Source of the DNA: Acidobacteriota bacterium
GTDB taxonomy: Bacteria > Acidobacteriota > Terriglobia > Bryobacterales > Bryobacteraceae
DNA length: 64,000 nt
Assembly: GCA_016213775.1 (NCBI GenBank)
Contig: JACQZR010000039.1
Span: 1-64,000, forward strand
Direction of reading: 5' to 3'
The notes under the pieces are model-generated. The model was not told where the DNA came from. It saw only the letters and a list, made by a program, of their open reading frames with translations, and did no database searches. Shown piece after piece: positions 1 through 64,000 of this stretch; the first letter of the stretch is position 1, and each line of letters opens with the position of its first letter. A program made the position numbers and the translations under genes.

Positions 1-516
1 CGGCCTCGAGCGGCGCGTTGAAGCTGTAGCTGAGTACATATGGTCCCGTATCCGGCAGAATCCAAATCGGCACCATGAAGAAGGCGTATTTGATACGGAG
101 GGCAATCTGGATGTGCGGCCGTCCGGCAGTTACTTCGGCGGGGAGGAAGAACGTTCGCGGGCGCGGGATCTGCGCGTCTTCATAAGAGTTCCAGTTACTG
201 GACGCGCCAGCCCGCCGCCCATTTACGTAAACCTCGTAGACGGTTTGAATCGTGCCCAGCGTCAAGGTCAACTGGGAATGGTCGGTTCCCTGCGGAAGCT
301 CCACCTTTCGGCGCAACCAATGCGGCTGCAGCAAGTGGCTTTCGCCAAGAGGTAGATTGAGCGTCTTCCACTCGCGATCGTCGAAGTCCATTTCGGCATA
401 CTCGGCCGGTCACCGTAGGCGAGCCGCCAGTCTCCGCTTAGATCCAGCCACAATGCCGGCTGCAATTGCGCCGATGAAGGGATAGTCATCAATAGGGTAA
501 GAAGGACAGTTCTCAC
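1..516 (-). pseudogene. Sensor-7TM-PP2C paralogue 1 of the array (partial, frameshifted)
   Basis: This is the start of the leftmost array member; it runs off the window. It opens with GTG inside the GTGA overlap with the stop of the next gene, after GGAGG with 5-base spacing. A signal peptide (MRTVLLTLLMTIPSSAQ) is followed by the family motif LDLSGDWRLAYGDRP. At about 404-409 one base is missing. After that point the homologous frame (EYAEMDFDDREWKTLNLP, then VYEVYVNGRRAG) continues open to position 1. Only the ectodomain lies inside the window, so the membrane and phosphatase parts cannot be judged. Either a true pseudogene or a base-calling error would explain the break. Confidence 0.75.
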
Positions 517-2359
517 GCCTGCCTCCGGACAGCCACCACGGTGATGTCATCGTTTTGTCCCCACTGCTGGGCGGCTGCGGCGATCGCGGACGCGGATTGC
601 ATGCTGATTGCACGGGTCCGGTCGAAGCCGAAGAGTTGTCCCTTTGCGTCGGCCGCTTCGACGACGCCGTCGGATAGAAAAGTGAGCGAACAACCTGGCG
701 GAATCGAATGGCGCGATTCGCTGTAGTCGACCTGGTGCGCCAACCCCAAGGGTAAGTTCGTGCTGACGGGCAATTCGACGCCCCCAGCGTAAGGCGCGAG
801 GTGGCCGGCGTTAGCGATCACAAGTTCACCGGAACGGTCCAAAAGCGCGGCGCAGCAGGTGACGAAGCCATCCCTCTGGCGGGCGAGAAGGGCGCTGTTC
901 AAATGACACAGCACTTCGCCCGGCTGCCGGGAATACTCGTTGTCGAGAGCGCCGGCAATGACCGCGACCGTCATTGCAGCGCCGAGTCCTTTCCCACTGA
1001 CATCGCCGACAATCACGAGCACCGAGCCGTCAGTACCGGGGAGGATGCGAAGAAATCGCCGCCAACCTGCCTGGCCGGATGATAGGCGCTTTCCAGGAGG
1101 AAGCCTGGAACATCGACGGCCTTGGGCACAAGCCGGGATTGCATGGAGCGCGCTGCGTCAAACTCGGCGCCCAGTTCCTCCTTTGCGCGCCATTCGTTCC
1201 AGATCTGGTGCAGTAGCAGAGAACACATCACGCCGATAATGATGATGGTCGCGATGGATTCGGTATCCAGCACATGGACGCCCCATTGCAGTGACATCGG
1301 CACAACGCGGAGAACGTCCGCGAGCAGAAGCGTGATGCCCCAGAACGCGAACGTTGCAGCGAGGAGGCGATGCCGCCCACCGCGAACGAACACCCAAAGA
1401 GCGAGGACGGTTTGTCCGGTAAGCCATCCGCCGAACAGGACTGTTCCGACACCTCCCACCGACGCGACCATCGGCGATGGCGCGGTGGCGACAGCCGCAA
1501 TGAATATCGGGACGGGCCATACTACGCCAACCACATTCAGCCAGCGGATTGTCCATCGTGGTACGTCAAAGGCCGCCCCGAGGAATTCATTGATTGCGAC
1601 GTTGAGGAAGACGGATCCGGCGCACCATCCCATCCAGTAGACCGAGTCCGGCCAATCGGTCCTCCAGTAGATGGGAGCCAATCCCCACAACGAGTTCGTG
1701 CCCCACAGCAGTGCAAATAACGAGAACCATTTCAGGACCGGCGCTCCACGCACCTTCAGCCACAGGATCACCAAAAGCAATCCGAGCAATGTTTCCAGCA
1801 GGCAAAACACAAACCACAAACTGAAGGCCAGCCGCTCCGATGCGATAGCGTGCGCCTCGCGGACCCGCATGAATTCGCGGCTGCCGATCTCCATGTCGAA
1901 TCGCAGTTGCGGATGGAATGCGATTCCGGCAGCGTAGCCTGGCGGAAGCCACCCGCGCCATGCGATGAGCGCCGTGGATCCCGGGGTTACCAATCCGTCG
2001 GGCAGGTCGAAGACCACCGTCGCGTAGCGTTTGCGGACGTCAGCGTGTGGCGGGAAACGGCCATGGCTTCCTACTCGCACGCCGTTGATCCACACTTCCT
2101 GTGGGATGGCGTCGGCATTCTCGCGAGACACGCGAACCGCAAGCGGGCTGCTGTCTGGAGGAACGGACACTCGCTCGCGAATCCACAGGAAGCCGTCGGA
2201 AGAGTATGGCGGAACGGGAAGCAGATCCGCTGTCAGTTGAGGCCAGCCGGCGTCGTCGAACGTTCGATCCGCCCACTTCAGGTTGTCGCCGAAGTGATAT
2301 CGCGTCTGGCCGTACGCTGTGAAGGTGAAGCACAGCAGGAGAATGGAATAGAGCCTCAT
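513..2359 (-). pseudogene. Sensor-7TM-SpoIIE phosphatase paralogue 2 (frameshifted in PP2C domain)
   Basis: One family gene is split by a single missing base near 1048. The first frame (1013-2359, 448 residues) has a signal peptide, an ectodomain of the GDNLKWADRTFDDAGW subtype, seven hydrophobic helices, a coiled linker and the PP2C motif VGGDFF, then runs out of frame and stops at 1013. The second frame carries the rest: GDVSGKG, SDGVVEA and GQNDDITVV, ending at 513. Restoring one C gives about 615 residues, normal for the array. At 1013-1016 the early stop overlaps an in-frame GTG of the second part (GTGA), so two separate products are conceivable. The second would lack the first metal-binding Asp. 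It starts in an ATGA overlap with the previous gene, behind AGGAGG. Confidence 0.8.
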
Positions 2360-4200
2360 CCCGGCCTCCTGATCGTCACGACGGTAATGTCGTCATTCTG
2401 GCCCCATGCTTTGGCGGCGGCAGCGATCTCCCGTGCGGACTTCATCGAGATCTCCCGCGTCCGGTCGAAGCCGAACAGTTCGCGCTGGGCGTTCTCGGCT
2501 TCGACGACGCCGTCGGAGACGATGGTCAACTGCCCGCCCGGAGCGAGCCTGAAACTGGATTCGGCCCAAGTGCTGTCCGGCACGATCCCGAGCGGCAGCC
2601 CGGCTTCCACATTGAGTTCCGCCCCCTGACAATAAGGCGCCAGGTGCCCGGCGTTGGCGACGGTCACCGTGTGGGCAACGATGCGGACGCAACAGCAAGT
2701 GACGAAACCGCCTGCGGCATGGCGCAACACGCCGGCGTTTAGAGAGGCGAGAATGGCCGCCGGAGAGGACGATCGTTCATTCTCGAGGATCCCGATCGCC
2801 ACCGAGACCAGCATCGCGGCTTTCAAGCCCTTTCCACTCACGTCTCCCACCACCACGGTAAGAGCGCCGTCCGGTTCCTCGCGGGTCCAGTGGAAATCGC
2901 CGCCCACTTCGAACGCAGGCTCATACACCGTATCGAGCTCGCAACCACCCATGCGGACCGTACCACCCCCGCCGAGCAGGAACCGCTGGGCGTTGCGAGC
3001 CGACTCCATCTCACCCGCCAGCCGCTGCTGCTCCCGGCGCTGCGCGGCGGTCTGCTGGAGCAGGAAAGTGACCATCACGGCCGCCACGCCGAGCACCATC
3101 AGGTGGCGGGACGAACAGAAGTAGCTCCCGAACTGCAGTAGATACTCGCCGGAACCGGCGGCTCCCGGGTAGATCCGGCTGGCGATCTGCTCGACCGCGG
3201 ACAGCGACAGAGCCAGAAGAAAGACATGCCGCCCGAGCGGCGCCCGTGCCGTGGCTGCGCGGGTCCAGGAGGCCGCCACGAGAGCCAGGGAAAGGCCGGC
3301 CGTGGCGAACGTGAAATAGCCGAAATGCTGACTCAGGCGAAATGGAAGTTGCAGCCACAACCAGGCGAGCCAGATGGCGGCATGGACCCAGGGCAGGCGG
3401 AATCCGAGCGCCGCCACGACAAACGATGTCGACATCGCTAACGCGCCGTAGCGCGTCAGGATCTGCAGCCAGATGAAGCCGTCGCGCGTGAACGGCCGGG
3501 CATCGGGCGCGATGAGCAGGATTGCCTGCAGGCCGTAGGCGGAGGTAGCGGCGAGGTAACCGCAAAGCCAGAGCAGCTCAGTGCGGTCGCGCTCGCCGAT
3601 CCACGCCAGCAACAAAGGGATGCACAACATGAGGCCGATGACACAGAGGATCAGCGTGGGGGTGTGCTGGGAGCGGCTCAGTTGCAGATCGCGTGCCCCT
3701 TCGCCGACTGGCGCGAGCGTCCGGTCAGTGAGCAGGTAGAGTCCCGGACCAGCGGACCGCCAGAACAGGGATGCGCGCGCCCCGCCTCCGAGGGAAAGGA
3801 CGATGGTTTGGGTCTTACCCGGGACGAAGGCATCGGCCGGTATGGGGAAAGTGCGGGTTCTCATCAACTGCGTGAGGGAAGCGTCGTCGAAATCTCCGAC
3901 CTTGGCGATGCGCCGGCCATTGACGAACACCTCGTAGGTAAATGCGAAACAACCGAGGGTCAAAGCCAATTGAGCACGGTTGGCGTCGTCAGGCAGGTCT
4001 ACGGTTCGCCTGAGCCGGCGTTGCCGGCGCTGCGGCTGCGTGAAATCCACAGGTGTCCACTGGCTGTCGTCATAGTCCGGCCGGAAAATCTCAGGCCCGG
4101 CACCAGCGCTGCCACGCCAGCCCTGCTTCAGATCGATGTACAACCCAGGCTGGCCAGCCAACGGAATGGAAAGCAAAGCCAGCAGTAAGCAACGGATCAT
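2356..4200 (-). CDS. Membrane sensor with SpoIIE-type PP2C phosphatase domain (paralogue 3)
   Basis: 614 residues. Signal peptide 1-16; beta-rich ectodomain about 17-170, resembling the jelly-roll sensor domains of 7TMR-DISM receptors (FRPDYDDSQW, YEVFVNGRRIAK); hydrophobic helices about 181-382; short coiled linker 385-405; SpoIIE/PP2C domain 425-612. The metal-binding motifs are present: VGGDF 432-436, GDVSGKG 452-458, SDGVVEA 562-568, NDD 602-604. The family dephosphorylates phospho-STAS proteins in partner switching; here the signal would come from the periplasm. The ATG overlaps the previous stop (ATGA), with GGAGG 8 bases upstream inside the last codons of that gene. The ligand is unknown. 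Confidence 0.88.
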   Translation of the reverse strand: MIRCLLLALLSIPLAGQPGLYIDLKQGWRGSAGAGPEIFRPDYDDSQWTPVDFTQPQRRQRRLRRTVDLPDDANRAQLALTLGCFAFTYEVFVNGRRIAKVGDFDDASLTQLMRTRTFPIPADAFVPGKTQTIVLSLGGGARASLFWRSAGPGLYLLTDRTLAPVGEGARDLQLSRSQHTPTLILCVIGLMLCIPLLLAWIGERDRTELLWLCGYLAATSAYGLQAILLIAPDARPFTRDGFIWLQILTRYGALAMSTSFVVAALGFRLPWVHAAIWLAWLWLQLPFRLSQHFGYFTFATAGLSLALVAASWTRAATARAPLGRHVFLLALSLSAVEQIASRIYPGAAGSGEYLLQFGSYFCSSRHLMVLGVAAVMVTFLLQQTAAQRREQQRLAGEMESARNAQRFLLGGGGTVRMGGCELDTVYEPAFEVGGDFHWTREEPDGALTVVVGDVSGKGLKAAMLVSVAIGILENERSSSPAAILASLNAGVLRHAAGGFVTCCCVRIVAHTVTVANAGHLAPYCQGAELNVEAGLPLGIVPDSTWAESSFRLAPGGQLTIVSDGVVEAENAQRELFGFDRTREISMKSAREIAAAAKAWGQNDDITVVTIRRPG

Positions 4201-6008
4201 GGAGCGCTCCTCCGCACCGTCACAACGGTGATGTCGTCGTCCTGGCCCCAGACTTTGGCGGCGTCCGCGATCTCGTGGGCGGATTTGAGGCTGATCTCGC
4301 CCGCCCTTTCAAAGCCGAACAGTTCGCCGTGTGCATTTCGCGCTTCCACGACACCATCGGAGAGAAACACAATGCGATCACCAGGATGAAGGTGTCGCGT
4401 CATGGTCGGATATTCGGCGTCGGGAACGACACCCAGCGGGAGGCCCGAGGGGACATCGATTTCGAGGCCGTTGCAATAGGCCGGCGGATTTCCGGCATTG
4501 GCGAAGGTAGCGCTCCCATCGTTCGAGAAGAGGGCTACACAACAGGTGACAAAGCCTCCCTGGAGCTGACGGTGCAACGACCTGTTCAGTTCCAGCAGCA
4601 CGCTGCCTGGCTCATCGGATTTGCGATTGAGGAGAATGCCGGCAATGACACTGACAAGCATCGCCGCGCGCAATCCTTTTCCGCTGACGTCGCCAGAGAG
4701 CACGAGCCGTCCGCCACCATCGCAATCGAAGATACGGAAGAAGTCGCCACCTACCTCGTCCGCGGGATGGTAGGCCGTCTCGATTTCATAATCCGGCGTC
4801 ACGAGGTCGTCGCGCGTCAGGAGCAATTCCTGCACCTCGCGGGCGGCGGCCAACTGTCCCTGCAATCGGGCGGCTACACCCTCTGACTGCCTGAGCCTGT
4901 AGAGGCGCACGCCGACGAGTACGGCGCCGAACGCGATGTTGCCCAATAAGCTTCGATTGAACGTCGCGTCCCCGATGTTGATCCCTTGATTGGACCCAAG
5001 CACTCGTGACACATCGAACAGGAAGATGACAGCCAGACCGACCGGCAGTAGACGCGATACGACGCCATGCCCACGTTGTTGAACGAGGATCGCCAGAACC
5101 ACCGGAAGATTCAGGGCGACAAGAACCTGAAATGCACCATGCAACAGTGGCAACCACGATGGAGCGGTGAGCATCAGCGAGGCGAGCGCGATCCCGAAGA
5201 AGTAGACGAAATTGATCAGTTGCATCAGGCGAAGCCACCATCTGGTGGCGACGCCGGCCAGGTGAGCGAGGAGTTCGAAATACACGACACACCCCAACGC
5301 CGTGAGGAATGCCGTTGTCGCGAAGCTGGTATTGTAAATGTCGAAGTAAAAGCCGGTGGAGAAAGCGGCGGCGTTGGCCGCATGAAGGAACAGATAAAGG
5401 GTGAGTAAGCGGAACTCCCGCTCGCCTCCATGTGTCTGGCCACCCATCCATAGAAAGAGGATGAGAAGCAGGGTGATGGACATGCCCCATTGCCGGCCGC
5501 GAACCAGGGACCGGACGCGATCGTAATAAATGGGAGTTTCGCCTTCGTTGTGGAGGAATAGTGGAGGCGCTGCACGGAAATCCGTCAGCCTGCGCAGGTC
5601 TCGACCGGGAAACCACCAGATGCGCAGCGCTACCGTGATGACCTTTCCCGGCGCCGCCAGATCAGCCGGTATGGCCCAAGCGCGGTAGTTGCCATTCACG
5701 TCACGCAGGCGCGGCGGAAGGCTACCGTTGCCGCCGATCAAGCGGCCCTCCGCGTAGACCTCCATGACGGCGCGTGATCCACCAATTACGGGGTCGACGA
5801 ATTTCTCCGGGAGCCGCACCTTGTAGCGCGCCCAGCACCATGTCTCGAGCAGATGCGCATTCACGTCCACCGTGCTGTTCCCGTCAATCCAGCCGCTATC
5901 GTCGAAGTTCGGATCCGCCCAAAGCATGTCGTCGCCGTAGTGGAACTTGACGGACTCCACCTGGGCCGTGGCAGAGGATGCCAGTAGCAGGAGCAGCACG
6001 ACGATCAT
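4197..6008 (-). CDS. Membrane sensor with SpoIIE-type PP2C phosphatase domain (paralogue 4)
   Basis: 603 residues with the array architecture: signal peptide (MIVVLLLLLASSATAQ), ectodomain, seven-helix region, coiled linker, PP2C. The ectodomain is the second subtype (GDDMLWADPNFDDSGW, then WARYKVRLPEKF), shared with paralogue 2, and lacks the LDLSGEWR opening of the others. PP2C motifs VGGDFF, GDVSGKGLRAAM, SDGVVEA and GQDDDITVV are intact, so activity is expected. It starts in an ATGA overlap; its Shine-Dalgarno (AGGGAAGG, 7-base spacing) lies in a short C-terminal extension of the preceding gene rather than in the usual Arg-Arg codons. Confidence 0.88.
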   Translation of the reverse strand: MIVVLLLLLASSATAQVESVKFHYGDDMLWADPNFDDSGWIDGNSTVDVNAHLLETWCWARYKVRLPEKFVDPVIGGSRAVMEVYAEGRLIGGNGSLPPRLRDVNGNYRAWAIPADLAAPGKVITVALRIWWFPGRDLRRLTDFRAAPPLFLHNEGETPIYYDRVRSLVRGRQWGMSITLLLILFLWMGGQTHGGEREFRLLTLYLFLHAANAAAFSTGFYFDIYNTSFATTAFLTALGCVVYFELLAHLAGVATRWWLRLMQLINFVYFFGIALASLMLTAPSWLPLLHGAFQVLVALNLPVVLAILVQQRGHGVVSRLLPVGLAVIFLFDVSRVLGSNQGINIGDATFNRSLLGNIAFGAVLVGVRLYRLRQSEGVAARLQGQLAAAREVQELLLTRDDLVTPDYEIETAYHPADEVGGDFFRIFDCDGGGRLVLSGDVSGKGLRAAMLVSVIAGILLNRKSDEPGSVLLELNRSLHRQLQGGFVTCCVALFSNDGSATFANAGNPPAYCNGLEIDVPSGLPLGVVPDAEYPTMTRHLHPGDRIVFLSDGVVEARNAHGELFGFERAGEISLKSAHEIADAAKVWGQDDDITVVTVRRSAP

Positions 6009-7810
6009 GCGAGAACCTTCCCTGGCAATGTCGCACGCCGCACGGTGACGACCGTGATGTCGTCGTTTTGGCCCCAGTCCCTTGCGGCGTCAGCGATTTC
6101 CTGCGCGGATCTGGTGCTCATCTGACGAGTCCGGTCGAAGCCAAGCAACTCGCCTTTGGCGTTGGCCGATTCGATCACGCCATCAGAAATGAAGACGAAC
6201 TGCTCACCCTTCATCGGCGACTCCTGGTAGTCGGCATCGGGCACCACACCCAGTGGCAACCCAGACTCCACCACTACCTCCTCGCCATCGTCATAGGGCG
6301 CCGGGTGGCCAGCGTTGGCGACACGAGTTGTTCCGTCCGCATCGAAGCGGGCGCAGCAGCATGTGACAAACCCGCCGCCGGTGTGTCCCGTCAACCCTTC
6401 ATTCAACGCGCGCAGAATCGCGGCGGGCGAACTGGATTTCTCGTTGCGCAGCGCACCGATGGCCACCGAGACGAGCATCGCCGCCTTCAACCCCTTTCCA
6501 CTTACGTCCCCGATGACGACGACCAGCGAACCATCCGGGGTTGTGCGATTCCAATGGAAGTCTCCGCCGACTTCCTGCGCCGGCTCATAGACAGCATCCA
6601 GATCCCAGGCACCACTTTGGGCTGCGGCAGCGGGCAGCAGCAATTGCTGAACGGTTCGCGCCGCTTCCAGTTCGCCGGCCAGGCGCTGCTTCTCGCGGCG
6701 ATCCGCCAGCAGCCGTCGGAGGGACAGAAAAGCGAGCAGCACGGAAAGCACAATCAAAGCACTCGAGGTCAGGTTGAGGTCGTAGCCGTTCACTTCGATA
6801 CTCGTCGGCAGCGCGCGGAGGCCGACATTGAAGTGCGACATCGTGACCAGCAGCAGCGTAACCCAGGTGAGACGGTCCCGTTGGCGGTTCCGCTGCCATC
6901 CGAGGAACAGGAGCACGAGCACGGCGAAGTCAAAAAGCGCGGAGGCGCGGACCGGCAATCGTAGCAGTAAATGCAGCAACCAGTAGCTCCAGACAAGGCC
7001 GTGCATCCACCAGGTTCGAACGTTTGCGAAAGCCATGATGAGTTCGGCCAACGCGGCGCTGCTCAGCGCGTGTGCGAAATAGGCGGACAGAGGAGCTGGC
7101 AGAGGGTAGGAATCGAGCGAGATGGCGAGGTAGAAGCAGATATGGATAGCGCCACGGCTGATGGTGAGCAGACCCAGCCACCACAACTCCACGCGATCCT
7201 TTTCAGCGAGCCAGAGAAGCCAGAAGAGCAACGCGCACGCCAGCAGACTGGCCCAGAGCACTAGATTCGGCGCCTGGTTGGTTTTTTGTCGCAAGAGCAG
7301 AAGGAGGTTTTCGTCAACCAATGAAGGGGCTGAGCCGGTGACCGCATACGTTCCGCCCGGGAACAGCGACAGCGCCTGAGCAACATCCATGCGCTCTACG
7401 TGAACGGCCACATGCAGCCGGGCGGGAAGCGGGCCTGGCGGGAGAGGAAAGGTCCGCGAGTGGGCCAACTGCGCCTCGCGAAAATCGCCGAACTTGCCGG
7501 CAACGGCAACTCGTTCTCCGTTGATGTAAACCTCGTAAGCCTCACCCACTGGTCCTACCGTGAGGAAGGCTGTTGCCGGTGAAAATCCAACAGGGACATC
7601 GACGCCGCGTCGCAGCCAGTAAGTCCCGATGGGCGGCCGCTGCGTCCAAGGCAGGCGGACGGTCTTCCAGGTGCGATCGTCGAACTGCGGATCAGCATAC
7701 GCGGGACGGTCGTCCGCGCTCATACGCCACTCGCCGCTGAGGTCAAGCAAGGGGCCCGTCTGGGCGGAGAGCGAGGGCGCACAAGCGAAAAGCAGCAACA
7801 AGAGTTTCAT
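6005..7810 (-). CDS. Membrane sensor with SpoIIE-type PP2C phosphatase domain (paralogue 5)
   Basis: 601 residues. Signal peptide (MKLLLLLFACAPSLSAQ); ectodomain of the LDLSGEWRMSADDRPAYADP subtype with FDDRTWKTVRLPW and YEVYINGERVAV; seven hydrophobic helices; coiled linker; PP2C with VGGDF, GDVSGKGLKAAM, SDGVIES and GQNDDITVV. All metal-site Asp residues are present. After the usual VRR end it has an extra ATLPGKVLA tail, whose codons supply the ribosome-binding site of the next gene. ATGA overlap at its own start with GGAGG 5 bases upstream. Its ectodomain matches the broken paralogue 1 closely and is a good template for repairing that gene. Confidence 0.88.
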   Translation of the reverse strand: MKLLLLLFACAPSLSAQTGPLLDLSGEWRMSADDRPAYADPQFDDRTWKTVRLPWTQRPPIGTYWLRRGVDVPVGFSPATAFLTVGPVGEAYEVYINGERVAVAGKFGDFREAQLAHSRTFPLPPGPLPARLHVAVHVERMDVAQALSLFPGGTYAVTGSAPSLVDENLLLLLRQKTNQAPNLVLWASLLACALLFWLLWLAEKDRVELWWLGLLTISRGAIHICFYLAISLDSYPLPAPLSAYFAHALSSAALAELIMAFANVRTWWMHGLVWSYWLLHLLLRLPVRASALFDFAVLVLLFLGWQRNRQRDRLTWVTLLLVTMSHFNVGLRALPTSIEVNGYDLNLTSSALIVLSVLLAFLSLRRLLADRREKQRLAGELEAARTVQQLLLPAAAAQSGAWDLDAVYEPAQEVGGDFHWNRTTPDGSLVVVIGDVSGKGLKAAMLVSVAIGALRNEKSSSPAAILRALNEGLTGHTGGGFVTCCCARFDADGTTRVANAGHPAPYDDGEEVVVESGLPLGVVPDADYQESPMKGEQFVFISDGVIESANAKGELLGFDRTRQMSTRSAQEIADAARDWGQNDDITVVTVRRATLPGKVLA

Positions 7811-9651
7811 TTCGCCCTCCGCACCTTGACAACGGTGATGTCGTCGCTCTGGCCCCAGGCTTGGGCGGCAGAGACAATCTCCTGGGCGGACTGCTGGCTG
7901 ATGCCACAGGTGCGATCAAAGCCGAACAGTTCCGGCTGTGCGTTGGTAGCCTCCGGCACGCCATCAGTGAGCAAGGTGAAGGCTGAGCCTGGTTGGAGCG
8001 GCAACGCAACCTCGGAATATTCCACCCCCCGCACGACACCCAGCGGAAGGCCTGCCGCCACCTCGACCTCCAATCCTTGCGCATAAGGAGAGACGTGGCC
8101 CGCGTTGGCGATTCGCAGGCATCCGCCGGGCTCTGCTCGCGCGCAGCAAGCGGTGACAAAGCCGCCGCGCAGATGCGTGCACACAACCTCATTGAGATTG
8201 CTAAGCAGGGCCGCAGGCGACGTTTCCGTTTCGCGTTCCAAAGCGCCGTGGATTAGAGAAACGAGCATCGCTGCTTTGAGGCCCTTGCCGCTGACGTCTC
8301 CGATTAGTATCAACCGCGCGCCATCCGGTTCTACGCGCGACCAATAGAAATCGCCACCAACTTCCTGAGCAGGCACGTAGCGTGCGTCAATCGCCCATTC
8401 GCTTCCGCCGGGGCTGGATTGGGCATTCAGAAGGAGCGATTGGACTGCCCTCGCAGACTCCATCTCTGAACCCAGCCTCTGACGTTCGCCCCAATCCGCG
8501 GCCGACCGGCGAAGCACATCGGCCATCATCAGAAATCCGATGAGCACCTGAGCCCAATTGTCGACACGGAACACCAAAGGACCAATACTGACCGCCGGCC
8601 CGGTAAAGTGAAATGTACTGGACATCAGGAAACTGCCGCAGAATGCGAGGATCAGGGCGAAGATGCCGGCGCCCGTCTGACGGCCAGCGAGAATTCTCCA
8701 CACTGCCAGCCCGCCGGCCACACCGAGCGTCGACAAATCGCCGAGAATATAAATCGGGCGACCAGGAAAGTACGGAATGGCGCAAATAGCGGGGAAGAAA
8801 AGGACGGGAAGAATCAGCCAGCCACGACTCACGCGGTTTATCATTGCCAGCGTGAACCCGAGGATCGCGATTTCGCCAAGATAGAATGTGCCTTCTTCGG
8901 CGGAAGCAACCCACCGCAGGTCGGTGGACGTTGGATAGATCGTGCTCCAGTGGAGTGCCAGGAAGATGGCGGAGGAAGCTGCGAATGAAACAAAGGCACT
9001 CCCCAACCACAGAGCTGCCGTCCAACCTCCTCTATTACGCCAAACGAAGAACAAGGCCGCGGCGAATACGAGATCGAGCAACAGGGTTGCGGCTCTCGGG
9101 AAGGTGGCCACCCGGCGGCGGTCGATCTCTCCGGCTACCGCAACCTTGGCTGCCTGCAGACTGGTCACGCGATAGAGTGCGGACGTTCGCACGACTTCGG
9201 AGGAGGCGTGCCTCGGAGCAACGTCCATCCGAAAGGCAATGTATAGCGTGGGGCTGGACCGAAGTATGCCGGCCGGGATCGGAAACGAATACATACAGGG
9301 CAGGACCACGTTTCCCATCCGAAAGTTGGGCGTGCTGCCCAAATGCAGGCCGTTCAAGTACACTTCATACTCGCCGGGCATCGTCCCCAGGACAAGCGCC
9401 TGTGGAGCGTCCACACTACCGGCAGGAATCTGAATTGTGCGGGTAAGCCAGTACATTCCGAATGGAAGATCGGAGACCGGGAGCGTCACCGATTTCCATG
9501 TGCCGGTATTCCCGCCCGCTTGCGCAAAGGCGGGGTTGTCGCCCTCGATCATGCGCCAGCCACTGCTCAAATCAGCCTCGAGCGAGCGTTCAGCCGGTTG
9601 AGCGGGGAGCAAGGGAGACAAGAGAATCAGATGCAGCAAGGCCCGCGTCAT
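7807..9651 (-). CDS. Membrane sensor with SpoIIE-type PP2C phosphatase domain (paralogue 6)
   Basis: 614 residues. Signal peptide ending near LLPAQPAE, then an LSSGWRMIEGDNPAFAQ ectodomain with YEVYLNGLHLG, seven hydrophobic helices, a coiled linker (RQRLGSEMESARAVQSLLL) and PP2C with VGGDFYW, GDVSGKGLKAAM, TDGVPEA and GQSDDITVV. The SDG of most siblings is TDG here and VVEA is VPEA, but the metal Asp is kept. The start lies in an ATGA overlap, with AGGAGG 8 bases upstream in the tail of the preceding gene. Predicted inner-membrane protein with periplasmic sensing and cytoplasmic phosphatase output. Confidence 0.87.
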   Translation of the reverse strand: MTRALLHLILLSPLLPAQPAERSLEADLSSGWRMIEGDNPAFAQAGGNTGTWKSVTLPVSDLPFGMYWLTRTIQIPAGSVDAPQALVLGTMPGEYEVYLNGLHLGSTPNFRMGNVVLPCMYSFPIPAGILRSSPTLYIAFRMDVAPRHASSEVVRTSALYRVTSLQAAKVAVAGEIDRRRVATFPRAATLLLDLVFAAALFFVWRNRGGWTAALWLGSAFVSFAASSAIFLALHWSTIYPTSTDLRWVASAEEGTFYLGEIAILGFTLAMINRVSRGWLILPVLFFPAICAIPYFPGRPIYILGDLSTLGVAGGLAVWRILAGRQTGAGIFALILAFCGSFLMSSTFHFTGPAVSIGPLVFRVDNWAQVLIGFLMMADVLRRSAADWGERQRLGSEMESARAVQSLLLNAQSSPGGSEWAIDARYVPAQEVGGDFYWSRVEPDGARLILIGDVSGKGLKAAMLVSLIHGALERETETSPAALLSNLNEVVCTHLRGGFVTACCARAEPGGCLRIANAGHVSPYAQGLEVEVAAGLPLGVVRGVEYSEVALPLQPGSAFTLLTDGVPEATNAQPELFGFDRTCGISQQSAQEIVSAAQAWGQSDDITVVKVRRAK

Positions 9652-11531
9652 GCCGGCTGCCTCCTGATCTTCACGACGGTGATGTCGTCATTTTGTCCCC
9701 AGGCCTTTGCAGCGGCAGCGATCTCGGCGGCCGATCGTGTGCTGATCTCGCGAGTGTGGTCGAAGCCAAACAATTCGCCGGAAGTGTTTGCAGCTTCCAC
9801 CACTCCGTCGGAGACGAACGTGAGGCATTGGCCTTCAGGGATGGCGAGTAGCTGTTCAGCGTATTGCGCTTCAGGGTCGATGCCGAGGGGCAAGCCTCCC
9901 TCAATCGGAACCTCATCGCCCGAAAGGTAAGGTGGCGGATGTCCGGCACTGGCGATGGACACACTGCCATCGGCGCCGCATAGCGCCACGGCTGCGGTAA
10001 CGAAACCGCCATCGAGGCCGGCGCAGAGCGCACGATTCAACTCGCCAAGTATGGCGCCGGGTGCATCACTGCGGCGATTGCGCAACACCCCGGCCAGCAG
10101 CGAGACGATCATGGCAGCCTTCAGGCCCTTACCGCTGACGTCGCCCACGGCCACCAGGTGCGCACCGCTGTCGAGCGGAAACACCTGATAGAAGTCGCCA
10201 CCCACTTCGAGCGCGGGTTGATACACCGCTTCGATGGGCGATCCATCCGGGAGAGGGGGAAACAGGAGTTGCTGCACGGTGCGAGCCGCAGTCAGTTCGT
10301 CGGCAAGCCGCTGCTTCTCTCGCCGTTCGACCGCGATGCGGCGGATCAACAGCACCAGAATCGTGACGGAAACCGGGAGCCAGAGAAGATCTTCGCGCCA
10401 CACACGGTACGGCCCGACGTAGAACCATTCCTGAAAGACCAGCAGGTCTGTGAGGTAGCGGGACCACAGCTCGAAGTATCCGATGGCCTGCAAGAGAAGG
10501 ACAAAATGGAAGAGGTGGTCTGGAACCGCCTCGCGGCTCCGCGGGATGCGGCGCCAACTTTGCAGGACGAGCACGATCGCCAGGCAAGCGATAAAGAAGT
10601 TGGCCGAGTTACCCCCCAGCCGGATCTGCCAGTCGAACAGGATCGTCAGCGGCAGCACCAGCCAACCCGCCCAAATTGCGGCGTAGACCCAGCGGGAGCG
10701 GAAGCTGAGGGCGGTAGCTACGAACTGCACGAACAGCGGATACATCGAGCAACCGGCAATCGCTGAAAGCACGGCGACACCAACCCGGTTGTAAGGCTGG
10801 GAGTACGGCGTGATGATCAGGTTGTTGTAGATGGCATTGAAGGCGTAGACCAGCGAAGTAAGGCCGAACCAGCCGATCTCGCGCCGTTCCGGTTCGCTGC
10901 GCCATGCCACCAGGCTGAGGAGCGCAATCAGCAGGAACGCAGTGCCGAACATCAGGTTGAATGAGTGGATCTCGCGCCAGATGGTCATTTGCTCGGCGGC
11001 GGTGTGGAGTGGCGCGTCGCGCCGGAGCGTAATGAGATACGGCCCTTGATCCGCAATGTCAAAGACAGGCGGCGCCCAGAACACCCACCGCAGGCGCAGC
11101 GCGATCAGTAACTCTCCGCTGGGCGGAATCACTTCGGCTGGAATATCGAACGTGAGAGGGCCGGGAATATGCGCCTCAGAAAACGAGTCGAGGTCGCCGC
11201 TGGCGCCGATGCGCTTTCCGTTGATCCAGACTTCATAGACATCGGCGAATGTGCCGAGCGTCAGGGATAGTGGGTTGTGGAAGGACCCCGCAGGCAATTG
11301 GACGCTTCGCCGCAGCCAACGGCGGGTTATGGAGTATCTTTCCAACTCGGCGCTTCTGCGGCTTGGCAGGACGAGAGTGCGCCATCTTGTGTCATCGAAG
11401 GCGGGATCGGCGAACGCAGGATTGTCCTCGTCGATCGCACGCCACGATCCGCCGAGATCGACACGGAGTGCGTTCTGGCAGAGCGCCGGACCGGCAGTAG
11501 CGAGCAGTAGCAGGGCGAGGAGGCGTATCAT
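9648..11531 (-). CDS. Membrane sensor with SpoIIE-type PP2C phosphatase domain (paralogue 7)
   Basis: 627 residues, the longest array member. Signal peptide (MIRLLALLLLATAGPALCQ), ectodomain VDLGGSWRAIDEDNPAFADP with FDDTRWRTLVLP and YEVWINGKRIGASG, seven hydrophobic helices, coiled linker (EKQRLADELTAARTVQQLL), PP2C with VGGDFYQV, GDVSGKGLKAAM, SDGVVEA and GQNDDITVV. It is the first full-length member in transcription order. It starts in an ATGA overlap with the deleted paralogue 8, using GGAGG 5 bases upstream. Confidence 0.88.
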   Translation of the reverse strand: MIRLLALLLLATAGPALCQNALRVDLGGSWRAIDEDNPAFADPAFDDTRWRTLVLPSRRSAELERYSITRRWLRRSVQLPAGSFHNPLSLTLGTFADVYEVWINGKRIGASGDLDSFSEAHIPGPLTFDIPAEVIPPSGELLIALRLRWVFWAPPVFDIADQGPYLITLRRDAPLHTAAEQMTIWREIHSFNLMFGTAFLLIALLSLVAWRSEPERREIGWFGLTSLVYAFNAIYNNLIITPYSQPYNRVGVAVLSAIAGCSMYPLFVQFVATALSFRSRWVYAAIWAGWLVLPLTILFDWQIRLGGNSANFFIACLAIVLVLQSWRRIPRSREAVPDHLFHFVLLLQAIGYFELWSRYLTDLLVFQEWFYVGPYRVWREDLLWLPVSVTILVLLIRRIAVERREKQRLADELTAARTVQQLLFPPLPDGSPIEAVYQPALEVGGDFYQVFPLDSGAHLVAVGDVSGKGLKAAMIVSLLAGVLRNRRSDAPGAILGELNRALCAGLDGGFVTAAVALCGADGSVSIASAGHPPPYLSGDEVPIEGGLPLGIDPEAQYAEQLLAIPEGQCLTFVSDGVVEAANTSGELFGFDHTREISTRSAAEIAAAAKAWGQNDDITVVKIRRQPA

Positions 11532-12181
11532 CCCGCCCTCCGAATCGTGACTACCGTGATGTCGTCGTTCCGGCCCCAGGCTTTTGCCGATTCGGCGATT
11601 CCCGGGGTGGACATCCGGCTGATCTCGCGTGTCCGTTCAAAGCCGAACAACGCGCCCTTCGGGTTAGCCGCCTCCACGACTCCGTCCGATACCACGGTGA
11701 AACAGTCTCCCTGGGCGACGTTTTCCGCGCAGACGGCATCCACAGTAATACCCAATGCAAGGCCGGGCTCGACCGCCAATGCGCGGCCGTTTCCGTAGGG
11801 CGCCAGATGCCCGGCGCATGTTCGTGGCAGGGACAGAGAAGTTTGTGCGTTGGGCTCTCCCCGTTGGCCCGCACGTTCGATCCTGATTCCGTTGCAGTAG
11901 ACTACGTAGGTCTCGGCGAATGTTCCGAGAGTCAAGGTGAGCTGTGATGTATCGACCCACTCCGGCAGCGTCACCTGCCGGCGCAGCCAACTTACTCCGT
12001 TGGGCGGCGACTCGAGAGTCGGCAGGTTCACGCGCTGCCATGCGTAGCCGTCAAATCCCGACTGCGCAAACGCGGTATCGTCTCTCGTCTTCGGGCGCCA
12101 CTCGCCGCTGAGGTCGAGATGGAGCGCAGATTGCGCGCCCACCGGAATCGCGAACGCCGGCACCAGCCATATGCGGCTCAT
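11528..12181 (-). pseudogene. Internally deleted sensor-PP2C paralogue 8, first in the array
   Basis: About 217 residues from MSRIW; an in-frame ATG at 12226 is the alternative start and neither has a clear Shine-Dalgarno. It keeps a signal peptide and about 100 residues of ectodomain (LDLSGEWRPKTRDD, then YVVYCNGIRIERAG). It then jumps, near 11818, straight to the second half of the PP2C domain (AGHLAPY, SDGVVEA, NDDITVV). The whole membrane region and the motifs VGGDF and GDVSGKG are gone, so it cannot be an active membrane phosphatase. The reading frame survives the deletion, as does the GGAGG-ATGA coupling to paralogue 7. Confidence 0.8.
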
Positions 12182-12305
12182 GAGTGGCGGGCAAACCCGC
12201 AGTCGATGGATTCCCAGGTTTTGCATGGAGCAGCCCCCTGAGCGCTCTGCACGTCAACCGGAGTGAAACTGCCCGCCATGCACCCGGTCATCGCGCGCCC
12301 GGTGT

Positions 12306-12650
12306 TTAGCCCACCGCCTCGCGCGCCGCGGTTTCGTCGGCATGCAGAGACGTATACTTGGCGAGGCCGAGCATGGTGAACACCTTCACGAAATGCGCGG
12401 AGAGGCCAAAGCAAACTACTTTCTGCGATGCCTTGTTCGCAGCCATCAGCAACTGAATCACCAGGGCGATGCCGCTCGAATTCAGATAGGGCACCTTAGA
12501 GAAATCCAAGAGAATCTTTTTCGTTGCGGCGTTCAGCGCGCGATACTTGCCCAGCACCGCCTCTTCGGAATGGCTGGTGATGTCACCTTCAAACCGCAGT
12601 ACTGCGAGATCCCCGTTCTCGTCAACCTTCGTCTTCGTTTGCGTCACCAT
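12306..12650 (-). CDS. STAS-domain anti-sigma factor antagonist
   Basis: 114 residues from ATG at 12650, two bases after the stop of the HATPase gene, with AAGGA 7 bases upstream; a TTG at 12656 is the weaker alternative. A single STAS domain fills the protein. The conserved switch segment PYLNSSGIALVIQLL carries the serine normally phosphorylated by the partner kinase. Unphosphorylated STAS antagonists bind the kinase and release its target; PP2C phosphatases reset them. With a kinase upstream and eight phosphatase genes downstream, this is a natural substrate of the array, which is inference. Confidence 0.9.
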   Translation of the reverse strand: MVTQTKTKVDENGDLAVLRFEGDITSHSEEAVLGKYRALNAATKKILLDFSKVPYLNSSGIALVIQLLMAANKASQKVVCFGLSAHFVKVFTMLGLAKYTSLHADETAAREAVG

Positions 12651-12652
12651 AA

Positions 12653-13096
12653 TCAATCAGTCCTTGCTTCCGCATTCAAATGAATTACCAGCCGTGCATA
12701 ACTGCCCGACTGCTCGCTTACGTACTCCACTTCGTCCACCAGCGCCTGAATCAGGAACATTCCCATTCCTCGCGGTGTTTCTTCGCCCGCCATTTTACGG
12801 TCGATATCCGGCACGTGCGCCACTTTGTGAACGCCTGCACCCTGATCGCGGATCTTCACTTCCAGCGACTCATCCTCAATTGACAGTGTCACCACCACAC
12901 CCAGATTCTCGTTGAGCTTATTCCCATGTTCGATCGCATTGATGCAAGCCTCCGCTACGGCTGTCTTGAGATCGTCGACGCGGTCCGGACTGAAACCCAT
13001 CAGTTCGGCCACGCTGGCCGCGGTGTACATTGCCACCTTTTCAAAACCCAAACGCGTAGGAAGCCGCAATTCTGTAACGATCGGATCTACGATCAC
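12653..13096 (-). CDS. HATPase_c anti-sigma-type serine kinase (RsbW/SpoIIAB-like)
   Basis: 147 residues starting at GTG in a GTGA overlap with the GAF-PP2C gene, GGAGG 6 bases upstream. A GHKL ATPase domain spans the protein: N box EACINAIEHGN about 49-59, G1 motif DQGAG, G2 motif RGMGMFLI. Kinases of this type phosphorylate STAS proteins and sequester a sigma factor or another regulator. No sigma factor gene is present here, so the target may be encoded elsewhere or may not be a sigma factor. It sits between a dedicated phosphatase and a STAS antagonist, the usual partner-switching order. Confidence 0.9.
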   Translation of the reverse strand: MIVDPIVTELRLPTRLGFEKVAMYTAASVAELMGFSPDRVDDLKTAVAEACINAIEHGNKLNENLGVVVTLSIEDESLEVKIRDQGAGVHKVAHVPDIDRKMAGEETPRGMGMFLIQALVDEVEYVSEQSGSYARLVIHLNAEARTD

Positions 13097-14280
13097 TGAA
13101 CCCCTCCCCGGTATAAATAGAGCGCGGTCATATCATCGGTCTGGCGGGCATTTCCTGAGAAACGCGCTAATACAGCCCAGATGTGATCGAGCAGATGATC
13201 GTTGGGCTTGTCCGCAAGTAGTCCCTGCAACCGTTCCTCCCCAAACTCTTCATCGCCCTGGAAAACCTCGGTGAGGCCATCCGTGTACAGGAGCAGTTGC
13301 TCTCCTTCGGCAATCGTGAACGTCTCCGTCTCGTAGGTGCGCCCAGGTAGCATTCCCAGCGGCGGCCCACTGGCGCCAATTGTCCGGACACCCGTCGCCC
13401 CTTTGAGAAACGCCGGATTGTGACCGCTATTCACCATATCCACACGATGCGTTTGCCGGTCCAGACAGAGCAGGATCGCGGTGACATAACGGCGTCGCGC
13501 CTCTATGCCCTCCTGCCAGTGCAGTGTGTTCAACCGCCCCGCGATTTCATGGAGCGACAAACCCGCTCCGCTCATCGCCCGAAAGCTGGAGCGAAATGTC
13601 ATGCTGATCATTGCGGACGCCAGCCCTTTGCCGGCGACATCGGCCAGCACCATCATCAGCCGGCCATCTTCCAACGGAATCACGTCGACATAATCGCCAC
13701 CCACCTCGTAGCAGGTTGTGGAGCGAAGGGCCAGCGAGTATCCGGGCACCTCTGGAACGGACTGCGGCAGCAAGCTTCGCTGGATGGCGCGCGCCGCGTC
13801 CAAATCCGCGCGCACCCGTTCCCATTCGATCATTCGCTCGTGGTGTTGGGCGTTCCCTATCGCCAGGGCAGCCTGATGCGCCAACCCTTCGAGGAAATCG
13901 GCTTCTTCAAAGGAAAGCGCCGCCGGGCGGTAGGTCACGAGATGTGCGATCGTCTCGCCGCGCTCGCCGGTCAACGGCGCACTCACATATCCCGTCATGT
14001 CTACACAGTCCGTCCACCGTGTCCAATCGTCGGGGACACACCCGTGGACGTGATTGCCGCGCGTGCCAAGCCGTCCCCCGGTGAGCGCGAAAAACGCACC
14101 CTCAGCCTCCAGCTCTTTGGCTGCGATCTCCAGCGTCATCGCCAGCACTTCGTCCAGCCGGATGGTAGAGTGCACACGCCGTGATGCCTCCAGCAGCCCC
14201 TGCACGCGGGCCAGTTTCTGCTGCAGTTCTACGATCTCGTTCCCTCCCGTCGTCGAAGGCATTGCCTTAGTTTCTCTCAT
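13093..14280 (-). CDS. GAF-domain SpoIIE-type PP2C phosphatase (RsbU/RsbP-like)
   Basis: 395 residues, soluble. Short coiled coil about 15-35 (VELQQKLARVQGLLEASRR), GAF-like domain about 36-155, linker, PP2C domain about 190-393 with VGGDYVDV, LADVAGKGLASAM, TDGLTEV and QTDDMTALYL. The motifs (AGKG instead of SGKG, TDG instead of SDG) differ from the membrane array, so it is a separate branch. ATG follows directly on the TAA of the upstream STAS gene; an internal ATG at 14262 is preceded by AAGG. Likely the cytoplasmic phosphatase of the core switch, with the GAF domain as sensor. Confidence 0.9.
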   Translation of the reverse strand: MRETKAMPSTTGGNEIVELQQKLARVQGLLEASRRVHSTIRLDEVLAMTLEIAAKELEAEGAFFALTGGRLGTRGNHVHGCVPDDWTRWTDCVDMTGYVSAPLTGERGETIAHLVTYRPAALSFEEADFLEGLAHQAALAIGNAQHHERMIEWERVRADLDAARAIQRSLLPQSVPEVPGYSLALRSTTCYEVGGDYVDVIPLEDGRLMMVLADVAGKGLASAMISMTFRSSFRAMSGAGLSLHEIAGRLNTLHWQEGIEARRRYVTAILLCLDRQTHRVDMVNSGHNPAFLKGATGVRTIGASGPPLGMLPGRTYETETFTIAEGEQLLLYTDGLTEVFQGDEEFGEERLQGLLADKPNDHLLDHIWAVLARFSGNARQTDDMTALYLYRGGVQ

Positions 14281-14637
14281 TTACAGTTGTTCGTGCTCTG
14301 AAAAAGCAGCCAGTGCCGACGCTTCGTCCGGAAAAACTTCGAAGGTGGCGTAGAGCTTCGTAATCTGGAGCAGTGTGCCGATGCGATCCTGGGGACGCAT
14401 CAGCTTCATCTGTCTCATTCTGGAAGAGGCCGATGCATAGGAACCGACCAGTTCCCCCAACCCCGCGCTGTCCATGTACCCGAGACCTGCCAGGTCGAGC
14501 AGCAGGTCGTTGCCTTCTTCCAGGGACTTGCGCACCGCCGTACGCAACAACCCCGTCCCGTCACCAAGTACCAGGCGTCCAGCCAGAGTCAAGATCTCAA
14601 TACCGTCCCGCTTGCGGCTGCTGATTGTGAATGACAT
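14281..14637 (-). CDS. STAS-domain protein, first gene of the switch operon
   Basis: 118 residues from MSFTISSRKRDG. An in-frame ATG at 14715 would add 26 low-complexity residues and falls inside the palindrome region, so the shorter start is preferred; neither has a good Shine-Dalgarno. The STAS fold is clear, with GYMDSAGLGELVGSYA around the conserved phospho-acceptor serine. A second STAS antagonist in one operon suggests either two targets or a relay like RsbS/RsbV. It directly abuts the GAF-PP2C gene (TAAATG). Confidence 0.87.
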   Translation of the reverse strand: MSFTISSRKRDGIEILTLAGRLVLGDGTGLLRTAVRKSLEEGNDLLLDLAGLGYMDSAGLGELVGSYASASSRMRQMKLMRPQDRIGTLLQITKLYATFEVFPDEASALAAFSEHEQL

Positions 14638-14650
14638 CGGCTGAGTTTGT

Positions 14651-14664
14651 GCAATTCCCTGCCC
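14651..14664 (-). promoter_or_regulatory. Possible sigma-54 promoter (GG-N10-GC) for the switch operon
   Basis: On the minus strand CGGGCAGGGAATTGCA has GG at 14664-14663 and GC at 14652-14651 with exactly 10 bases between, and the -12 part TTGCA is perfect. The -24 part is only partly like TGGCACG. The predicted start would lie about 2 bases before the ATG at 14637, implying a nearly leaderless message, which weakens the call. The divergent gene encodes a sigma-54 activator, which supports it. Confidence 0.3.
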
Positions 14665-14709
14665 GTCTGCAAGTGATTGTTTCTTCGTAGCACTTCCGGT
14701 ACCCGTAGC

Positions 14710-14746
14710 ATCCATAGGATAATGGCGCTATCCAAATGGATAATGG
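14710..14746. promoter_or_regulatory. Paired palindromes between the switch operon and the sigma-54 activator
   Basis: ATCC-ATA-GGAT lies at 14710-14720 and TATCCA-AA-TGGATA at 14729-14742. GGATAATGG occurs at 14717-14725 and again at 14738-14746, an offset of 21 bases, two helical turns. Twin dyads on the same helix face, 70-105 bases upstream of the possible sigma-54 promoter, fit an enhancer site for the divergent activator. The second dyad overlaps the start codon of that activator gene, which would also allow self-control. Confidence 0.5.
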
Positions 14747-16100
14747 CCAGCACACTCTGCTTCTCAACGCATCCGTGTTGGTCTTTCTATTTCGCGCTCT
14801 AGCCGGCACACGACCTGGTCCCAATCGCAAGGACATCGCCCGCCAGTTGCTGAGCCTGCTGGGCGAATTCGTCAAGTTCGAGTCAGGTGAGGTGGTGATT
14901 GCGTCGGACGAGACCGATCCCTCCGTCGAACCCGGGATCTGGCGTCACTTGATCGAACAGGGTCCGCTACAGACTTCCGAGGTCACGGCGGTTCCGCTGT
15001 ACGCCAAGGGAGAACTGGCAGGCGCTTTGGTTCTCCGCCGATCGACAGCTTCCATGGATACCCTAAGTGCGATTGCCAGTCTGGCTTCGGTGGCCATCGA
15101 GAGCGCCAAGGAAATCGAACGGCTCCGCGAGGATAATGCCGCTCTCGAGCGCAAGCTGACGACCAAGGGCGGCATCCTCGGCGATAGTCCACTGATGCGT
15201 CAGCTCCTCGACCGCATCGAGCGCGTCGCTCAGCGGGACACGACGGTGCTCATCCAGGGCGAAACCGGAACCGGCAAGGAGCTCGTCGCCCGACTCATTC
15301 ATCGCGCGAGTCCACGCACCGCCGCCCCGTTTGTCGCCATCAACTGCGCCGCCATTGCCGACACGTTGCTCGAAAGCGAGCTGTCCGGTCATGAGAAGGG
15401 GGCTTTCACTGGAGCCACTTCGCTCAAGCCCGGCAAAATCGAGATGGCGAACGGCGGCACGTTGTTTCTCGACGAAATTGGAGAACTGGCGCCCGGACTG
15501 CAAGCTAAACTGCTACGCGTCCTTCAGCAACGCGAATTGGAGCGGGTCGGCGCAACGCGCTCCATCAAGATCGACGTTCGCATTGTCGCCGCCACCAATC
15601 GCGACCTCGCCGATCATGTTCGGCTCGGACACTTCCGGCAGGATCTCTTTCACCGGCTCAATGTCGTCACTTTGCGTACGCCCCCTCTTCGGGAACGCAA
15701 AGAAGACATCGCCATGCTCGCTCAACATTTTCTGACGCAGTTCGGGTCGAGTTGGCAATTGTCACCAGAGGCGCTGCATTGCCTGCAATCCCACGATTGG
15801 CCGGGCAACGTGCGGGAGATGGAAAACGCCATCGAATACGCGGTCGCGCTCGGCGACGGGCCTGTCATCGGGCCGGCTGATCTGCCAGAAAGCCTCTGGA
15901 GCGCTACGCCTGCGAATGAGTGCATTGCGTTTCAGGTCACGGTGCAGGACGCTAAGCGAGAGTGTATCGTGCACGCTTACCAGCAATCCGGCGGCGATTA
16001 CAAAGGCGCTGCGTCCCTTCTCGGACTGCACCCAAATTACCTCCTTCGCCTCGTCCGGACGCTGGGACTAAAGGAAGCCGTCAAGAACCATGTCGCTTGA
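14736..16100 (+). CDS. Sigma-54-dependent transcriptional activator, GAF-AAA-Fis type
   Basis: 454 residues. GAF-like domain about 25-125, coiled linker 124-142, AAA+ domain with Walker A GETGTGKE 175-182, sigma-54 contact loop GAFTGA 222-227, Walker [11 protein letters not shown] 241-250 and arginine-finger region FRQDLFHRL about 300-308, then a Fis-type helix-turn-helix in the last 45 residues ([24 protein letters not shown]). ATG at 14736 is the only ATG before the upstream in-frame stop; its ribosome-binding site is poor. It is divergent from the switch operon and overlaps a STAS gene, so the activator and the partner switch appear to be one regulatory unit. The signal is unknown. Confidence 0.9.
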
Positions 16101-16449
16101 TTTTCACATCGGGTCCTTGCGCGATGGCACGCTGGAGATACGCCTGATGGGGGCGCTCACGCTCGGACCGCGCCTTCGCCGCTGGGCCGTCGATGTGTCG
16201 GAGTGCATCACATCAAAACGGCCATCAGTGCTGTTCCTGGACGTCTCTGGACTGACCGCCATTGACAGCGCCGGACTAGGCGAATTGGTGATCCTCTTCA
16301 CAGCCGGCAGCGAACGGGACTGCCGCCTTGTCCTGGTCAATCCGCCGGCTCGCATCAGCCATTTGCTGACTACCACCAAGCTCGACGGTCTTCTGCCTCA
16401 GGCGGAGGATCTCGACGCAGCCCGCCGGATCGTACTCGAACGTCCTTAA
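16090..16449 (+). CDS. STAS-domain protein overlapping the sigma-54 activator gene
   Basis: 119 residues, starting 11 bases inside the activator gene, so translation is probably coupled. A STAS domain is evident (VLFLDVSGLTAIDSAGLGEL, the switch serine within IDSAG) and it matches the first STAS of the opposite operon in this motif. It is the third STAS protein of the locus. It could tune the activator directly or be another substrate of the phosphatases; the sequence does not decide this. Confidence 0.85.
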   Translation: MSLDFHIGSLRDGTLEIRLMGALTLGPRLRRWAVDVSECITSKRPSVLFLDVSGLTAIDSAGLGELVILFTAGSERDCRLVLVNPPARISHLLTTTKLDGLLPQAEDLDAARRIVLERP

Positions 16450-16505
16450 GAAAGCGGCGTCTCCACTTCTTGTAGCGCCCTGAATCGTGCCGGTATTGAG
16501 ATCGA

Positions 16506-16733
16506 TCACGCGCAGGTCGAGTTCGTCGCGCACCCAGCGTGCAGGTCGAGCAGCGCAGTCAACGAGCGTCGCCAGGCTTCACAGCGATGTGGCCAGTCAA
16601 CGACAACGTAGTAATGCCCACTTCCCCCTGCAGCTTCTGACCGGCGGCGGGCATCGAGAGCAGCCCGCAGAGCATCGCTCGCCGGGATGGTGATGGGAAT
16701 GGACGTCGCATACGGCTCAGTGCGGGCGTTCAA
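16506..16733 (-). pseudogene. Fragment of an unrecognised gene
   Basis: An open frame of 75 residues begins with ATG overlapping the end of the PhoD remnant. It contains GGSGHYYVVVDWPHRCEAWRRSL and LTALLDLHAG. A second minus frame just downstream (from about 16533) reads DELDLRVIDLNTGTIQGAT, which looks like its continuation after a frameshift. The two together may be the worn remains of one short gene. I do not recognise the family. Confidence 0.3.
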
Positions 16734-17262
16734 CTGTGAAGCGATGAAACGGTTTCAGATCGTTCAAATGCTCTTCCGGTTCATCCATCTTCCAACTGAA
16801 GAACTGCACCTCCGCCCGGTCTTCCGTAAAGTCGATGATGGAGAACCCATTCTTTTCCAGCGGCTTCAAACCTTCCGCGTTTTCCAATCCGGTCGGAGTC
16901 CGCGGCGGTGTGCCGCGCCATGCAGAAGGCCAAGCCTTCGGCCCGGTGCTGATCGGCCCCGTCAACACCGTCGTGATCGGGTTCCGGCTGAAGTCGAGCT
17001 GTCCATACCGCCGGATCCTGCCCTCGGCCAGAGCATGCAGATCGCCGCTGAGAAACAGTGGACTGCGCTGCATCGACGGGGCTGCCTGAAGCAGGCGATC
17101 GTGCTGCAATCTCCACCCTTGCTGCCACCAATACTTCGGTTTCGCGAGGCCGAGTTTCCTTGGGCACGCGCGACAAGTTACCCAGCATTGCTTTCCAAAA
17201 TGACCCAGGCAGCCTGTAACTGGGCCATGAGCCACGGCCCTGCCGGCCAAGGACAGTGGCAC
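16717..17262 (-). pseudogene. PhoD-like alkaline phosphatase, C-terminal remnant
   Basis: From about 17150 to 16717 the frame reads like the C-terminal part of PhoD/metallophosphatase-type proteins: WWQQGWRLQHDRLLQ, APSMQRSPLFLSGDLHA, LDFSRNPITTVLTGPISTGP, GWPSA-like PKAWPSAWRGTPPRTPTGLE, then LEKNGFSIIDFTEDRAEV. The SGDLHA segment is the conserved metal-binding histidine region. The N-terminal two thirds of a normal protein are missing and the residues before about 17150 look non-coding, so it is a 5'-truncated pseudogene. No terminal repeats or transposase explain the truncation. Confidence 0.7.
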
Positions 17263-17396
17263 TGGCGAGATCCCAACGTCAGTTGTCCGATACAGTTGAT
17301 TTCACAGTACGAAGAATTACTGGCCCAACCCATTACGCATCAATACTTTGGCTCTCAGCAACTGCCAGCCGACTGCTATTTGTTCAAAAAAATTCC

Positions 17397-17420
17397 GGCC
17401 GCGCGTTGCGCGGCCTTTTT
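17397..17420 (+). terminator. Rho-independent terminator without an obvious gene
   Basis: GGCCGCGC, loop GTT, GCGCGGCC, then TTTTT, preceded by a run of seven A at 17386-17392. A perfect 8-base-pair GC stem with an immediate T run is a textbook terminator for plus-strand transcription. The nearest plus-strand gene ends about 950 bases upstream, so it may end an unrecognised transcript or be left over from a lost gene. Confidence 0.75.
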
Positions 17421-18072
17421 CATCCATACAACTGCGAGCCCGTCGAGGGCTCGGATGTCTATTCACAGAGCCACCAAATTTACTGGCCAATCACTACCTA
17501 CTTTCTTGTCCAGGTGGACTGCACTCCGTCGAGCCAACATGGCGGCAGTATGCACCTACCTTTCCCGGAGCGCAAGACCAAAGAAAGGATGGCGGAGGCG
17601 ACGCTTGGCCCTTTACCAAGTCGGGCATTCGTTGTAGGTTTCTGTAGCCTCAGCCGAGTGCCCAGGCTGCCCTGGTACATTGCCACCCCCAGGTAGGCTG
17701 GTCAGACAAGCCCATCTGGAAGAAAAGACCCGCCTTAACCAGCCCAACCCATACGCCTGTCGATTGGCCGGTAAATGGGTCACAGCCGGGGCAGATTTAT
17801 TTTCATTGTCGTCTCAATAACTTCCAGCTCGAGTTCGAGGCCGCGCCCTCATCAGAGTGCTAGAAATCGTATTCGAGGCACCGGAAAGTTACTCCTCGAA
17901 CTGATCTTTGAAAACCGAATATTCTTGAGTCGAATCACCACACGCAAGGGTGCCGTACATAGTGACCGGCACCCTGCTCCATGGTAAAGTGCTATTTCAA
18001 GACGAACCCAGTCCCATTTTCGGACAGCGTAATAAAGGCGAAATACAGGATCTGATACCTAAAATTCCAGCA
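17421..18072. other. 652 bases with no convincing gene
   Basis: No frame here looks coding on either strand. Visible structures are a 7-base-pair hairpin (CGAGCCC, 5-base loop, GGGCTCG, 17435-17453) and the inverted repeat at 17947-17975. I looked for tRNA, RNase P RNA and tmRNA signatures and saw none. Together with the PhoD fragment it looks like a decayed region. Confidence 0.5.
17947..17975. repeat. Perfect 9-base inverted repeat
   Basis: AGGGTGCCG and CGGCACCCT flank an 11-base loop (TACATAGTGAC). There is no T run, so a simple terminator is unlikely. It could be a transposon end remnant, a REP-like unit or an RNA hairpin. Confidence 0.5.
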
Positions 18073-18522
18073 TTAGCAATCCCTACCGCGAGTTGACCTG
18101 CCCCGCGTCGAGTAATAGCGCTTCAATTGCGGGGCGAAGCGGTCCATGCTTTCTTTCTTGAGCTCGATGGCGCGTTTGGTCTGTTTCAGAGATGAGGGGG
18201 AACGTTCTTCGCTTCCTTGATCTGCACTTTGCAGCGGCTTCCACGAACAAAAGGTCTGTTGGTCCTTTTCAACGCGCGTGAGACGGAAAGCGCCTGGCGT
18301 GGATCCGGTGGAGCGGATGCTGGCGTATCCGGGATGATAGTCTGGAAACGCGCGCAGCAGACTTGCGGCCGCGATCCTCGGTGCGACGACGTAGCCATTG
18401 ACGCCGGCCCCTTGGAATTCGTGTTTCGTGTAGCCGTGCCAATCGCCCGCGACGGAGCTCGCGCCGCAGGACGGTTCTGTGGCGCGGGCGCGAGACGATC
18501 CGCCGGTCCTGAATCGGGACAT
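18073..18522 (-). CDS. Possible small protein or gene remnant, unrecognised
   Basis: 149 residues if started at the ATG at 18522. The region from about residue 28 has codon use and composition like real coding sequence: DWHGYTKHEFQGAG, FPDYHPGYASIRSTGSTPG, FRLTRVEKDQQTFCSWKP. The same frame stays open far upstream across the sulfatase, but that part is only its antisense. The proposed start touches the Shine-Dalgarno of the divergent sulfatase, leaving no room for a promoter. A truncated gene whose 5' part was replaced is therefore as likely as an intact one. Confidence 0.3.
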   Translation of the reverse strand: MSRFRTGGSSRARATEPSCGASSVAGDWHGYTKHEFQGAGVNGYVVAPRIAAASLLRAFPDYHPGYASIRSTGSTPGAFRLTRVEKDQQTFCSWKPLQSADQGSEERSPSSLKQTKRAIELKKESMDRFAPQLKRYYSTRGRSTRGRDC

Positions 18523-18537
18523 AAAGGAGTGAGACAC

Positions 18538-19911
18538 ATGGGACAGATGACCCGCCGGGCACTGCTGCAGAGCGCTGCGCTCGGTGCGATGACGGCGCAG
18601 CAACGGCGGCAGCCGAATATTATTCTGATCATCGCCGATGATCTGGGGTACGCCGATTTGGGGTGCTACGGCAACACGCGGATACGCACACCCAACATTG
18701 ACAGGATTGCCGCGGAGGGGATGCGGTTCACGGACTGCACCGTTTCGTGGCCGGCGTGCACACCGTCGCGGAGCAGCATTCTTACGGGGCGTTATCCGCA
18801 GCGCAACGGGTTGTACGACATGATCCGCAATCAGGAGGTGAACTGGAAGTTCGAGTTCAACGAAGAGACCTATGCGCTTTCTCCAGAGATGACGTTGGGG
18901 ATGGACACGCGGGAGGTGACGATCGGACAGGCGATGAAGAGTGCTGGTTACGCCACGCACTTGGTGGGCAAGTGGGATAGCGGGCGAGCGAAGCGGTTTC
19001 TGCCTGTGCAGCGCGGCTTTGATTCCTTCTATGGATTCGCCAATACCGGCGTCGATTTCTATACGCATAAGAGGTACGGGGTGCCGTCGTTGTTTCGCAA
19101 CAACGAACGGATTGAGGAAGAGGGGCATCTGACAGACCTCTTCAAAAGGGAGGCCCTGCGAATCATTGATGAGAACCGGGCGCGGCCGTTCTTCCTGTAT
19201 CTCGCGTTCAACGCGCCGCACATCGCGTCCACCTTTGATAAGAAGGCCCGGCAGGTTCCGGAGAAGTATGAACGGATGTATTCGACGGAGGGTGCGCCGT
19301 ATAACCGCAAGGTGGAGTATCCTGCGTTGTGCACGCAGATGGACGATGCCATTGGAGAGGTGATGGCGCGGTTGAGGGCGCATGGACTGGACGACAATAC
19401 ACTGGTGGTTTTCATCAGCGACAACGGTGGGGATGGGGCGGCGGATAACGGTCCGCTGCGGGGGAGGAAGGCGCAGTTGTTCGAGGGCGGGTTGCGAATT
19501 CCGTTGATTGCGCGCTGGCCTGGGCGGATTGCGGCGGGCCGGGTGAACCGCGGGTTTGTAACGACGCTGGATCTGTTCCCGACATTCCTGTCGGCGTCGG
19601 GTGCGCCACCGCCTGCCGCGGTAAAGTTGGACGGATTTGATTTGATGCCGGTGCTGGAAGGGAGAGCCCAGACGCAACGCAGGGAGTGCTTCTATCAAGA
19701 GAAGAGTTCGAAGGCGGCGCGCGTGGGGCAGTGGAAGTGGGTCGAGGCGCGTTACGGTGGCGGACTGTTTGATCTGTCGCGGGATCTGGGCGAGAAGACA
19801 GACCTCAGTGCTGAGAAGCCGGAGGTGCTGGCGATGGTGAAGGGGGCGTGGACGCGGTGGCGCAAAGAGATGGATGCCGCCGATCCGCGCGGACCGTTTC
19901 GCGACTTTTAG
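18538..19911 (+). CDS. Secreted sulfatase (formylglycine-dependent)
   Basis: 457 residues from ATG at 18538, with AAAGGAG 8 bases upstream; the longer open frame adds only non-homologous residues. A Tat-like leader (TRRALLQSAAL) precedes the alkaline-phosphatase-fold sulfatase domain: metal Asp pair in IIADDLGYADLGCYGN, the formylglycine signature CTPSR at 74-78 with Cys 74 as the modified residue, HLVGKWDSG, and the C-terminal metal site FISDNGGDGAADNGPLRGRK. It hydrolyses sulfate esters, probably on a polysaccharide given the TonB-dependent receptor 82 bases downstream. No maturase for the formylglycine is in the window. Confidence 0.92.
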   Translation: MGQMTRRALLQSAALGAMTAQQRRQPNIILIIADDLGYADLGCYGNTRIRTPNIDRIAAEGMRFTDCTVSWPACTPSRSSILTGRYPQRNGLYDMIRNQEVNWKFEFNEETYALSPEMTLGMDTREVTIGQAMKSAGYATHLVGKWDSGRAKRFLPVQRGFDSFYGFANTGVDFYTHKRYGVPSLFRNNERIEEEGHLTDLFKREALRIIDENRARPFFLYLAFNAPHIASTFDKKARQVPEKYERMYSTEGAPYNRKVEYPALCTQMDDAIGEVMARLRAHGLDDNTLVVFISDNGGDGAADNGPLRGRKAQLFEGGLRIPLIARWPGRIAAGRVNRGFVTTLDLFPTFLSASGAPPPAAVKLDGFDLMPVLEGRAQTQRRECFYQEKSSKAARVGQWKWVEARYGGGLFDLSRDLGEKTDLSAEKPEVLAMVKGAWTRWRKEMDAADPRGPFRDF

Positions 19912-19993
19912 ACCCTTTTGCTCCATTTTCAAGTGTGATAGCATTTGCGCGGTTGCGCATCGCGCAGTGGGGATTTCTTGCAGAGGGGTAAGT

Positions 19994-22900
19994 ATGAGAC
20001 TAATCAGGTGTCTGCTTTTCTCGTTGCTGCTCGCAACGAATCTCGCCGGCCAGGAAACACGGGCCACGGTGAGCGGAACGGTTCTGGACCAAACGGGAGC
20101 GTCGGTGGCCGGCGCCAGCCTCAAACTGGTGAACACGGAAACAGCCGTCGCCCTGGCCACGATAAGCAACGAAACGGGGAGCTATCGCTTCCTCTTTGTG
20201 AATCCCGGAACGTACCGGCTCACGGCGGAGCATGCCGGCTTCCGCACGTTCATCCGCGAGAATTTGACGCTGAGTGTTTCCCAGGCGGCGGTAGTCGATG
20301 TAGGGCTGACGGTGGGCCAAAGCACGGAGAGCGTTACAGTGACCAGCGAAGCGCCGCTGCTGGAGGCCGAACGGGCAGACCGCGGGCTGGTGATCGACAA
20401 CAAGACGGTAGTGGATATGCCGTTAAACATCCGCAACCCGATCATGCTGTCGGCGCTGTCGCCGGGAATTGTGCACACGTCGGGCACGCAGCACTTGAAT
20501 CCGTTTTCGAACAACGGCATCTCGTCGTGGTCCATCAATGGAGGGCGCGGGTCGAACAATGAATTCCTGTTGGATGGCGCGCCGAACAATACGCTCTACA
20601 ACCGCACGAATAACATCGCTTACGTGCCGTCGGTGGACGCCGTGGAAGAGTTCAAAGTAATGTCCAATTCCTATGACGCGCAGTATGGGCGCACGGGAGG
20701 CGGCGTGGTGAACGTGTCGATCAAGAGCGGCACGAACCAGTTCCACGGGTCTGGCTATGAGTTCCTGAAACGGACGGCGCTGAATGCAAATACGTTTTCG
20801 AATAATGCGAAGAAGGCGGACCGGCAGGGAAACGCATTGGACCAGTACGGCTTCACGCTGGGTGGGCCACTTTGGCTGCCGAAGGTCTACAAGGGCAAGG
20901 ACCGCACGTTCTTCTTCTTCGCGTTCGAGAAATATCGTGAAGATACGTACTATCCTTCGGAGTCGATTTCGTCGGTTCCGACGGAATTGCAGCGGCAGGG
21001 AGATTTCTCCAGGACGTTCGACAATTCGAACCGGCTGCTACAGATCTACGACCCGTTGAGCGGCCGGCTGGAGAACAACCGCTGGGTGCGCACACCGTTT
21101 GCGGAGAACCGCATACCGTCCAACCGGATGAATCCTGTTGCGGCGAGCATGATCAAGCAGTACCCTGTGCCGAACACCACGACGCCCGGTTCAGTGGACT
21201 GGCAGAACAACTTCTTCCTCAACCCGAACACGGGCCGGTTTGACTTCATCAATCTCACGGCGCGAGTGGATCATAACTTTTCGAACAAGCAGCGCGTGTA
21301 CGGGCGCTGGTCCTATAGCGACTTCACGCAACTGCGGCTGACGACGGGGATTCCGGGAGTGGCGGGCGATTACCGGAATGGCGGCAAGTTCGCCAACGGA
21401 GGGGTGATCGACTCGGTGACGACACTGACGCCGCGGACTGTATTGAACGTGCGCGTAGCGCTGAACCGCTGGGTGGAAGATCTGGGTCCGTATGCGAACG
21501 AAGGATTCACCAGTGCCGCGTTAGGCTGGCCGCAGGCGCTGGTGGCGCAGTTTCCGCGGCCGGACCTTTTTCCCCGGATCAGCATCAATGGCGCGCGTGA
21601 GCTGGGGATGAGCTCGGGCAACCTGACGTTTGAGCCGACAACGACGCTGGCGCTGCAGCCGAACATGGTCCACATGCGGTCGCGGCATTCGTTGAAAGCC
21701 GGTTTGGACTTCCGTGTGTCACGCTACACGCAGGTGAGGCCCGGTGCAGGCGGAGGGACGTTCAACTTCGACCGTGGATTCACGCGATCGGATTACCTGA
21801 CGCAGGACGCGGTATCGGGGGTGGGGATGGCGTCGTTCCTGCTCGGATATCCATCGTCGGGCTCGATCAACAACATAGCGGAGCCGATCTGGCAGTGGGT
21901 GTACTACTCGCCTTGGTTTCAGGACGATATCAAGATCAGCAGGCGCTTGACCGTGAATTTCGGATTCCGTTGGGACATCAACCTGCCGGCCACCGAGCGC
22001 TACAACCAGATCAACCGGGGCTTCTTCGCCGACCAGACGAATCCAATCACGGAGCGCGTCAACAAGACGGCATTTCCAGGTTTTGTCGCGAAAGGCGGGA
22101 TCGGGTTTGTTGGCAAGGGCGGGCTGTCGCGGTCGCCAATGGACACGGACTGGAACAACTTCCAGCCGCGCGCAGGGGCTGCGTTCACGCTGAACGAGAA
22201 GACGGTGTTGCGCGGAGGATGGGGGATCTTCTACTTGAACCCTGTGGTTCCGGGGAACCTGAACGGATTCAGCCAGTCGACGCCGTATGTGGCGAGCACG
22301 GACGCGGGGCGGACGCCGGCATCGACGCTGTCGAATCCCTTTCCCACGGGCATCCAACGGCCACCAGGATCCTCTCTGGGGCTGTTGACGTATCTGGGGC
22401 AAGGACCCACGTTTACGAATCCCGCCTCGCGAACGCCTTATGTGCACCAGTTCTCCTTCTCCGTGCAGCGGCAATTGCCGGCGCGGATTCTGCTGGACAT
22501 CGCCTACGTGGGATCGCGGTCGATGGCACAGCACACCAACAAGGGGTTCAACGAGGTTCCGGTGACGGTGCTCAATCAGGGCAATCCTTCGCTTGGCGGC
22601 AATCCGAACTTCCTCAATCAGGCCGTGCCGAATCCATTTGCAGGACTGATTCCGGGGACTGGTCTGGACAACGCAACGGTTCCGAGGACGCAACTGCTGC
22701 GTCCGTTCCCGCAGTTCACCGGTTTCAACATTGAAGCGCAGAACACGGGGCGGATCTGGTACAACTCGATGCAGTTGACGGCGACCAAGCGCTACTCCAA
22801 AGGATTTTTCTTCACGACGACGTACACGCTATCGAAGAACATCGAGGCCATCGACTATTTGAACGCCCAGGACGCGACGCCGACGCGCAGCCTTACGGAT

Positions 22901-23476
22901 TGGGACCGTGCGCATCGTTGGGTGATCGCGCCGAGTCTGGAACTTCCGTTTGGGAAAGGGCGGCGATGGCTGGCGAACTCGCCAGGTGTAGTGGAGCGGC
23001 TAGCCGGAGGATGGCAGGTTGTTGTGTCCACAGTCATGCAGACAGGCGATCCGATGTCGATTCCCGGCAACGTGTATCTGCTGCGCGATCCGCGTATCGC
23101 CAACCCGACTTTTGACCGCCTGTTCAATACCGGCGTTATCGATGTGAATGGAACGGTGCGCAATGTGCTGCAAGGCGAGTCTCCGGCATTTGCGGTGAGG
23201 CCGCCGTTCTCGTTGCGCACAACCCCCATCCGCTACGGCAATCTGCGCAATCAGTGGGCGAATACGATGGATGCGTCGCTGTTGAAGAACACGCGCATTC
23301 GCGAAGGCTGGAACCTGCAGTTTCGCCTGGACGCCTTCAACGCGCTCAACACTGCGGTGTTTTCGGCGGATCCGAATCTCGATCCCACCTCACCGAATTT
23401 CGGCAAGATCTTCCGTGACAACGGGCAGAGTAACTTCCCGCGCAATGTCCAGATCGGGTTCCGCTTTGTGTTCTAG
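19994..23476 (+). CDS. Oar-like TonB-dependent receptor with carboxypeptidase-regulatory domain
   Basis: 1160 residues from ATG at 19994 (GAGGGG upstream). Signal peptide (MRLIRCLLFSLLLATNLAGQ); Cna-B-like/carboxypeptidase-regulatory domain about 22-110 (TVSGTVLDQTGASVAGASLKL, EHAGFRTFIRENL); plug region (VVDMPLNIRNPIMLSALSPG; GGRGSNNEFLLDGAPNNTLYN; SNSYDAQYGRTGGGVVNVSIKSG); then a long beta-barrel ending in aromatic FRFVF, as expected for outer-membrane insertion. This class is abundant in Acidobacteria and is thought to import large ligands such as glycans or peptides. Its place between sulfatase and TIM-barrel genes argues for a glycan. Confidence 0.9.
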   Translation: MRLIRCLLFSLLLATNLAGQETRATVSGTVLDQTGASVAGASLKLVNTETAVALATISNETGSYRFLFVNPGTYRLTAEHAGFRTFIRENLTLSVSQAAVVDVGLTVGQSTESVTVTSEAPLLEAERADRGLVIDNKTVVDMPLNIRNPIMLSALSPGIVHTSGTQHLNPFSNNGISSWSINGGRGSNNEFLLDGAPNNTLYNRTNNIAYVPSVDAVEEFKVMSNSYDAQYGRTGGGVVNVSIKSGTNQFHGSGYEFLKRTALNANTFSNNAKKADRQGNALDQYGFTLGGPLWLPKVYKGKDRTFFFFAFEKYREDTYYPSESISSVPTELQRQGDFSRTFDNSNRLLQIYDPLSGRLENNRWVRTPFAENRIPSNRMNPVAASMIKQYPVPNTTTPGSVDWQNNFFLNPNTGRFDFINLTARVDHNFSNKQRVYGRWSYSDFTQLRLTTGIPGVAGDYRNGGKFANGGVIDSVTTLTPRTVLNVRVALNRWVEDLGPYANEGFTSAALGWPQALVAQFPRPDLFPRISINGARELGMSSGNLTFEPTTTLALQPNMVHMRSRHSLKAGLDFRVSRYTQVRPGAGGGTFNFDRGFTRSDYLTQDAVSGVGMASFLLGYPSSGSINNIAEPIWQWVYYSPWFQDDIKISRRLTVNFGFRWDINLPATERYNQINRGFFADQTNPITERVNKTAFPGFVAKGGIGFVGKGGLSRSPMDTDWNNFQPRAGAAFTLNEKTVLRGGWGIFYLNPVVPGNLNGFSQSTPYVASTDAGRTPASTLSNPFPTGIQRPPGSSLGLLTYLGQGPTFTNPASRTPYVHQFSFSVQRQLPARILLDIAYVGSRSMAQHTNKGFNEVPVTVLNQGNPSLGGNPNFLNQAVPNPFAGLIPGTGLDNATVPRTQLLRPFPQFTGFNIEAQNTGRIWYNSMQLTATKRYSKGFFFTTTYTLSKNIEAIDYLNAQDATPTRSLTDWDRAHRWVIAPSLELPFGKGRRWLANSPGVVERLAGGWQVVVSTVMQTGDPMSIPGNVYLLRDPRIANPTFDRLFNTGVIDVNGTVRNVLQGESPAFAVRPPFSLRTTPIRYGNLRNQWANTMDASLLKNTRIREGWNLQFRLDAFNALNTAVFSADPNLDPTSPNFGKIFRDNGQSNFPRNVQIGFRFVF

Positions 23477-23520
23477 TGGGAAGTGAATCATTCCCGTCGC
23501 CTCGATAAGGAGGTTTCAGC

Positions 23521-25002
23521 ATGGCAGTAGCCCGGCGTAGTTTTTTGACAGCCACGGTTGGTACAACGGCAGTGGCTCCCTCATTGATGTCAGCCAGTCA
23601 AGCGGCTCCCACCCGGAAAATGATTGGTATCCAGGTGGGGGCCGTTTCATTTTTGGATGAAGGCGTCGACAAGGTGTTAGACGTGTTTCAGGAGAAGGCG
23701 CGCATCAACACTTTGTTTGTCGCCACATTCACCTATGGCCGGGGTATTGCCGGCCGTCAGGTGCCCGGCCAGCCGCTGCCGGATCATGGCAAGCAGGAGT
23801 ACGATACGGGATTCCGCGGTGGCTGTTTCACGCGGCTGCATCCGGAGTTCTACAAAGACACGCTGTTGAAGGAGGTGCGTTCGCGCGATCACGGCGATTA
23901 CGACGTGCTCGATGCTGTGCTGCCGGCGGCACGCAAGCGCGGGATGAGGACCATTTGCTGGTACGAAGATGTTTGGCGGACCGACGTTCCGAACTTCGAA
24001 AAAGTGACGGAAGTAGACTTCAACGGCAGGCGTACGAACCGTACGTGTATGAACAATCCGGACCACCGGGCGTTTATTGCCGGTATCGCCGAGGATTGGA
24101 CGCGAAGCTATGAGGTCGACGGAATCATGTGGGGATCGGAGCGGCACGGAGCGTTGGGTACCGCGCTTGGGTCGAGCCATGGCGGGCGCGGCAGCGATCC
24201 TTCACGCGCGGGGTGTTTCTGTCCACATTGCGAACAGAAGGCGCGGCAGCGGGGCATTTCGGTGGATCGGGCAAAGCAGGGGTTCAAGGTGTTGGAGCAG
24301 TATGTGCGTGCGTCGCGCGGCGGCAAGCGGCCCGTGGATGGCCACTTTGTGGAGTTCTTCAGGACTCTCATGCGGTATCCGGAGATTCTCGCTTGGGAGC
24401 AGTTGTGGCATGACAGTCTGCGCGAATGCTATGACCTCATCTACAAGCGCGTAAAGTCCGCTAAGGCGACGGTCCAGGTGGGTTGGCACATCTGGCACAC
24501 GAATTCGTTCAGCCCGTTCTATCGCGCGCAGCAGGATTTGCAGGAGCTATCGAAGTACTCGGATTTTCTGAAGATGGTGATGTATCACAACTGCGGCGGA
24601 GAACGGATGCGGACATACATCGACAGCGTCCAGCAGCACGTCTATGGCGATATGAACAAGGAAGAAGCTCTGGCATTCAACTATCGGGTGTTGAACATGG
24701 CGGAGCGCGGCTATGAGCAGATTCCGTTCACCGGGCTCTCGGCGGATTATGTGTACCGCGAAGCGAAGCGATGCATGGAAGGATCGGCTGGAACGAAGAC
24801 GCAGATCTGGCCGGGCATCGATATCGACATTCCGACGGAACTTGCGCATTCGCGTTCGACACCTCCCGGAACGAAGTCTGCTGTACTGGCCGCGTTGAAG
24901 GCAGGCGTGCATGGCGTGCTGTTGTCACGCAAATACTCGGAAATGAAGCTGGCGAATCTGGCGGCCGCTGGCGACGCCGTTCGCGAGTTCGGGGCGGCCT
25001 AG
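23521..25002 (+). CDS. Tat-exported TIM-barrel protein, putative glycoside hydrolase
   Basis: 493 residues with a strong AAGGAGGT 6 bases upstream of ATG. Tat motif ARRSFLTA at the N-terminus, then a putative TIM barrel with repeated strand-like segments (INTLFVATFTYG, RGMRTICWYEDVW, VDGIMWGSERHGAL, KATVQVGWHIWHTNSF, DFLKMVMYHN, GVHGVLLSRKYSEM). The Glu and His residues in the third and fourth of these could be catalytic. A Cys cluster GCFCPHCEQKA about 237-247 is also present in the next gene. I cannot assign a CAZy family; the family is inferred from fold-like features and from the receptor and sulfatase next to it. Confidence 0.7.
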   Translation: MAVARRSFLTATVGTTAVAPSLMSASQAAPTRKMIGIQVGAVSFLDEGVDKVLDVFQEKARINTLFVATFTYGRGIAGRQVPGQPLPDHGKQEYDTGFRGGCFTRLHPEFYKDTLLKEVRSRDHGDYDVLDAVLPAARKRGMRTICWYEDVWRTDVPNFEKVTEVDFNGRRTNRTCMNNPDHRAFIAGIAEDWTRSYEVDGIMWGSERHGALGTALGSSHGGRGSDPSRAGCFCPHCEQKARQRGISVDRAKQGFKVLEQYVRASRGGKRPVDGHFVEFFRTLMRYPEILAWEQLWHDSLRECYDLIYKRVKSAKATVQVGWHIWHTNSFSPFYRAQQDLQELSKYSDFLKMVMYHNCGGERMRTYIDSVQQHVYGDMNKEEALAFNYRVLNMAERGYEQIPFTGLSADYVYREAKRCMEGSAGTKTQIWPGIDIDIPTELAHSRSTPPGTKSAVLAALKAGVHGVLLSRKYSEMKLANLAAAGDAVREFGAA

Positions 25003-25009
25003 GAGAAGG

Positions 25010-27247
25010 ATGATGTTTGAGAATCTCGTTTCGCGGCGGGCTCTGCTGGCGGTGGGTGTTGGCGCGGCATTGGCGCCGGCGCAGGGCAACGCGGCGCCTT
25101 GGTATCGGCGGGCGTATCGTTGGGGGCAGACGAACATCACCGAGAAGGATCCGGAACGCTACGACATCGAGTGGTGGCGGAAGTTCTGGAAGCGGACCGA
25201 AACGCAGGCGGTGATTATCAACGCAGGCGGAATCGTGGCCTACTATCCGAGCAAGTTTCCCCTGCACTACCGCGCGCAGTTTCTCAACGGGCGTGATCTG
25301 TTTGGTGAGCTGACGGAGGCGGCGCACAAGGATGGGCTCTTTGTCATGGCGCGCATGGATTCCAACCGGACAACGGAGGATTTCTTTCGTGAGCATCCAG
25401 ACTGGTTCACGCGCGACCGCACCGGCAATCCGTATCGTGCGGCGGACAAGTACATCACCTGCATCAACAGCGCCTACTACGACGAGTACCTTCCGGCGGT
25501 GTTGCGCGAGATCATCGAACGTTCGCATCCGGATGGAGTGACCGACAACAGTTGGGCGGGGATGGGGCGCGAGAACATCTGCTATTGCGCCAATTGCGAA
25601 CGGAAGTTTCGCGCGGCGAAGAACATGGCTTTGCCGGCCGGGGCGAATTGGGAGGACCGCGCCTACCGGCAGTGGATCATGTGGAGCTACGCGCGGCGCA
25701 TCGAAGTGTGGGAACTGAATAACCGAGTCACGCGGGCGGCAGGCGGGCCGCACTGCATCTGGTCGGGGATGAACAGCGGATCGGTATCGTCGCAAGCGCG
25801 CTCATTTCGGGATCTGCGCGAGATTGCGAAACGGGCAGACATCATGATGCTTGATCATCAGCGGCGCGACGACGATACAGGTTTTCAGCAGAACGGCGAT
25901 ACGGGAAAGCGCGTTCACGAATTGATGGGTTGGGACAAACTGGCTCCGGAGTCGATGGCGATGTATCAATCGGGACCGGGGTATTACCGCCTGGCGAGCA
26001 AGACGCCCGCGGAAGCGCGGATGTGGATGATTGCAGGGCTAGCCGGCGGAATACAGCCGTGGTGGCATCACATTGCCGCGTATCATGAAGACCGCCGTAT
26101 GTATCGCACGGCCGAGCCGGTGATGAAGTGGGCCAAGGAGAATGAGGGCCTGCTGGTGAATCGCGAGCCGGTGGCATCGGTGGGACTGGTATGGTCGCAA
26201 CGCAACACCGATTTCTTTGGGCGCGATGAGGCCGGGGAGTTGGTGGACGCTCCTTACAGCGGGTTCATGCATGCAATGGTGCGGGCGCGGATTCCGTACG
26301 TGCCGGTGCATGCGGACGATATTGCGGCGGCGCGCGGGCGGTTGTCATTGTTGATCCTGCCGAATGTAGGCGCGTTGTCCGACGGGCAACTGGCGGCGGT
26401 TCGGAGCTTTGTTGCGGGAGGAGGCTCGTTGCTGGCTACGGGCGCGACGTCGCTCTATGACGAGTGGGGCGATCCGCGCGCGGATTACGGGTTGGCCGAT
26501 CTGTTTGGTGCTCATGTGGTGGGCGCGGCGTCGCGATTGGCGGGCCGTCGGGCAGGCCATACGTACCTGCGATTAGATCCGGAGCTGCGGGCGCAGATGG
26601 ACGGACCGAAAGCGGCTGGTGAGCCTGCTGCGCGTGGGCAGCGTCATGCAGTGCTGAAGGGTTTCGAGGAGACGGACATTATTCCCTATGGAGGAGCACT
26701 TGCCCCGTTGCGGGTGGATGCGGGCGCGGTGGTTCCGTTGACGTTCGTGCCTCCGTTTCCGACGTATCCGCCGGAGACGTCATGGATGCGCGAGCCGAAG
26801 ACGGATATCCCAGGACTGGTGTTGCGCGAACAAGGGAGATCGCGGGTGGCATTTCTGCCGGCGGATGTGGATCGCCGCTATGGCCGGGAGCACCTCACGG
26901 ATCATGGGGATTTGTTGGCGAACGTGATCCGGTGGTGTGCGGGCGATTCGATACCGCTGCGCGTGGAAGGGCCGGGGTTTCTCGATTGCCATTTGTACCG
27001 GCAGCAGGCGCGGGGCATTTTGCACATCGTGAATCTGACAAGTGCCGGCACTTGGCGGGCGCCTGTGGAGGAGTTGATTGCCGTGGGTCCGTTGCGGGTG
27101 AGTCTGGCGTTGCCCGGTGGGATGGCGGTGAGTAAGGCGCGTGCGGCGGTGAATCGCGGCGCAGTGAGTTTGCGGCGGAGCGGGGGGCGCGTGGATTTCA
27201 CGATCCCGTCTGTGTTGGATCACGAGATGATTGTGCTGGAGCCGTGA
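25010..27247 (+). CDS. Tat-type TIM-barrel protein with glutamine-amidotransferase-like domain, putative glycosidase
   Basis: 745 residues, 7 bases after the previous gene with GGAGAAGG upstream. N-terminal SRRALLAVGVGAALAPAQG looks like a Tat or Sec leader. Residues about 40-400 resemble hypothetical GHL6/GH29-like barrels (WWRKFWKRTETQAVIINAGG, DGLFVMARMDSNRT, HPDWFTRDRTGNPYR, HPDGVTDNSWAGMG). Cys cluster ICYCANCERKF parallels the previous gene. About 400-560 is like the trimerisation domain of family 42 beta-galactosidases (LSLLILPNVGALSDGQLAAVRSF, GGGSLLATGATSLYDEWG). The end is a beta-rich domain. It is probably the second carbohydrate-processing enzyme of the locus. Confidence 0.75.
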   Translation: MMFENLVSRRALLAVGVGAALAPAQGNAAPWYRRAYRWGQTNITEKDPERYDIEWWRKFWKRTETQAVIINAGGIVAYYPSKFPLHYRAQFLNGRDLFGELTEAAHKDGLFVMARMDSNRTTEDFFREHPDWFTRDRTGNPYRAADKYITCINSAYYDEYLPAVLREIIERSHPDGVTDNSWAGMGRENICYCANCERKFRAAKNMALPAGANWEDRAYRQWIMWSYARRIEVWELNNRVTRAAGGPHCIWSGMNSGSVSSQARSFRDLREIAKRADIMMLDHQRRDDDTGFQQNGDTGKRVHELMGWDKLAPESMAMYQSGPGYYRLASKTPAEARMWMIAGLAGGIQPWWHHIAAYHEDRRMYRTAEPVMKWAKENEGLLVNREPVASVGLVWSQRNTDFFGRDEAGELVDAPYSGFMHAMVRARIPYVPVHADDIAAARGRLSLLILPNVGALSDGQLAAVRSFVAGGGSLLATGATSLYDEWGDPRADYGLADLFGAHVVGAASRLAGRRAGHTYLRLDPELRAQMDGPKAAGEPAARGQRHAVLKGFEETDIIPYGGALAPLRVDAGAVVPLTFVPPFPTYPPETSWMREPKTDIPGLVLREQGRSRVAFLPADVDRRYGREHLTDHGDLLANVIRWCAGDSIPLRVEGPGFLDCHLYRQQARGILHIVNLTSAGTWRAPVEELIAVGPLRVSLALPGGMAVSKARAAVNRGAVSLRRSGGRVDFTIPSVLDHEMIVLEP

Positions 27248-27248
27248 C

Positions 27249-28385
27249 CTAGCGGCGGTGGATGACGACGCCATCGTGCAGCTCACGCGTTGGGTCGATG
27301 CGTACTGTGCGGGCGTGTACGGTGGGCAGGTCGAGTTCCCGTGACCACTGCTCAATGGCGGGGCGAAGTTCGTTGTGGAGAAAGAAGCCGCCGGCGCGCA
27401 GGGCGTGCGCGGTGTTGGCCATGGCGAGTCCAAGCTGGTGATCGTCGAAGTAGAGCAGCACGTTGGTAGCGACAGCGAGGTCGTATGAGGCGGCTGCCGT
27501 GCGCTCGGTGAGGATGTTCATGCGAAGGGCGCGGATGCTGGCGGCCGCGGCCTTGCCCGCTTCTAGCGTGTCGCCGGTTCGCTTGCCGGTAGCTTTGCCG
27601 AGCCCGTCGAAGTAGGCGTTCCAATCATCGTCGATGCGCGGGTAGCGTAGCAGCAACTGGCGCGCGCCTTGAGCGAACGTGTTGATGTGATCGACGACGC
27701 GCGGGTTCACATCAACGCAATCGATGCGCAGGCTGGTGGTGCGGGCGAGGCCGAGCCGGACGAGCGAATCGGCGAGAGCGTAGGGTTGATAGCTTTGCGG
27801 CGGGGCGTCTTCATTGAGTGCCGTGCGCGGAGACCAGTCGAGCCCGGGGCCGATGAGGAGCACGCGGCGGATGGAGTTGGGCGGGGCCATCGACCGGATG
27901 ACGGTGAGGCCGGTGTGCACGCCGTAAGTGGCGCTGAGGTTGGTGTCGGAGGAGTGGCCGCGGGTTTGATAGAGCGCGGCGACATGATCGCGCAGGGCTG
28001 CGCCTAGTTTCGAGCGGGGCGCCCATTCCTTGTCGTAGAGGAATTGCATGGCGCGCTCGTATTGCGCACGGAGCTGCCCGGCGGTTTGCACCATGGAGCG
28101 CATGGCCGTGTGTCGCTCGGTAGCGGGCTTGGCAGTGAGGAACGCGCTCATGCGGCGGGCCACGACGTGGGGGATGGAACCGGCTTCTTTCCACGCCTTG
28201 GCGCTGAGAGCAGGCTCGATGGGAGGGAGGTTGGTGAAGCGTGTTGATTGGAGGACGTAATAGATAATGTGGTCCCATTCGCCATCGTGGAGGCGCTGGG
28301 CGGTCTGCCTGTTGATCGCCTCGAGATCCACCGGACGCACTTGCGCTGACGCAGCGGAAATGAGGAGTAGGAGAAGCGAAAACAC
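27249..28385 (-). CDS. Exported protein with class I methyltransferase-like domain
   Basis: 378 residues if started at GTG 28385, chosen because it gives a clean signal peptide (VFSLLLLLISAASAQ) 10 bases after the stop of the upstream gene; frames reaching further upstream run into that gene. Central and C-terminal parts have Rossmann-methyltransferase features: VLLIGPGLDWSPRTAL, TSLRIDCVDVNPRVVDHI, YDLAVATNVLLYFDDHQLGLAMAN, LRAGGFFLHNELRP. A signal peptide on a SAM-type methyltransferase is odd because SAM is cytoplasmic. Either the leader is a membrane anchor or the fold has another role. Its stop nearly touches the convergent stop of the preceding plus-strand gene. Confidence 0.65.
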   Translation of the reverse strand: MFSLLLLLISAASAQVRPVDLEAINRQTAQRLHDGEWDHIIYYVLQSTRFTNLPPIEPALSAKAWKEAGSIPHVVARRMSAFLTAKPATERHTAMRSMVQTAGQLRAQYERAMQFLYDKEWAPRSKLGAALRDHVAALYQTRGHSSDTNLSATYGVHTGLTVIRSMAPPNSIRRVLLIGPGLDWSPRTALNEDAPPQSYQPYALADSLVRLGLARTTSLRIDCVDVNPRVVDHINTFAQGARQLLLRYPRIDDDWNAYFDGLGKATGKRTGDTLEAGKAAAASIRALRMNILTERTAAASYDLAVATNVLLYFDDHQLGLAMANTAHALRAGGFFLHNELRPAIEQWSRELDLPTVHARTVRIDPTRELHDGVVIHRR

Positions 28386-28395
28386 GTCCGCGCGG

Positions 28396-29010
28396 CTAGC
28401 GGGTTTCCCAGACGCGGAGGTAATCGAACCAGACGCCTTCGCCGGCGACAGGAAGCCCGATGTTGGTCTTCTCCAAGTTGATGGAGGAGTGTTCGCCGCC
28501 GAAGGGCTGGCCATCGTCGATGCGGGCAGTCAGCTTGTTGCCGCGCATTTCCATGGTGATCTTATACCACTTGTCATTGCTGACCTTCATTGGCATTTTG
28601 GCGAGAACCACCGCGGGCTCGGTGGCCTTGGCGTTCATCTTGTCCTTCTGCACAATGACCATGTCGGGGCGGAGGGTGACGCGGCAGAGGTGCCCGCCCG
28701 CGCCGTTGATGCTGATGGCTGCCATCTTCGCGCCGGGCTCCATGCGGAGACGGCTTTCGACGACGGCATCCTTCATTTTCAGGTCGCGGCGGATGACGGC
28801 GGCGTGCTTGTCGGCGGCGAGTTCCACACCGAGCACAGCACCGCCTGTGGCCTGCCACTTGCCCTTGGCCACTTTCCAGCCCTCGGCGAGTGTGGTGCCG
28901 GAGAAATCATCCTCGTAGAGGAGCTTTCCGCGCTGCGCCGGAGTGATCTCGGCAGCAGTCAGGAGTGCAAGGGCCGCATAGCCGGCGGCGGCAGAATAGC
29001 GCAGTTTCAT
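28396..29010 (-). CDS. Secreted jelly-roll (LamG/DUF1080-like) protein
   Basis: 204 residues. Signal peptide (MKLRYSAAAGYAALALLTAAE), then a single beta-sandwich domain typical of 3-keto-disaccharide-hydrolase-like or concanavalin-type proteins: LLYEDDFSGTTLAEGWKVAKGKW near the start, MKDAVVESRLRMEP, ISINGAGGHLCRVTLR, WYKITMEMRGNKLTARIDDG, VWFDYLRVWET at the end. Such domains bind or cleave sugars in the periplasm or outside the cell. TATATAAG lies just upstream of its start. The next gene downstream is 10 bases away, so the two are probably co-transcribed. Confidence 0.8.
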   Translation of the reverse strand: MKLRYSAAAGYAALALLTAAEITPAQRGKLLYEDDFSGTTLAEGWKVAKGKWQATGGAVLGVELAADKHAAVIRRDLKMKDAVVESRLRMEPGAKMAAISINGAGGHLCRVTLRPDMVIVQKDKMNAKATEPAVVLAKMPMKVSNDKWYKITMEMRGNKLTARIDDGQPFGGEHSSINLEKTNIGLPVAGEGVWFDYLRVWETR

Positions 29011-29027
29011 GACCTACTTATATATCA

Positions 29028-29066
29028 CAGCGTCTTCTCAAAGCGTTTTCTCAAAGCGTCTTCTCG
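29028..29066. repeat. Three 13-base tandem repeats across a stop codon
   Basis: CAGCGTCTTCTCA, AAGCGTTTTCTCA and AAGCGTCTTCTCG follow one another with two or fewer differences between neighbours. The third unit encodes the last residues (GEKTL) of the ArsR-methyltransferase gene on the minus strand and the second holds its TGA. Simple slippage or duplication would explain it. Confidence 0.7.
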
Positions 29067-29977
29067 CCGATGGCGAGGATGGTTTCAAAATGCGGCGCTT
29101 CGTCCTCCTTGTGGACGGGAAACACTTCCACTCCGCGGAAGCCGCTCTTGCGCAGGAAGGTGTCGAGCTCCACTTCCGCGAAGCCGAGCCAGAGGTCGGC
29201 ATAGAGTTCGCGAGCCTCCTCAAAGTTGTGACGCTTGAGGTCCAATATCACGATGCGGCCGCCGGGTTTGAGGATGCGGCGTGCCGCGTCGATGGCGCGC
29301 TGCGGATGCTGCGCGTGATGCAGCGACTGACTGAAGAATGCCAGATCGATGGACTCCTTCGCGATCGGCGGGTCTTCGAGATCGCCGATACGGAATTCGA
29401 CGTTTCTCAATCCGTTGCGCTGCGCGAGGTCGGCGGCGAAGGTCACCATCTTCTCGGAGTTGTCGATAGCGATCACCTTCTTTGCGCGGCGTGCCAGGAG
29501 TTGAGTGAAGGTGCCCTCGCCGGCGCCGAGGTCGGCGATAGTCATGGGTGGCATGAGCGCGAGTAGCATTTCGGCCAGCCCCTTCCAGGAACGGCCGGGA
29601 ACATATCGCTTGCCGAACTTGCCGGCCAGCTCATCGAAGTAGGCGCGGGTTTTGTCGGCGCGGTGTTTGAGGATCAGGTGGAGTGCACGTTTGTCCAGTG
29701 ACGCTTCGTCTAACTCTTTAGAGGCTGCTTTGAGGACAGAGAGCACTTCCTCCGGGAGAGCGGGGGCCAACCGGTACATGACGTTCTTTCCGCTGCGGCG
29801 GTCTTCTACGAGCTCAGCCTGTTTGAGTTGGGCGAGCTGCATCGAGATGCGGCTTTGGCCCATGCCAAATACTTCCTGCAATTCGGCTACCGAAAGCTCT
29901 TCTTCCCCGAGCAGGAGGAGGAGGCGTATTCGGACGGGATCGGAGAGGGTGCGAAGCGATTTGAGTATTGACGGCAT
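29051..29977 (-). CDS. ArsR-type HTH fused to SAM methyltransferase domain, SahR-like regulator
   Basis: 308 residues from MPSILKSLRTLSD (ATG 29977); longer frames run through the palindromic operator. N-terminal winged helix about 5-85 (LSDPVRIRLLLLLGEEELSV, GMGQSRISMQLAQLKQAELV, EDRRSGKNVMYRL), then a Rossmann methyltransferase-like domain with motif I TIADLGAGEGTFTQLL, motif II KVIAIDNSEKM, and LKPGGRIVILDLKRH. SahR regulators of the methionine cycle in Proteobacteria are known to be ArsR-family proteins with this kind of ligand domain sensing S-adenosylhomocysteine. The gene is divergent from ahcY, 67 bases away, which supports the same role here. An arsenite or metal sensor is less likely: no Cys cluster is visible. 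Confidence 0.85.
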   Translation of the reverse strand: MPSILKSLRTLSDPVRIRLLLLLGEEELSVAELQEVFGMGQSRISMQLAQLKQAELVEDRRSGKNVMYRLAPALPEEVLSVLKAASKELDEASLDKRALHLILKHRADKTRAYFDELAGKFGKRYVPGRSWKGLAEMLLALMPPMTIADLGAGEGTFTQLLARRAKKVIAIDNSEKMVTFAADLAQRNGLRNVEFRIGDLEDPPIAKESIDLAFFSQSLHHAQHPQRAIDAARRILKPGGRIVILDLKRHNFEEARELYADLWLGFAEVELDTFLRKSGFRGVEVFPVHKEDEAPHFETILAIGEKTL

Positions 29978-29984
29978 GGGGGCC

Positions 29985-30007
29985 TTGATGTATGATATCA
30001 ACATATC
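29985..30007. promoter_or_regulatory. Palindromic operator between the SahR-like gene and ahcY
   Basis: TTGAT (29985) and ATCAA (29997-30001) form one dyad with a 7-base spacer. GATAT (29994-29998) and ATATC (30003-30007) form an overlapping one with a 4-base spacer. It lies midway between the two divergent starts, the expected position for an ArsR-family repressor controlling both genes. Confidence 0.6.
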
Positions 30008-30044
30008 GTGATTCGTAGATGTTTGCAATTGAAAGGTGATTTTG

Positions 30045-31472
30045 ATGAGTACCACTCTTCCAACACTTGCCGCGGATTACAAAGTCGCGGATCTCTCCCT
30101 GGCCGATTGGGGACGCAAGGAAATCTCCATAGCCGAGCAGGAAATGCCCGGACTGATGTCCATTCGCCGGAAGTATGCCAAGGACAAGCCGTTGAAGGGC
30201 GTCCGCGTCACCGGTTCGCTGCACATGACGATTCAGACCGCGGTCCTGATTGAGACGCTGGTCGATCTCGGCGCTTCCGTGCGCTGGGCAAGCTGCAACA
30301 TCTTCTCCACGCAGGATCACGCTGCCGCCGCGATTGCCGCCGCCGCCGTGCCGGTGTTTGCGTGGAAGGGCGAGACCCTGGAAGAGTATTGGGATTGCAC
30401 GATGAAGGCGGTGGATCATGGCAGCGGGCAAGGTCCGGAACTGGTGGTGGACGACGGCGGCGACGTGACTCTTCTGATCCACAAAGGGTACGAGCTGGAG
30501 AACGGTTCGGACTGGGTGAACACTCCTTCCGGCAGCCACGAAGAGAAGGTGATCAAGGATCTGCTGAAGAGCGTTCACGCGAAGAATCCGAAGTACTGGC
30601 ACGGGATTGTCGCGGCTTGGCGCGGCGTTTCCGAAGAAACCACGACGGGCGTGCACCGCTTGTACAAGCTGCAGGAAGTGGGCCAACTGCTGGTTCCGGC
30701 GATCAATGTGAATGATTCCGTGACCAAGTCGAAGTTCGACAATCTCTATGGCTGCCGCGAATCGCTCTCCGATGGCATCAAGCGCGCCACTGACGTGATG
30801 GTGGCCGGCAAGGTGGCCGTGGTGTGTGGCTATGGCGACGTGGGCAAGGGTTCCGCGCGCTCTCTGCGCGGGTTTGGCGCGCGGGTGATTGTGACCGAGA
30901 TCGACCCGATCAACGCGCTTCAGGCGGCTATGGAAGGCTATGAAGTCACCACCATCGAAGAGACGCTTGGCCGCGGCGACATCTATGTGACGTGCACCGG
31001 CAACCGCGACGTTATCACGCTCGAACATATGGTCCACATGAAGGATCAGGCGATTGTCTGCAACATCGGGCATTTCGACAACGAGATCCAGGTGGACAAG
31101 CTGAACGGGATGGCCGGAGTGAAGAAGACGACCATCAAGCCTCAGGTGGACATGTATACGTTCCCGGCCGGCAACAGCATCTTCATGCTGGCGGAGGGAC
31201 GGCTGGTGAACCTCGGTTGCGCTACGGGACATCCGAGCTTTGTGATGTCGAACAGCTTTGCCAACCAGACTCTGGCGCAGCTTGATCTGTGGAAGAACAA
31301 GGACGCTTACGAGAAGAAGGTCTATACACTGCCGAAGGAACTGGACGAAGAGGTGGCCCGGCTGCATCTGGAGAAGATCGGGGTGAAGCTTACAACGCTT
31401 ACCAGGGAACAGGCCGATTACATTGGTGTGAAGGTGGAAGGTCCGTACAAGGCGGATCACTACCGGTACTAG
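30045..31472 (+). CDS. ahcY: Adenosylhomocysteinase
   Basis: 475 residues from ATG at 30045, with AAAGGTG 6 bases upstream; a GTG at 30036 sits on the Shine-Dalgarno itself and is rejected. It hydrolyses S-adenosylhomocysteine to adenosine and homocysteine, keeping the methylation cycle running. Visible family marks are [33 protein letters not shown], the NAD-binding glycine motif [16 protein letters not shown] and [12 protein letters not shown], with the C-terminal KADHYRY end typical of the family. It is cytosolic. The divergent SahR-like regulator probably represses it when adenosylhomocysteine is low. Confidence 0.97.
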
Positions 31473-31498
31473 CGATCACCTGTCGCCATCAGCTTGCA

Positions 31499-31522
31499 GC
31501 TCCGGATTTCCGTGTCCGGAGC
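31499..31522 (+). repeat. Inverted repeat after ahcY
   Basis: GCTCCGGA and TCCGGAGC with an 8-base loop, 26 bases after the ahcY stop. No T run follows, so it would be a weak or Rho-assisted terminator, or an mRNA 3' end stabiliser. Confidence 0.45.
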
Positions 31523-31535
31523 GGAAAGCTCTGGT

Positions 31536-31544
31536 TGGTATAAT
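31536..31544 (+). promoter_or_regulatory. Extended -10 promoter of the family 2 glycosyltransferase
   Basis: TGGTATAAT is a perfect extended -10 element (TGN-TATAAT). No good -35 is seen, as is common with extended -10 promoters. The expected start of transcription, about 7 bases downstream, coincides with the TTG at 31551 proposed as start codon. Confidence 0.5.
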
Positions 31545-31550
31545 TCTCGA

Positions 31551-32276
31551 TTGCACTCCCTGTCCATCATCATCCCTGCTTACAACGAAGAGACGCGATT
31601 GCGGCCGACTTTGGACCGCATTTCGGAGTACGTCAACTCGCGGCGGTGGAGATTCCTGGAGATTGTGGTTGTTGACGATGGGTCGCGCGACGCGACGGCC
31701 GAAGTGGTGCGCGAGTATTCGCGGCGTTGGCCGGCGATACGGCTGGTATCGAATCCTGGAAATCGCGGCAAGGGTTACGCCGTTCGCAATGGGATGATGG
31801 CGGCGCAGGGCGAATGGCGGCTGATCACGGATTCCGATCTTTCCGCTCCCATCGAGGAGTTTGAGAAGTTGATTGAGGCCGCTCTGAATCACAAGGCGGT
31901 GGTGGCGATCGGGTCGCGCGCGGTGGACCGGTCTCTGGTGTCCGTGCATCAGCCGATCGGACGCGAGCTTTCGGGGCGCGTATTCAACGTGGTGATGCGC
32001 TTGGCCACCGGGTTGCCGTTTCTGGATACGCAGTGCGGATTCAAACTGTTTCATCGGGACGCGGCGGCGATCATTTTTCCGCGGCAGCAGTTGGACGGCT
32101 TTGGCTTTGATGTGGAGGACCTGTTCATTGCCAAGAGCCACGGGTTGAAGGCGGTGGAAGTGCCGGTGCGCTGGGCGAACGTCGAGGGCACGAGGGTGAG
32201 CATGATGAGCGGGATTCGGGCGTTTGCGGATCTGGTGGTGATCCGGCGGAATCAGATTGCGGGCAAGTACCGTTAA
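31551..32276 (+). CDS. Family 2 glycosyltransferase (dolichyl/polyprenyl-phosphate glucosyltransferase-like)
   Basis: 241 residues from TTG 31551, where homology-like sequence begins (LSIIIPAYNEETRLRPTL). Upstream residues of the open frame overlap the promoter and hairpin. GT-A fold motifs: nucleotide-binding VVVDDGSRDAT, metal-binding ITDSDLSAPIEEFEKL, acceptor region LPFLDTQCGFKLFHRD and FGFDVEDLFIAKSHGL. This set is closest to the ALG5/DPM1-like group, which transfers sugars to polyprenyl phosphate. No membrane helices are evident. Its stop shares TTAA (32273-32276) with the convergent amidase stop. Confidence 0.85.
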   Translation: MHSLSIIIPAYNEETRLRPTLDRISEYVNSRRWRFLEIVVVDDGSRDATAEVVREYSRRWPAIRLVSNPGNRGKGYAVRNGMMAAQGEWRLITDSDLSAPIEEFEKLIEAALNHKAVVAIGSRAVDRSLVSVHQPIGRELSGRVFNVVMRLATGLPFLDTQCGFKLFHRDAAAIIFPRQQLDGFGFDVEDLFIAKSHGLKAVEVPVRWANVEGTRVSMMSGIRAFADLVVIRRNQIAGKYR

Positions 32277-33937
32277 GTGAGCGGCGGTCGCCTGAGGTGC
32301 CACTCCGTGGCCTGTTGGTAGGCGAGGGCGACACGCAGCGGAGTGCCTTCTTCGGCGAGTCTTCCGGTGAAGATGATGCCTCGTGGCACACCTTCGACAA
32401 AGCCGCAAGGGACCACCACCTGCGGGTGTCCAGTGAGGTTCGTGATCGTCAACAGGCTGCCCCCTCCGTGGGGGGACACAAGCACGTCCCACTTTGAGAA
32501 GAACGCATCCATTTGGCGTTGGAGCAGGGTGCGGGCGCGCTGTGCACGGATGTATTCAACAGCCGGAATGAGGCGCGAGGTGCGGAAGGAATTGGGCCAC
32601 GCTCCGGGGCCTTGATCCTTGAGCTGATCGACGCCGCCGTCCCGGGTGAGGTCGTCGAATGCGGCAGCACCTTCCGCACTCAGGATGAGCATCAGGGGAC
32701 CGGTGTCGACGTTGGGGAGCTCGACCGGAGTGAGTTTCGCGCCGGCTTTACGGAGGTCCGCGATGGCCTGGTCGTACAGCTTCCTTTCCTCTTCGCGGCG
32801 CGTATTGGCAAACTCTTTTTCGACGATGCCGATCCGGAGGCCGGCGAGTTTCTGGCGCGGGTTCCAACCGAAGGGGGCGTTGAGAACCGTGGCGTCTTTG
32901 CCGTCCGGTCCGTGGATGGCTTTCAATACAACCGCACAATCTTCCACGCCGCGGCAGATGGGACCCACTTTGTCCATGGTCCAACTGAGGGCCATTGCTC
33001 CAAAACGGCTGACGCGTCCATAGGTGGGGCGGAGGCCAACGGCTCCGCAGCGCGTTGCGGGCGAGATGATGGAGCCGAGAGTTTCCGTGCCGATGGAGAA
33101 GCCTACGCATCCGGCGGCGGTGGCGGAAGCGGAGCCGGCCGAGGAACCGCTCGAGGTCATCTCGGGATTCCAGGGTGTCTTGGTCATGCCGCCGAACCAG
33201 AGTCCGCCCATCGCGAGCGCACCCATGGAGAGCTTGGCGAGAAGAACTGCGCCGGCGGATTCCAGCCGTTGCACGACGGTGGCGTCGAAGTCGAAGACCT
33301 GTTGTTGAAACGGCTCCGCTCCCCAGGTGGTGGGGATGCCTTTGGTGGCGAACAGATCCTTGATGCCATAAGGCACGCCATGGAGCGGACCGCGATACTT
33401 GCCGCGGCGGAGTTCGGTGTCTGCGCGCTTGGCCTGCTCGAGGGCGAGATCCTCAGTGAGAGCGATGACAAAATTCAATTTCGGGCTGAATTGTTTTAAA
33501 CGCTCCAGGTACATTTTGGTGAGGTCGATGGACCTGACGCGTTTGGCGCGGAGGAGCGGGGCGAGGTCAGTGACTCGCCAGAAGGCGAGGTCTTCGATGT
33601 TCTTCCAGTCCTTGCGGGCCTTGAGCCGGGAGGGTTGGAATTTCGCGGTTTTAGGCCAGGAATGGCCGGGGAGCAATGGCGAGAAGGTGACGGCGGGTTC
33701 GGTGTCGAGAGGGATTGGGTATTTACGCAGACCGTCGATCGAGTTGGAACGGTTGATGCGGGGGAGCATCAGGGCCAACTGATCGTCGGTGAATTCGAGC
33801 TTCATCACCTTGAGGGCCGCGATGAGCATCTCTTTGGTGATGGCGCCGGAGGGTGGCGGCGTTTCCTGTTGCTGTGCTTCTGTTGCCGGCGCGGCGGCGA
33901 GCACCGCCAGGAGTTGAAACCATTCGCGGCGTTGCAT
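32273..33937 (-). CDS. Exported amidase-signature family enzyme
   Basis: 554 residues from MQRREWFQLLAVLAAAP (ATG 33937, just after the upstream TAG); an ATG at 33952 would overlap the upstream gene. A Tat- or Sec-like leader comes first, then an N-terminal helical segment, then the amidase-signature domain from about residue 110. The Ser-cisSer-Lys triad is visible: Lys in PYGIKDLFATKG, the glycine/serine stretch TSSGSSAGSASA, and Ser in GSIISPATRCGAVGL. Such enzymes hydrolyse amides or small peptides; a GatA role is unlikely because of the leader and the absence of gatB/gatC. It is the last gene of the ligase-peptidase operon. Confidence 0.85.
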   Translation of the reverse strand: MQRREWFQLLAVLAAAPATEAQQQETPPPSGAITKEMLIAALKVMKLEFTDDQLALMLPRINRSNSIDGLRKYPIPLDTEPAVTFSPLLPGHSWPKTAKFQPSRLKARKDWKNIEDLAFWRVTDLAPLLRAKRVRSIDLTKMYLERLKQFSPKLNFVIALTEDLALEQAKRADTELRRGKYRGPLHGVPYGIKDLFATKGIPTTWGAEPFQQQVFDFDATVVQRLESAGAVLLAKLSMGALAMGGLWFGGMTKTPWNPEMTSSGSSAGSASATAAGCVGFSIGTETLGSIISPATRCGAVGLRPTYGRVSRFGAMALSWTMDKVGPICRGVEDCAVVLKAIHGPDGKDATVLNAPFGWNPRQKLAGLRIGIVEKEFANTRREEERKLYDQAIADLRKAGAKLTPVELPNVDTGPLMLILSAEGAAAFDDLTRDGGVDQLKDQGPGAWPNSFRTSRLIPAVEYIRAQRARTLLQRQMDAFFSKWDVLVSPHGGGSLLTITNLTGHPQVVVPCGFVEGVPRGIIFTGRLAEEGTPLRVALAYQQATEWHLRRPPLT

Positions 33938-33938
33938 A

Positions 33939-35135
33939 CTAGGCTGCCCCATCGAGCGGATAGAGTCCGGCAGATCCGCCTACCCATTCCATGTTCTTGT
34001 TGTGATCGACGCCCATCATCTTTCCTCTCCCCATTCGGATGATCGTCAACACCGGGATCATCTTATCGAGCCAGATGTACATTACACGGACCTCGGCCTT
34101 GGTAGCGCCGTGCGGGGTCTCGACGACGGGCTCGAAATCCATTCGCTGTTGGAGAATGTAGTCGCGCCGTCGCTCATGCGTGATGGCGTCGACCTGTTGT
34201 CGCGTGGGGCCGACGATCACGCCAAGGCCGGCGAAGCTGAACAGTGGTTTCAGTACGTAATTCTCCAGGTCCGCGGGCAGTTCCGGCACGTCGCTAAGGA
34301 ACATGGTTTGCGGCACGGTGTAGTGCCGGAGGTAAGGAATCGAAAACTTGCTGAGGCGGAAGAACCAGTTGGGATGGCCGGCCCATTCGACGTTCAGGTC
34401 GTCGCAGAAGCGGAACGGTGTTTCGATGTTCAGGCGAGCAAGCTCGTCGGCGATCACGCGGTTGTAGATGCGAAGGATGGGGATGTGGCGGCCTTCGTGT
34501 TCGTAGAAGAGGCGGTTGCCTTGTTTGCGAACCTTGGTGACGCAGATGTAGGGGATGCCGATGAACCGTTGGGTTGCCTTGAAGTCGGGCAGGGTCTTCT
34601 GATTCTCGGGATCGATTTCGAGGAGGACGACGTTTTCGGGATCGTGGCCGTTGAGAATCGCTCGCGAGAGCAGTTGGTGGTAGGACGATTCGGTGTGGCC
34701 GCCGAGGTAATGTCCAACGCCCTCCAATTTGTAGGTGTCGATGTATTGCTGGGAGAGGATGCGCTGCGACGCGTAGAGGGAAGGGAAGCCCTGAATCTCC
34801 ACGAGGCGCGGTTCCAGGCGGCCCGTCTCCGTGCAGACCAGGCCGAAATCCGCGCACACGAACATCGGGTGCGGCGCCTCGTAGGGCGTGTCATATTCGG
34901 GCGGGATGATGGCGCGCGAATCGGCGAGGTATTGCGGGTTGGCCAGCAACTCGGTGACGAGAGCTTCCCCCGCTTCCGACATTTCGTGCAGGATTCGTTT
35001 CGGGAAGAAACAGGGCGTTTCGGCCTGCCGGTACTTCACATGGCAGCCTGCCTTGCGATCCACCTCAGCAAGCAGTGACTGGTAGAGCGCAGGCGTGAAG
35101 CTGCGATTGAACCTTTCGCGTAGCGAAGCGATCAT
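33939..35135 (-). CDS. ATP-grasp-type ligase, unassigned family
   Basis: 398 residues, two bases after the M29 gene stop. I do not recognise a named family. Features fit an ATP-grasp fold: LVEIQGFPSLYASQ, NYVLKPLFSFAGLGVIVGPT (lysine and glycine-rich ATP loop), DYILQQRMDFEP (ATP-binding strand) and ATKAEVRVMYIWL near the end. It probably forms an amide bond between a carboxylate and an amine using ATP. The flanking GCS2-type ligase and aminopeptidase suggest synthesis and turnover of a peptide-like compound. The substrate cannot be read from sequence. Confidence 0.7.
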   Translation of the reverse strand: MIASLRERFNRSFTPALYQSLLAEVDRKAGCHVKYRQAETPCFFPKRILHEMSEAGEALVTELLANPQYLADSRAIIPPEYDTPYEAPHPMFVCADFGLVCTETGRLEPRLVEIQGFPSLYASQRILSQQYIDTYKLEGVGHYLGGHTESSYHQLLSRAILNGHDPENVVLLEIDPENQKTLPDFKATQRFIGIPYICVTKVRKQGNRLFYEHEGRHIPILRIYNRVIADELARLNIETPFRFCDDLNVEWAGHPNWFFRLSKFSIPYLRHYTVPQTMFLSDVPELPADLENYVLKPLFSFAGLGVIVGPTRQQVDAITHERRRDYILQQRMDFEPVVETPHGATKAEVRVMYIWLDKMIPVLTIIRMGRGKMMGVDHNKNMEWVGGSAGLYPLDGAA

Positions 35136-35137
35136 GA

Positions 35138-36160
35138 CTAATTCAGTGTAAACTTGCCGTTCTTCATGATCTGGCGGTCGTCGGCCCAGATGTCGAAGTT
35201 ACGTCCGACGACATCAATGTGCGTGGAGGAGTGCCACTTGGCTCCGGTGTGTTCGCCGTAAGGATTGCCAAAGGCGATGTGGACACCGGGGATCTTCTCG
35301 TCCTGGAGAATATTGCCGATCACGTCGCGGAGGGCGATGTTGGTGCCGATCGCAAATTCGCCGACACGGTCACTGTTCTCGTCGGTGTGGGTGTACTTCC
35401 AGAATGCCTCGCGAAGGTCTTTGTTGCGCGAATGTGCCTCGACGAGCCGGTTTTCCTCAATCTCAATGGTGAGTGGGCAGTCGCGCAGATCGCCGAAGCG
35501 TGCGCAGAGCCAGTCTCCGACGACACCGTCGATGACGAAACGGCCGTTGACCTCTTCCGGCGTGGTGAAGACTTCGCCACCAGGGAGGTTGCCCCACTTG
35601 TTTGGCGTGATGATGCCGCTGGTTTTGAGCCACTGGTATTCGCGGGAGATCTTGGCGGTGATGTCGGTGCCGGCCTTGGTCTGCGCATGAATGTAATTGG
35701 CCTTCATGGCGATTTCGCGAACCTGAATGCTGATGGCATCCACCTCGTTGTAGTCGGCGCGCATGCCGTTGAGCATGATTTCCTTGGAGATGTTGACCAT
35801 GTGCGCATGACGGATCTTGCGGCGGTTGACAACTTCCGTCATCTGCATGCGTGTCTTCAACTCGTTCTTCTGCGCGTGAACGGCGTAGATGGATGCGGTG
35901 CTGGAGTCGAGGTCGGTGAGGATTTCGGCGGGCATTTCCACCAGAGGGCGCGGAGCAAGTCTTTCCAGGAGAAACGATTGGTGGTTGGCGCCAACGGAAT
36001 CGAGTTCGCTGGCTAGTGCAGCCGCGATTTCGCGCGAAGCCTCGTCGGTGATAAGGGTGACCTTCTCGCCGGGTTGGATACGCAGGCAGACACGAACGGC
36101 GTTGCTTGCGCCGGGCGTCAGTTCGGGGTCAAAAGGGGTGTTGCGGAGAATCTCGTTCAT
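35138..36160 (-). CDS. M29-family (thermophilic type) metallo-aminopeptidase
   Basis: 340 residues. N-terminal NAVRVCLRIQPGEKVTLITD is typical of M29 enzymes; the C-terminal half carries the metal-site region HIAFGNPYGEHTG with HSSTHIDVV a few residues on, and the family-like end IMKNGKFTLN. M29 enzymes remove N-terminal amino acids using two metal ions. No signal peptide, so cytosolic. It lies 9 bases after the GCS2-type gene and 2 bases before the ATP-grasp gene, so all are one operon; a role in trimming or recycling the ligase product is inferred. Confidence 0.85.
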   Translation of the reverse strand: MNEILRNTPFDPELTPGASNAVRVCLRIQPGEKVTLITDEASREIAAALASELDSVGANHQSFLLERLAPRPLVEMPAEILTDLDSSTASIYAVHAQKNELKTRMQMTEVVNRRKIRHAHMVNISKEIMLNGMRADYNEVDAISIQVREIAMKANYIHAQTKAGTDITAKISREYQWLKTSGIITPNKWGNLPGGEVFTTPEEVNGRFVIDGVVGDWLCARFGDLRDCPLTIEIEENRLVEAHSRNKDLREAFWKYTHTDENSDRVGEFAIGTNIALRDVIGNILQDEKIPGVHIAFGNPYGEHTGAKWHSSTHIDVVGRNFDIWADDRQIMKNGKFTLN

Positions 36161-36169
36161 GTGGTGATG

Positions 36170-37308
36170 CTAGGAGGCGGCGGTTTGCCGCAATGGCGCC
36201 GGGACAAAGCCGGCTTCGGTTTCCTCAATGATATAGTCGACGACCTGTTTGAGGTCGCCGGTTTCTTTGTAGACACGGAGCTGCCGGTCGGCGCCAGTGC
36301 CCCGGTCCAGAATCGTTCGGATGTAATTGATCTCCTCGCGGCTGCCGAGTTCGTCAACCACGTCGTCGATGAGATCGAGGTACTCGCGAATGAGGTCGCG
36401 TTCCGGGAGTTCGACGCGTTTGCCGAAGTCGATGAGTTTGCCGTCCAGGCCATAGCGCGCGGCACGCCATTTGTTTTCCATGATGAGCATGCGGCGGTAA
36501 GGCGGAAGCCCTGGTTCTGCGCATAGAGCTTGTAGAGCTTGGCGACGGTGGCCTGGATGAGCGCGGTGACGGCGATGGTCTCGTCCAGGCGCATGGGCAG
36601 ATCCATCACGCGGAATTCGAGTGTCGGGAACGAGGGGTGCGGCCGGATGTCCCACCAGATCTTTTTGGCGTTGTCGATGCAGTTGGTCTGAATCAACAGG
36701 TTGATCATGTTCTCGAATTCCGTGTAGCTGCCGAAGTAGTCGGGGATATTGGTGCGCGGGAACTTGTCGAACACTTTGCAGCGGTAGCTTTTGAGGCCTG
36801 TTTCCATGCCCAGCCAGAAGGGTGAATTAGCGGTGAGCGCGAGAATGTGAGGGACAAAGTAGCGCGCCGCATTCATGATGTGAATCGCGGCCTCTTTGTC
36901 TTCCACTCCGACGTGGACGTGAAGGCCGAAGATGAGGTTGGCGCGGGCCACTTGCTGCATGTCCTCAACGATGGTCATGTAGCGCTCGTCGGGGTAGATT
37001 TCCTGTTTGCGCCAATCAGCGAAGGGGTGGGTGCTGGCGGCTGCGATGCGGAGGAGTCCATTGGCGCGCGCCAGTTGAATAATGTTGGTGCGTAGTTCGG
37101 TCAGATCGGCGCGAGCTTCCTGGATGTTGCGGCAGATGCCGGTGCCCACTTCGACGACGGATTGGTGGAGCTCTGCTTTCACCCGCTCTTTCAGTACGCG
37201 CTTGCCCTCATTGAGGAGTTCCGTTTCGATATGCGACCGCAGGTCGCGCGTAACGGGATCGACAGTTTGGTACTCTTCTTCGATGCCGAGCGTGAAGGTG
37301 GGGCGCAT
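36170..37308 (-). pseudogene. GCS2-type carboxylate-amine ligase (YbdK-like), frameshifted
   Basis: Homology runs from MRPTFTLGIEEEYQTVD through ELHQSVVEVGTGICRNI, RANLIFGLHVHVGVED and [14 protein letters not shown] to LYAQNQGFR. Near 36500 one T is missing and the rest continues in another frame ([20 protein letters not shown], then [14 protein letters not shown]) to the stop at 36170. With one base restored the protein is about 379 residues, the normal length. The EEE and HVH residues expected for ATP and metal binding are intact. Members ligate glutamate to cysteine or form related amides. The downstream operon looks intact, so a sequence error should be considered before calling it dead. 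Confidence 0.8.
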
Positions 37309-37440
37309 AGGAATTGCGGGGACTTGTACCAGGATCGCACAGACTCTGGAGGATTAACACCAACCGTACCGTGTGCTAGTCTTCTGGACGATGTAGTAGT
37401 ACAACTCATCTTGCTTCAGATCATATGTGGGGTAATTACC

Positions 37441-40400
37441 ATGAAGAAGTTACTTCTCGCATTTCTCTGCGCCATCGGACTTCTGCCCGGCCAAACGGTA
37501 TCGAGCTCGCTCCGTGGCGTCATAGTGGATTCCAGCGGCGGCGCTATTCCCAGCGCCGACTGTGTTCTTACCAACCTGGCTAGCGGCGCAGCCCTTGCGA
37601 CGAAAGCCGACACGCAAGGCGCTTGCGTGTTTCCCAACGTGCTTGCGGGCACCTACAAATTGAGTGTCAAGGCCAACGGTTTCCGTGCGCTGGAAGCCAA
37701 GGACATTGTAGTGATGGCCAATCAGACGCGCACTCTGGGTCAACTCCAACTCGAAGTCGGCGGTGTTTCCGAAGCGATCAGCATCAGTGCCGAGGTATCA
37801 CAGATTCAATTGGCATCGGCTGAGAAATCGGGTACGATCGCCGGCAGCCAACTGCAGAACATCGCGGTCAAGGGCCGCGACTTCTTCGCACTCCTCAACA
37901 CGGTGCCCGGAGTGGTGGACAACTTCTCGCAGGCACGCGAGACGAGTTCTCCCGATTCCATCAGGGGCACATTCATCAACGGCCAGCGCGAGAATCAAAA
38001 GAATCTGGCTATAGACGGCATCACGGACCTGGACACGGGGTCGAACTCGACCGTCCATTTCCAGCCGAATATGGATGCGATCTCGGAGATTCGCATTCTG
38101 ACTTCGAACTATCAGGCCGAGTTCGGACGCAATGGAGGTGGCGTCATCACGGTGATTACGAAGAGCGGCGGCAAGGACTTTCACGGGACAGGCTATTACA
38201 ACTACCGCAACGAATGGATGAACGCCAACAGCTTCTTCCGCAACAGGCAAGGCAACCCGAAGCTGCCCTACCGCTACCGCATCAACGGCTTCACCATCGG
38301 TGGTCCAGTCTATATTCCGAAGGTCTTCAACACCGAAAAGAACAAACTGTTCTTCTTCTTCAGCCAGGAATACGTGGGGATGAAGAAAGACTACGGCGAC
38401 CGGTTCACCACGATGCCCACTGCCGCGGAGCGGAACGGCGATTTTTCGAACAGCCGCGACGGGAACGGCAATATGATCCTGGTTCGCGACCCGCTGGCGG
38501 CGGCGAATTTTCCCGGCAACATCATTCCCAAGACCCGGGCCAATTCGATGGGGCTGTCGATGCTGAGTTTCCTGCCCACGCCGAATTGGACAGATCCTGA
38601 TCCGAAGCTGGTGTACGCGCGCAATTACCACACGGCCTACAGCGGCCAATATCCGAAACGCCAGGACATGGTTCGCGTGGATTACAACGTGAGCGATTCT
38701 CTTCAGATGTACTACCGCTACATCAAGGATAAGGACGAGCAGACGGTGCCGTGGGGTCTGTGGGTCAATGGCAGCGTGAATTGGGACGTGACGCCGATTG
38801 TGTTTGGCCAGCCCGGCAAAGGGCACAACTTCCATCTGACGAAGATGTTCGGGCCGTCGCTGATCAACGAATTCATCTTTGGCAAGAGCCGGAATAATCT
38901 GTATTTTTATCCGAAGGAACCGGAGAAGATGTCTCGTGAGAAGGTTGGCAACCCCGGACAGTGGTTCAAGGACAGCGGCACGGGAGTCACCTATCTGGAT
39001 GCGGTGAACTACATGCCGAACATGACCTTCGGCGGAGGGATTTCCAACTCGCCGAATGCCTCGTGGGGGAACATCCCCTACGAGAACTACAACAACATCT
39101 GGAGCTTCGTCGACAACGTGAGCCGCGTTTGGAGCAGTCATACGTTGAAGGCGGGCATCTACATCGAACGTACGCAGAAATACCAGGTGGGCGGCGGGAA
39201 TTATCGCGGTACGTTCAACTTCGACCGCAATGCCAACAACCCGCTGGATGCAAACCACCCGTTCGCCAATGCGCTGCTCGGCAACTTCAACAGCTACAGC
39301 GAAGCCACTGCGCGAAAGAACGGCGACTGGTGGTTCTGGAACTTCGAATGGTTTCTGCAGGACAACTGGAAGATCAGCAGGAAGCTGACTCTGGATGCCG
39401 GCGTGCGGTTCTATCATCTGCCTCCGCAGACCGACAAAAACAAGACGATCGCCAGTTTCGATCCAACGGCCTATCAGCGCTCAGCGGCTCCGGCCTTGTA
39501 CTATCCGATCCGCAATGCGGCCGGGCAGCGCGTTGCAGTCAACCGCCTGACCGGGGCGTTGGCGCCGGCTCCGCTGATCGGTCTGTTCGTGGCCGGAAGC
39601 GGGAACGTGGCCAATGGCGCGTTCATCGGCGGCGAGAACGGCTATCCCGAGGGGCTCTACACCGTCCCCTGGCTGTCGTTCGGACCTCGCATCGGATTTG
39701 CCTACGATGTGTTCGGCAACGGGAAGACCGCGATTCGCGGAGGCTTCGGAATGTTCAAGGATCGCATGCAGGGCAATCCGACGATGAACACCAACGGAAA
39801 CCCGCCGGTGACGTTCAGTCCGACGCTGTCGTTTGATACGTTGTCGACGTATGCGTCGGCGCAGGGCGCGTTCGGCCCCTCCAACGTGAGCACGCTGTTG
39901 GGCGAGCAACAACTGTCCACTACGATGAATTTCAGTTTTGGCATTCAACAGCAGGTCGGGTCATGGGCGATTGATACATCGTATGTCGGCGGGTTGTCGC
40001 GGCACCTGATGGCTCAGAAGAACCTCAACCCGATTCCGATGTATGCACGATTTGTCGACAGGAACCCCCAGAATGCCGATCCGACGAATCCGTCGACGCC
40101 GTTGGCCGACAATTTCCTCCGCCCGTATTTCGGCTGGGGAGACATCAACTTACGTTCCAACGGGTACTCATCGAATTACAACGCGCTTCAGATGTCGGCC
40201 ACAAAACGCTACAGCAGGGGGCTTCAGGTTGGGGCCTCGTACACATTCTCCAAAACGCTTGGAGTTGCCGATGGCGACACGTCCGGACTGAGTCCCTATT
40301 TCAGTGCACGGCAACGCAATTACGGGCCGCTCGGATTCGACCGGCCGCACGTGTTCGTCTTCAACTACATTTACGATCTGCCGAAGGTGGCCGCACGGCT

Positions 40401-40908
40401 CGGCGTCCGTCCGCTGCGCTGGGTGACCGACGATTGGCAGATCTCCGGTATGACCGCCATGCAGAGCGGTTCTCCGTTCACTCCCGGTTTCGGCCTGGTT
40501 CGTTCCGAGGAATGGACCGGGTCCGGGGAAGGTGCACGTGTGAACGTCACCGGTGATCCAGTGCTGCCGAAGGATCAGCGGACCTTCGACCGGTGGTTCA
40601 ACACTGCGGCGATTACGATGCCGGCGAAAGGGACGTTCGGCAATGCGGGCGTGAACATCCTGCGCAATCCCGGAATACACAACTGGGATCTTGCCATCAC
40701 CAAGAAGTTCCCCATTCGTGGGGAAGGCCGCTGGGTGCAGTTCCGGACGGAGATGTTCAATGTCTGGAACCACACACAGTATTCGGGGATGGGAACCGGC
40801 ACGTCCTTTGATAACGCCACAGGGAGGAACACGAGCACGACGTTTGGTGTGATCAGCGGCGCGCGTGACCCGCGGTTGATTCAGATGTCCTTGAAGTTGT
40901 ATTTCTGA
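37441..40908 (+). CDS. Second Oar-like TonB-dependent receptor
   Basis: 1155 residues from ATG at 37441, where a clean signal peptide begins (MKKLLLAFLCAIGLLPGQ). Carboxypeptidase-regulatory domain about 20-105 (LRGVIVDSSGGAIPSADCVL, VKANGFRALEAKDIVV), plug (IAVKGRDFFALLNTVPGV, INGQRENQKNLAIDGITDLD, TSNYQAEFGRNGGGVITVITKSG), then a large barrel with many aromatic strand ends, closing at MSLKLYF. No enzyme gene adjoins it on the same strand, so its ligand is unknown. It differs from the first receptor in the plug, so the two likely import different substrates. Confidence 0.9.
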   Translation: MKKLLLAFLCAIGLLPGQTVSSSLRGVIVDSSGGAIPSADCVLTNLASGAALATKADTQGACVFPNVLAGTYKLSVKANGFRALEAKDIVVMANQTRTLGQLQLEVGGVSEAISISAEVSQIQLASAEKSGTIAGSQLQNIAVKGRDFFALLNTVPGVVDNFSQARETSSPDSIRGTFINGQRENQKNLAIDGITDLDTGSNSTVHFQPNMDAISEIRILTSNYQAEFGRNGGGVITVITKSGGKDFHGTGYYNYRNEWMNANSFFRNRQGNPKLPYRYRINGFTIGGPVYIPKVFNTEKNKLFFFFSQEYVGMKKDYGDRFTTMPTAAERNGDFSNSRDGNGNMILVRDPLAAANFPGNIIPKTRANSMGLSMLSFLPTPNWTDPDPKLVYARNYHTAYSGQYPKRQDMVRVDYNVSDSLQMYYRYIKDKDEQTVPWGLWVNGSVNWDVTPIVFGQPGKGHNFHLTKMFGPSLINEFIFGKSRNNLYFYPKEPEKMSREKVGNPGQWFKDSGTGVTYLDAVNYMPNMTFGGGISNSPNASWGNIPYENYNNIWSFVDNVSRVWSSHTLKAGIYIERTQKYQVGGGNYRGTFNFDRNANNPLDANHPFANALLGNFNSYSEATARKNGDWWFWNFEWFLQDNWKISRKLTLDAGVRFYHLPPQTDKNKTIASFDPTAYQRSAAPALYYPIRNAAGQRVAVNRLTGALAPAPLIGLFVAGSGNVANGAFIGGENGYPEGLYTVPWLSFGPRIGFAYDVFGNGKTAIRGGFGMFKDRMQGNPTMNTNGNPPVTFSPTLSFDTLSTYASAQGAFGPSNVSTLLGEQQLSTTMNFSFGIQQQVGSWAIDTSYVGGLSRHLMAQKNLNPIPMYARFVDRNPQNADPTNPSTPLADNFLRPYFGWGDINLRSNGYSSNYNALQMSATKRYSRGLQVGASYTFSKTLGVADGDTSGLSPYFSARQRNYGPLGFDRPHVFVFNYIYDLPKVAARLGVRPLRWVTDDWQISGMTAMQSGSPFTPGFGLVRSEEWTGSGEGARVNVTGDPVLPKDQRTFDRWFNTAAITMPAKGTFGNAGVNILRNPGIHNWDLAITKKFPIRGEGRWVQFRTEMFNVWNHTQYSGMGTGTSFDNATGRNTSTTFGVISGARDPRLIQMSLKLYF

Positions 40909-40946
40909 TTCGCGGTCAGGCCGGCTTGACCTGGTGGCGGGCCGGC

Positions 40947-41447
40947 CTATTTGATGAAGATGTCGGTGAGTCGGATGAGCACGCCGTGCGCGGGGACGGA
41001 GAACTGCGTCGTGGCGGTGAGGCTTTCGTCGTGATAAATGGCGAAGCGTTTTGCGATGGGATCGACGAGCCAGATGTGGGGGACACCGAGAGACTCGAAA
41101 TCCGCGAACCTGCGCATCAATTCAGCGTGGATATCGTCAGGCGAAAGGACTTCGACCACAATCAGCGGTGGTACTTCGGGTACGTCTTCGAACGGTTCGC
41201 GGTCGAAGGCTGCTATATCCGCGATGCGGAAATGCTCCGGCATTATTCGAATCCGTAACTCCGGCAAGCTGAGCAGCGTCTTAGGTGCCTGTCGGATGAA
41301 CAAGGAGATCAGGGCAAGAGTCGCCTTGCTATGAGGCGTGTTCGGCATGGAGCGAGGCACAACCTCCCCTTCGATAAAGTCCGGCTCAGGACCTTCGTAA
41401 GGCGTGCGGAGGTACTCGTCGGCAGAAATCAGGGTCTTCGTACCCAT
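40947..41447 (-). CDS. Uma2-family (DUF820) putative nuclease
   Basis: 166 residues from MGTKTLISADEYLRT. Uma2/DUF820 proteins have a PD-(D/E)XK-like fold. The expected pattern is present: YEGPEPDFIEGEVV, HSKATLALISLFI, ELRIRIMPEHFRIADIAAFD (acidic residue), PLIVVEVLSPDD (E), FADFESLGVPHIWLVDP (K-equivalent region weak). The biological role is unknown; the family expands strongly in cyanobacteria and some soil bacteria. It converges with the TonB-dependent receptor, 38 bases apart. Confidence 0.88.
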   Translation of the reverse strand: MGTKTLISADEYLRTPYEGPEPDFIEGEVVPRSMPNTPHSKATLALISLFIRQAPKTLLSLPELRIRIMPEHFRIADIAAFDREPFEDVPEVPPLIVVEVLSPDDIHAELMRRFADFESLGVPHIWLVDPIAKRFAIYHDESLTATTQFSVPAHGVLIRLTDIFIK

Positions 41448-41474
41448 ATGCTTTGAGCGTATCACAGCAACGTT

Positions 41475-42407
41475 TCAGCTATTCAGGAACGCCGACCAGC
41501 GGAAGTTGTCGCCGGGTTGTTCATCGCTGAGGGCGCGTTCGATCGCCATATCGGCGACGGCGTTGATGACCCACTCGAAGTTCTCAGGGCCGACGGAGTT
41601 GTAGTCGGCGTCGGGGGCGGGGTTGAGGAAGTCAATAGCGTACGGCACCCCATCGCGGCAGGCAAACTCGACGGTATTGAGGTCGTAGCCGAGGGCGCGG
41701 CAGATGGTGAGGCAATCGCGCGTGACGCGATCGTGCATTGCGCCATCGAGAGGAGGGGCGTTCTTCACGTAGCGATCCTGATGCGGCTGGCGCGGGTCGT
41801 AGCGCATGATGTGCACGTTCTTGCGGTTGATGACGTAGCAGCGGAAGTAGTCGTCGAACTCGATGCCTTCCTGGAGCGTCATACAGAGATCGCCTGTGTC
41901 GTGATAGGCAGCGAAGAACTCTTCAGGGTTGGTGACCTTGTAGACGCTCTTCCAGCCGCCGCCACTGTGGGGCTTGAGGAAGGCGGGGAAGCCGATGTAT
42001 TGGAAGACGGCGTCCCAATCGAGAGGGTACTTCAAGTTGCGCATCGACTTTGAGGTGGTCCCGGGCGGATGGACGAAGTGAGGAAGCACCACAGTCTTCG
42101 GAATCGCGATACCCATTTTGGAGGCGAGCGCGTAGTTGAAGAACTTGTCGTCGGCGCTCCACCAGAAAGGGTTGTTGATGACGATGGTGCCGCTGAGGGC
42201 GGCGTTCTTCAATGCCGCGCGGTAGAAGGGGATGTCGTGCGAGATACGGTCGATGATAACGCGATAGCCGGTGGGCTCCGCCATCTTTATGGCGTCAAAG
42301 AGTACGGCTTCGGCGCGAACGCCTTCGACATTGCGGGAGTTGATGCGGTCCATCAACGCCCATGGAAAGGTATCTTCCATGCCGAACAGAACACCGATTT
42401 TGTTCAT
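41475..42407 (-). CDS. ATP-grasp protein paired with an esterase
   Basis: 310 residues from MNKIGVLFGMEDTF, with GGAGAA 8 bases upstream; longer frames overlap the esterase gene. ATP-grasp features: FPAFLKPHSGGGWKSVYKV (lysine and glycine-rich loop), CMTLQEGIEFDDYFRCYVIN, and metal-binding YAIDFLNPAPDADYNSVGPENF at the C-terminus. Resembles RimK/D-Ala-ligase-type enzymes, with a product acid-amine ligation. It differs from the ATP-grasp of the GCS2 operon. The esterase ends 28 bases upstream, so they are probably one transcript. Confidence 0.82.
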   Translation of the reverse strand: MNKIGVLFGMEDTFPWALMDRINSRNVEGVRAEAVLFDAIKMAEPTGYRVIIDRISHDIPFYRAALKNAALSGTIVINNPFWWSADDKFFNYALASKMGIAIPKTVVLPHFVHPPGTTSKSMRNLKYPLDWDAVFQYIGFPAFLKPHSGGGWKSVYKVTNPEEFFAAYHDTGDLCMTLQEGIEFDDYFRCYVINRKNVHIMRYDPRQPHQDRYVKNAPPLDGAMHDRVTRDCLTICRALGYDLNTVEFACRDGVPYAIDFLNPAPDADYNSVGPENFEWVINAVADMAIERALSDEQPGDNFRWSAFLNS

Positions 42408-42435
42408 GGATTGGTTCTCCAGTGAGTCGAGTGGT

Positions 42436-43149
42436 TTAGAAGAATTTGCGAGCCATGTCCTGCCACCAGGGCCAGTCGTGCCCGGTTCCATTGGCCCAGA
42501 CATCCAGGTAATGCGGAATGCCTTTGCCGTTGAGGATGTCCGAGAGCCGCAGGTTCTCTCCCAGGCAGATGTCGTGCTCGCCTGTTGCCAGCACGAGCCG
42601 GAGGCCGTTGCGATAGCGGCTGAGGTACCAGTCGTCGCTGAGATTGGGAAGGAAATCCGCCGGGCTGTTGAAGTAGGCGTCCTCATTGAAGAATCCGGAG
42701 AGGAACTGGTGCATGTCGAATGCGCCGCTCATGCTGACGCAGGTGTGCACGATGTCGGGATGGCGGAGTGCGAAGTTGACGGAATGATAACCGCCGAAGC
42801 TGCATCCGGTGACGGCGATGCGATCGGCGCCGGTCCAATTCCGCAGCAGCGGGAGCGCCTCCGCGGTGAGATAGCGATCGTACTGGTTGTGGCGGCGGAC
42901 CCGGTCGGCGGGGTGGACGTGGCGGTTGTACCAGCTTTCGGCATCGACGCTATCGACGCACATCAGGCGCAGTGCGCCGCTGTCGATTCGCGGGGCGAGC
43001 ACCGAGACCATACCACGGTCTTCGTATTCGAAGAATCGTCCCTGGGAGGTGGGGAAAACGAGAACCGGCATGCCGGCATGCCCGAAGGCGAGCAACTCCA
43101 TATCCCGGCCCAGCGTGGGACTGAACCACTTGTGGTATTCGCGATGCAT
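42436..43149 (-). CDS. Putative alpha/beta-hydrolase esterase
   Basis: 237 residues. The alpha/beta-hydrolase nucleophile elbow is GCSFGG (RIAVTGCSFGGYHSVNFALRH), with the catalytic Asp probably in LATGEHDICLGE and His in WANGTGHDWPWWQDM. The overall form matches the COG4947-type bacterial esterases, often next to ATP-grasp genes. No signal peptide. A start at the first ATG gives MHREYHKWFSPTLGRDMEL, which fits family N-termini. It may hydrolyse or activate the ester substrate of the neighbouring ligase; this is inference from pairing. Confidence 0.82.
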   Translation of the reverse strand: MHREYHKWFSPTLGRDMELLAFGHAGMPVLVFPTSQGRFFEYEDRGMVSVLAPRIDSGALRLMCVDSVDAESWYNRHVHPADRVRRHNQYDRYLTAEALPLLRNWTGADRIAVTGCSFGGYHSVNFALRHPDIVHTCVSMSGAFDMHQFLSGFFNEDAYFNSPADFLPNLSDDWYLSRYRNGLRLVLATGEHDICLGENLRLSDILNGKGIPHYLDVWANGTGHDWPWWQDMARKFF

Positions 43150-43167
43150 GGAAGGCTTAGGAAGGTT

Positions 43168-43195
43168 TTGCAGATACCAATTCTTATCCTATCAA
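43168..43195 (+). promoter_or_regulatory. Possible promoter of the M16 peptidase operon
   Basis: TTGCAG (43168-43173), 16 bases, TATCAA (43190-43195), then 33 bases to the ATG at 43229. The -35 matches TTGACA at four of six positions. This 79-base divergent gap must also hold the esterase promoter. Confidence 0.35.
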
Positions 43196-43228
43196 ACGGA
43201 AACCGCGCGGACCGGAGATAATAAGAGA

Positions 43229-44743
43229 ATGAAATCGCGATGGTTGCTGTGGGCTTGCTGCACCCTAATTCCGGCTATCCTGGCCGCGCAGGATCTTCAG
43301 GAGTTTGAGAAAAAGATCACGGAGTTCGATTTGCCCAACGGTCTGCACTTCATTGTGCTGCGGCGTCCGCAAGCTCCGGTTGTCTCGATGGTGACCCAGG
43401 TGAATGTGGGCAGCGCGAACGATCCGGCGGGCAAGACCGGGCTTGCTCACATGCTGGAGCACATGGCCTTCAAGGGCACTGACTCGCTCGGTACAAACAA
43501 CTGGCTGGCGGAAAAGAAGTGGCTGTCCGATGTCGAGTCGACTTACGACAAGCTCGAGATCGAAAAGAACAAAGGCCCACGCGGTTCCGCCGAGGCGATG
43601 AAGAAACTGGAGGGGGAACTGAAGGCGGCCATCGAAAAGGCGAATGGCTATGTCGTGAAGGAAGCGTACTCGAAGATCGTGTCGCAGAACGGCGGGGTCG
43701 GTATGAATGCCAGCACCTCCAACGAAGTAACCACGTACTTTTACTCGCTGCCTTCCAATCGCATCGAGTTGTGGTTTCTGCTCACGTCACAGGTGTTCCG
43801 GCAGCCGATCATGCGCGAGTTCTACAAGGAGCGCGATGTCGTGCGCGAGGAACGGCGCAGGAGCTTCGAATCGAACCCGCAGGGCAAGATGCAGGATGTG
43901 TTGCTGACCACCGCGTTTCTGGCGCATCCGCAACGCACGCTCATCGGGTGGGCGAGCGACATTGAGAATCTGCGCGCCCGTGACGCGGAGGCGCTGTTCA
44001 AGACGTACTACGTGCCTTCGAACATGGTGATGGTGCTGGCGGGCGATGTGGATCCAGCGGAGATGAAGCGGCTGGCGCAAGTCTATTTCGGCGGGATTCC
44101 GGCGGGTCCGGCGCCTCCGCGAATTATCACGGAGGAGCCCAAGCAAGAGGGCGAGCGGCGCACGGCGGTGGAAGCACAGGCGCAGCCGTTTGTTTATATC
44201 GGATACAAGCGGCCGGAGGCGGGGCATGCGGATGCCGCGCCACTGAGTGTGCTTGCCGGGGCGATGTCGGGACGCGCGGGCATCCTTTATAAAGAGTTGG
44301 TGGAAGAGAAGAAAGTGTCGCTGGTCACTTTCGCCGCGGATAGTTTCATTGGCGGCAAGTTTCAGGGGCTGTTCACGTTCATCGTAGTGCCTGCGGCGGG
44401 CAAGACGGGTGACGACAACGAGAAGGCGCTCAATCTCATCATTGAGCGGATGAAGAAGGAGAAAGTGGACCAGGCCATTCTCGACCGCGTGAAGACGCAG
44501 GTGCGCGCGGGGCTGGTTCGCGCGCTGGACAGCAACATGGGCATGGCGCAGCGCCTGGCCTCCAACTACATTCTGTATGGCGACTGGCGCCGCATGTTCA
44601 CGCGCATCCAGGAAGTGGACAAAGTGACCGCGGATGATGTTCTGCGTGTCGCCAAAACCTACCTCATCGACAACAACAAGACCGCCGTTTATCTCAAGAC
44701 CCCTGGCGAAAAGAAAGACGGAGACAAGGAGGCCGCGAAATGA
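43229..44743 (+). CDS. M16 zinc peptidase, active subunit
   Basis: 504 residues from MKSRWLLWACCTLIP (ATG 43229, GGAGA upstream). Signal peptide, then M16 N-domain with FDLPNGLHFIVLRRP and the inverted zinc motif HMLEH in GLAHMLEHMAFKG. An unusual charged insertion (VESTYDKLEIEKNKGPRGS) follows, then the usual VTTYFYSLPSNRIELWFLL and VVREERRRSFESNPQGKM. C-domain includes HPQRTLIGWASDIENL and SNMVMVLAGDVDPAEMKRL. Predicted periplasmic pair partner: the next gene overlaps its stop by 4 bases (ATGA) and encodes an M16 homologue without the zinc site, as in known two-subunit M16B enzymes. Confidence 0.9.
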   Translation: MKSRWLLWACCTLIPAILAAQDLQEFEKKITEFDLPNGLHFIVLRRPQAPVVSMVTQVNVGSANDPAGKTGLAHMLEHMAFKGTDSLGTNNWLAEKKWLSDVESTYDKLEIEKNKGPRGSAEAMKKLEGELKAAIEKANGYVVKEAYSKIVSQNGGVGMNASTSNEVTTYFYSLPSNRIELWFLLTSQVFRQPIMREFYKERDVVREERRRSFESNPQGKMQDVLLTTAFLAHPQRTLIGWASDIENLRARDAEALFKTYYVPSNMVMVLAGDVDPAEMKRLAQVYFGGIPAGPAPPRIITEEPKQEGERRTAVEAQAQPFVYIGYKRPEAGHADAAPLSVLAGAMSGRAGILYKELVEEKKVSLVTFAADSFIGGKFQGLFTFIVVPAAGKTGDDNEKALNLIIERMKKEKVDQAILDRVKTQVRAGLVRALDSNMGMAQRLASNYILYGDWRRMFTRIQEVDKVTADDVLRVAKTYLIDNNKTAVYLKTPGEKKDGDKEAAK

Positions 44744-46827
44744 TTCTCTCGATACTGCTCAGTGTGGCGACAGCCATCGCGACGGCGCAGACGGCTGCGC
44801 CCAAGAAGTCGGTGAAGGATCTGAAGTTCAAGCCTCTGGGCGAAATCAAGATTCCGGAGATTTCGAGTTTCACGCTTCCGAACGGGATGCGTGTGCATCT
44901 GCTGGAGAATCACGAACTGCCGCTTGTGCGCGGCAACGCGACCATCCGCGTCGGAAACGTCTTCGATCCGGCAGACAAGACCGGGCTCGCGGATGTTTTC
45001 GATCAGTCCCTTCGTCTCGGGGGAACCAAGGATAAGACCGGCGATCAGATTAACCAGCTTCTGGAAAACATTGCGGCGTCGGTAGAGAGCGGGGTTGGCG
45101 AGACATCAGGGTCGCTTTCGTTCAACACTCTGCGTGAGCACTCCGATGTCGTCCTGGGGATTTTTCACGATCTATTGGTGGCGCCGGAGTTCCGTCAGGA
45201 CAAAATCGACGTGGTGAAGACGCAACTGCGGAGCGCGATTGCGCGGCGGAATGACAATGCGAGTGGGATCACGTCGCGCGAGTTCAGCAGTCTGCTGTAT
45301 GGCCCGACGACTCCGTGGGGGCGCGATATGGAATATGAGACGCTCGAACGCGTGTCGCGCGACGACCTGATTGCGTACCACAAGCGGTTCTACTTTCCGT
45401 CGAACGTGATTCTCTCCATCAGTGGGGATTTCGTTTCCTCCACGTTGCACGCGAAGTTGGAGAAGATGTTCGCGGATTGGACCGTGAAACAGAATCCTGC
45501 TCCCGCGTTTCCGCCCGTCACGCACAAGGCGAAGCCGGGGATCCATCTTGCGGAGAAGCCGGATGTGACGCAGGCGTTCTTCCGGCTGGGCCACATGGGT
45601 GGGCTGCTCAGCGACAAGGATTATCCGGCGCTGGAGGTGATGAACGATATTCTCGGCGGTAACGGGTTCTCCAGCCGCTTGATGCAGAAGGTCCGCAGCG
45701 ATATGGGGCTGGCCTACAACGTCAGTTCGTCGTGGGGCGTTGGGTTCCATCATCCGGGGCTGTTCTCGATCACTGGCGGGACCAAGTCGTCGTCGATCGT
45801 CGATGCGTTGAAAGCGGTGTACGGCGAGGTGGAGCGGATTCGCACGAACGAGGTGACCGATGAAGAATTGCAGATCGCCAAGGACAGCACGCTCAACAGT
45901 TTTGTCTTCAACTTCGCTTCTCCGGCGCAGACGCTGGGGCGTTTGATCACGTACGAGTACAACGGGTACCCGAAGGATTTCCTGTTCCAGTATCAGAAGG
46001 CTGTAGCCGCGGTGACCAAGGCCGATGTGTTGCGCGTAGCCAAGCAATACCTCAAGCCGGAGGAGTTCGTGGTTGTGGTGACCGGGAATTCGAAGGACTT
46101 CGGCACGCAGTTAACCGCGCTCAATCAACCCGTGGCGAAGATTGACCTGACCATTCCGGAACCGAAGCGGGCAGCGGCGAAGATGGATGCGGGCTCGATG
46201 GCGAAGGGCAAGCAACTGCTAGCGGAACTGCAGAAGGCGGTGGGCGGCGCGGACAAGCTTGCCGCGGTTCAGGATTACTCGCATACGGCCGATGTGAGTT
46301 TGACGTCCGGACAGGGTGGCATGAAGGTGACGCAGATCACGCAGGTGATTCCGCCGGCGATCCGATTTGAGCAGGTGCTGCCATTTGGACGCGTCATCAT
46401 CTTCTCCGATGGCAAGGGCAGCGGGTGGTTGAAGACGCCGCAAGGAGAGATGCCGATGCCCGCTCAGGTGGCAAAACAGGCGGCTGAGGAATTGTTCCGG
46501 GTTCAGCCATGGCTGTGGCTGAGTGACCGTGACCCCAATCGAACCGTCAACGCCACAGGAGCCCGTACGGTGGAGATCAGCGATAAATCGAATAACTGGA
46601 TCAAGCTGACGCTCGCTGAGAACGGACTGCTGGAAAAGGTGAACTTCAAGGGAGGGGATGGGTCAGTGGAGGCAGAGGCGGTGTATTCGGATTGGAAGGA
46701 TGTGAATGGGCTGAAACTGCCGCACGGTGCCAAGTTGTCGCAGGGCGGGAAACCTGCCGCCGACATTTCCGTCAAAGAATATAGGATCAATTCCGGTTTG
46801 AAGATGGAGGAGCTGGGGAAGAAATGA
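44740..46827 (+). CDS. Inactive M16 homologue fused to a LolA-like domain
   Basis: 695 residues. Signal peptide, M16-like N-domain (FTLPNGMRVHLLENHELPLV) in which the zinc motif is replaced by GLADVFDQ, so it cannot bind zinc; C-domain continues to about residue 475. Residues about 485-695 are an added beta-rich domain like LolA/DUF4292 or outer-membrane lipoprotein-sorting folds (AKGKQLLAELQKAVGGADKL, WLKTPQGEMPMPAQVAKQ, YSDWKDVNGLKLPHGAKL, ADISVKEYRIN). It probably forms a heterodimer with the active M16 subunit and adds a lipoprotein- or lipid-binding part. Starts in an ATGA overlap. Confidence 0.85.
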   Translation: MILSILLSVATAIATAQTAAPKKSVKDLKFKPLGEIKIPEISSFTLPNGMRVHLLENHELPLVRGNATIRVGNVFDPADKTGLADVFDQSLRLGGTKDKTGDQINQLLENIAASVESGVGETSGSLSFNTLREHSDVVLGIFHDLLVAPEFRQDKIDVVKTQLRSAIARRNDNASGITSREFSSLLYGPTTPWGRDMEYETLERVSRDDLIAYHKRFYFPSNVILSISGDFVSSTLHAKLEKMFADWTVKQNPAPAFPPVTHKAKPGIHLAEKPDVTQAFFRLGHMGGLLSDKDYPALEVMNDILGGNGFSSRLMQKVRSDMGLAYNVSSSWGVGFHHPGLFSITGGTKSSSIVDALKAVYGEVERIRTNEVTDEELQIAKDSTLNSFVFNFASPAQTLGRLITYEYNGYPKDFLFQYQKAVAAVTKADVLRVAKQYLKPEEFVVVVTGNSKDFGTQLTALNQPVAKIDLTIPEPKRAAAKMDAGSMAKGKQLLAELQKAVGGADKLAAVQDYSHTADVSLTSGQGGMKVTQITQVIPPAIRFEQVLPFGRVIIFSDGKGSGWLKTPQGEMPMPAQVAKQAAEELFRVQPWLWLSDRDPNRTVNATGARTVEISDKSNNWIKLTLAENGLLEKVNFKGGDGSVEAEAVYSDWKDVNGLKLPHGAKLSQGGKPAADISVKEYRINSGLKMEELGKK

Positions 46828-47633
46828 TGACGCGGCGGTGCTGGATACTGGGCTCGGCGGGGTGTGCCGGCGGGACTTTGCTGGCGCAAACGCGCGAGGC
46901 GAAGGGCAAGGCGGCAGTGGAGGCGGCTTTGGCCGCGCTGGGCGGTGCGCGATTCATGGCGATGCGCGACCGCACGGAGAATGGGCGCGCCTATTCCTTC
47001 TACCGCGACCAGCTTTCGGGGCGTTCCCACGCTCGCTTTTATACGCGTTACCTGACGCGTCCGGAGCCGCCGAGGATTGACTTCTTTGGACTTCGCGAAC
47101 GGCAGTCGTTTGGCAAGGACAAGGAAGAGTCGGCTGTCCTTTTCACGGAAACCGAGGGCTGGTCCATCACCTACCGTGGCGCGCGGCCGATCGGCAAGGA
47201 GATTGAAGACCGGTTTCGCGATTCGACGCGGCGCAACATTTTCTACATGCTCCGGCAGCGGATGGGCGAACCGGGGATGATCATCGAACAGATCGCCGAA
47301 GAAGTGGTGGAGAACAAGCCGGCGAAAATCGTCACCATCACCGATTCGGACAATCGCGTGGTGAAGGTGTTTTTCCATACGAGCACTGGGCTTCCCTTCA
47401 AGCAGGAATACTTCCGGCGTGATGCGAAGACGCGTGAGCGAATTGAAGAGGTGTCGTACTTTTCCAAATACCGCGACGCAGGCGGAGTGCAGTGGCCCCT
47501 CCAGATCGAGAAGCAGCGTAATGGAGAGAAGCTTGTGGAGATCTTCTCGGACACGGTGCAGATCAACAAGGATCTGAAGGAAGATCTGTTCACGCTGCCG
47601 ACGACGATGAAAGTGCTGCCGCAGGCGCGCTAG
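46824..47633 (+). CDS. Secreted LolA-like domain protein
   Basis: 269 residues, starting at ATGATG that overlaps the previous stop. Leader MMTRRCWILGSAGCAGGTLLAQ (Tat-like RR and a Cys region). The remainder resembles the extra domain of the previous gene: VEAALAALGGARFMAMRD near the start, and FSKYRDAGGVQWPLQIEKQ, like the DWKDVNGLKLPHGAKL segment there. A duplicated lipid- or lipoprotein-handling domain next to a periplasmic peptidase pair suggests envelope quality control. The exact family is not certain. Confidence 0.78.
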   Translation: MMTRRCWILGSAGCAGGTLLAQTREAKGKAAVEAALAALGGARFMAMRDRTENGRAYSFYRDQLSGRSHARFYTRYLTRPEPPRIDFFGLRERQSFGKDKEESAVLFTETEGWSITYRGARPIGKEIEDRFRDSTRRNIFYMLRQRMGEPGMIIEQIAEEVVENKPAKIVTITDSDNRVVKVFFHTSTGLPFKQEYFRRDAKTRERIEEVSYFSKYRDAGGVQWPLQIEKQRNGEKLVEIFSDTVQINKDLKEDLFTLPTTMKVLPQAR

Positions 47634-47637
47634 GCAG

Positions 47638-48336
47638 CTACGGACGATAGCGCCGCAACAGCCCCAGAGCCAGGAAGCCTGCGCCGCAGAGCAGCAGGTT
47701 GGTGGGCTCTGGGGCAACAAGGTCACCGCTCACCTCGAACATTACTGTCCCGTTCGGGCTGAGTTGCGCGAAGGAAGATGCCGGGGCAAAACCGGCGTCC
47801 AACTGGCCGATGGACCCGTCGCTCATTGCGAGCGACAGCGCCCCGTATGCGACGCCCGCGCCAACCGTTGGCACGAGACCGGCCTTCGATTCCCACAGTA
47901 AGCCGCCATCGGAGGTGTTGAGCGCCTGAATGGTGAGCAGGTAGTTGCCGGGTCCCAATGTCAGGCCGGAGAAGAGCAATGTCGGGCTACCGGGAGCAGG
48001 CGCGACAAACGGGATTCCGGCGCCGGTGACCGGGCTTGCGATGTTGTTGGCCGCTGTCGTGCCGGGGCCGGCGATATTGGTCAGGTACGCCTTGTACTGT
48101 TCGGGCTGCCCGGCGAGGGCCGGCACGTTTGCGAACAGATAGGCGCTGATGCTGACGTTGGTGTAGCTGACGGACTGGGTCCAGGAAACGACGGCAGCGC
48201 CGGTAACGGTGGAGCCGGGGTCATTCAACTGCAGGGAGTTGGGCGGTGGTCCATCCACGGCACTGATGATCGTGGCGGCGGGCAATGTTGCGCCCGCGAA
48301 AAAAAGCATAGGGGTAAGCCACCATTTGGCGGACAT
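47638..48336 (-). CDS. PEP-CTERM sorted secreted protein
   Basis: 232 residues from MSAKWWLTPM, with GGAGGAAAACT upstream. Signal peptide (MLFFAGATLPAA), beta-rich body with no recognised domain (VVSWTQSVSYTNVSISAYLF, SPTLLFSGLTLGPGNYLLTI), then the sorting tail VAPEPTNLLLCGAGF, a hydrophobic helix, and RRYRP. Proteins with this tail are processed by exosortase. No exosortase is in the window, so it acts on a system encoded elsewhere. Confidence 0.88.
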   Translation of the reverse strand: MSAKWWLTPMLFFAGATLPAATIISAVDGPPPNSLQLNDPGSTVTGAAVVSWTQSVSYTNVSISAYLFANVPALAGQPEQYKAYLTNIAGPGTTAANNIASPVTGAGIPFVAPAPGSPTLLFSGLTLGPGNYLLTIQALNTSDGGLLWESKAGLVPTVGAGVAYGALSLAMSDGSIGQLDAGFAPASSFAQLSPNGTVMFEVSGDLVAPEPTNLLLCGAGFLALGLLRRYRP

Positions 48337-48425
48337 AGTTTTCCTCCGACTTGGATGTTGCGGCCGTCTCGTGCGGCCTTCAACCATCCAGGCGCGGGAC
48401 GCGGAGGAATTCGCTCACGCGGGAG

Positions 48426-51400
48426 CTATTTCTGTGTGCCCTTGCTGAGTTTGCGGAAGTACTCGGCGACGGATTCCGCATAGCCGGCGGGGATTGAATC
48501 CGACGGCGCAGTGCGTGCCTGACCGCCCTGCTTCTCTTCAATCTGGCGGCGGAGCTGGATCTCCAACTGCTGCAGACTGGGAAGAAGCTGACGAACGATC
48601 TGGTCGATGAGGGCGGGGTTGCCCTGGAAGCGCGAAGGATCCATGCGCGCCATCTGGCGCATGAGCTCCTGAATGTCACGAGTGGTGTCCTGGCCGGCTT
48701 CGCCCGATTGGCGGAGCTGCTGCAACTCGCGCATGCTGTCGCGGTATGCGCCTTCGATACCACGTTGGACTTCGGCGGGGATGGGCCCGTCGATGCGGCG
48801 TGTGCCGTCGACAGAGCCGCGGTTGCCCCAGTTGCCGTCGCGAGGTCCGTAGCCGCCGGCTCCGGTCATCGGGCCGGGCTGACCCATCTGCTGTCCGCGC
48901 TGGCCACCTTGTTGACCGCCCTGCCCCTGCTGCCCTTGCTGACCCTGTTGTTGACCCTGACCTTGCTGCCCCTGCTGACCCTGGCCCTGCTGCTGGCCTT
49001 GGCCCTGTTGTTGACCCTGTTGTCCCTGCTGTTGGCCCTGACGCTGCTGTTGGCCCTGACCCTGCTGTTGGCCCTGACCCTGCTGTTGGCCCTGACCCTG
49101 CTGTTGGCCCTGACCCTGCTGTTGGCCGCGTTGACCCTGCTGTCCTTGTTGCTGCTGGCCTTGCTGCCCGTTGAGGGATTCCAATTGCGAGCGTAGGCGC
49201 TCCACCTGATTGAGTGCGCGCTCCATGTCGTTGCCAGCTTGAGCACCGCCTTCGCGCTGCATACGCTCCTGCGCCTGGCGCAGGCTCTCTTTCGCGCGTT
49301 CCAGGGAATCGGTCATGCGCTGTTCGCGTGAGTAGACCTGCGGACCCTGTCCGCGACGGACCCATTCGGCTGTGAGGCGCATGTCGCGCGTCACTTCGCT
49401 ACCCTGCATTTCGCCGACGGCCTCGCGCACTTTGGACGAAGCGGCGCGGTTGGTGCCCGCGAGATCGCGCGCAGCTTTCTGCATGTCCTTTTCGAGCTGT
49501 TCCATGCGGCCAGCCAGTTCATCCTTCTGTCGAGCCACTTCCTGGGACTTGCGCATGTTTTCGGAAAGCTGGCGCAGATCGTTCTGCTGTTGACCCTGGC
49601 CGTACATCTGCTTCAGCTCGTTCTGCATCTGCTTCTGCCGTTCGGCGATTTGCTCGGCCCGGCGGACGAGATCGTTCATCTGGCCGGATGCTTCCTGCTG
49701 GCGCATGCCGGAAAGGGTGTTGGTGGCTTCCTGGAGACGTTCGGCGGCGCGGCGTGCGCTTGCTTCACCGGCCTGATCGTTACCAGTGTGACGCATGTCC
49801 TCGGTGGCCTGGCGGAGGCGTTCCAGCGAGCGCTCCAAGCGCGGATCGGTCTGCCCGCGCTGCTGCTGCAACCGGGCCATCTGTTGTTGCTGCTGTTGCT
49901 GTTGTTGCTGGCGTTGTTGCTGCTGCTGGCCCTGCTGTCCGCCTTGGGCGCCGGCCTGCTGCTGGCCTTGCTGGCCCTGCTGGCTCTGCTGTCCTTGTTG
50001 ACCCTGTTGACCGGCCTGCTGGCTCTGCTGACCCTGTTGTCCCTGCTGGTTCTGCTGACCGCCGTTGGCCATCTGCTCCATCTGCTTCTGCAACTGTTCG
50101 GCTTCACGGCGCAGCATCTCCTGCTGCCAGCGCTGTTGCGGAGTCTGCTTCTGCTGCTGGTTCTTCATCTGCTCAGCGAGTTCTTTTTGCCGCCGTGCGA
50201 GTTGTTCCAGCTTCTGAAGGGCTTCGTCCACTTCCTTCTTCTGCTGCTCGGCGGAGTTGCCGCCGCCGCCGCCGGACTGGCCGGTCTCATACTGATTCTT
50301 CTCGGTGTCGAGTTCGAGATCGAACATGCTGGCGAGGTCGCGTCCTCCGCCACCGCCGCCGCCACCACCCTGCTGACGGCCGAAGGCCACCTGGATTTCA
50401 CGGAACGTCGACTCCGCGCGCAACAGGTGCTGCAGTGCGACCTGTTCATGCGGGAGAGCATCTTTCCAACCCTGGGACTTCAGTTTGCCGGAGGCCTTGT
50501 CCATGGCTTCAGAAGCCTTGATCATGTCGGCCGTGAAGCTCTTGAACTGCGCGTTGGTGCCGGACAATTCGCGGCTCTGCATGCGCTGAGCGAGGCTCTT
50601 GGCCTGGTCGCGCAGCTTGCCCTGCGTTTCGGAAAGGAACTGCGCGTTCTCAGCAGCCGCTGCCCTGTTGTTCTTCTTGTCGCGGATCTGATTCCACGTC
50701 GCGGCGATGATTTCCTTCTGACGGGCAGAGATCTTCTGCTGGTCGTCCTGTTCGCCGCCGCCACCGCCACCGCCGCCCATTTGCTGCGACTGAGTGAACT
50801 CGTATTCGTATGGGATGGCTTCCACAAAGACCATGTCCGTCTGTGTTGTGGACCGTGCGTCACGGGCAACAGCGTACATGCTCACCACGTCACCGGGGAC
50901 GAGTTTGAAGTCCTCCAGCGTGATCATGGTCTTGCCTTGAACGTCTTTCTGGGCGCGTCCGCCAAGGTTGACGGTCTTCTCTTCGCCGCCGTTGACGGAG
51001 TACTTGAGCGACACGTCCTGCAAACCGAAATCGTCGGAGGCTTCCACTTCGACGGACACCTCTTCAATGGGCGAAACGCGAGCGTCGCCGCGGGGGCGGT
51101 GAATCTTGACGGTGGGCGGAAGCTCTTCGCGCGCTTCAATAAAGAAGTCCTCGCTGATGCGGACACGCTGGCCCTGATCGATGGCGGCGACGTGATACAT
51201 GCCTTCCTTTTCGATCTTCACGCGGGCCACCATCCAGCCGCCGTCGGCGGATTTCAGTGGAATCTGTGTCTGGTTGTCGATGACGAGGAGGGCTTCCTTC
51301 ACCGGCTTGTCGGTGAGGACGAAGACATCGGCTTCGGTGCCCGCAACGGCGCGGAGGTCGCCGCCCTTCTCCTCAGTCATGTCCTTCATGCCCGACCATG

Positions 51401-52259
51401 CCGGGTAATGATAGGTGGTCTTGAGCGCTTTGACGCCGGGCAGATCGACCACTGTGATCTTGTAGGTCTTGGAGCGGAGGGCGCCGGCTTCGACGTAATA
51501 CTCCATCGATTCCGGCAGGCCCGCGAACAGGAATTCGTGGGCGCCGCCGGCCGGTTGCATGGCGGTCATTTCCCATTTTGTGGTGCCGTTGAAACGGGCA
51601 TAGAGGCGCACGTTGTCGGATTGATACCCGAGCAGTTGCGCGCGGATGAGGGTGTCGGTCTTGCGGCGCACGCGCTGATCGCCGGGGGTGATCTTCAGAT
51701 CATAAAAAGGACGCTCTTCGCGAGGGGTACCGGCCCACAGGAGCGATGCGCCGTGACCCCAATAGCCCGGCCCGGAGGTGGTGAGCCAGACCAGCACGCC
51801 ACTAGCCAGCAATGCGGCAACAAGGAAGCCGGCTAGCTTCAAAGAAGACACGATGGAGTTGGGCTCGGCGTGGCGGGTCACAGGAACGGTGTCGGCCGCG
51901 AGCAACTCCAGGAAGGGATCGGATTGGGCTTCCGTGCGGCGTTCGGCGAAGGTGAGGAGGCGCTCTTCAAACTCGGGGAATTTGCTTTCGGCTCCCTTGG
52001 CGGCGCGTCTGGAATTGAGGCGCAACAGCGGCGCGATGATGCCGAAGCCGATCGCCACTGCGAGGGAAAGGAACAGTGCAACACGGGCCCACAGGAGGCT
52101 GCGCTCGCTGAAGGCAAAGCCATTGATGATCATCACCAACAGCACCGTGGCGAGCAACGCGGCGGCAGCGGTTATGGCCGCTCCTTGGGTAAAGGTCATC
52201 CAGCGCAATCTGCGCTCGACGGCCCGTAGGTACGATTCCAGTTGATCGAATGCGCTCAT
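48426..52259 (-). CDS. DUF4175 membrane protein with Gln/Gly-rich repeats
   Basis: 1277 residues; AGGAGGGG upstream of ATG. Three hydrophobic helices: about 28-48, 58-80, 145-165. Then a beta-rich periplasmic-type region of Ig-like segments (FYDLKITPGDQRVRRKTD, KTYHYPAWSGMKDMT, VEASDDFGLQDVSLKYSVNGGE), Gly runs (QQMGGGGGGGG and GGGGGGGGGRD), long Gln-rich coiled coils and two GQQ-rich tracts, ending in a short helical tail. The first half is typical of DUF4175, often found with moxR/DUF58/VWA genes, none of which are next to it here. Function unknown. Confidence 0.85.
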   Translation of the reverse strand: MSAFDQLESYLRAVERRLRWMTFTQGAAITAAAALLATVLLVMIINGFAFSERSLLWARVALFLSLAVAIGFGIIAPLLRLNSRRAAKGAESKFPEFEERLLTFAERRTEAQSDPFLELLAADTVPVTRHAEPNSIVSSLKLAGFLVAALLASGVLVWLTTSGPGYWGHGASLLWAGTPREERPFYDLKITPGDQRVRRKTDTLIRAQLLGYQSDNVRLYARFNGTTKWEMTAMQPAGGAHEFLFAGLPESMEYYVEAGALRSKTYKITVVDLPGVKALKTTYHYPAWSGMKDMTEEKGGDLRAVAGTEADVFVLTDKPVKEALLVIDNQTQIPLKSADGGWMVARVKIEKEGMYHVAAIDQGQRVRISEDFFIEAREELPPTVKIHRPRGDARVSPIEEVSVEVEASDDFGLQDVSLKYSVNGGEEKTVNLGGRAQKDVQGKTMITLEDFKLVPGDVVSMYAVARDARSTTQTDMVFVEAIPYEYEFTQSQQMGGGGGGGGEQDDQQKISARQKEIIAATWNQIRDKKNNRAAAAENAQFLSETQGKLRDQAKSLAQRMQSRELSGTNAQFKSFTADMIKASEAMDKASGKLKSQGWKDALPHEQVALQHLLRAESTFREIQVAFGRQQGGGGGGGGGRDLASMFDLELDTEKNQYETGQSGGGGGNSAEQQKKEVDEALQKLEQLARRQKELAEQMKNQQQKQTPQQRWQQEMLRREAEQLQKQMEQMANGGQQNQQGQQGQQSQQAGQQGQQGQQSQQGQQGQQQAGAQGGQQGQQQQQRQQQQQQQQQQMARLQQQRGQTDPRLERSLERLRQATEDMRHTGNDQAGEASARRAAERLQEATNTLSGMRQQEASGQMNDLVRRAEQIAERQKQMQNELKQMYGQGQQQNDLRQLSENMRKSQEVARQKDELAGRMEQLEKDMQKAARDLAGTNRAASSKVREAVGEMQGSEVTRDMRLTAEWVRRGQGPQVYSREQRMTDSLERAKESLRQAQERMQREGGAQAGNDMERALNQVERLRSQLESLNGQQGQQQQGQQGQRGQQQGQGQQQGQGQQQGQGQQQGQGQQQRQGQQQGQQGQQQGQGQQQGQGQQGQQGQGQQQGQQGQQGQGGQQGGQRGQQMGQPGPMTGAGGYGPRDGNWGNRGSVDGTRRIDGPIPAEVQRGIEGAYRDSMRELQQLRQSGEAGQDTTRDIQELMRQMARMDPSRFQGNPALIDQIVRQLLPSLQQLEIQLRRQIEEKQGGQARTAPSDSIPAGYAESVAEYFRKLSKGTQK
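49029..49118. repeat. Five 18-base tandem units inside the DUF4175 gene
   Basis: CTGTTGGCCCTGACCCTG repeats five times (the first unit has ACGCTG). On the coding strand each unit encodes six residues of QGQGQQ type. They lie in the larger Q/G tract 48890-49175, a site prone to length change. Confidence 0.85.
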
Positions 52260-52285
52260 TCGTATCCCCCTCCTGGCGTGACTAC

Positions 52286-52313
52286 ATCATAGCAGCAAAG
52301 GTTTACATAACAA
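52286..52313 (-). promoter_or_regulatory. Sigma-70-type promoter of the DUF4175 gene
   Basis: On the minus strand TTGTTA (52313-52308), 16 bases, TATGAT (52291-52286). The start codon is 27 bases beyond the -10, with AGGAGGGG between. Confidence 0.5.
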
Positions 52314-52359
52314 GGACGTGCATCGGGATTTAACGTTTCTTATTTAGGATGCTTGCCCC

Positions 52360-53403
52360 TCAGGACTTTTTGGTTGGAGCGTCCTTCTTCGCGTCCTTCT
52401 TCTCCTCCACGGGCCGGCGGAACCGGAACTGGCGCGGCTGCGGCTTGGCGCTGAGAACGTCGTGGTAGGCCTGGAGGATCTTGTCTTTCTGTGCCGGATC
52501 GAGTTTCAGATAACGATGCTTGCCGGCAGCGGAGGCGACGAATTTCGTCATGCCGTCGTCGCTCACCTGCACCGTGCCAGGTTCGGACAGCGCGAAGTAA
52601 TTCTCCTTGGCGCGCACGGCCTGGAGCACGGCGACCATGTCCCACGTGGGGGTGTTGTAGGGCATTGGGCGGAAAGCTTTGTAGGCTTCAGCGACGGGAT
52701 GTGGTGTGGCCCAGGCGAAGTCCTTCTCTAAACTTTCGCCGCTGTAGGGAAGGGCAGTGCCAAGCTCATGACCCGCCACTATCACCGGCACCGGCCATTC
52801 GGCGAACAGCTTTTTCGCCGCTTTCACATCGGCACGGATGTGCCCCTCGGGGCCCCCTTCCGGGAAAGCCCCGCCGGAGAATACAAGATAGCGGCTCTTC
52901 TTGACGATCCAATCCTTGGCGCCGGGGAGAGCGAGGAGCGCAGCAAGGTTGGTGGCTGGTCCGGCGAGCACGATGGCGCAGTTGTCGTCCTGCTGGGAGG
53001 TGAGCGCGTTGCGCAGCAGCGGGGCGACTTCGGCGGTATCCACCAGCTTGTGGACGTTGTGCGGGAACTCCGGAGCCCCATCGGCCTTCTTCATTGCCAG
53101 AGGTTTCGAGAGCATGGGCGTGTCCTCTTTGCCTGGCCCCTCGGTGGCAAGGCCCACTGGAAGCGTTCGGGAGAAGGAGCCGAACGCCCCACTCACAGCG
53201 CCGACGTAGACGCGCGCCACGGCATCGGTGAACGCCGCCGCGGCCAGCGCCGGTTTGCTGATGCTGAGGCTGATGACGCGGGTCTCGCCCTTGCCATCCA
53301 ACCCGTACAAGAGGGCGAGGGCGAGCGCCGTGTCGATCCGGTTTCCCATGTCGCTATCGAACAGAATGCCGAAAGGCGGTTTCCCTTGTCCGGGAAATTG
53401 CAT
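52360..53403 (-). CDS. Nucleoside hydrolase-like protein
   Basis: 347 residues from MQFPGQGKPPFG (ATG 53403, GAGGTAAGC before it). The inosine-uridine hydrolase-type N-terminal Asp cluster appears as ILFDSDMGNRIDTALAL, with VLAGPATNLAALLA and YLVFSGGAFPEGGPEG further on. The canonical DxDPGxDD is altered (MGNR in place of PGxD), so the substrate may differ. A Lys/Asp-rich tail (KKDAKKDAPTKKS) closes the protein. Cleavage of an N-glycosidic bond in a nucleoside-like compound is the family expectation. Confidence 0.8.
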   Translation of the reverse strand: MQFPGQGKPPFGILFDSDMGNRIDTALALALLYGLDGKGETRVISLSISKPALAAAAFTDAVARVYVGAVSGAFGSFSRTLPVGLATEGPGKEDTPMLSKPLAMKKADGAPEFPHNVHKLVDTAEVAPLLRNALTSQQDDNCAIVLAGPATNLAALLALPGAKDWIVKKSRYLVFSGGAFPEGGPEGHIRADVKAAKKLFAEWPVPVIVAGHELGTALPYSGESLEKDFAWATPHPVAEAYKAFRPMPYNTPTWDMVAVLQAVRAKENYFALSEPGTVQVSDDGMTKFVASAAGKHRYLKLDPAQKDKILQAYHDVLSAKPQPRQFRFRRPVEEKKDAKKDAPTKKS

Positions 53404-53475
53404 GCTTACCTCACTTCTAGTGCGCGCCGCACCCGGTGCGCTTGGCCCGTTTTGGATATCATACCGGAATCCGCG

Positions 53476-54126
53476 ATGCAGACTCTTAAATTGATTCCCT
53501 TCGCGCTGCTGGCCACCGGCCTGATAGCGCAAAGTCCGGTCATTGTAGAAAATGACCAAGTTCGGGTGTTGAAGGTTACCGCTCAGCCCAATAACAAGAC
53601 GCGGCTGCACGAACACAAGATGAACCGGGTGATGGTGTACCTGCAGCCTGGAGAGCAGAATACCGACTATCAGGACGGCCGGCGCGTGGTGACCAACTGG
53701 AAGGCGGGCGAGGCGCTGTGGAGCCCGTCAGGCGGCATGCACATCGCTGAGATCTTCTCCGCCGGGCCGGTCACGATAGCCGAGATTGAGCTCAAGAACA
53801 AGGGTACATCTACGAAGGCAGGTGCCTCGCCGCTCGATCCCGTCAGCGTGGATCCGAAGCACTACAAGGTGGAAATGGAGAACGATCAGGTGCGGGTGCT
53901 ACGAGTGAAGATCGGAGCCAAGGAGAGCGTTCCGTCGCATGAACACGTCCTCAACCGCGTGGTGGTGTATATCACCGATCAGGAGTTCAAAGTTACTTCC
54001 ACCGATGGGAAGGTGGATCTGCCGAAGCACAAAGCCGGCGACGTTGTGTTTTCAGGCGCGGCCAAACACAAGGAAGAGAATACCGCCTCTGAGCCGTTTG
54101 AGGTTTTGGTGGTGGAACTGAAGTAG
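53476..54126 (+). CDS. Secreted double-cupin protein
   Basis: 216 residues from MQTLKLIPFALLATGLIAQ (signal peptide). Two similar cupin halves follow. The first begins VIVENDQVRVLKVTAQP and has TRLHEHKMNRVMVYLQPG. The second begins VEMENDQVRVLRVKIG and has SVPSHEHVLNRVVVYITD. Each has the HEH metal-binding motif of cupins. It is an internal duplication. Function unknown; its stop abuts that of the convergent small gene with no spacing. Confidence 0.85.
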   Translation: MQTLKLIPFALLATGLIAQSPVIVENDQVRVLKVTAQPNNKTRLHEHKMNRVMVYLQPGEQNTDYQDGRRVVTNWKAGEALWSPSGGMHIAEIFSAGPVTIAEIELKNKGTSTKAGASPLDPVSVDPKHYKVEMENDQVRVLRVKIGAKESVPSHEHVLNRVVVYITDQEFKVTSTDGKVDLPKHKAGDVVFSGAAKHKEENTASEPFEVLVVELK

Positions 54127-54357
54127 CTACGCTTTCTTTGCGGCCTTCTTGCCGCCGTGCTGCCAGCAGAATTTGCTGCCCGCCGACGCTTTGCGTTTGC
54201 ACTGATCGCCGGCTTTTGTCTTTGCCATGCACTGGTCGGCGGTTGCCGGGGCGGCCTTCTTCGCGGCCGTTTTGGCAGGCGGGGGCGGAGCAGGTGCCTG
54301 GGCGCTCAGGAGCGCAATGGACATCAACGCGGAGATCAATATTCTGGAGAGATTCAT
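54127..54357 (-). CDS. Small exported Cys/His protein (DUF5763-like)
   Basis: 76 residues. Signal peptide (MNLSRILISALMSIALLSAQ), Pro/Ala/Lys linker (APPPPAKTAAKKAAPAT), then a compact C-x8-C-x10-C-x2-H unit: QCMAKTKAGDQCKRKASAG, SKFCWQHGG, and a Lys-rich tail. The three Cys and the His are spaced like a small zinc knuckle. GAAAGGC lies upstream of ATG. Probably periplasmic or secreted. Confidence 0.8.
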   Translation of the reverse strand: MNLSRILISALMSIALLSAQAPAPPPPAKTAAKKAAPATADQCMAKTKAGDQCKRKASAGSKFCWQHGGKKAAKKA

Positions 54358-54393
54358 CGGATGCCTTTCTCGGTGAATACTGTAACACGATTC

Positions 54394-55200
54394 CTACTTC
54401 TGACACCCGCCGCAAAAGTAGGTGGACCGGCCGCCCTGAGGAATGCGTTTGACCTTGCGTCCGCAGCGTGGGCAAGGCTCGCCTTCGCGGTCGTAGACAG
54501 CGCAGGGGAAGGATTCGCCTTCGTTGAACCGGTCCGGTTCGGCGTAGGCCGCGACGGCTGAATCCATGGCCTCAGCGAGCACGTCGCGAATGGCGGTGTG
54601 CAGGGCTGTTAGCTTGGGCTTGCGCAATTCGCCGATGGGGCGTTGGGGATGGACGCGCGCGCGGAAGAGTGCTTCGGCGGCGTAGATATTGCCGAGTCCG
54701 GCGACGTGGCGCTGGTCCATCAGAAACAATTTCGCTGGTTTGCGTGAGTTGGCGGCCTGGCTGGCCAGGTGCTCCAAAGTGAACGTATCGGACAGCGGCT
54801 CGATTCCTACGGCGGAGAGCTTCTTGTCCACTTCGTCGCGCGTGAGCAGGTGGATCTTGCCCAGCGCGCGCGGATCCTCGTAGATGATGCCGCGTCCGCC
54901 TTCGAGTTCCATCCATGCGCGGGTGCCGACGCTTCGGAGACGCACATCGGGGACGAGCAACAGGTTGCCGGTCATGCGCAGGTGGACGTGGAGAGCGTCG
55001 CCGCTGTCCAGCCACAGGAGGATATTCTTTCCGCGGCGGGCGATTTGTTGGATCACCGCGCCGGCCACCTTTTGCTCAATACGGGAGGCACGTTGGGGCT
55101 TGGCGAGGGACGGCCGCGTGAACCGCATCTGGATGACACGGGCGCCTTCGGCGGGACGCAACTTGCGGCAGACGGCTTCCACCTCCGGTAGTTCGGGCAT
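54394..55200 (-). CDS. mutM: Formamidopyrimidine-DNA glycosylase
   Basis: 268 residues. It removes oxidised purines such as 8-oxoguanine and nicks the DNA. The catalytic N-terminus is MPELPEVEAVCRKL (Pro2 nucleophile, Glu3); HLRMTGNLLLVP and MDQRHVAGLGNIYAAEALF are family motifs (the latter the helix-two-turn-helix); the C-terminal zinc finger is CPRCGRKVKRIPQGGRSTYFC ending GGCQK. ATG shares one base with the TGA of the upstream SAM-hydrolase gene (TGATG), indicating translational coupling. Confidence 0.95.
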   Translation of the reverse strand: MPELPEVEAVCRKLRPAEGARVIQMRFTRPSLAKPQRASRIEQKVAGAVIQQIARRGKNILLWLDSGDALHVHLRMTGNLLLVPDVRLRSVGTRAWMELEGGRGIIYEDPRALGKIHLLTRDEVDKKLSAVGIEPLSDTFTLEHLASQAANSRKPAKLFLMDQRHVAGLGNIYAAEALFRARVHPQRPIGELRKPKLTALHTAIRDVLAEAMDSAVAAYAEPDRFNEGESFPCAVYDREGEPCPRCGRKVKRIPQGGRSTYFCGGCQK

Positions 55201-55988
55201 CAGTACACCAACAGATCCACGGGTGCTCCGACGCCTACTCCGAGGTGCTTTGCGGTATTGCCCTGGTTCATGACGATTTCGAGATATCCGGCGCTTCCCC
55301 AGATGGCGAACAATTCGCCGCATGGCATGGAGGCGTAGCTGGTGGCGAGTTGTATTACCGTTTCAAATCCTATTTTGACGTCGAAGGCGCTGTCGCCAAG
55401 GGTAGGGAAGTCTTCGCGGCGGAAGCTGGTGACGAGGTTGCCGAAACGGTCGACGGTGAGCACGGCGCCGCACCAGGAGCGTTTGCTGGTCTGCTGCACA
55501 CGGCTCAACGCCGGCCGGAATGCATCCCTGATCAGTTTGCCGAGGCGCGATGGCGCGGTTCCCGTGGCAAGATACGCGGCAACGGGGGCAAAAACGTCGC
55601 GGCCATGAAATGTTTGGCTCACAGGATGACGGAAATACCGCTCGGTGGTGAGTTCGCGCGTGGTGCATTTGCCGCGATCGAGGATCATCCCCAACACACC
55701 GTTGTCGGGTCCGATGAAACTCTGCCCGCCGGATTGGACCAGAATCGGGCGGCGCGCGCTGCCCACGCCGGGGTCCACCACCACAACGTGAATCGTCTTC
55801 TTAGGGAAGCAGCGGCTTGCCTGGTCGATAACGAATGCGGCCTCGGCGATTTCGAAGGCGCTGATCTGATGCGTCACATCGACGATTTCCGCGTTCGGCG
55901 CGATGGAGAGGATGACGCCCTTCATCGAAGCAACAAAGTAGTCCTTCTCTCCGAAATCGGTGGTGAGCGTAACGATCGGTCGCGGCAT
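55200..55988 (-). CDS. SAM hydrolase/SAM hydroxide adenosyltransferase family (DUF62)
   Basis: 262 residues from MPRPIVTLTTDFGEKDYF, the family N-terminus; the longer frame overlaps the divergent nifS start. It contains VDVTHQISAFEIAEAAFVID, HVVVVDPGVGSARRPILV, FIGPDNGVLGMIL and TVDRFGNLVTSF. Characterised members hydrolyse S-adenosylmethionine to adenosine and methionine (the related enzymes SalL/FDAS halogenate it). It is the first gene of a pair with mutM. Confidence 0.9.
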   Translation of the reverse strand: MPRPIVTLTTDFGEKDYFVASMKGVILSIAPNAEIVDVTHQISAFEIAEAAFVIDQASRCFPKKTIHVVVVDPGVGSARRPILVQSGGQSFIGPDNGVLGMILDRGKCTTRELTTERYFRHPVSQTFHGRDVFAPVAAYLATGTAPSRLGKLIRDAFRPALSRVQQTSKRSWCGAVLTVDRFGNLVTSFRREDFPTLGDSAFDVKIGFETVIQLATSYASMPCGELFAIWGSAGYLEIVMNQGNTAKHLGVGVGAPVDLLVY

Positions 55989-56031
55989 GCCTGATATGAT
56001 GAAGTTACAGTCTCTGAAGCCTTTACATTCC

Positions 56032-57189
56032 ATGTCCACGCGGTACTACTTCGATCACAATGCCACCACTCTTGTGGGTGATGCCGTGCTTGAAGCTTAT
56101 ACGGCCGCGCTGCGCGATGTGCCGGGCAACGCTTCCAGTATCCATCATCACGGCCAGTTGGCGAAACAGAAGCTGGAGCAGGGAAGGCGTCAGGTTGCGG
56201 CGCTGCTGCATGTGTCGCCGAAGGAGATTGTGTTCAGCAGCGGAGGCACGGAATCGAATAACCTTGCGCTATTTGGTGTGGCCAAGGCGGGCTGCCATGT
56301 GATCACGACGGGCATTGAGCACCCGGCCGTGCTGAACCCTTGCGCGCGATTGGAGCAGTGTGGAGTTGAGGTGACGCGTGTCGCTCCGCAGCCGGATGGC
56401 ATTGTTGCGCCGGATGCGATCCGGGCGGCGTTGCGTGCGAACACGACGCTTGTTTCCGTGATGCACGCCAACAACGAAACGGGAGTGGTGCAGCCGGTGG
56501 AGGAGATTGCGCGGATTGCTCATGAGGCTGGCGCGTTGCTTCACGTGGATGGCGTGCAGGCGGTGGGCAAGCTGGCGGTGGACATTCCGGCGCTTGGGGC
56601 GGATTTGTATTCGCTCAGCGGGCACAAACTCGCAGCACCGAAGGGTGTGGGTGCGCTCTATGTCCGGCAGGGGCTGCAACTGACTCCGCTGTTGTATGGC
56701 GGCCATCATGAGCGCGACCGCCGCGCCGGTACGGAGAATGTTCCGGCAGTGGTTGCGCTGGGCGCCGCGGCGCAATGGTGGAATGAGAATGGCGCGGAGG
56801 AGCGCGCACGGCTTGCCGCACTGCGTGACCGGCTGGAGAATGCCATTCTCTCCGTGAACCAGGATATTCACCTGAATGGAAACCGCCACGCACGAGTGCC
56901 GAATACCTCGAACATCCGATTTTACGGGATCTCCGGTGAGTCAATGGTGATTGCCTTGGACCTGAAGGGTTTTGCCGTGTCGAGTGGGTCCGCCTGCTCC
57001 AGCGGGGCGGTGGAGCCGTCGCATGTGCTGGTGGCGATGGGGCTGAATAATGAGCAGGCCAGGTCAAGCATCCGGTTCTCGCTTGGGCGGACGAATACGG
57101 CGGACGAAGTGGACGCGTTGGTGCGGGCGACGGTGGAATCGTACTGGCACCTGCGCCGGCTTTCTCCTGCATTTGATCATGAACGTTAA
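56032..57189 (+). CDS. nifS: Cysteine desulfurase (NifS/IscS family)
   Basis: 385 residues from MSTRYYFDHNATTLVG. PLP enzyme that takes sulfur from cysteine. Motifs: VFSSGGTESNNLALFG, TTGIEHPAVLNPC, HANNETGVVQP, LHVDGVQAVGK, PLP lysine in SLSGHKLAAPKGVGALY, and the catalytic Cys loop SSGSACSSGAVEPSHV. The next gene, mnmA, overlaps its last 11 bases, so its sulfur is most likely for tRNA thiolation. An in-frame ATGATG lies 36 bases upstream but gives a non-homologous extension. Confidence 0.93.
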   Translation: MSTRYYFDHNATTLVGDAVLEAYTAALRDVPGNASSIHHHGQLAKQKLEQGRRQVAALLHVSPKEIVFSSGGTESNNLALFGVAKAGCHVITTGIEHPAVLNPCARLEQCGVEVTRVAPQPDGIVAPDAIRAALRANTTLVSVMHANNETGVVQPVEEIARIAHEAGALLHVDGVQAVGKLAVDIPALGADLYSLSGHKLAAPKGVGALYVRQGLQLTPLLYGGHHERDRRAGTENVPAVVALGAAAQWWNENGAEERARLAALRDRLENAILSVNQDIHLNGNRHARVPNTSNIRFYGISGESMVIALDLKGFAVSSGSACSSGAVEPSHVLVAMGLNNEQARSSIRFSLGRTNTADEVDALVRATVESYWHLRRLSPAFDHER

Positions 57190-58303
57190 CACGCCATCTA
57201 CGAACAAGCCGATCGCGGTCGCGATGTCGGGTGGAGTGGACAGCTCCACGGTTGCGGCCATGCTGCGCCGCGACGGGCACACGATTGTCGGCATGACGAT
57301 GCAGTTGTGGAATCAGCGGCGGCTGCCCGAGTTGAGCGGCGAGGGGGCCACGGGACGCTGCTGTTCGCTCGACGATGTTTACGATGCCCGCTACGTGGCG
57401 GAGACACTCGGCATCCCCTATTACGTGGTGAATTTCGAGAAGCGGTTTGAAGAGCAGGTGATCAAGCCGTTCATCGGCGAGTACCTGGAGGGCCGCACGC
57501 CCATCCCCTGCACCTTGTGCAACAACTTCGTGAAGTTCGATCCGTTCCATGAACTGGCGGAAGGCCTGGGTGCGGACATCGTCGCCACGGGCCACTACGC
57601 ACGCATTCGCCGCGACGAGGATTCAGGACGCTATCTGCTGATGCGTGCTGTTGACAGTTCCAAGGATCAGACGTACTTTCTGTGGGGACTGACGCAATCG
57701 CAGCTCGCGCACACAGTCTTTCCGCTGGGTGAGTACACCAAGCCGCAGGTTCGCGAGATCGCTCGTTCCCTAGGGATTCCCGTGGCGGAGAAGCAGGATT
57801 CGCAGGAGATCTGTTTCGTTCCCAACGGCGACTACGCTTCGTTCATCGATGCCTATTTCCAGGAGCAGGGAATTCCTCGCGAGGCCACGCACGGTAGCGT
57901 GGTGGATACGGAAGGCCGTAAACTCGCGGAGCATTGCGGCGTGCATCATTTCACGATTGGGCAACGGAAGGGCCTGGGATTTGCCGCCGGCGAGCCGCTC
58001 TACGTGATTGCGACGAAGCCCGCTGAGCAGTTGGTGATTGTCGGGCGCAATCCCGATCTGCTGCGCGCGGAGCTGACGGCGCGGCAGGCAAACTGGATCG
58101 CGGTGGATCATCTCGCCGCGCCGATGCGCGTGGCTGTGAAGATTCGTAATAAGCACGAAGCGGCGGCGGCCACCGTGTATCCGATGGAGGATACCTCGCG
58201 GTTCCGCGTGAGATTCGACGAGCCGCAACGCGCCGTAACGCCGGGACAGGCAGCGGTACTGTTTGACGGGGACGAGGTGGTGGGGGGTGGATGGATTGAA
58301 TAG
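57179..58303 (+). CDS. mnmA: tRNA-specific 2-thiouridylase
   Basis: 374 residues. It makes 2-thiouridine at the wobble position of Lys, Glu and Gln tRNAs. PP-loop SGGVDSSTVAAML near the N-terminus; first catalytic Cys in PCTLCNNFVKF; second Cys in QEICFVPNGDYASF; family marks DQTYFLWGLTQSQL and FTIGQRKGLG. ATG overlaps the nifS stop by 11 bases, coupling sulfur supply and use. It ends at GGGWIE, the normal C-terminus. Confidence 0.96.
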   Translation: MNVNTPSTNKPIAVAMSGGVDSSTVAAMLRRDGHTIVGMTMQLWNQRRLPELSGEGATGRCCSLDDVYDARYVAETLGIPYYVVNFEKRFEEQVIKPFIGEYLEGRTPIPCTLCNNFVKFDPFHELAEGLGADIVATGHYARIRRDEDSGRYLLMRAVDSSKDQTYFLWGLTQSQLAHTVFPLGEYTKPQVREIARSLGIPVAEKQDSQEICFVPNGDYASFIDAYFQEQGIPREATHGSVVDTEGRKLAEHCGVHHFTIGQRKGLGFAAGEPLYVIATKPAEQLVIVGRNPDLLRAELTARQANWIAVDHLAAPMRVAVKIRNKHEAAAATVYPMEDTSRFRVRFDEPQRAVTPGQAAVLFDGDEVVGGGWIE

Positions 58304-58368
58304 CGGATTCCCCAAACGTCACCTCCACTGTGGAAAAATTGAATGATTCAGCATCAGGAGCATTCGCA

Positions 58369-59229
58369 TTGAACGCAGAAATCGGGATCATCGGCGGCAG
58401 CGGCCTCTATCACATGCCGGGCTTTGAGGCCCACGAAGAACGCATGATAGATTCGCCGTGGGGGTATCCGTCCGATCACTACATTGCCGGCACGCTGGCG
58501 GGACGGAAGGTGGCGTTTCTGGCGCGGCACGGGCGCGGCCACCGTATCAGCCCGTCGGAGCTGAATTTTCGCGCTAATATATACGGATTCAAGAAACTCG
58601 GCGTGCGCCACATTATTTCTCTGAGCGCGGTTGGTTCGTTGAAGGAAGAGCATAAGCCGCTGGAATTCGTTCTGCCTGACCAGTTCTTCGACCGCACCCG
58701 CGGGCGCGTCTCCACCTTTTTTGGAGATGGCTGCGTGGCCCATGTCTCGTTCGCCGATCCGATTTGCGGGACTATTGCGAAGCATGTTCATGAGGCCTGT
58801 GCCGAAACCGGGGTCGCTGCCAAACTGGGAGGGACTTATCTCTGCATGGAAGGCCCGGCGTTCTCCACGAAAGCGGAATCGAATGTCTACCGTTCCTGGG
58901 GAATGGACGTGATTGGCATGACCAACCTGCAGGAAGCCAAGCTTGCCCGCGAGGCGGAGATCTGCTACGTTTCCGTCGCCATGGTTACCGACTATGATTG
59001 CTGGCACCCCGGCCACGACGCCGTGACTGTCAGCGAGATCATTGAGAATCTCACTAAGAATGCCGAGAACGCCGCGAAGGTGGTGAAGGCTGCCGTGGCA
59101 CGCATTCCGAAAGACATGACCTGTAAATGTCACTCCGCGTTGAGTCACGCCCTGATTACAGATCGCAAGGCCATCCCGGATGCCACGCGACAGAAGCTGG
59201 AGCTCTTGATTGGTAAATATCTCGCCTGA
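58369..59229 (+). CDS. mtnP: S-methyl-5'-thioadenosine phosphorylase
   Basis: 286 residues from TTG 58369, chosen because CAGGAG lies 8 bases upstream and the family sequence begins there (AEIGIIGGSGLYHM); a GTG at 58330 would add 13 non-homologous residues. The enzyme splits methylthioadenosine with phosphate in methionine salvage. Motifs: FLARHGRGHRISPSELNFRANIYG, LCMEGPAFSTKAES and GMTNLQEAKLAREAEICY, the phosphate and adenine sites. Confidence 0.93.
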   Translation: MNAEIGIIGGSGLYHMPGFEAHEERMIDSPWGYPSDHYIAGTLAGRKVAFLARHGRGHRISPSELNFRANIYGFKKLGVRHIISLSAVGSLKEEHKPLEFVLPDQFFDRTRGRVSTFFGDGCVAHVSFADPICGTIAKHVHEACAETGVAAKLGGTYLCMEGPAFSTKAESNVYRSWGMDVIGMTNLQEAKLAREAEICYVSVAMVTDYDCWHPGHDAVTVSEIIENLTKNAENAAKVVKAAVARIPKDMTCKCHSALSHALITDRKAIPDATRQKLELLIGKYLA

Positions 59230-60442
59230 GGAACTGGCCCTAGAACTCCTCAATCAATGTTTGCGCGGCAATGCCTACTCGTCCGAGTTGCTGGAGACGC
59301 TATTGCGCATGGCCCTGTCGGCCGATGTCCAAGTGGCGCGGCGTGCCAGCCATGCCCTCTTCGCCACCGTCGTGGAACGGTTGGGCGATCTGTTTGAGCC
59401 GTGTCTCGCCGATTGCTACGCCGCGCTCTTTTCCGAGGCATTGGAGTACGCGCTGCCAAACTTGAGGCGTGTGGATGTGCTGGATCGCTACAAGCGGGTG
59501 CGGCAGCCGAAAAAGTTCAACGGCAACGCTGCGCGCGTGAGGCGCGTGGTGGTGCTCTCGCGCGTCACGTTGGGGGCCGATGTGGCCATCGGTAGCCTGT
59601 TTGTCGATGCGGCCAAAACCGCTTTTCCGAACGCGCAGATTCTATTTGCCGGGCCGGGGAAGAATCATCAGCTCTTCGCGGCCGATCCGCACATCGGGCA
59701 TCTGGAAATCAGCTATCCGCGGGAGGGGACGCTGTCGCAACGGCTGGCGGCGTATCCTTCTTTGAAGGCGGCGCTGTGGCGCAGAGACACCATCGTTCTC
59801 GATCCGGATTCGCGGCTCACTCAGCTTGGTCTGTTGCCTGTGTGCGATGAGGAGAATTACTTCTTCTTTGAGAGCCGATCGTATGGGGATTACACGGATG
59901 ATCCGCTGGCGGCGCTGGCGCACAAGTGGTTGAAGGATACGCTAGGTGTAGAGGTGCATTCGTTCCTCGATCCGCACAAAGGCGCTCCGCTGGCCGACAT
60001 TACGGTGAGTCTGGGCGTGGGCGACAATCCATCCAAGCGCATCGGTGGTCACTTTGAACGCAGTCTGATGGAGTTGTTGCAGGGCACGGGCGCATCGGTG
60101 CTGGTGGATCGCGGCGGCTCACCGGATGAGGCGGTGCGGGTGGATTCGGCCACTATCGGATTGAAGAACGTCAAAACGTGGACCGGCGCCTTTGCGCCAT
60201 TTGCCGATGCGATCACGCGGTCGTCGTTCTATTGCGGTTATGACAGCGCGGGGCAGCATGTCGCGGCGGCGAGCGCGGTTCCGCTGGTGGCCATTTTCGC
60301 GGGTTTCCCGTGCCAGCGGTTCCTGTCGCGATGGACGCCGCACGGGCCCGGTCCGCGGACGATCATCGTCGCCGACCCGCCAGATCCGAATAAGGTGTTG
60401 GAACAAGCGGCCGCCGCGTTAGCGACGTTCTCACGAGGATGA
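59210..60442 (+). CDS. Glycosyltransferase family 9-like protein
   Basis: 410 residues from TTG 59210, with GGAG 7 bases upstream inside mtnP; the frames overlap by 20 bases. N-terminal helical part about 1-100, then a GT-B-type domain similar to ADP-heptose-LPS transferases: RVVVLSRVTLGADVAIGSLF, FPNAQILFAGPGKNHQLFA, DITVSLGVGDNPSKRIGG, CGYDSAGQHVAAASAVPLVAIFAG. The substrate and acceptor are unclear, and typical GT9 donors need not apply. The extra N-terminal region is unusual. Confidence 0.7.
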   Translation: MVNISPEELALELLNQCLRGNAYSSELLETLLRMALSADVQVARRASHALFATVVERLGDLFEPCLADCYAALFSEALEYALPNLRRVDVLDRYKRVRQPKKFNGNAARVRRVVVLSRVTLGADVAIGSLFVDAAKTAFPNAQILFAGPGKNHQLFAADPHIGHLEISYPREGTLSQRLAAYPSLKAALWRRDTIVLDPDSRLTQLGLLPVCDEENYFFFESRSYGDYTDDPLAALAHKWLKDTLGVEVHSFLDPHKGAPLADITVSLGVGDNPSKRIGGHFERSLMELLQGTGASVLVDRGGSPDEAVRVDSATIGLKNVKTWTGAFAPFADAITRSSFYCGYDSAGQHVAAASAVPLVAIFAGFPCQRFLSRWTPHGPGPRTIIVADPPDPNKVLEQAAAALATFSRG

Positions 60443-60482
60443 CCTGCCAGCGGCCTGGTGTCTGAAGCCGTGATAGTGAAAA

Positions 60483-60502
60483 CGCAGGCGAAACCGCCTG
60501 CG
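60483..60502. repeat. REP-like palindrome 1
   Basis: CGCAGGCG, AAAC, CGCCTGCG: perfect 8-base stem with a 4-base loop. Together with the next hairpin it fills the gap between convergent genes. Confidence 0.6.
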
Positions 60503-60540
60503 CCACCGTGTAACATCATTAGATTGCGCTGAGATGGTGG

Positions 60541-60566
60541 GGCAGGGCTTCAGCCTGCCGGACTTT
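60541..60566 (+). terminator. Hairpin with short T run
   Basis: GGCAGG, GCTTCAG, CCTGCC, then GGACTTTT. A 6-base stem, seven-base loop and a T4 tract; likely terminator of the upstream glycosyltransferase gene, or a second REP-like unit. Confidence 0.5.
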
Positions 60567-60583
60567 TGCGACGGGCTACTAGA

Positions 60584-63223
60584 CTAGCGGGCTCGACGCT
60601 TCACTTCACCGAAGAAGTTGACCAGTACCACTACTTCGTTGTTGAACCGCTCGGCGATTCCATCCGCACCCGACAACACGGCTATGCGTTTGCTGCTGGG
60701 AGACAAAGTGTACGGGCGCGGATTGCTTCCGGTGGCCACTTTCGTTTGCGCCCATGCTTCGGGTTTGGAGAAGGCCACGCCGTTAGTAGTCATCTTCGTG
60801 TCCACCACCATCAGACGCGCGTCCAGGCTGAGGTAGAAGAGCCGGCCGTCGGCTGACCAGACAGGAGCTTCGCCGCCTGTGTTGGAGACCAAATGACTTC
60901 CTCCGCGCGGTGGAAAGGAGCGCACATACACCTCGCGCCGGCCGGATTCATCGGAAGCATAGGCAACCCACCGGGAATCAGGAGAGAACGACGCGAAGAT
61001 CTCGGCGTAGTTGGATGCTTGAAAAGCTTCCGGTTTTCCCAGTTTGGGTTGTTCCGGTGTCCCTTCCAGAGGCGCGCTCCACAGATCGTTGCCGGTGGAA
61101 GCGCCCTGCTGCGCGAAGATCAGGTTGCGTCCGTCGGGGCTGATGGCGTGCACAAAGACGCTGCTCTTACCCTCATACAGAAGTTGCGATTCGCCTCCTC
61201 CGTCGGCGGGCAGCATGCGAATCATGTTCCGCATGCTGTAGATGATCCAGCGCGAATCGGGCGTCCACACAAAGACGTATTCGTTATCCCGCGTGAAAGT
61301 GAGGCGCTTCATCGCGGCGCGGTCCCAATCGTAGACCCATAGATCACGGTTAATCGGCGGCCCTTGCAGTATCGCCAGCCTTCTTCCGTCCGGAGAGAAT
61401 TGCGGAAATACGTACTCTCCCGGTTTGGGCAACAACGGTTCGACTTTGCCGTTTCTGTCCAGCCACGTCACCGTGTTCAGAACGCCACGTTGAATCGGAC
61501 TGTACACCATGGTGCCTTCTTCGGCAACGTCCATGTAGGCCATGCCGGCCTTGGAGTATGCGATATCTTCCAGGATCGGCAAAGGCGTGCTGCTGAACTG
61601 CAATCGGTCTGTGTCCAGTTTGGCGCAAAACAGTGTGCCGCCTTCCAGCCAGATCAAGTGGCCCGTAGGCAGATAGCGGCTGTCACTGCCGCGAGGGTGA
61701 AGGACCTTTCGTTTGCGGTCCGGAGTGAGCACTTCTATCGCGCCTTCCGTGTCTGTCTTTGCCGTGTAGGATGTGAAAGTCAGAGTGCCACCGGGCAGTC
61801 GCTTGGGCCACCGGTGGCTCAATTCGCCGGGCTCCAGCTTCGTCAGTTGCTGGACTTTCCCGCCAGAGGCGGGGATTCGGGACAACCCGTCGAGACCGAA
61901 GCCGAACGTGATCTCTCCGTTTTCATCCCAGTAGCCGGAGCCTAGCGCGTCGTTACGGCCTTCGGCAAGGGTGACCGGTAGGCCGCCATCGAGCGATTGC
62001 TTTTTCAACTTGCCTCCGGCGAAGTAGCCGACCCACTCGCCATCGGGAGAGAAGAACGGATTGAACGCGTCCTCCGATCCCGCCAGCGGGCGCGATTCCG
62101 TCTGATCCAATCTTTTCAGATGCAGCCTTCTCACTCCACCTTCCTGTGCGAGAAACAGGATCTTTCCGCCATCACGGGACAGCACAAAGTTCACTCCATT
62201 GGTGTAGGGGATGTGTACCTGGGGGCCGAGATTCAGGTTGAGGCGGCGGAGGGGCGGTTCGCCCGGCCTGAGAGAGAATTGCTTCACTGCGAGCGTTGCG
62301 GCGATCAGAGCGAATGCGGCCGCCGCCGCCATCCACGGCCGGCGCTGCTCCTGCCGCTGAGGTTTCTGTTCAACGGTTGCGGGCGTTGCTTCGGCAAGCA
62401 ACCACGCGTCCGCTATGTCCCGCAGCCTTTTCTTGCGGTCGCACTGCAAACAGCGCTTCAACAACTCGCGCAGGTGCGGTGGTGTGGAAGCGGGTAGCGC
62501 CTCCCAATCGAGACGCCCTTGCAGAGCGGCGGCCAACACGTCGGCCATCGTTTCTCCCGTGAAGGCACGTATGCCCGTAAGCATCTCGTATAGGACAACG
62601 CCGAATGCCCAGATATCGGCCCGCTTGTCGATGTGCGTGCCGCGGATCTGCTCTGGCGACATGTAGCCGGCGGTGCCCAAAAGAACGCCCGATTGAGTGG
62701 ACTGCATCTTGAGCGTCGGCGTATCGGACGGATCACCGGCCGAGGCTTCTTCCCAGACTGCCTTCGCCAACCCGAAGTCGAGAAGTTTCACCGTTCCATC
62801 GGGAGTGATTTTGATGTTGGCCGGCTTCAGGTCGCGATGGACAACTCCGCTGTCGTGCGCGGCTTCCAGGCCGCAGGTGATCTGACGCGCCAGTGCGAGC
62901 ACTTCATCGGCGGGGATTGGCCCCTGACGGATGCGTTCCCGTAACGTTACGCCATGCACGTGCTCCATGATGATGGCTCGCACGCCCTCGGCCTCTTCGA
63001 TCCCATAAAGATGGGCGATGTTCGGATGGTTGAGTGAGGCTAGCGTTTTTGCTTCGCGCTCGAAGCGGGCCATCAAATCCCCGTCTCCTGCAAAACCGGG
63101 CGACAGGACTTTGAGCGCCACGTCGCGATCGAGTCTCATGTCGCGCGCTTTGTACACTTCCCCCATGCCGCCTTTGCCAAGCAGGCTATCCACGACGTAA
63201 TGGCGAAAGGTAGTGCCGACCAA
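60584..63223 (-). CDS. Ser/Thr protein kinase with PD40-type beta-propeller
   Basis: 879 residues; TTG start with GGGAGA 9 bases upstream. Kinase domain about 5-275: GKGGMGEVYKAR (P loop), VALKVLSP (Lys), HRDLKPANIKI, DFGLAKA, GYMSPEQIRGT. One membrane helix about 300-318 follows a Gln/Arg-rich linker. The rest is a TolB/WD40-like PD40 propeller (FNPFFSPDGEWVGYFAGGK, YVFPQFSPDGRRLAILQG, IFASFSPDSRWVAYASDESG). The Pkn-PD40 arrangement is common in Acidobacteria. Kinase faces the cytoplasm, propeller the periplasm. Substrates are unknown. Confidence 0.93.
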   Translation of the reverse strand: MVGTTFRHYVVDSLLGKGGMGEVYKARDMRLDRDVALKVLSPGFAGDGDLMARFEREAKTLASLNHPNIAHLYGIEEAEGVRAIIMEHVHGVTLRERIRQGPIPADEVLALARQITCGLEAAHDSGVVHRDLKPANIKITPDGTVKLLDFGLAKAVWEEASAGDPSDTPTLKMQSTQSGVLLGTAGYMSPEQIRGTHIDKRADIWAFGVVLYEMLTGIRAFTGETMADVLAAALQGRLDWEALPASTPPHLRELLKRCLQCDRKKRLRDIADAWLLAEATPATVEQKPQRQEQRRPWMAAAAAFALIAATLAVKQFSLRPGEPPLRRLNLNLGPQVHIPYTNGVNFVLSRDGGKILFLAQEGGVRRLHLKRLDQTESRPLAGSEDAFNPFFSPDGEWVGYFAGGKLKKQSLDGGLPVTLAEGRNDALGSGYWDENGEITFGFGLDGLSRIPASGGKVQQLTKLEPGELSHRWPKRLPGGTLTFTSYTAKTDTEGAIEVLTPDRKRKVLHPRGSDSRYLPTGHLIWLEGGTLFCAKLDTDRLQFSSTPLPILEDIAYSKAGMAYMDVAEEGTMVYSPIQRGVLNTVTWLDRNGKVEPLLPKPGEYVFPQFSPDGRRLAILQGPPINRDLWVYDWDRAAMKRLTFTRDNEYVFVWTPDSRWIIYSMRNMIRMLPADGGGESQLLYEGKSSVFVHAISPDGRNLIFAQQGASTGNDLWSAPLEGTPEQPKLGKPEAFQASNYAEIFASFSPDSRWVAYASDESGRREVYVRSFPPRGGSHLVSNTGGEAPVWSADGRLFYLSLDARLMVVDTKMTTNGVAFSKPEAWAQTKVATGSNPRPYTLSPSSKRIAVLSGADGIAERFNNEVVVLVNFFGEVKRRAR

Positions 63224-63279
63224 AAGGGCGAGTCTCCCAGGAGGCTATCTTAACGCAGACGCCCCCCGGGTACACGCCA

Positions 63280-64000
63280 TTACCGCATACGCGACGCTTC
63301 CGTGCGCATCACCTGCGCGTTGTGCGAAGCATTCACCGAAAGCGGTCCGCCGAGCCGCGCGGCTTGATCGCTGAACTTGGCGCCTTCCAACACCTGGGCC
63401 TTGTTCATCGTCATCTTGCCCAACTGGTAATTGGAGAGGCCGAGATAGTAGTAGGCGGATTCCATCATCACGCTGTTGCCAGCGATGAGAGGAAGCGCTC
63501 TCCGCAGATCCTGATCGGCTTCAATATACTGGTTGCGTTCGCCGACGATGACGCCGGAGATCCAGTATCCACGACCCAGGGCTGCACTCCTCTTCTTCTC
63601 CCAATCGGCGGGTTTGTAGCCTTCCGGGCAGGGATGCTTGCTCATAACGGCGGTCAGGCGGCGGGCGTAGTTCAGCGCCTGCGCGGTCTGTTTCCTGGTG
63701 AAGGTATGGTCCGCCATGATGAGTAGCAGATCTTCGTTTTCCGGGAAGTTGGCCACGGCTTTTTCCGCGATGGCTGGGATTTTGGCTCCCTGCCCGGCCT
63801 GGTGCAAGGAATACAGATAGCGCGTGTAGAGCGCATCCAGGTACTTGCTCTTTGGATTCTGGAGTTCGAGCATGCCCACCAGTTCTATGTGCGCAGCCTG
63901 TGGCGCCTGCGTCGCCGCGGCTGAAACAACGTATTCGGTGTACTGCTCCACCTCTTTGATCCACACCATCCGTTTGGCATGGTTAGATTTTTCCAGGCCC
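63280..64000 (-). CDS. TPR-like protein, N-terminus beyond the window
   Basis: At least 240 residues. The frame continues upstream of the first Met (GLEKSNHAKR is readable) to the window edge, so it is partial at its 5' end. Helical repeats: YTRYLYSLHQAGQGAKIP, NFPENEDLLLIMADHTFTR, YWISGVIVGERNQYIEA, MESAYYYLGLSNYQLGK. This pattern resembles TPR or Sel1-type helices. No other domain is seen. It lies 56 bases upstream of the kinase gene on the same strand and may be co-transcribed with it. Confidence 0.7.
   Translation of the reverse strand, partial: GLEKSNHAKRMVWIKEVEQYTEYVVSAAATQAPQAAHIELVGMLELQNPKSKYLDALYTRYLYSLHQAGQGAKIPAIAEKAVANFPENEDLLLIMADHTFTRKQTAQALNYARRLTAVMSKHPCPEGYKPADWEKKRSAALGRGYWISGVIVGERNQYIEADQDLRRALPLIAGNSVMMESAYYYLGLSNYQLGKMTMNKAQVLEGAKFSDQAARLGGPLSVNASHNAQVMRTEASRMR

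What the first reader, a model, noticed from the sequence alone, without database searches (positions are those of the whole stretch)
513..12181. Eight tandem sensor-7TM-PP2C genes with 4-base overlaps at all seven junctions
Eight paralogues lie in a row and every junction is ATGA or GTGA (513, 2356, 4197, 6005, 7807, 9648 and 11528). They look like parallel inputs to one partner switch, made in fixed ratio by coupled translation. Multigene sensor-phosphatase arrays of this size are not something I can name from the literature.
Basis: partly seen in the sequence, partly recalled or inferred. Interest (0 to 1): 0.8.

Follow-up and report, generated by a model that had tools for sequence, protein, structure and literature searches.

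The report
Translation-coupled array of sensor phosphatases
An Acidobacteria genome carries a row of membrane sensor-phosphatase genes whose translation appears to be chained gene to gene, probably feeding many outside signals into one internal switch; relatives have longer rows in which backward-facing toxin-type genes sit without breaking the chain.

Summary
The row is real; all seven junctions are 4-base overlaps (six ATGA, one GTGA). "Eight" needs care: five genes are intact; the first lacks its 7TM and half its PP2C; the seventh is frameshifted; the eighth is frameshifted and cut by the contig edge (window base 1). Intact proteins have a signal helix, a GH2-type sugar-binding-like sensor, seven apparent TM helices and a SpoIIE-type PP2C. 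The array follows a STAS / RsbW-like kinase / GAF-PP2C / STAS operon. Of 150 family genomes, 13 carry this GAF-PP2C (E<=1e-50), and all 13 carry array-type genes or remnants. One relative has 23 overlapping ORFs in a row (33 kb). Sensors are about 30% identical, 7TM 17%, PP2C 51-61%, the last 49 residues 82%. The closing Arg-Arg codons are mostly CGG-AGG/AGA, a Shine-Dalgarno usually 5 nt before the next start. In relatives, antisense Uma2, MazF, PIN, HepT and nucleotidyltransferase genes sit between array genes; 29 of 32 tested leave open exactly the sense frame entered from the upstream overlap, against 13 of 138 gene-frames in controls. I take this as natural evidence for coupled translation. 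Best reading: a parallel-input partner switch made as one coupled chain. No biochemistry was done.

The parts
11528..12181 (-). array gene 1, internally deleted: signal peptide and sensor fused in frame to the C-terminal part of PP2C; no 7TM, no GDVSGKG
   Evidence: (SpoIIE profile positions 92-191 only)
9648..11531 (-). array gene 2, intact sensor-7TM-PP2C (627 aa); the protein whose structure was predicted
7807..9651 (-). array gene 3, intact sensor-7TM-PP2C (614 aa)
6005..7810 (-). array gene 4, intact sensor-7TM-PP2C (601 aa)
4197..6008 (-). array gene 5, intact sensor-7TM-PP2C (603 aa)
2356..4200 (-). array gene 6, intact sensor-7TM-PP2C (614 aa)
513..2359 (-). array gene 7, frame changed near 1013-1022 (ORFs 1013-2359 and 513-1022)
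1..516 (-). array gene 8, GTG start at 516, frame changed near 400, cut by the contig edge
12306..12656 (-). STAS protein directly upstream of the array (NSSG loop)
12653..13096 (-). RsbW-like HATPase_c_2 serine kinase
13093..14280 (-). soluble GAF-PP2C (SpoIIE) phosphatase of the core
14281..14715 (-). second STAS protein (DSAG loop), first gene of the minus-strand gene row
14736..16100 (+). divergent sigma-54 activator (GAF-AAA+, GAFTGA present)
16090..16449 (+). third STAS protein (DSAG loop), overlapping the sigma-54 activator

Best explanation
The array is the input layer of a partner switch. Each intact gene makes a membrane receptor: a periplasmic jelly-roll domain of the GH2 sugar-binding type, seven TM helices, a long helix, and a cytoplasmic SpoIIE-type PP2C. 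When its own ligand is bound, a receptor dephosphorylates a STAS protein of the neighbouring operon (12306-12656 or 14281-14715), which the RsbW-like kinase (12653-13096) had phosphorylated; the freed STAS then takes the kinase off its target. Many variable sensors so converge on one constant output. The genes are read from one message and translated as a relay: each PP2C ends in Arg-Arg codons that serve as the Shine-Dalgarno of the next gene, whose start codon overlaps the stop by four bases. Shown here: gene anatomy, junctions, codon bias, conservation pattern, linkage and co-occurrence, open relay frames in relatives. Inferred: ligands (sugars), the STAS target, the direction of control, the output (possibly the sigma-54 activator), and that translation really is coupled.
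For: Junctions. PF07228 in all window copies tested, PP2C motifs in the five intact genes. Model of gene 2: mean pLDDT 88.8; seven long helices from residue 190 on, which I read as TM, the last continuing to 423; nearest solved folds are SiaA-PP2C 6k4e and RssB; the N-terminal part matches GH2 sugar-binding domains (6d8g E 9.7e-18) and a sialic acid esterase (7kmm E 1.1e-18). Core operon. Of 150 family genomes, 13 have the GAF-PP2C at E<=1e-50; 12 of these, and no other genome, have a sensor-7TM match at E<=1e-20 (Fisher p 7.5e-17; cut-offs set after seeing the lists); the 13th (G097) has a sensor-7TM ORF beside its STAS. Variable input, constant output: 90 proteins, within/between genomes: sensor 30.8/28.8%, 7TM 17.6/16.6%, PP2C 60.6/57.8 and 50.9/45.4% (two parts), tail 82.2/76.0%. 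Codon bias: at 81 overlaps with Arg-Arg, the second codon is AGG in 64 and AGA in 12, against 5.0% and 2.9% of 3,666 Arg codons; spacing 5 nt in 65 of 81. Relay frames: 29 of 32 antisense inserts open in the frame entered from the upstream overlap. A five-gene row in another lineage (L061) has the same 8-base overlap at all four junctions.
Against: No biochemical or expression data. Gene 1 lacks the catalytic half, and genes 7 and 8 are frameshifted, so part of this array may be dead. The same-genus genome G125 has three genes on C280 that end in a single Arg without this Shine-Dalgarno; of its three junctions seen, one is a 4-base overlap, one a 1-base overlap and one has none. In G058, G125 and G041 the core was found on a contig other than those of the array genes, and in G142 the single array-type gene lies 1.7 kb away on the other strand. 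24 of 103 junctions are neither direct nor relayed 4-base overlaps, pseudogene breaks included. No sigma factor was found among the neighbours scanned. PF07695 (7TMR-DISM) does not match the window's proteins.
Confidence: 0.65

Rival explanations
1. Ordinary tandem duplication: the overlaps are simply copied with each unit and have no function in translation.
For: A unit that carries its own 3' end copies the junction; 4-base overlaps are common in bacteria (PMC6728339, abstract and passages). In G125 the four full-length copies group together in the sensor-7TM tree, though with very low support (5), and their sensors average 61% identity. L061 repeats one 8-base overlap four times.
Against: The five intact window genes fall in five separate places of the tree and each has its best sensor-7TM match in another genome, so they are not recent copies. 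Sensor fourfold sites are near saturation (within 0.385, expected 0.333) while the AGG/AGA choice is kept. Relay frames through antisense genes are open far above controls.
Confidence: 0.15
2. The membrane PP2Cs are real receptors but act on other STAS proteins or other phosphoproteins of the genome, not on the adjacent switch.
For: The genome has 11 further SpoIIE-type matches on other contigs, 10 of them over most of the domain, so other switches exist; only gene linkage ties the array to this STAS/kinase pair.
Against: Co-occurrence with the core (13 core-bearing genomes of 150) and direct adjacency to the same STAS in the window, G071, G118, G097, G133, G129 and G030.
Confidence: 0.15
3. 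A decaying or fast-turnover array: copies are born and lost, and most have no present function.
For: Gene 1 is internally deleted and genes 7 and 8 are frameshifted in the window; G111, same genus as G071, holds only broken pieces of the whole locus; several arrays hold remnants.
Against: All five full-length genes of the window keep the PP2C motifs, and gene tails average 76-82% identity between and within genomes. Both window frameshifts lie at the contig end.
Confidence: 0.1

Closest known systems
SiaA of the SiaABCD system (Pseudomonas aeruginosa)
   Same: SpoIIE-type PP2C output; SiaA-PP2C (6k4e) is the top structural match; that SiaA is a membrane protein acting on a STAS protein is recalled
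   Different: one copy, no seven-TM receptor and no GH2-type sensor (recalled)
RsbU / SpoIIE branch of Rsb partner switches
   Same: PP2C + STAS + RsbW-like kinase; the scheme is described in PMC8256260 (passages read)
   Different: no sigma factor gene found beside it; many membrane phosphatases in place of one; a sigma-54 activator lies divergent
7TMR-DISM receptors
   Same: periplasmic all-beta domain, seven TM helices, long helix to the output; PF07695 matches 2 of 41 aligned proteins; signalling helix with PP2C outputs noted in PMC1592074 (passages read)
   Different: window proteins do not match PF07695 at E<=0.1; the sensor resembles GH2 sugar-binding domains, and no DISMED model was among the hits
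Sorangium cellulosum and Streptomyces coelicolor SpoIIE-like expansions (PMC2887360, passages read)
   Same: many SpoIIE-type phosphatases in one genome (13 and 46)
   Different: the word 'tandem' does not occur in that paper's main text; the S. cellulosum ones described are fused to other domains
Termination-reinitiation coupled gene pairs (PMC6728339, abstract and passages)
   Same: ATGA overlap with a Shine-Dalgarno in the upstream gene
   Different: there pairs were tested; here long chains of paralogues, with relay ORFs through antisense genes

Membership tests
SpoIIE-type PP2C phosphatases (PF07228) | match above the curated cut-off | tested here: met
   five intact genes 109.6-115.9 bits, cut-off 25; gene 7 C-terminal piece 110.8; gene 1 only 31.3 over half the domain
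SpoIIE-type PP2C phosphatases (PF07228) | conserved motifs (VGGDF, GDVSGKGL, S/TDGVxE, DDIT; their role in metal binding is recalled) | tested here: met
   all four in genes 2-6; gene 1 lacks two
Rsb-type partner switch | STAS protein with phosphorylatable Ser, RsbW-like kinase and PP2C together | tested here: met
   which Ser is phosphorylated is recalled, a Ser is in that loop of all three STAS proteins
Rsb-type partner switch | sigma factor as the partner | tested here: inconclusive
   none among the 20 proteins scanned between 513 and 28514; a sigma-54 activator instead; the rest of the genome was not searched
Rsb-type partner switch | kinase phosphorylates and PP2C dephosphorylates the STAS | not testable with these tools
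   needs purified proteins
7TMR-DISM receptors | seven TM helices between an extracellular domain and a signalling output | tested here: met
   seven long helices in the model of gene 2; no TM predictor was run
7TMR-DISM receptors | 7TM region matches PF07695 | tested here: inconclusive
   0 of the window's array proteins at E<=0.1, 0 in its genome, 2 of 41 aligned proteins, best E 3.4e-6
7TMR-DISM receptors | DISMED1 or DISMED2 extracellular domain | tested here: not met
   no DISMED hit at E<=0.01 among 41 members; GH2-type models in 7-8 of 41 instead
Integron-like cassette array | integrase gene and attC-type sites | not tested
   only the likeness of passenger genes (toxin-antitoxin) was noted, from recall
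Termination-reinitiation coupled gene pairs | 4-base or 1-base stop/start overlap with SD in the upstream gene | tested here: met
   definition from PMC6728339 (abstract and passages)
Termination-reinitiation coupled gene pairs | translation of the downstream gene depends on the upstream one | not testable with these tools
   only indirect evidence here

The most novel reading that the evidence does not exclude
These arrays are open-ended collections of interchangeable sensor cassettes, sharing a constant 3' module (PP2C tail, Arg-Arg Shine-Dalgarno, ATGA) that hands ribosomes to the next cassette. Antisense toxin-antitoxin and Uma2 nuclease genes live between cassettes as stabilising passengers, and the strand opposite to their genes is kept open as 'relay' ORFs so that the ribosome chain is not broken. 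A coding requirement on the non-coding strand of a resident selfish gene would thus be imposed by translational coupling of the host operon.
Probability: 0.5. Interest if true: 0.85.

Novelty: new variant of a known kind. Interest (0 to 1): 0.7.

Why it matters
Here up to 23 ORFs form one overlapping chain, 15 of them receptors with one kind of output. That makes it possible to ask how a cell weighs many outside signals on one switch, and how far termination-reinitiation can carry ribosomes along a message. The relay frames through antisense genes give an evolutionary test of translational coupling that needs no reporter, and suggest a way in which toxin-antitoxin genes can be held inside an operon.

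Tried and rejected
Recent local duplication as the origin of the window's copies: rejected, because the five intact genes fall in five places of the sensor-7TM tree (FastTree, with long-branch warnings) and each has its best match elsewhere. Wholesale gene conversion of the conserved 3' ends: only weakly supported; fourfold-site identity in the tail is 0.503 within genomes against 0.409 expected (G071 0.671, window 0.471 on 155 sites), so protein-level constraint explains most of it. The ~115-330 aa sense ORFs in the gaps of relatives as a new protein family: rejected when the opposite strand gave strong Pfam matches. Separate promoters: the consensus scan found 2 sites against 3.3 expected in 1-15000, the only minus-strand one just before the first gene (14767-14740); too weak to use. 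Literature: no paper in the library joins SpoIIE to 7TMR-DISM, PP2C to partner switching and Acidobacteria, SpoIIE to tandem and Solibacter or Solibacter to serine phosphatase; the listings were seen, and three of the papers listed there were opened by passages; one irrelevant paper joins Uma2 and Acidobacteria. For the antisense passengers, 54 papers held 4 of the 5 terms and I saw 10 listings and read none, and of 88 with Uma2 I saw 20 listings: that this pattern is unpublished is not established.

Results against the relay reading: 3 of 32 antisense genes are closed in the entering frame (G013:C74 96-512, after the last array gene of that contig; G058:C573 75549-76121; G041:C128 16119-16463), and 5 of the 29 open ones end in a relay ORF whose stop is not NTGA (one row per antisense gene, a few rows are remnants). 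17 of 49 detected passenger genes were not tested, for the reasons listed (11 no array gene within 1 kb upstream, 4 same strand, 2 upstream stop not NTGA). Of the four on the same strand one, a PIN gene in G058:C505, lies between array genes. Passenger genes fall into related clusters (at 60% identity, 8 Uma2 and 8 PemK clusters over all 49), so the 32 are not independent. Controls are 46 Uma2/PemK genes outside arrays, out of 60 fetched loci from six genomes, best matches first, the window's genome included. An earlier count by guessed gene starts gave other numbers; with domain envelopes replaces it, and the Uma2 and PemK tests with it. Uma2 enrichment was tested for G013 alone, the most extreme; listed matches on array contigs beside or between array genes are 5 of 21 in G058, 1 of 15 in G071, 1 of 44 in G118, 0 of 10 in G129 and 0 of 46 in the window's genome (list cut).

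Full report
What is there. On the minus strand of the first 12.2 kb the window holds a row of genes joined by seven 4-base overlaps: GTGA at 513 and ATGA at 2356, 4197, 6005, 7807, 9648 and 11528. Five genes are intact (601-627 aa). The first is a 217-aa in-frame deletion product that keeps the sensor and the end of the PP2C; the seventh changes frame near 1013-1022; the eighth changes frame near 400 and is cut by the contig edge. Window base 1 is base 1 of contig C147 in a 10.96-Mb, 314-contig assembly, and the genome search for the sensor-7TM part finds 9 matches, 8 on this contig and one weak partial hit on C157. The array may well be longer than seen.

What each protein is. PF07228 (SpoIIE-type PP2C) matches all five intact copies, and the four PP2C motifs tested are present in genes 2-6. 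An AlphaFold2 model of gene 2, made with 40 relatives from the window and from the search for related loci (alignment), has mean pLDDT 88.8: a signal-type helix, a beta-rich domain, seven long helices from residue 190 that I read as TM, the last continuing to 423, then PP2C. The nearest solved folds are SiaA-PP2C and RssB for the output, and GH2 glycosidase domains for the sensor. Over 41 aligned members, Pfam at E<=0.01 gives SpoIIE in 41, BetaGal_ABD2 in 8, Glyco_hydro_2_N in 7 and 7TMR-DISM_7TM in 2. I take them as divergent relatives of 7TMR-DISM receptors with a carbohydrate-binding-like sensor; that they bind sugars is inference.

Surroundings. Upstream on the same strand lie STAS 14281-14715, GAF-PP2C 13093-14280, RsbW-like kinase 12653-13096 and STAS 12306-12656; divergent from them a sigma-54 activator with GAFTGA and a third STAS. 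Among 150 genomes of the family, the GAF-PP2C matches 26 at E<=1e-40 and 13 at E<=1e-50; between the two groups identity falls from 49% or more to 40% or less. The sensor-7TM profile matches 59 of 150 at E<=1e-6 and 12 at E<=1e-20 (at most 11 candidates per genome were scored, so copy counts are lower bounds); the next three are at 1.5e-19, 1.7e-17 and 7.9e-16. All twelve are among the 13; the remaining one, G097, has a sensor-7TM ORF beside its STAS, and one of the twelve, G111, is broken in both parts. The two cut-offs were set after seeing the lists. In the window, G071, G118, G097, G133, G129 and G030 an array-type gene directly follows the same STAS; in G013 an antisense Uma2 gene lies between. 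In G058, G125 and G041 core and array genes are on different contigs, and in G142 the one array-type gene is near but on the other strand. So the array belongs to this switch in evolution; the biochemical link is inferred.

Distribution and size. Full-length genes by a fixed rule in the contigs fetched: G118 25, G058 23, G071 12, G013 8, G129 6, G000 (window) 5, G125 4, G041 3, G133 2, G142 1, G030 1, 90 in all. The longest chain, on G118:C8, is 23 ORFs with 22 NTGA overlaps over about 33 kb (one search prints 24 ORFs and 23 junctions because a further 12-aa ORF follows); 15 of its ORFs are full-length sensor-7TM-PP2C genes. The trait is patchy: three other genomes of the window's genus gave no match, and G111, of the same genus as G071, has only broken pieces. 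A whole-phylum sample of 297 genomes gave matches in 25, the window's included, at E<=1e-15 (only 5 candidates scored per genome): one to three each, save two genomes of another family (G200, G212) that reached five, on separate contigs. A named record outside (L061, JASHQH010000304, titled Acidobacteriaceae bacterium JOPF070) has five such genes in a row with an 8-base overlap at all four junctions, and L057 and L067 have two each with a 4-base overlap.

Variable input, constant output. Mean identities within/between genomes: sensor 30.8/28.8%, 7TM 17.6/16.6%, first part of PP2C 60.6/57.8%, second part 50.9/45.4%, last ~49 residues 82.2/76.0%. The window's five intact genes fall in five places of the tree, and 56 of 90 genes have their best sensor-7TM match in another genome. 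The sensor types therefore look older than the genera.

Translation. Of 103 junctions evaluated in nine genomes, 66 are direct 4-base overlaps, 13 run through one or two intermediate ORFs with 4-base overlaps throughout, and 24 are other, the latter including pseudogene breaks (the nine counted for the window include two made by the frameshifted genes, and some direct ones lead into relay ORFs that carry a PP2C tail). Of 108 gene ends, 81 have both the overlap and Arg-Arg; the second Arg codon is AGG in 64 and AGA in 12, against 5.0% and 2.9% among 3,666 Arg codons of the same kind of genes, and 65 of 81 have a 5-nt spacing to the start. So the end of each phosphatase doubles as the ribosome-binding site of the next gene. 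Overlaps of this kind couple translation in 13 of 14 tested pairs of H. volcanii and E. coli, with a contribution of the Shine-Dalgarno that varies from pair to pair (PMC6728339, abstract and passages).

An unexpected part. Gaps of roughly 0.3-1 kb in the arrays of relatives hold other genes, nearly always on the opposite strand. Of 20 such proteins given to Pfam, 8 are Uma2, 4 PemK/MazF, 3 PIN, 1 HepT, 1 clear and 1 weak DUF2204 nucleotidyltransferase, 1 a weak CcdA-like antitoxin, and 1 has no match; 19 are antisense to the array, one PIN gene is in sense. In G013, 6 of 17 Uma2 matches of the 6.0-Mb genome lie on the 26-kb array contig (binomial p 9e-11). On the sense strand an ORF starts at the overlap of the upstream array gene and runs through the antisense gene, often ending in a PP2C tail and ATGA into the next array gene. 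Testing every antisense passenger that follows an array gene ending in NTGA: 29 of 32 are free of stops in the entering frame, 24 of these 29 rows end again in NTGA, and in 23 of 32 only one of the three frames is free. Uma2: 8 of 10, against 5 of 25 control genes outside arrays that are free in any frame (p 0.0017) and 5 of 75 gene-frames (p 1e-6). PemK: 10 of 11, against 7 of 21 (p 0.003) and 8 of 63 (p 6e-7). The passengers form related clusters, so events are fewer than genes, but the entering phase differs between them and the open phase goes with it. The simplest reading is that a passenger survives only if ribosomes can pass. I found no such passenger in the window's own array, whose junctions leave no gap.

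How it most likely works. A chain of coupled receptors with varied sensors and one kind of phosphatase output acts on the neighbouring STAS proteins against one RsbW-like kinase. Steps shown: anatomy, coupling signals, linkage. Steps inferred: ligands, substrate, direction, output.

Limits. The named genomes with arrays are metagenome assemblies, and array contigs often end inside the array. Counts depend on profiles built from the window's own genes and from the first passengers found. The literature library holds only open-licence papers.

Noticed in passing
L033, L132 (G118:C8), L035 (G013:C74), L040, L135, L041, L043 (G058), L039 (G071), L140, L141 (G129): Antisense Uma2, PemK/MazF, PIN, HepT and nucleotidyltransferase genes between sensor-phosphatase genes, with the sense frame through most of them open and overlapped at both ends.
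   Followed up: yes
L051 (G111:C26, about 33.8-38.6 kb): The whole locus (STAS, kinase, GAF-PP2C and array genes) is broken into short ORFs, while G071 of the same genus has 12 full-length array genes.
   Followed up: partly
L061:6856-16708 (JASHQH010000304): Five sensor-7TM-PP2C genes in a row with an 8-base overlap (ATG...stop) at all four junctions: an array with another kind of overlap.
   Followed up: partly
own genome G000 and window 41025-41420 (-): 46 Uma2-family matches in the window's genome, one of them in the window, none in the array.
   Followed up: no
L047 (G125:C280), same genus as the window: Three array-type genes that end in a single Arg, with a 1-base overlap and a 1-base gap; the genome's four full-length copies group together (low support), sensors 61% identical: perhaps a separate, younger expansion.
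   Followed up: partly
window 18217-27247 (+): A sulfatase, an outer membrane barrel with carboxypeptidase-regulatory domain, a GHL6-type protein above its Pfam cut-off and one with only weak glycosidase matches lie beyond the switch; possibly a carbohydrate-use locus.
   Followed up: no
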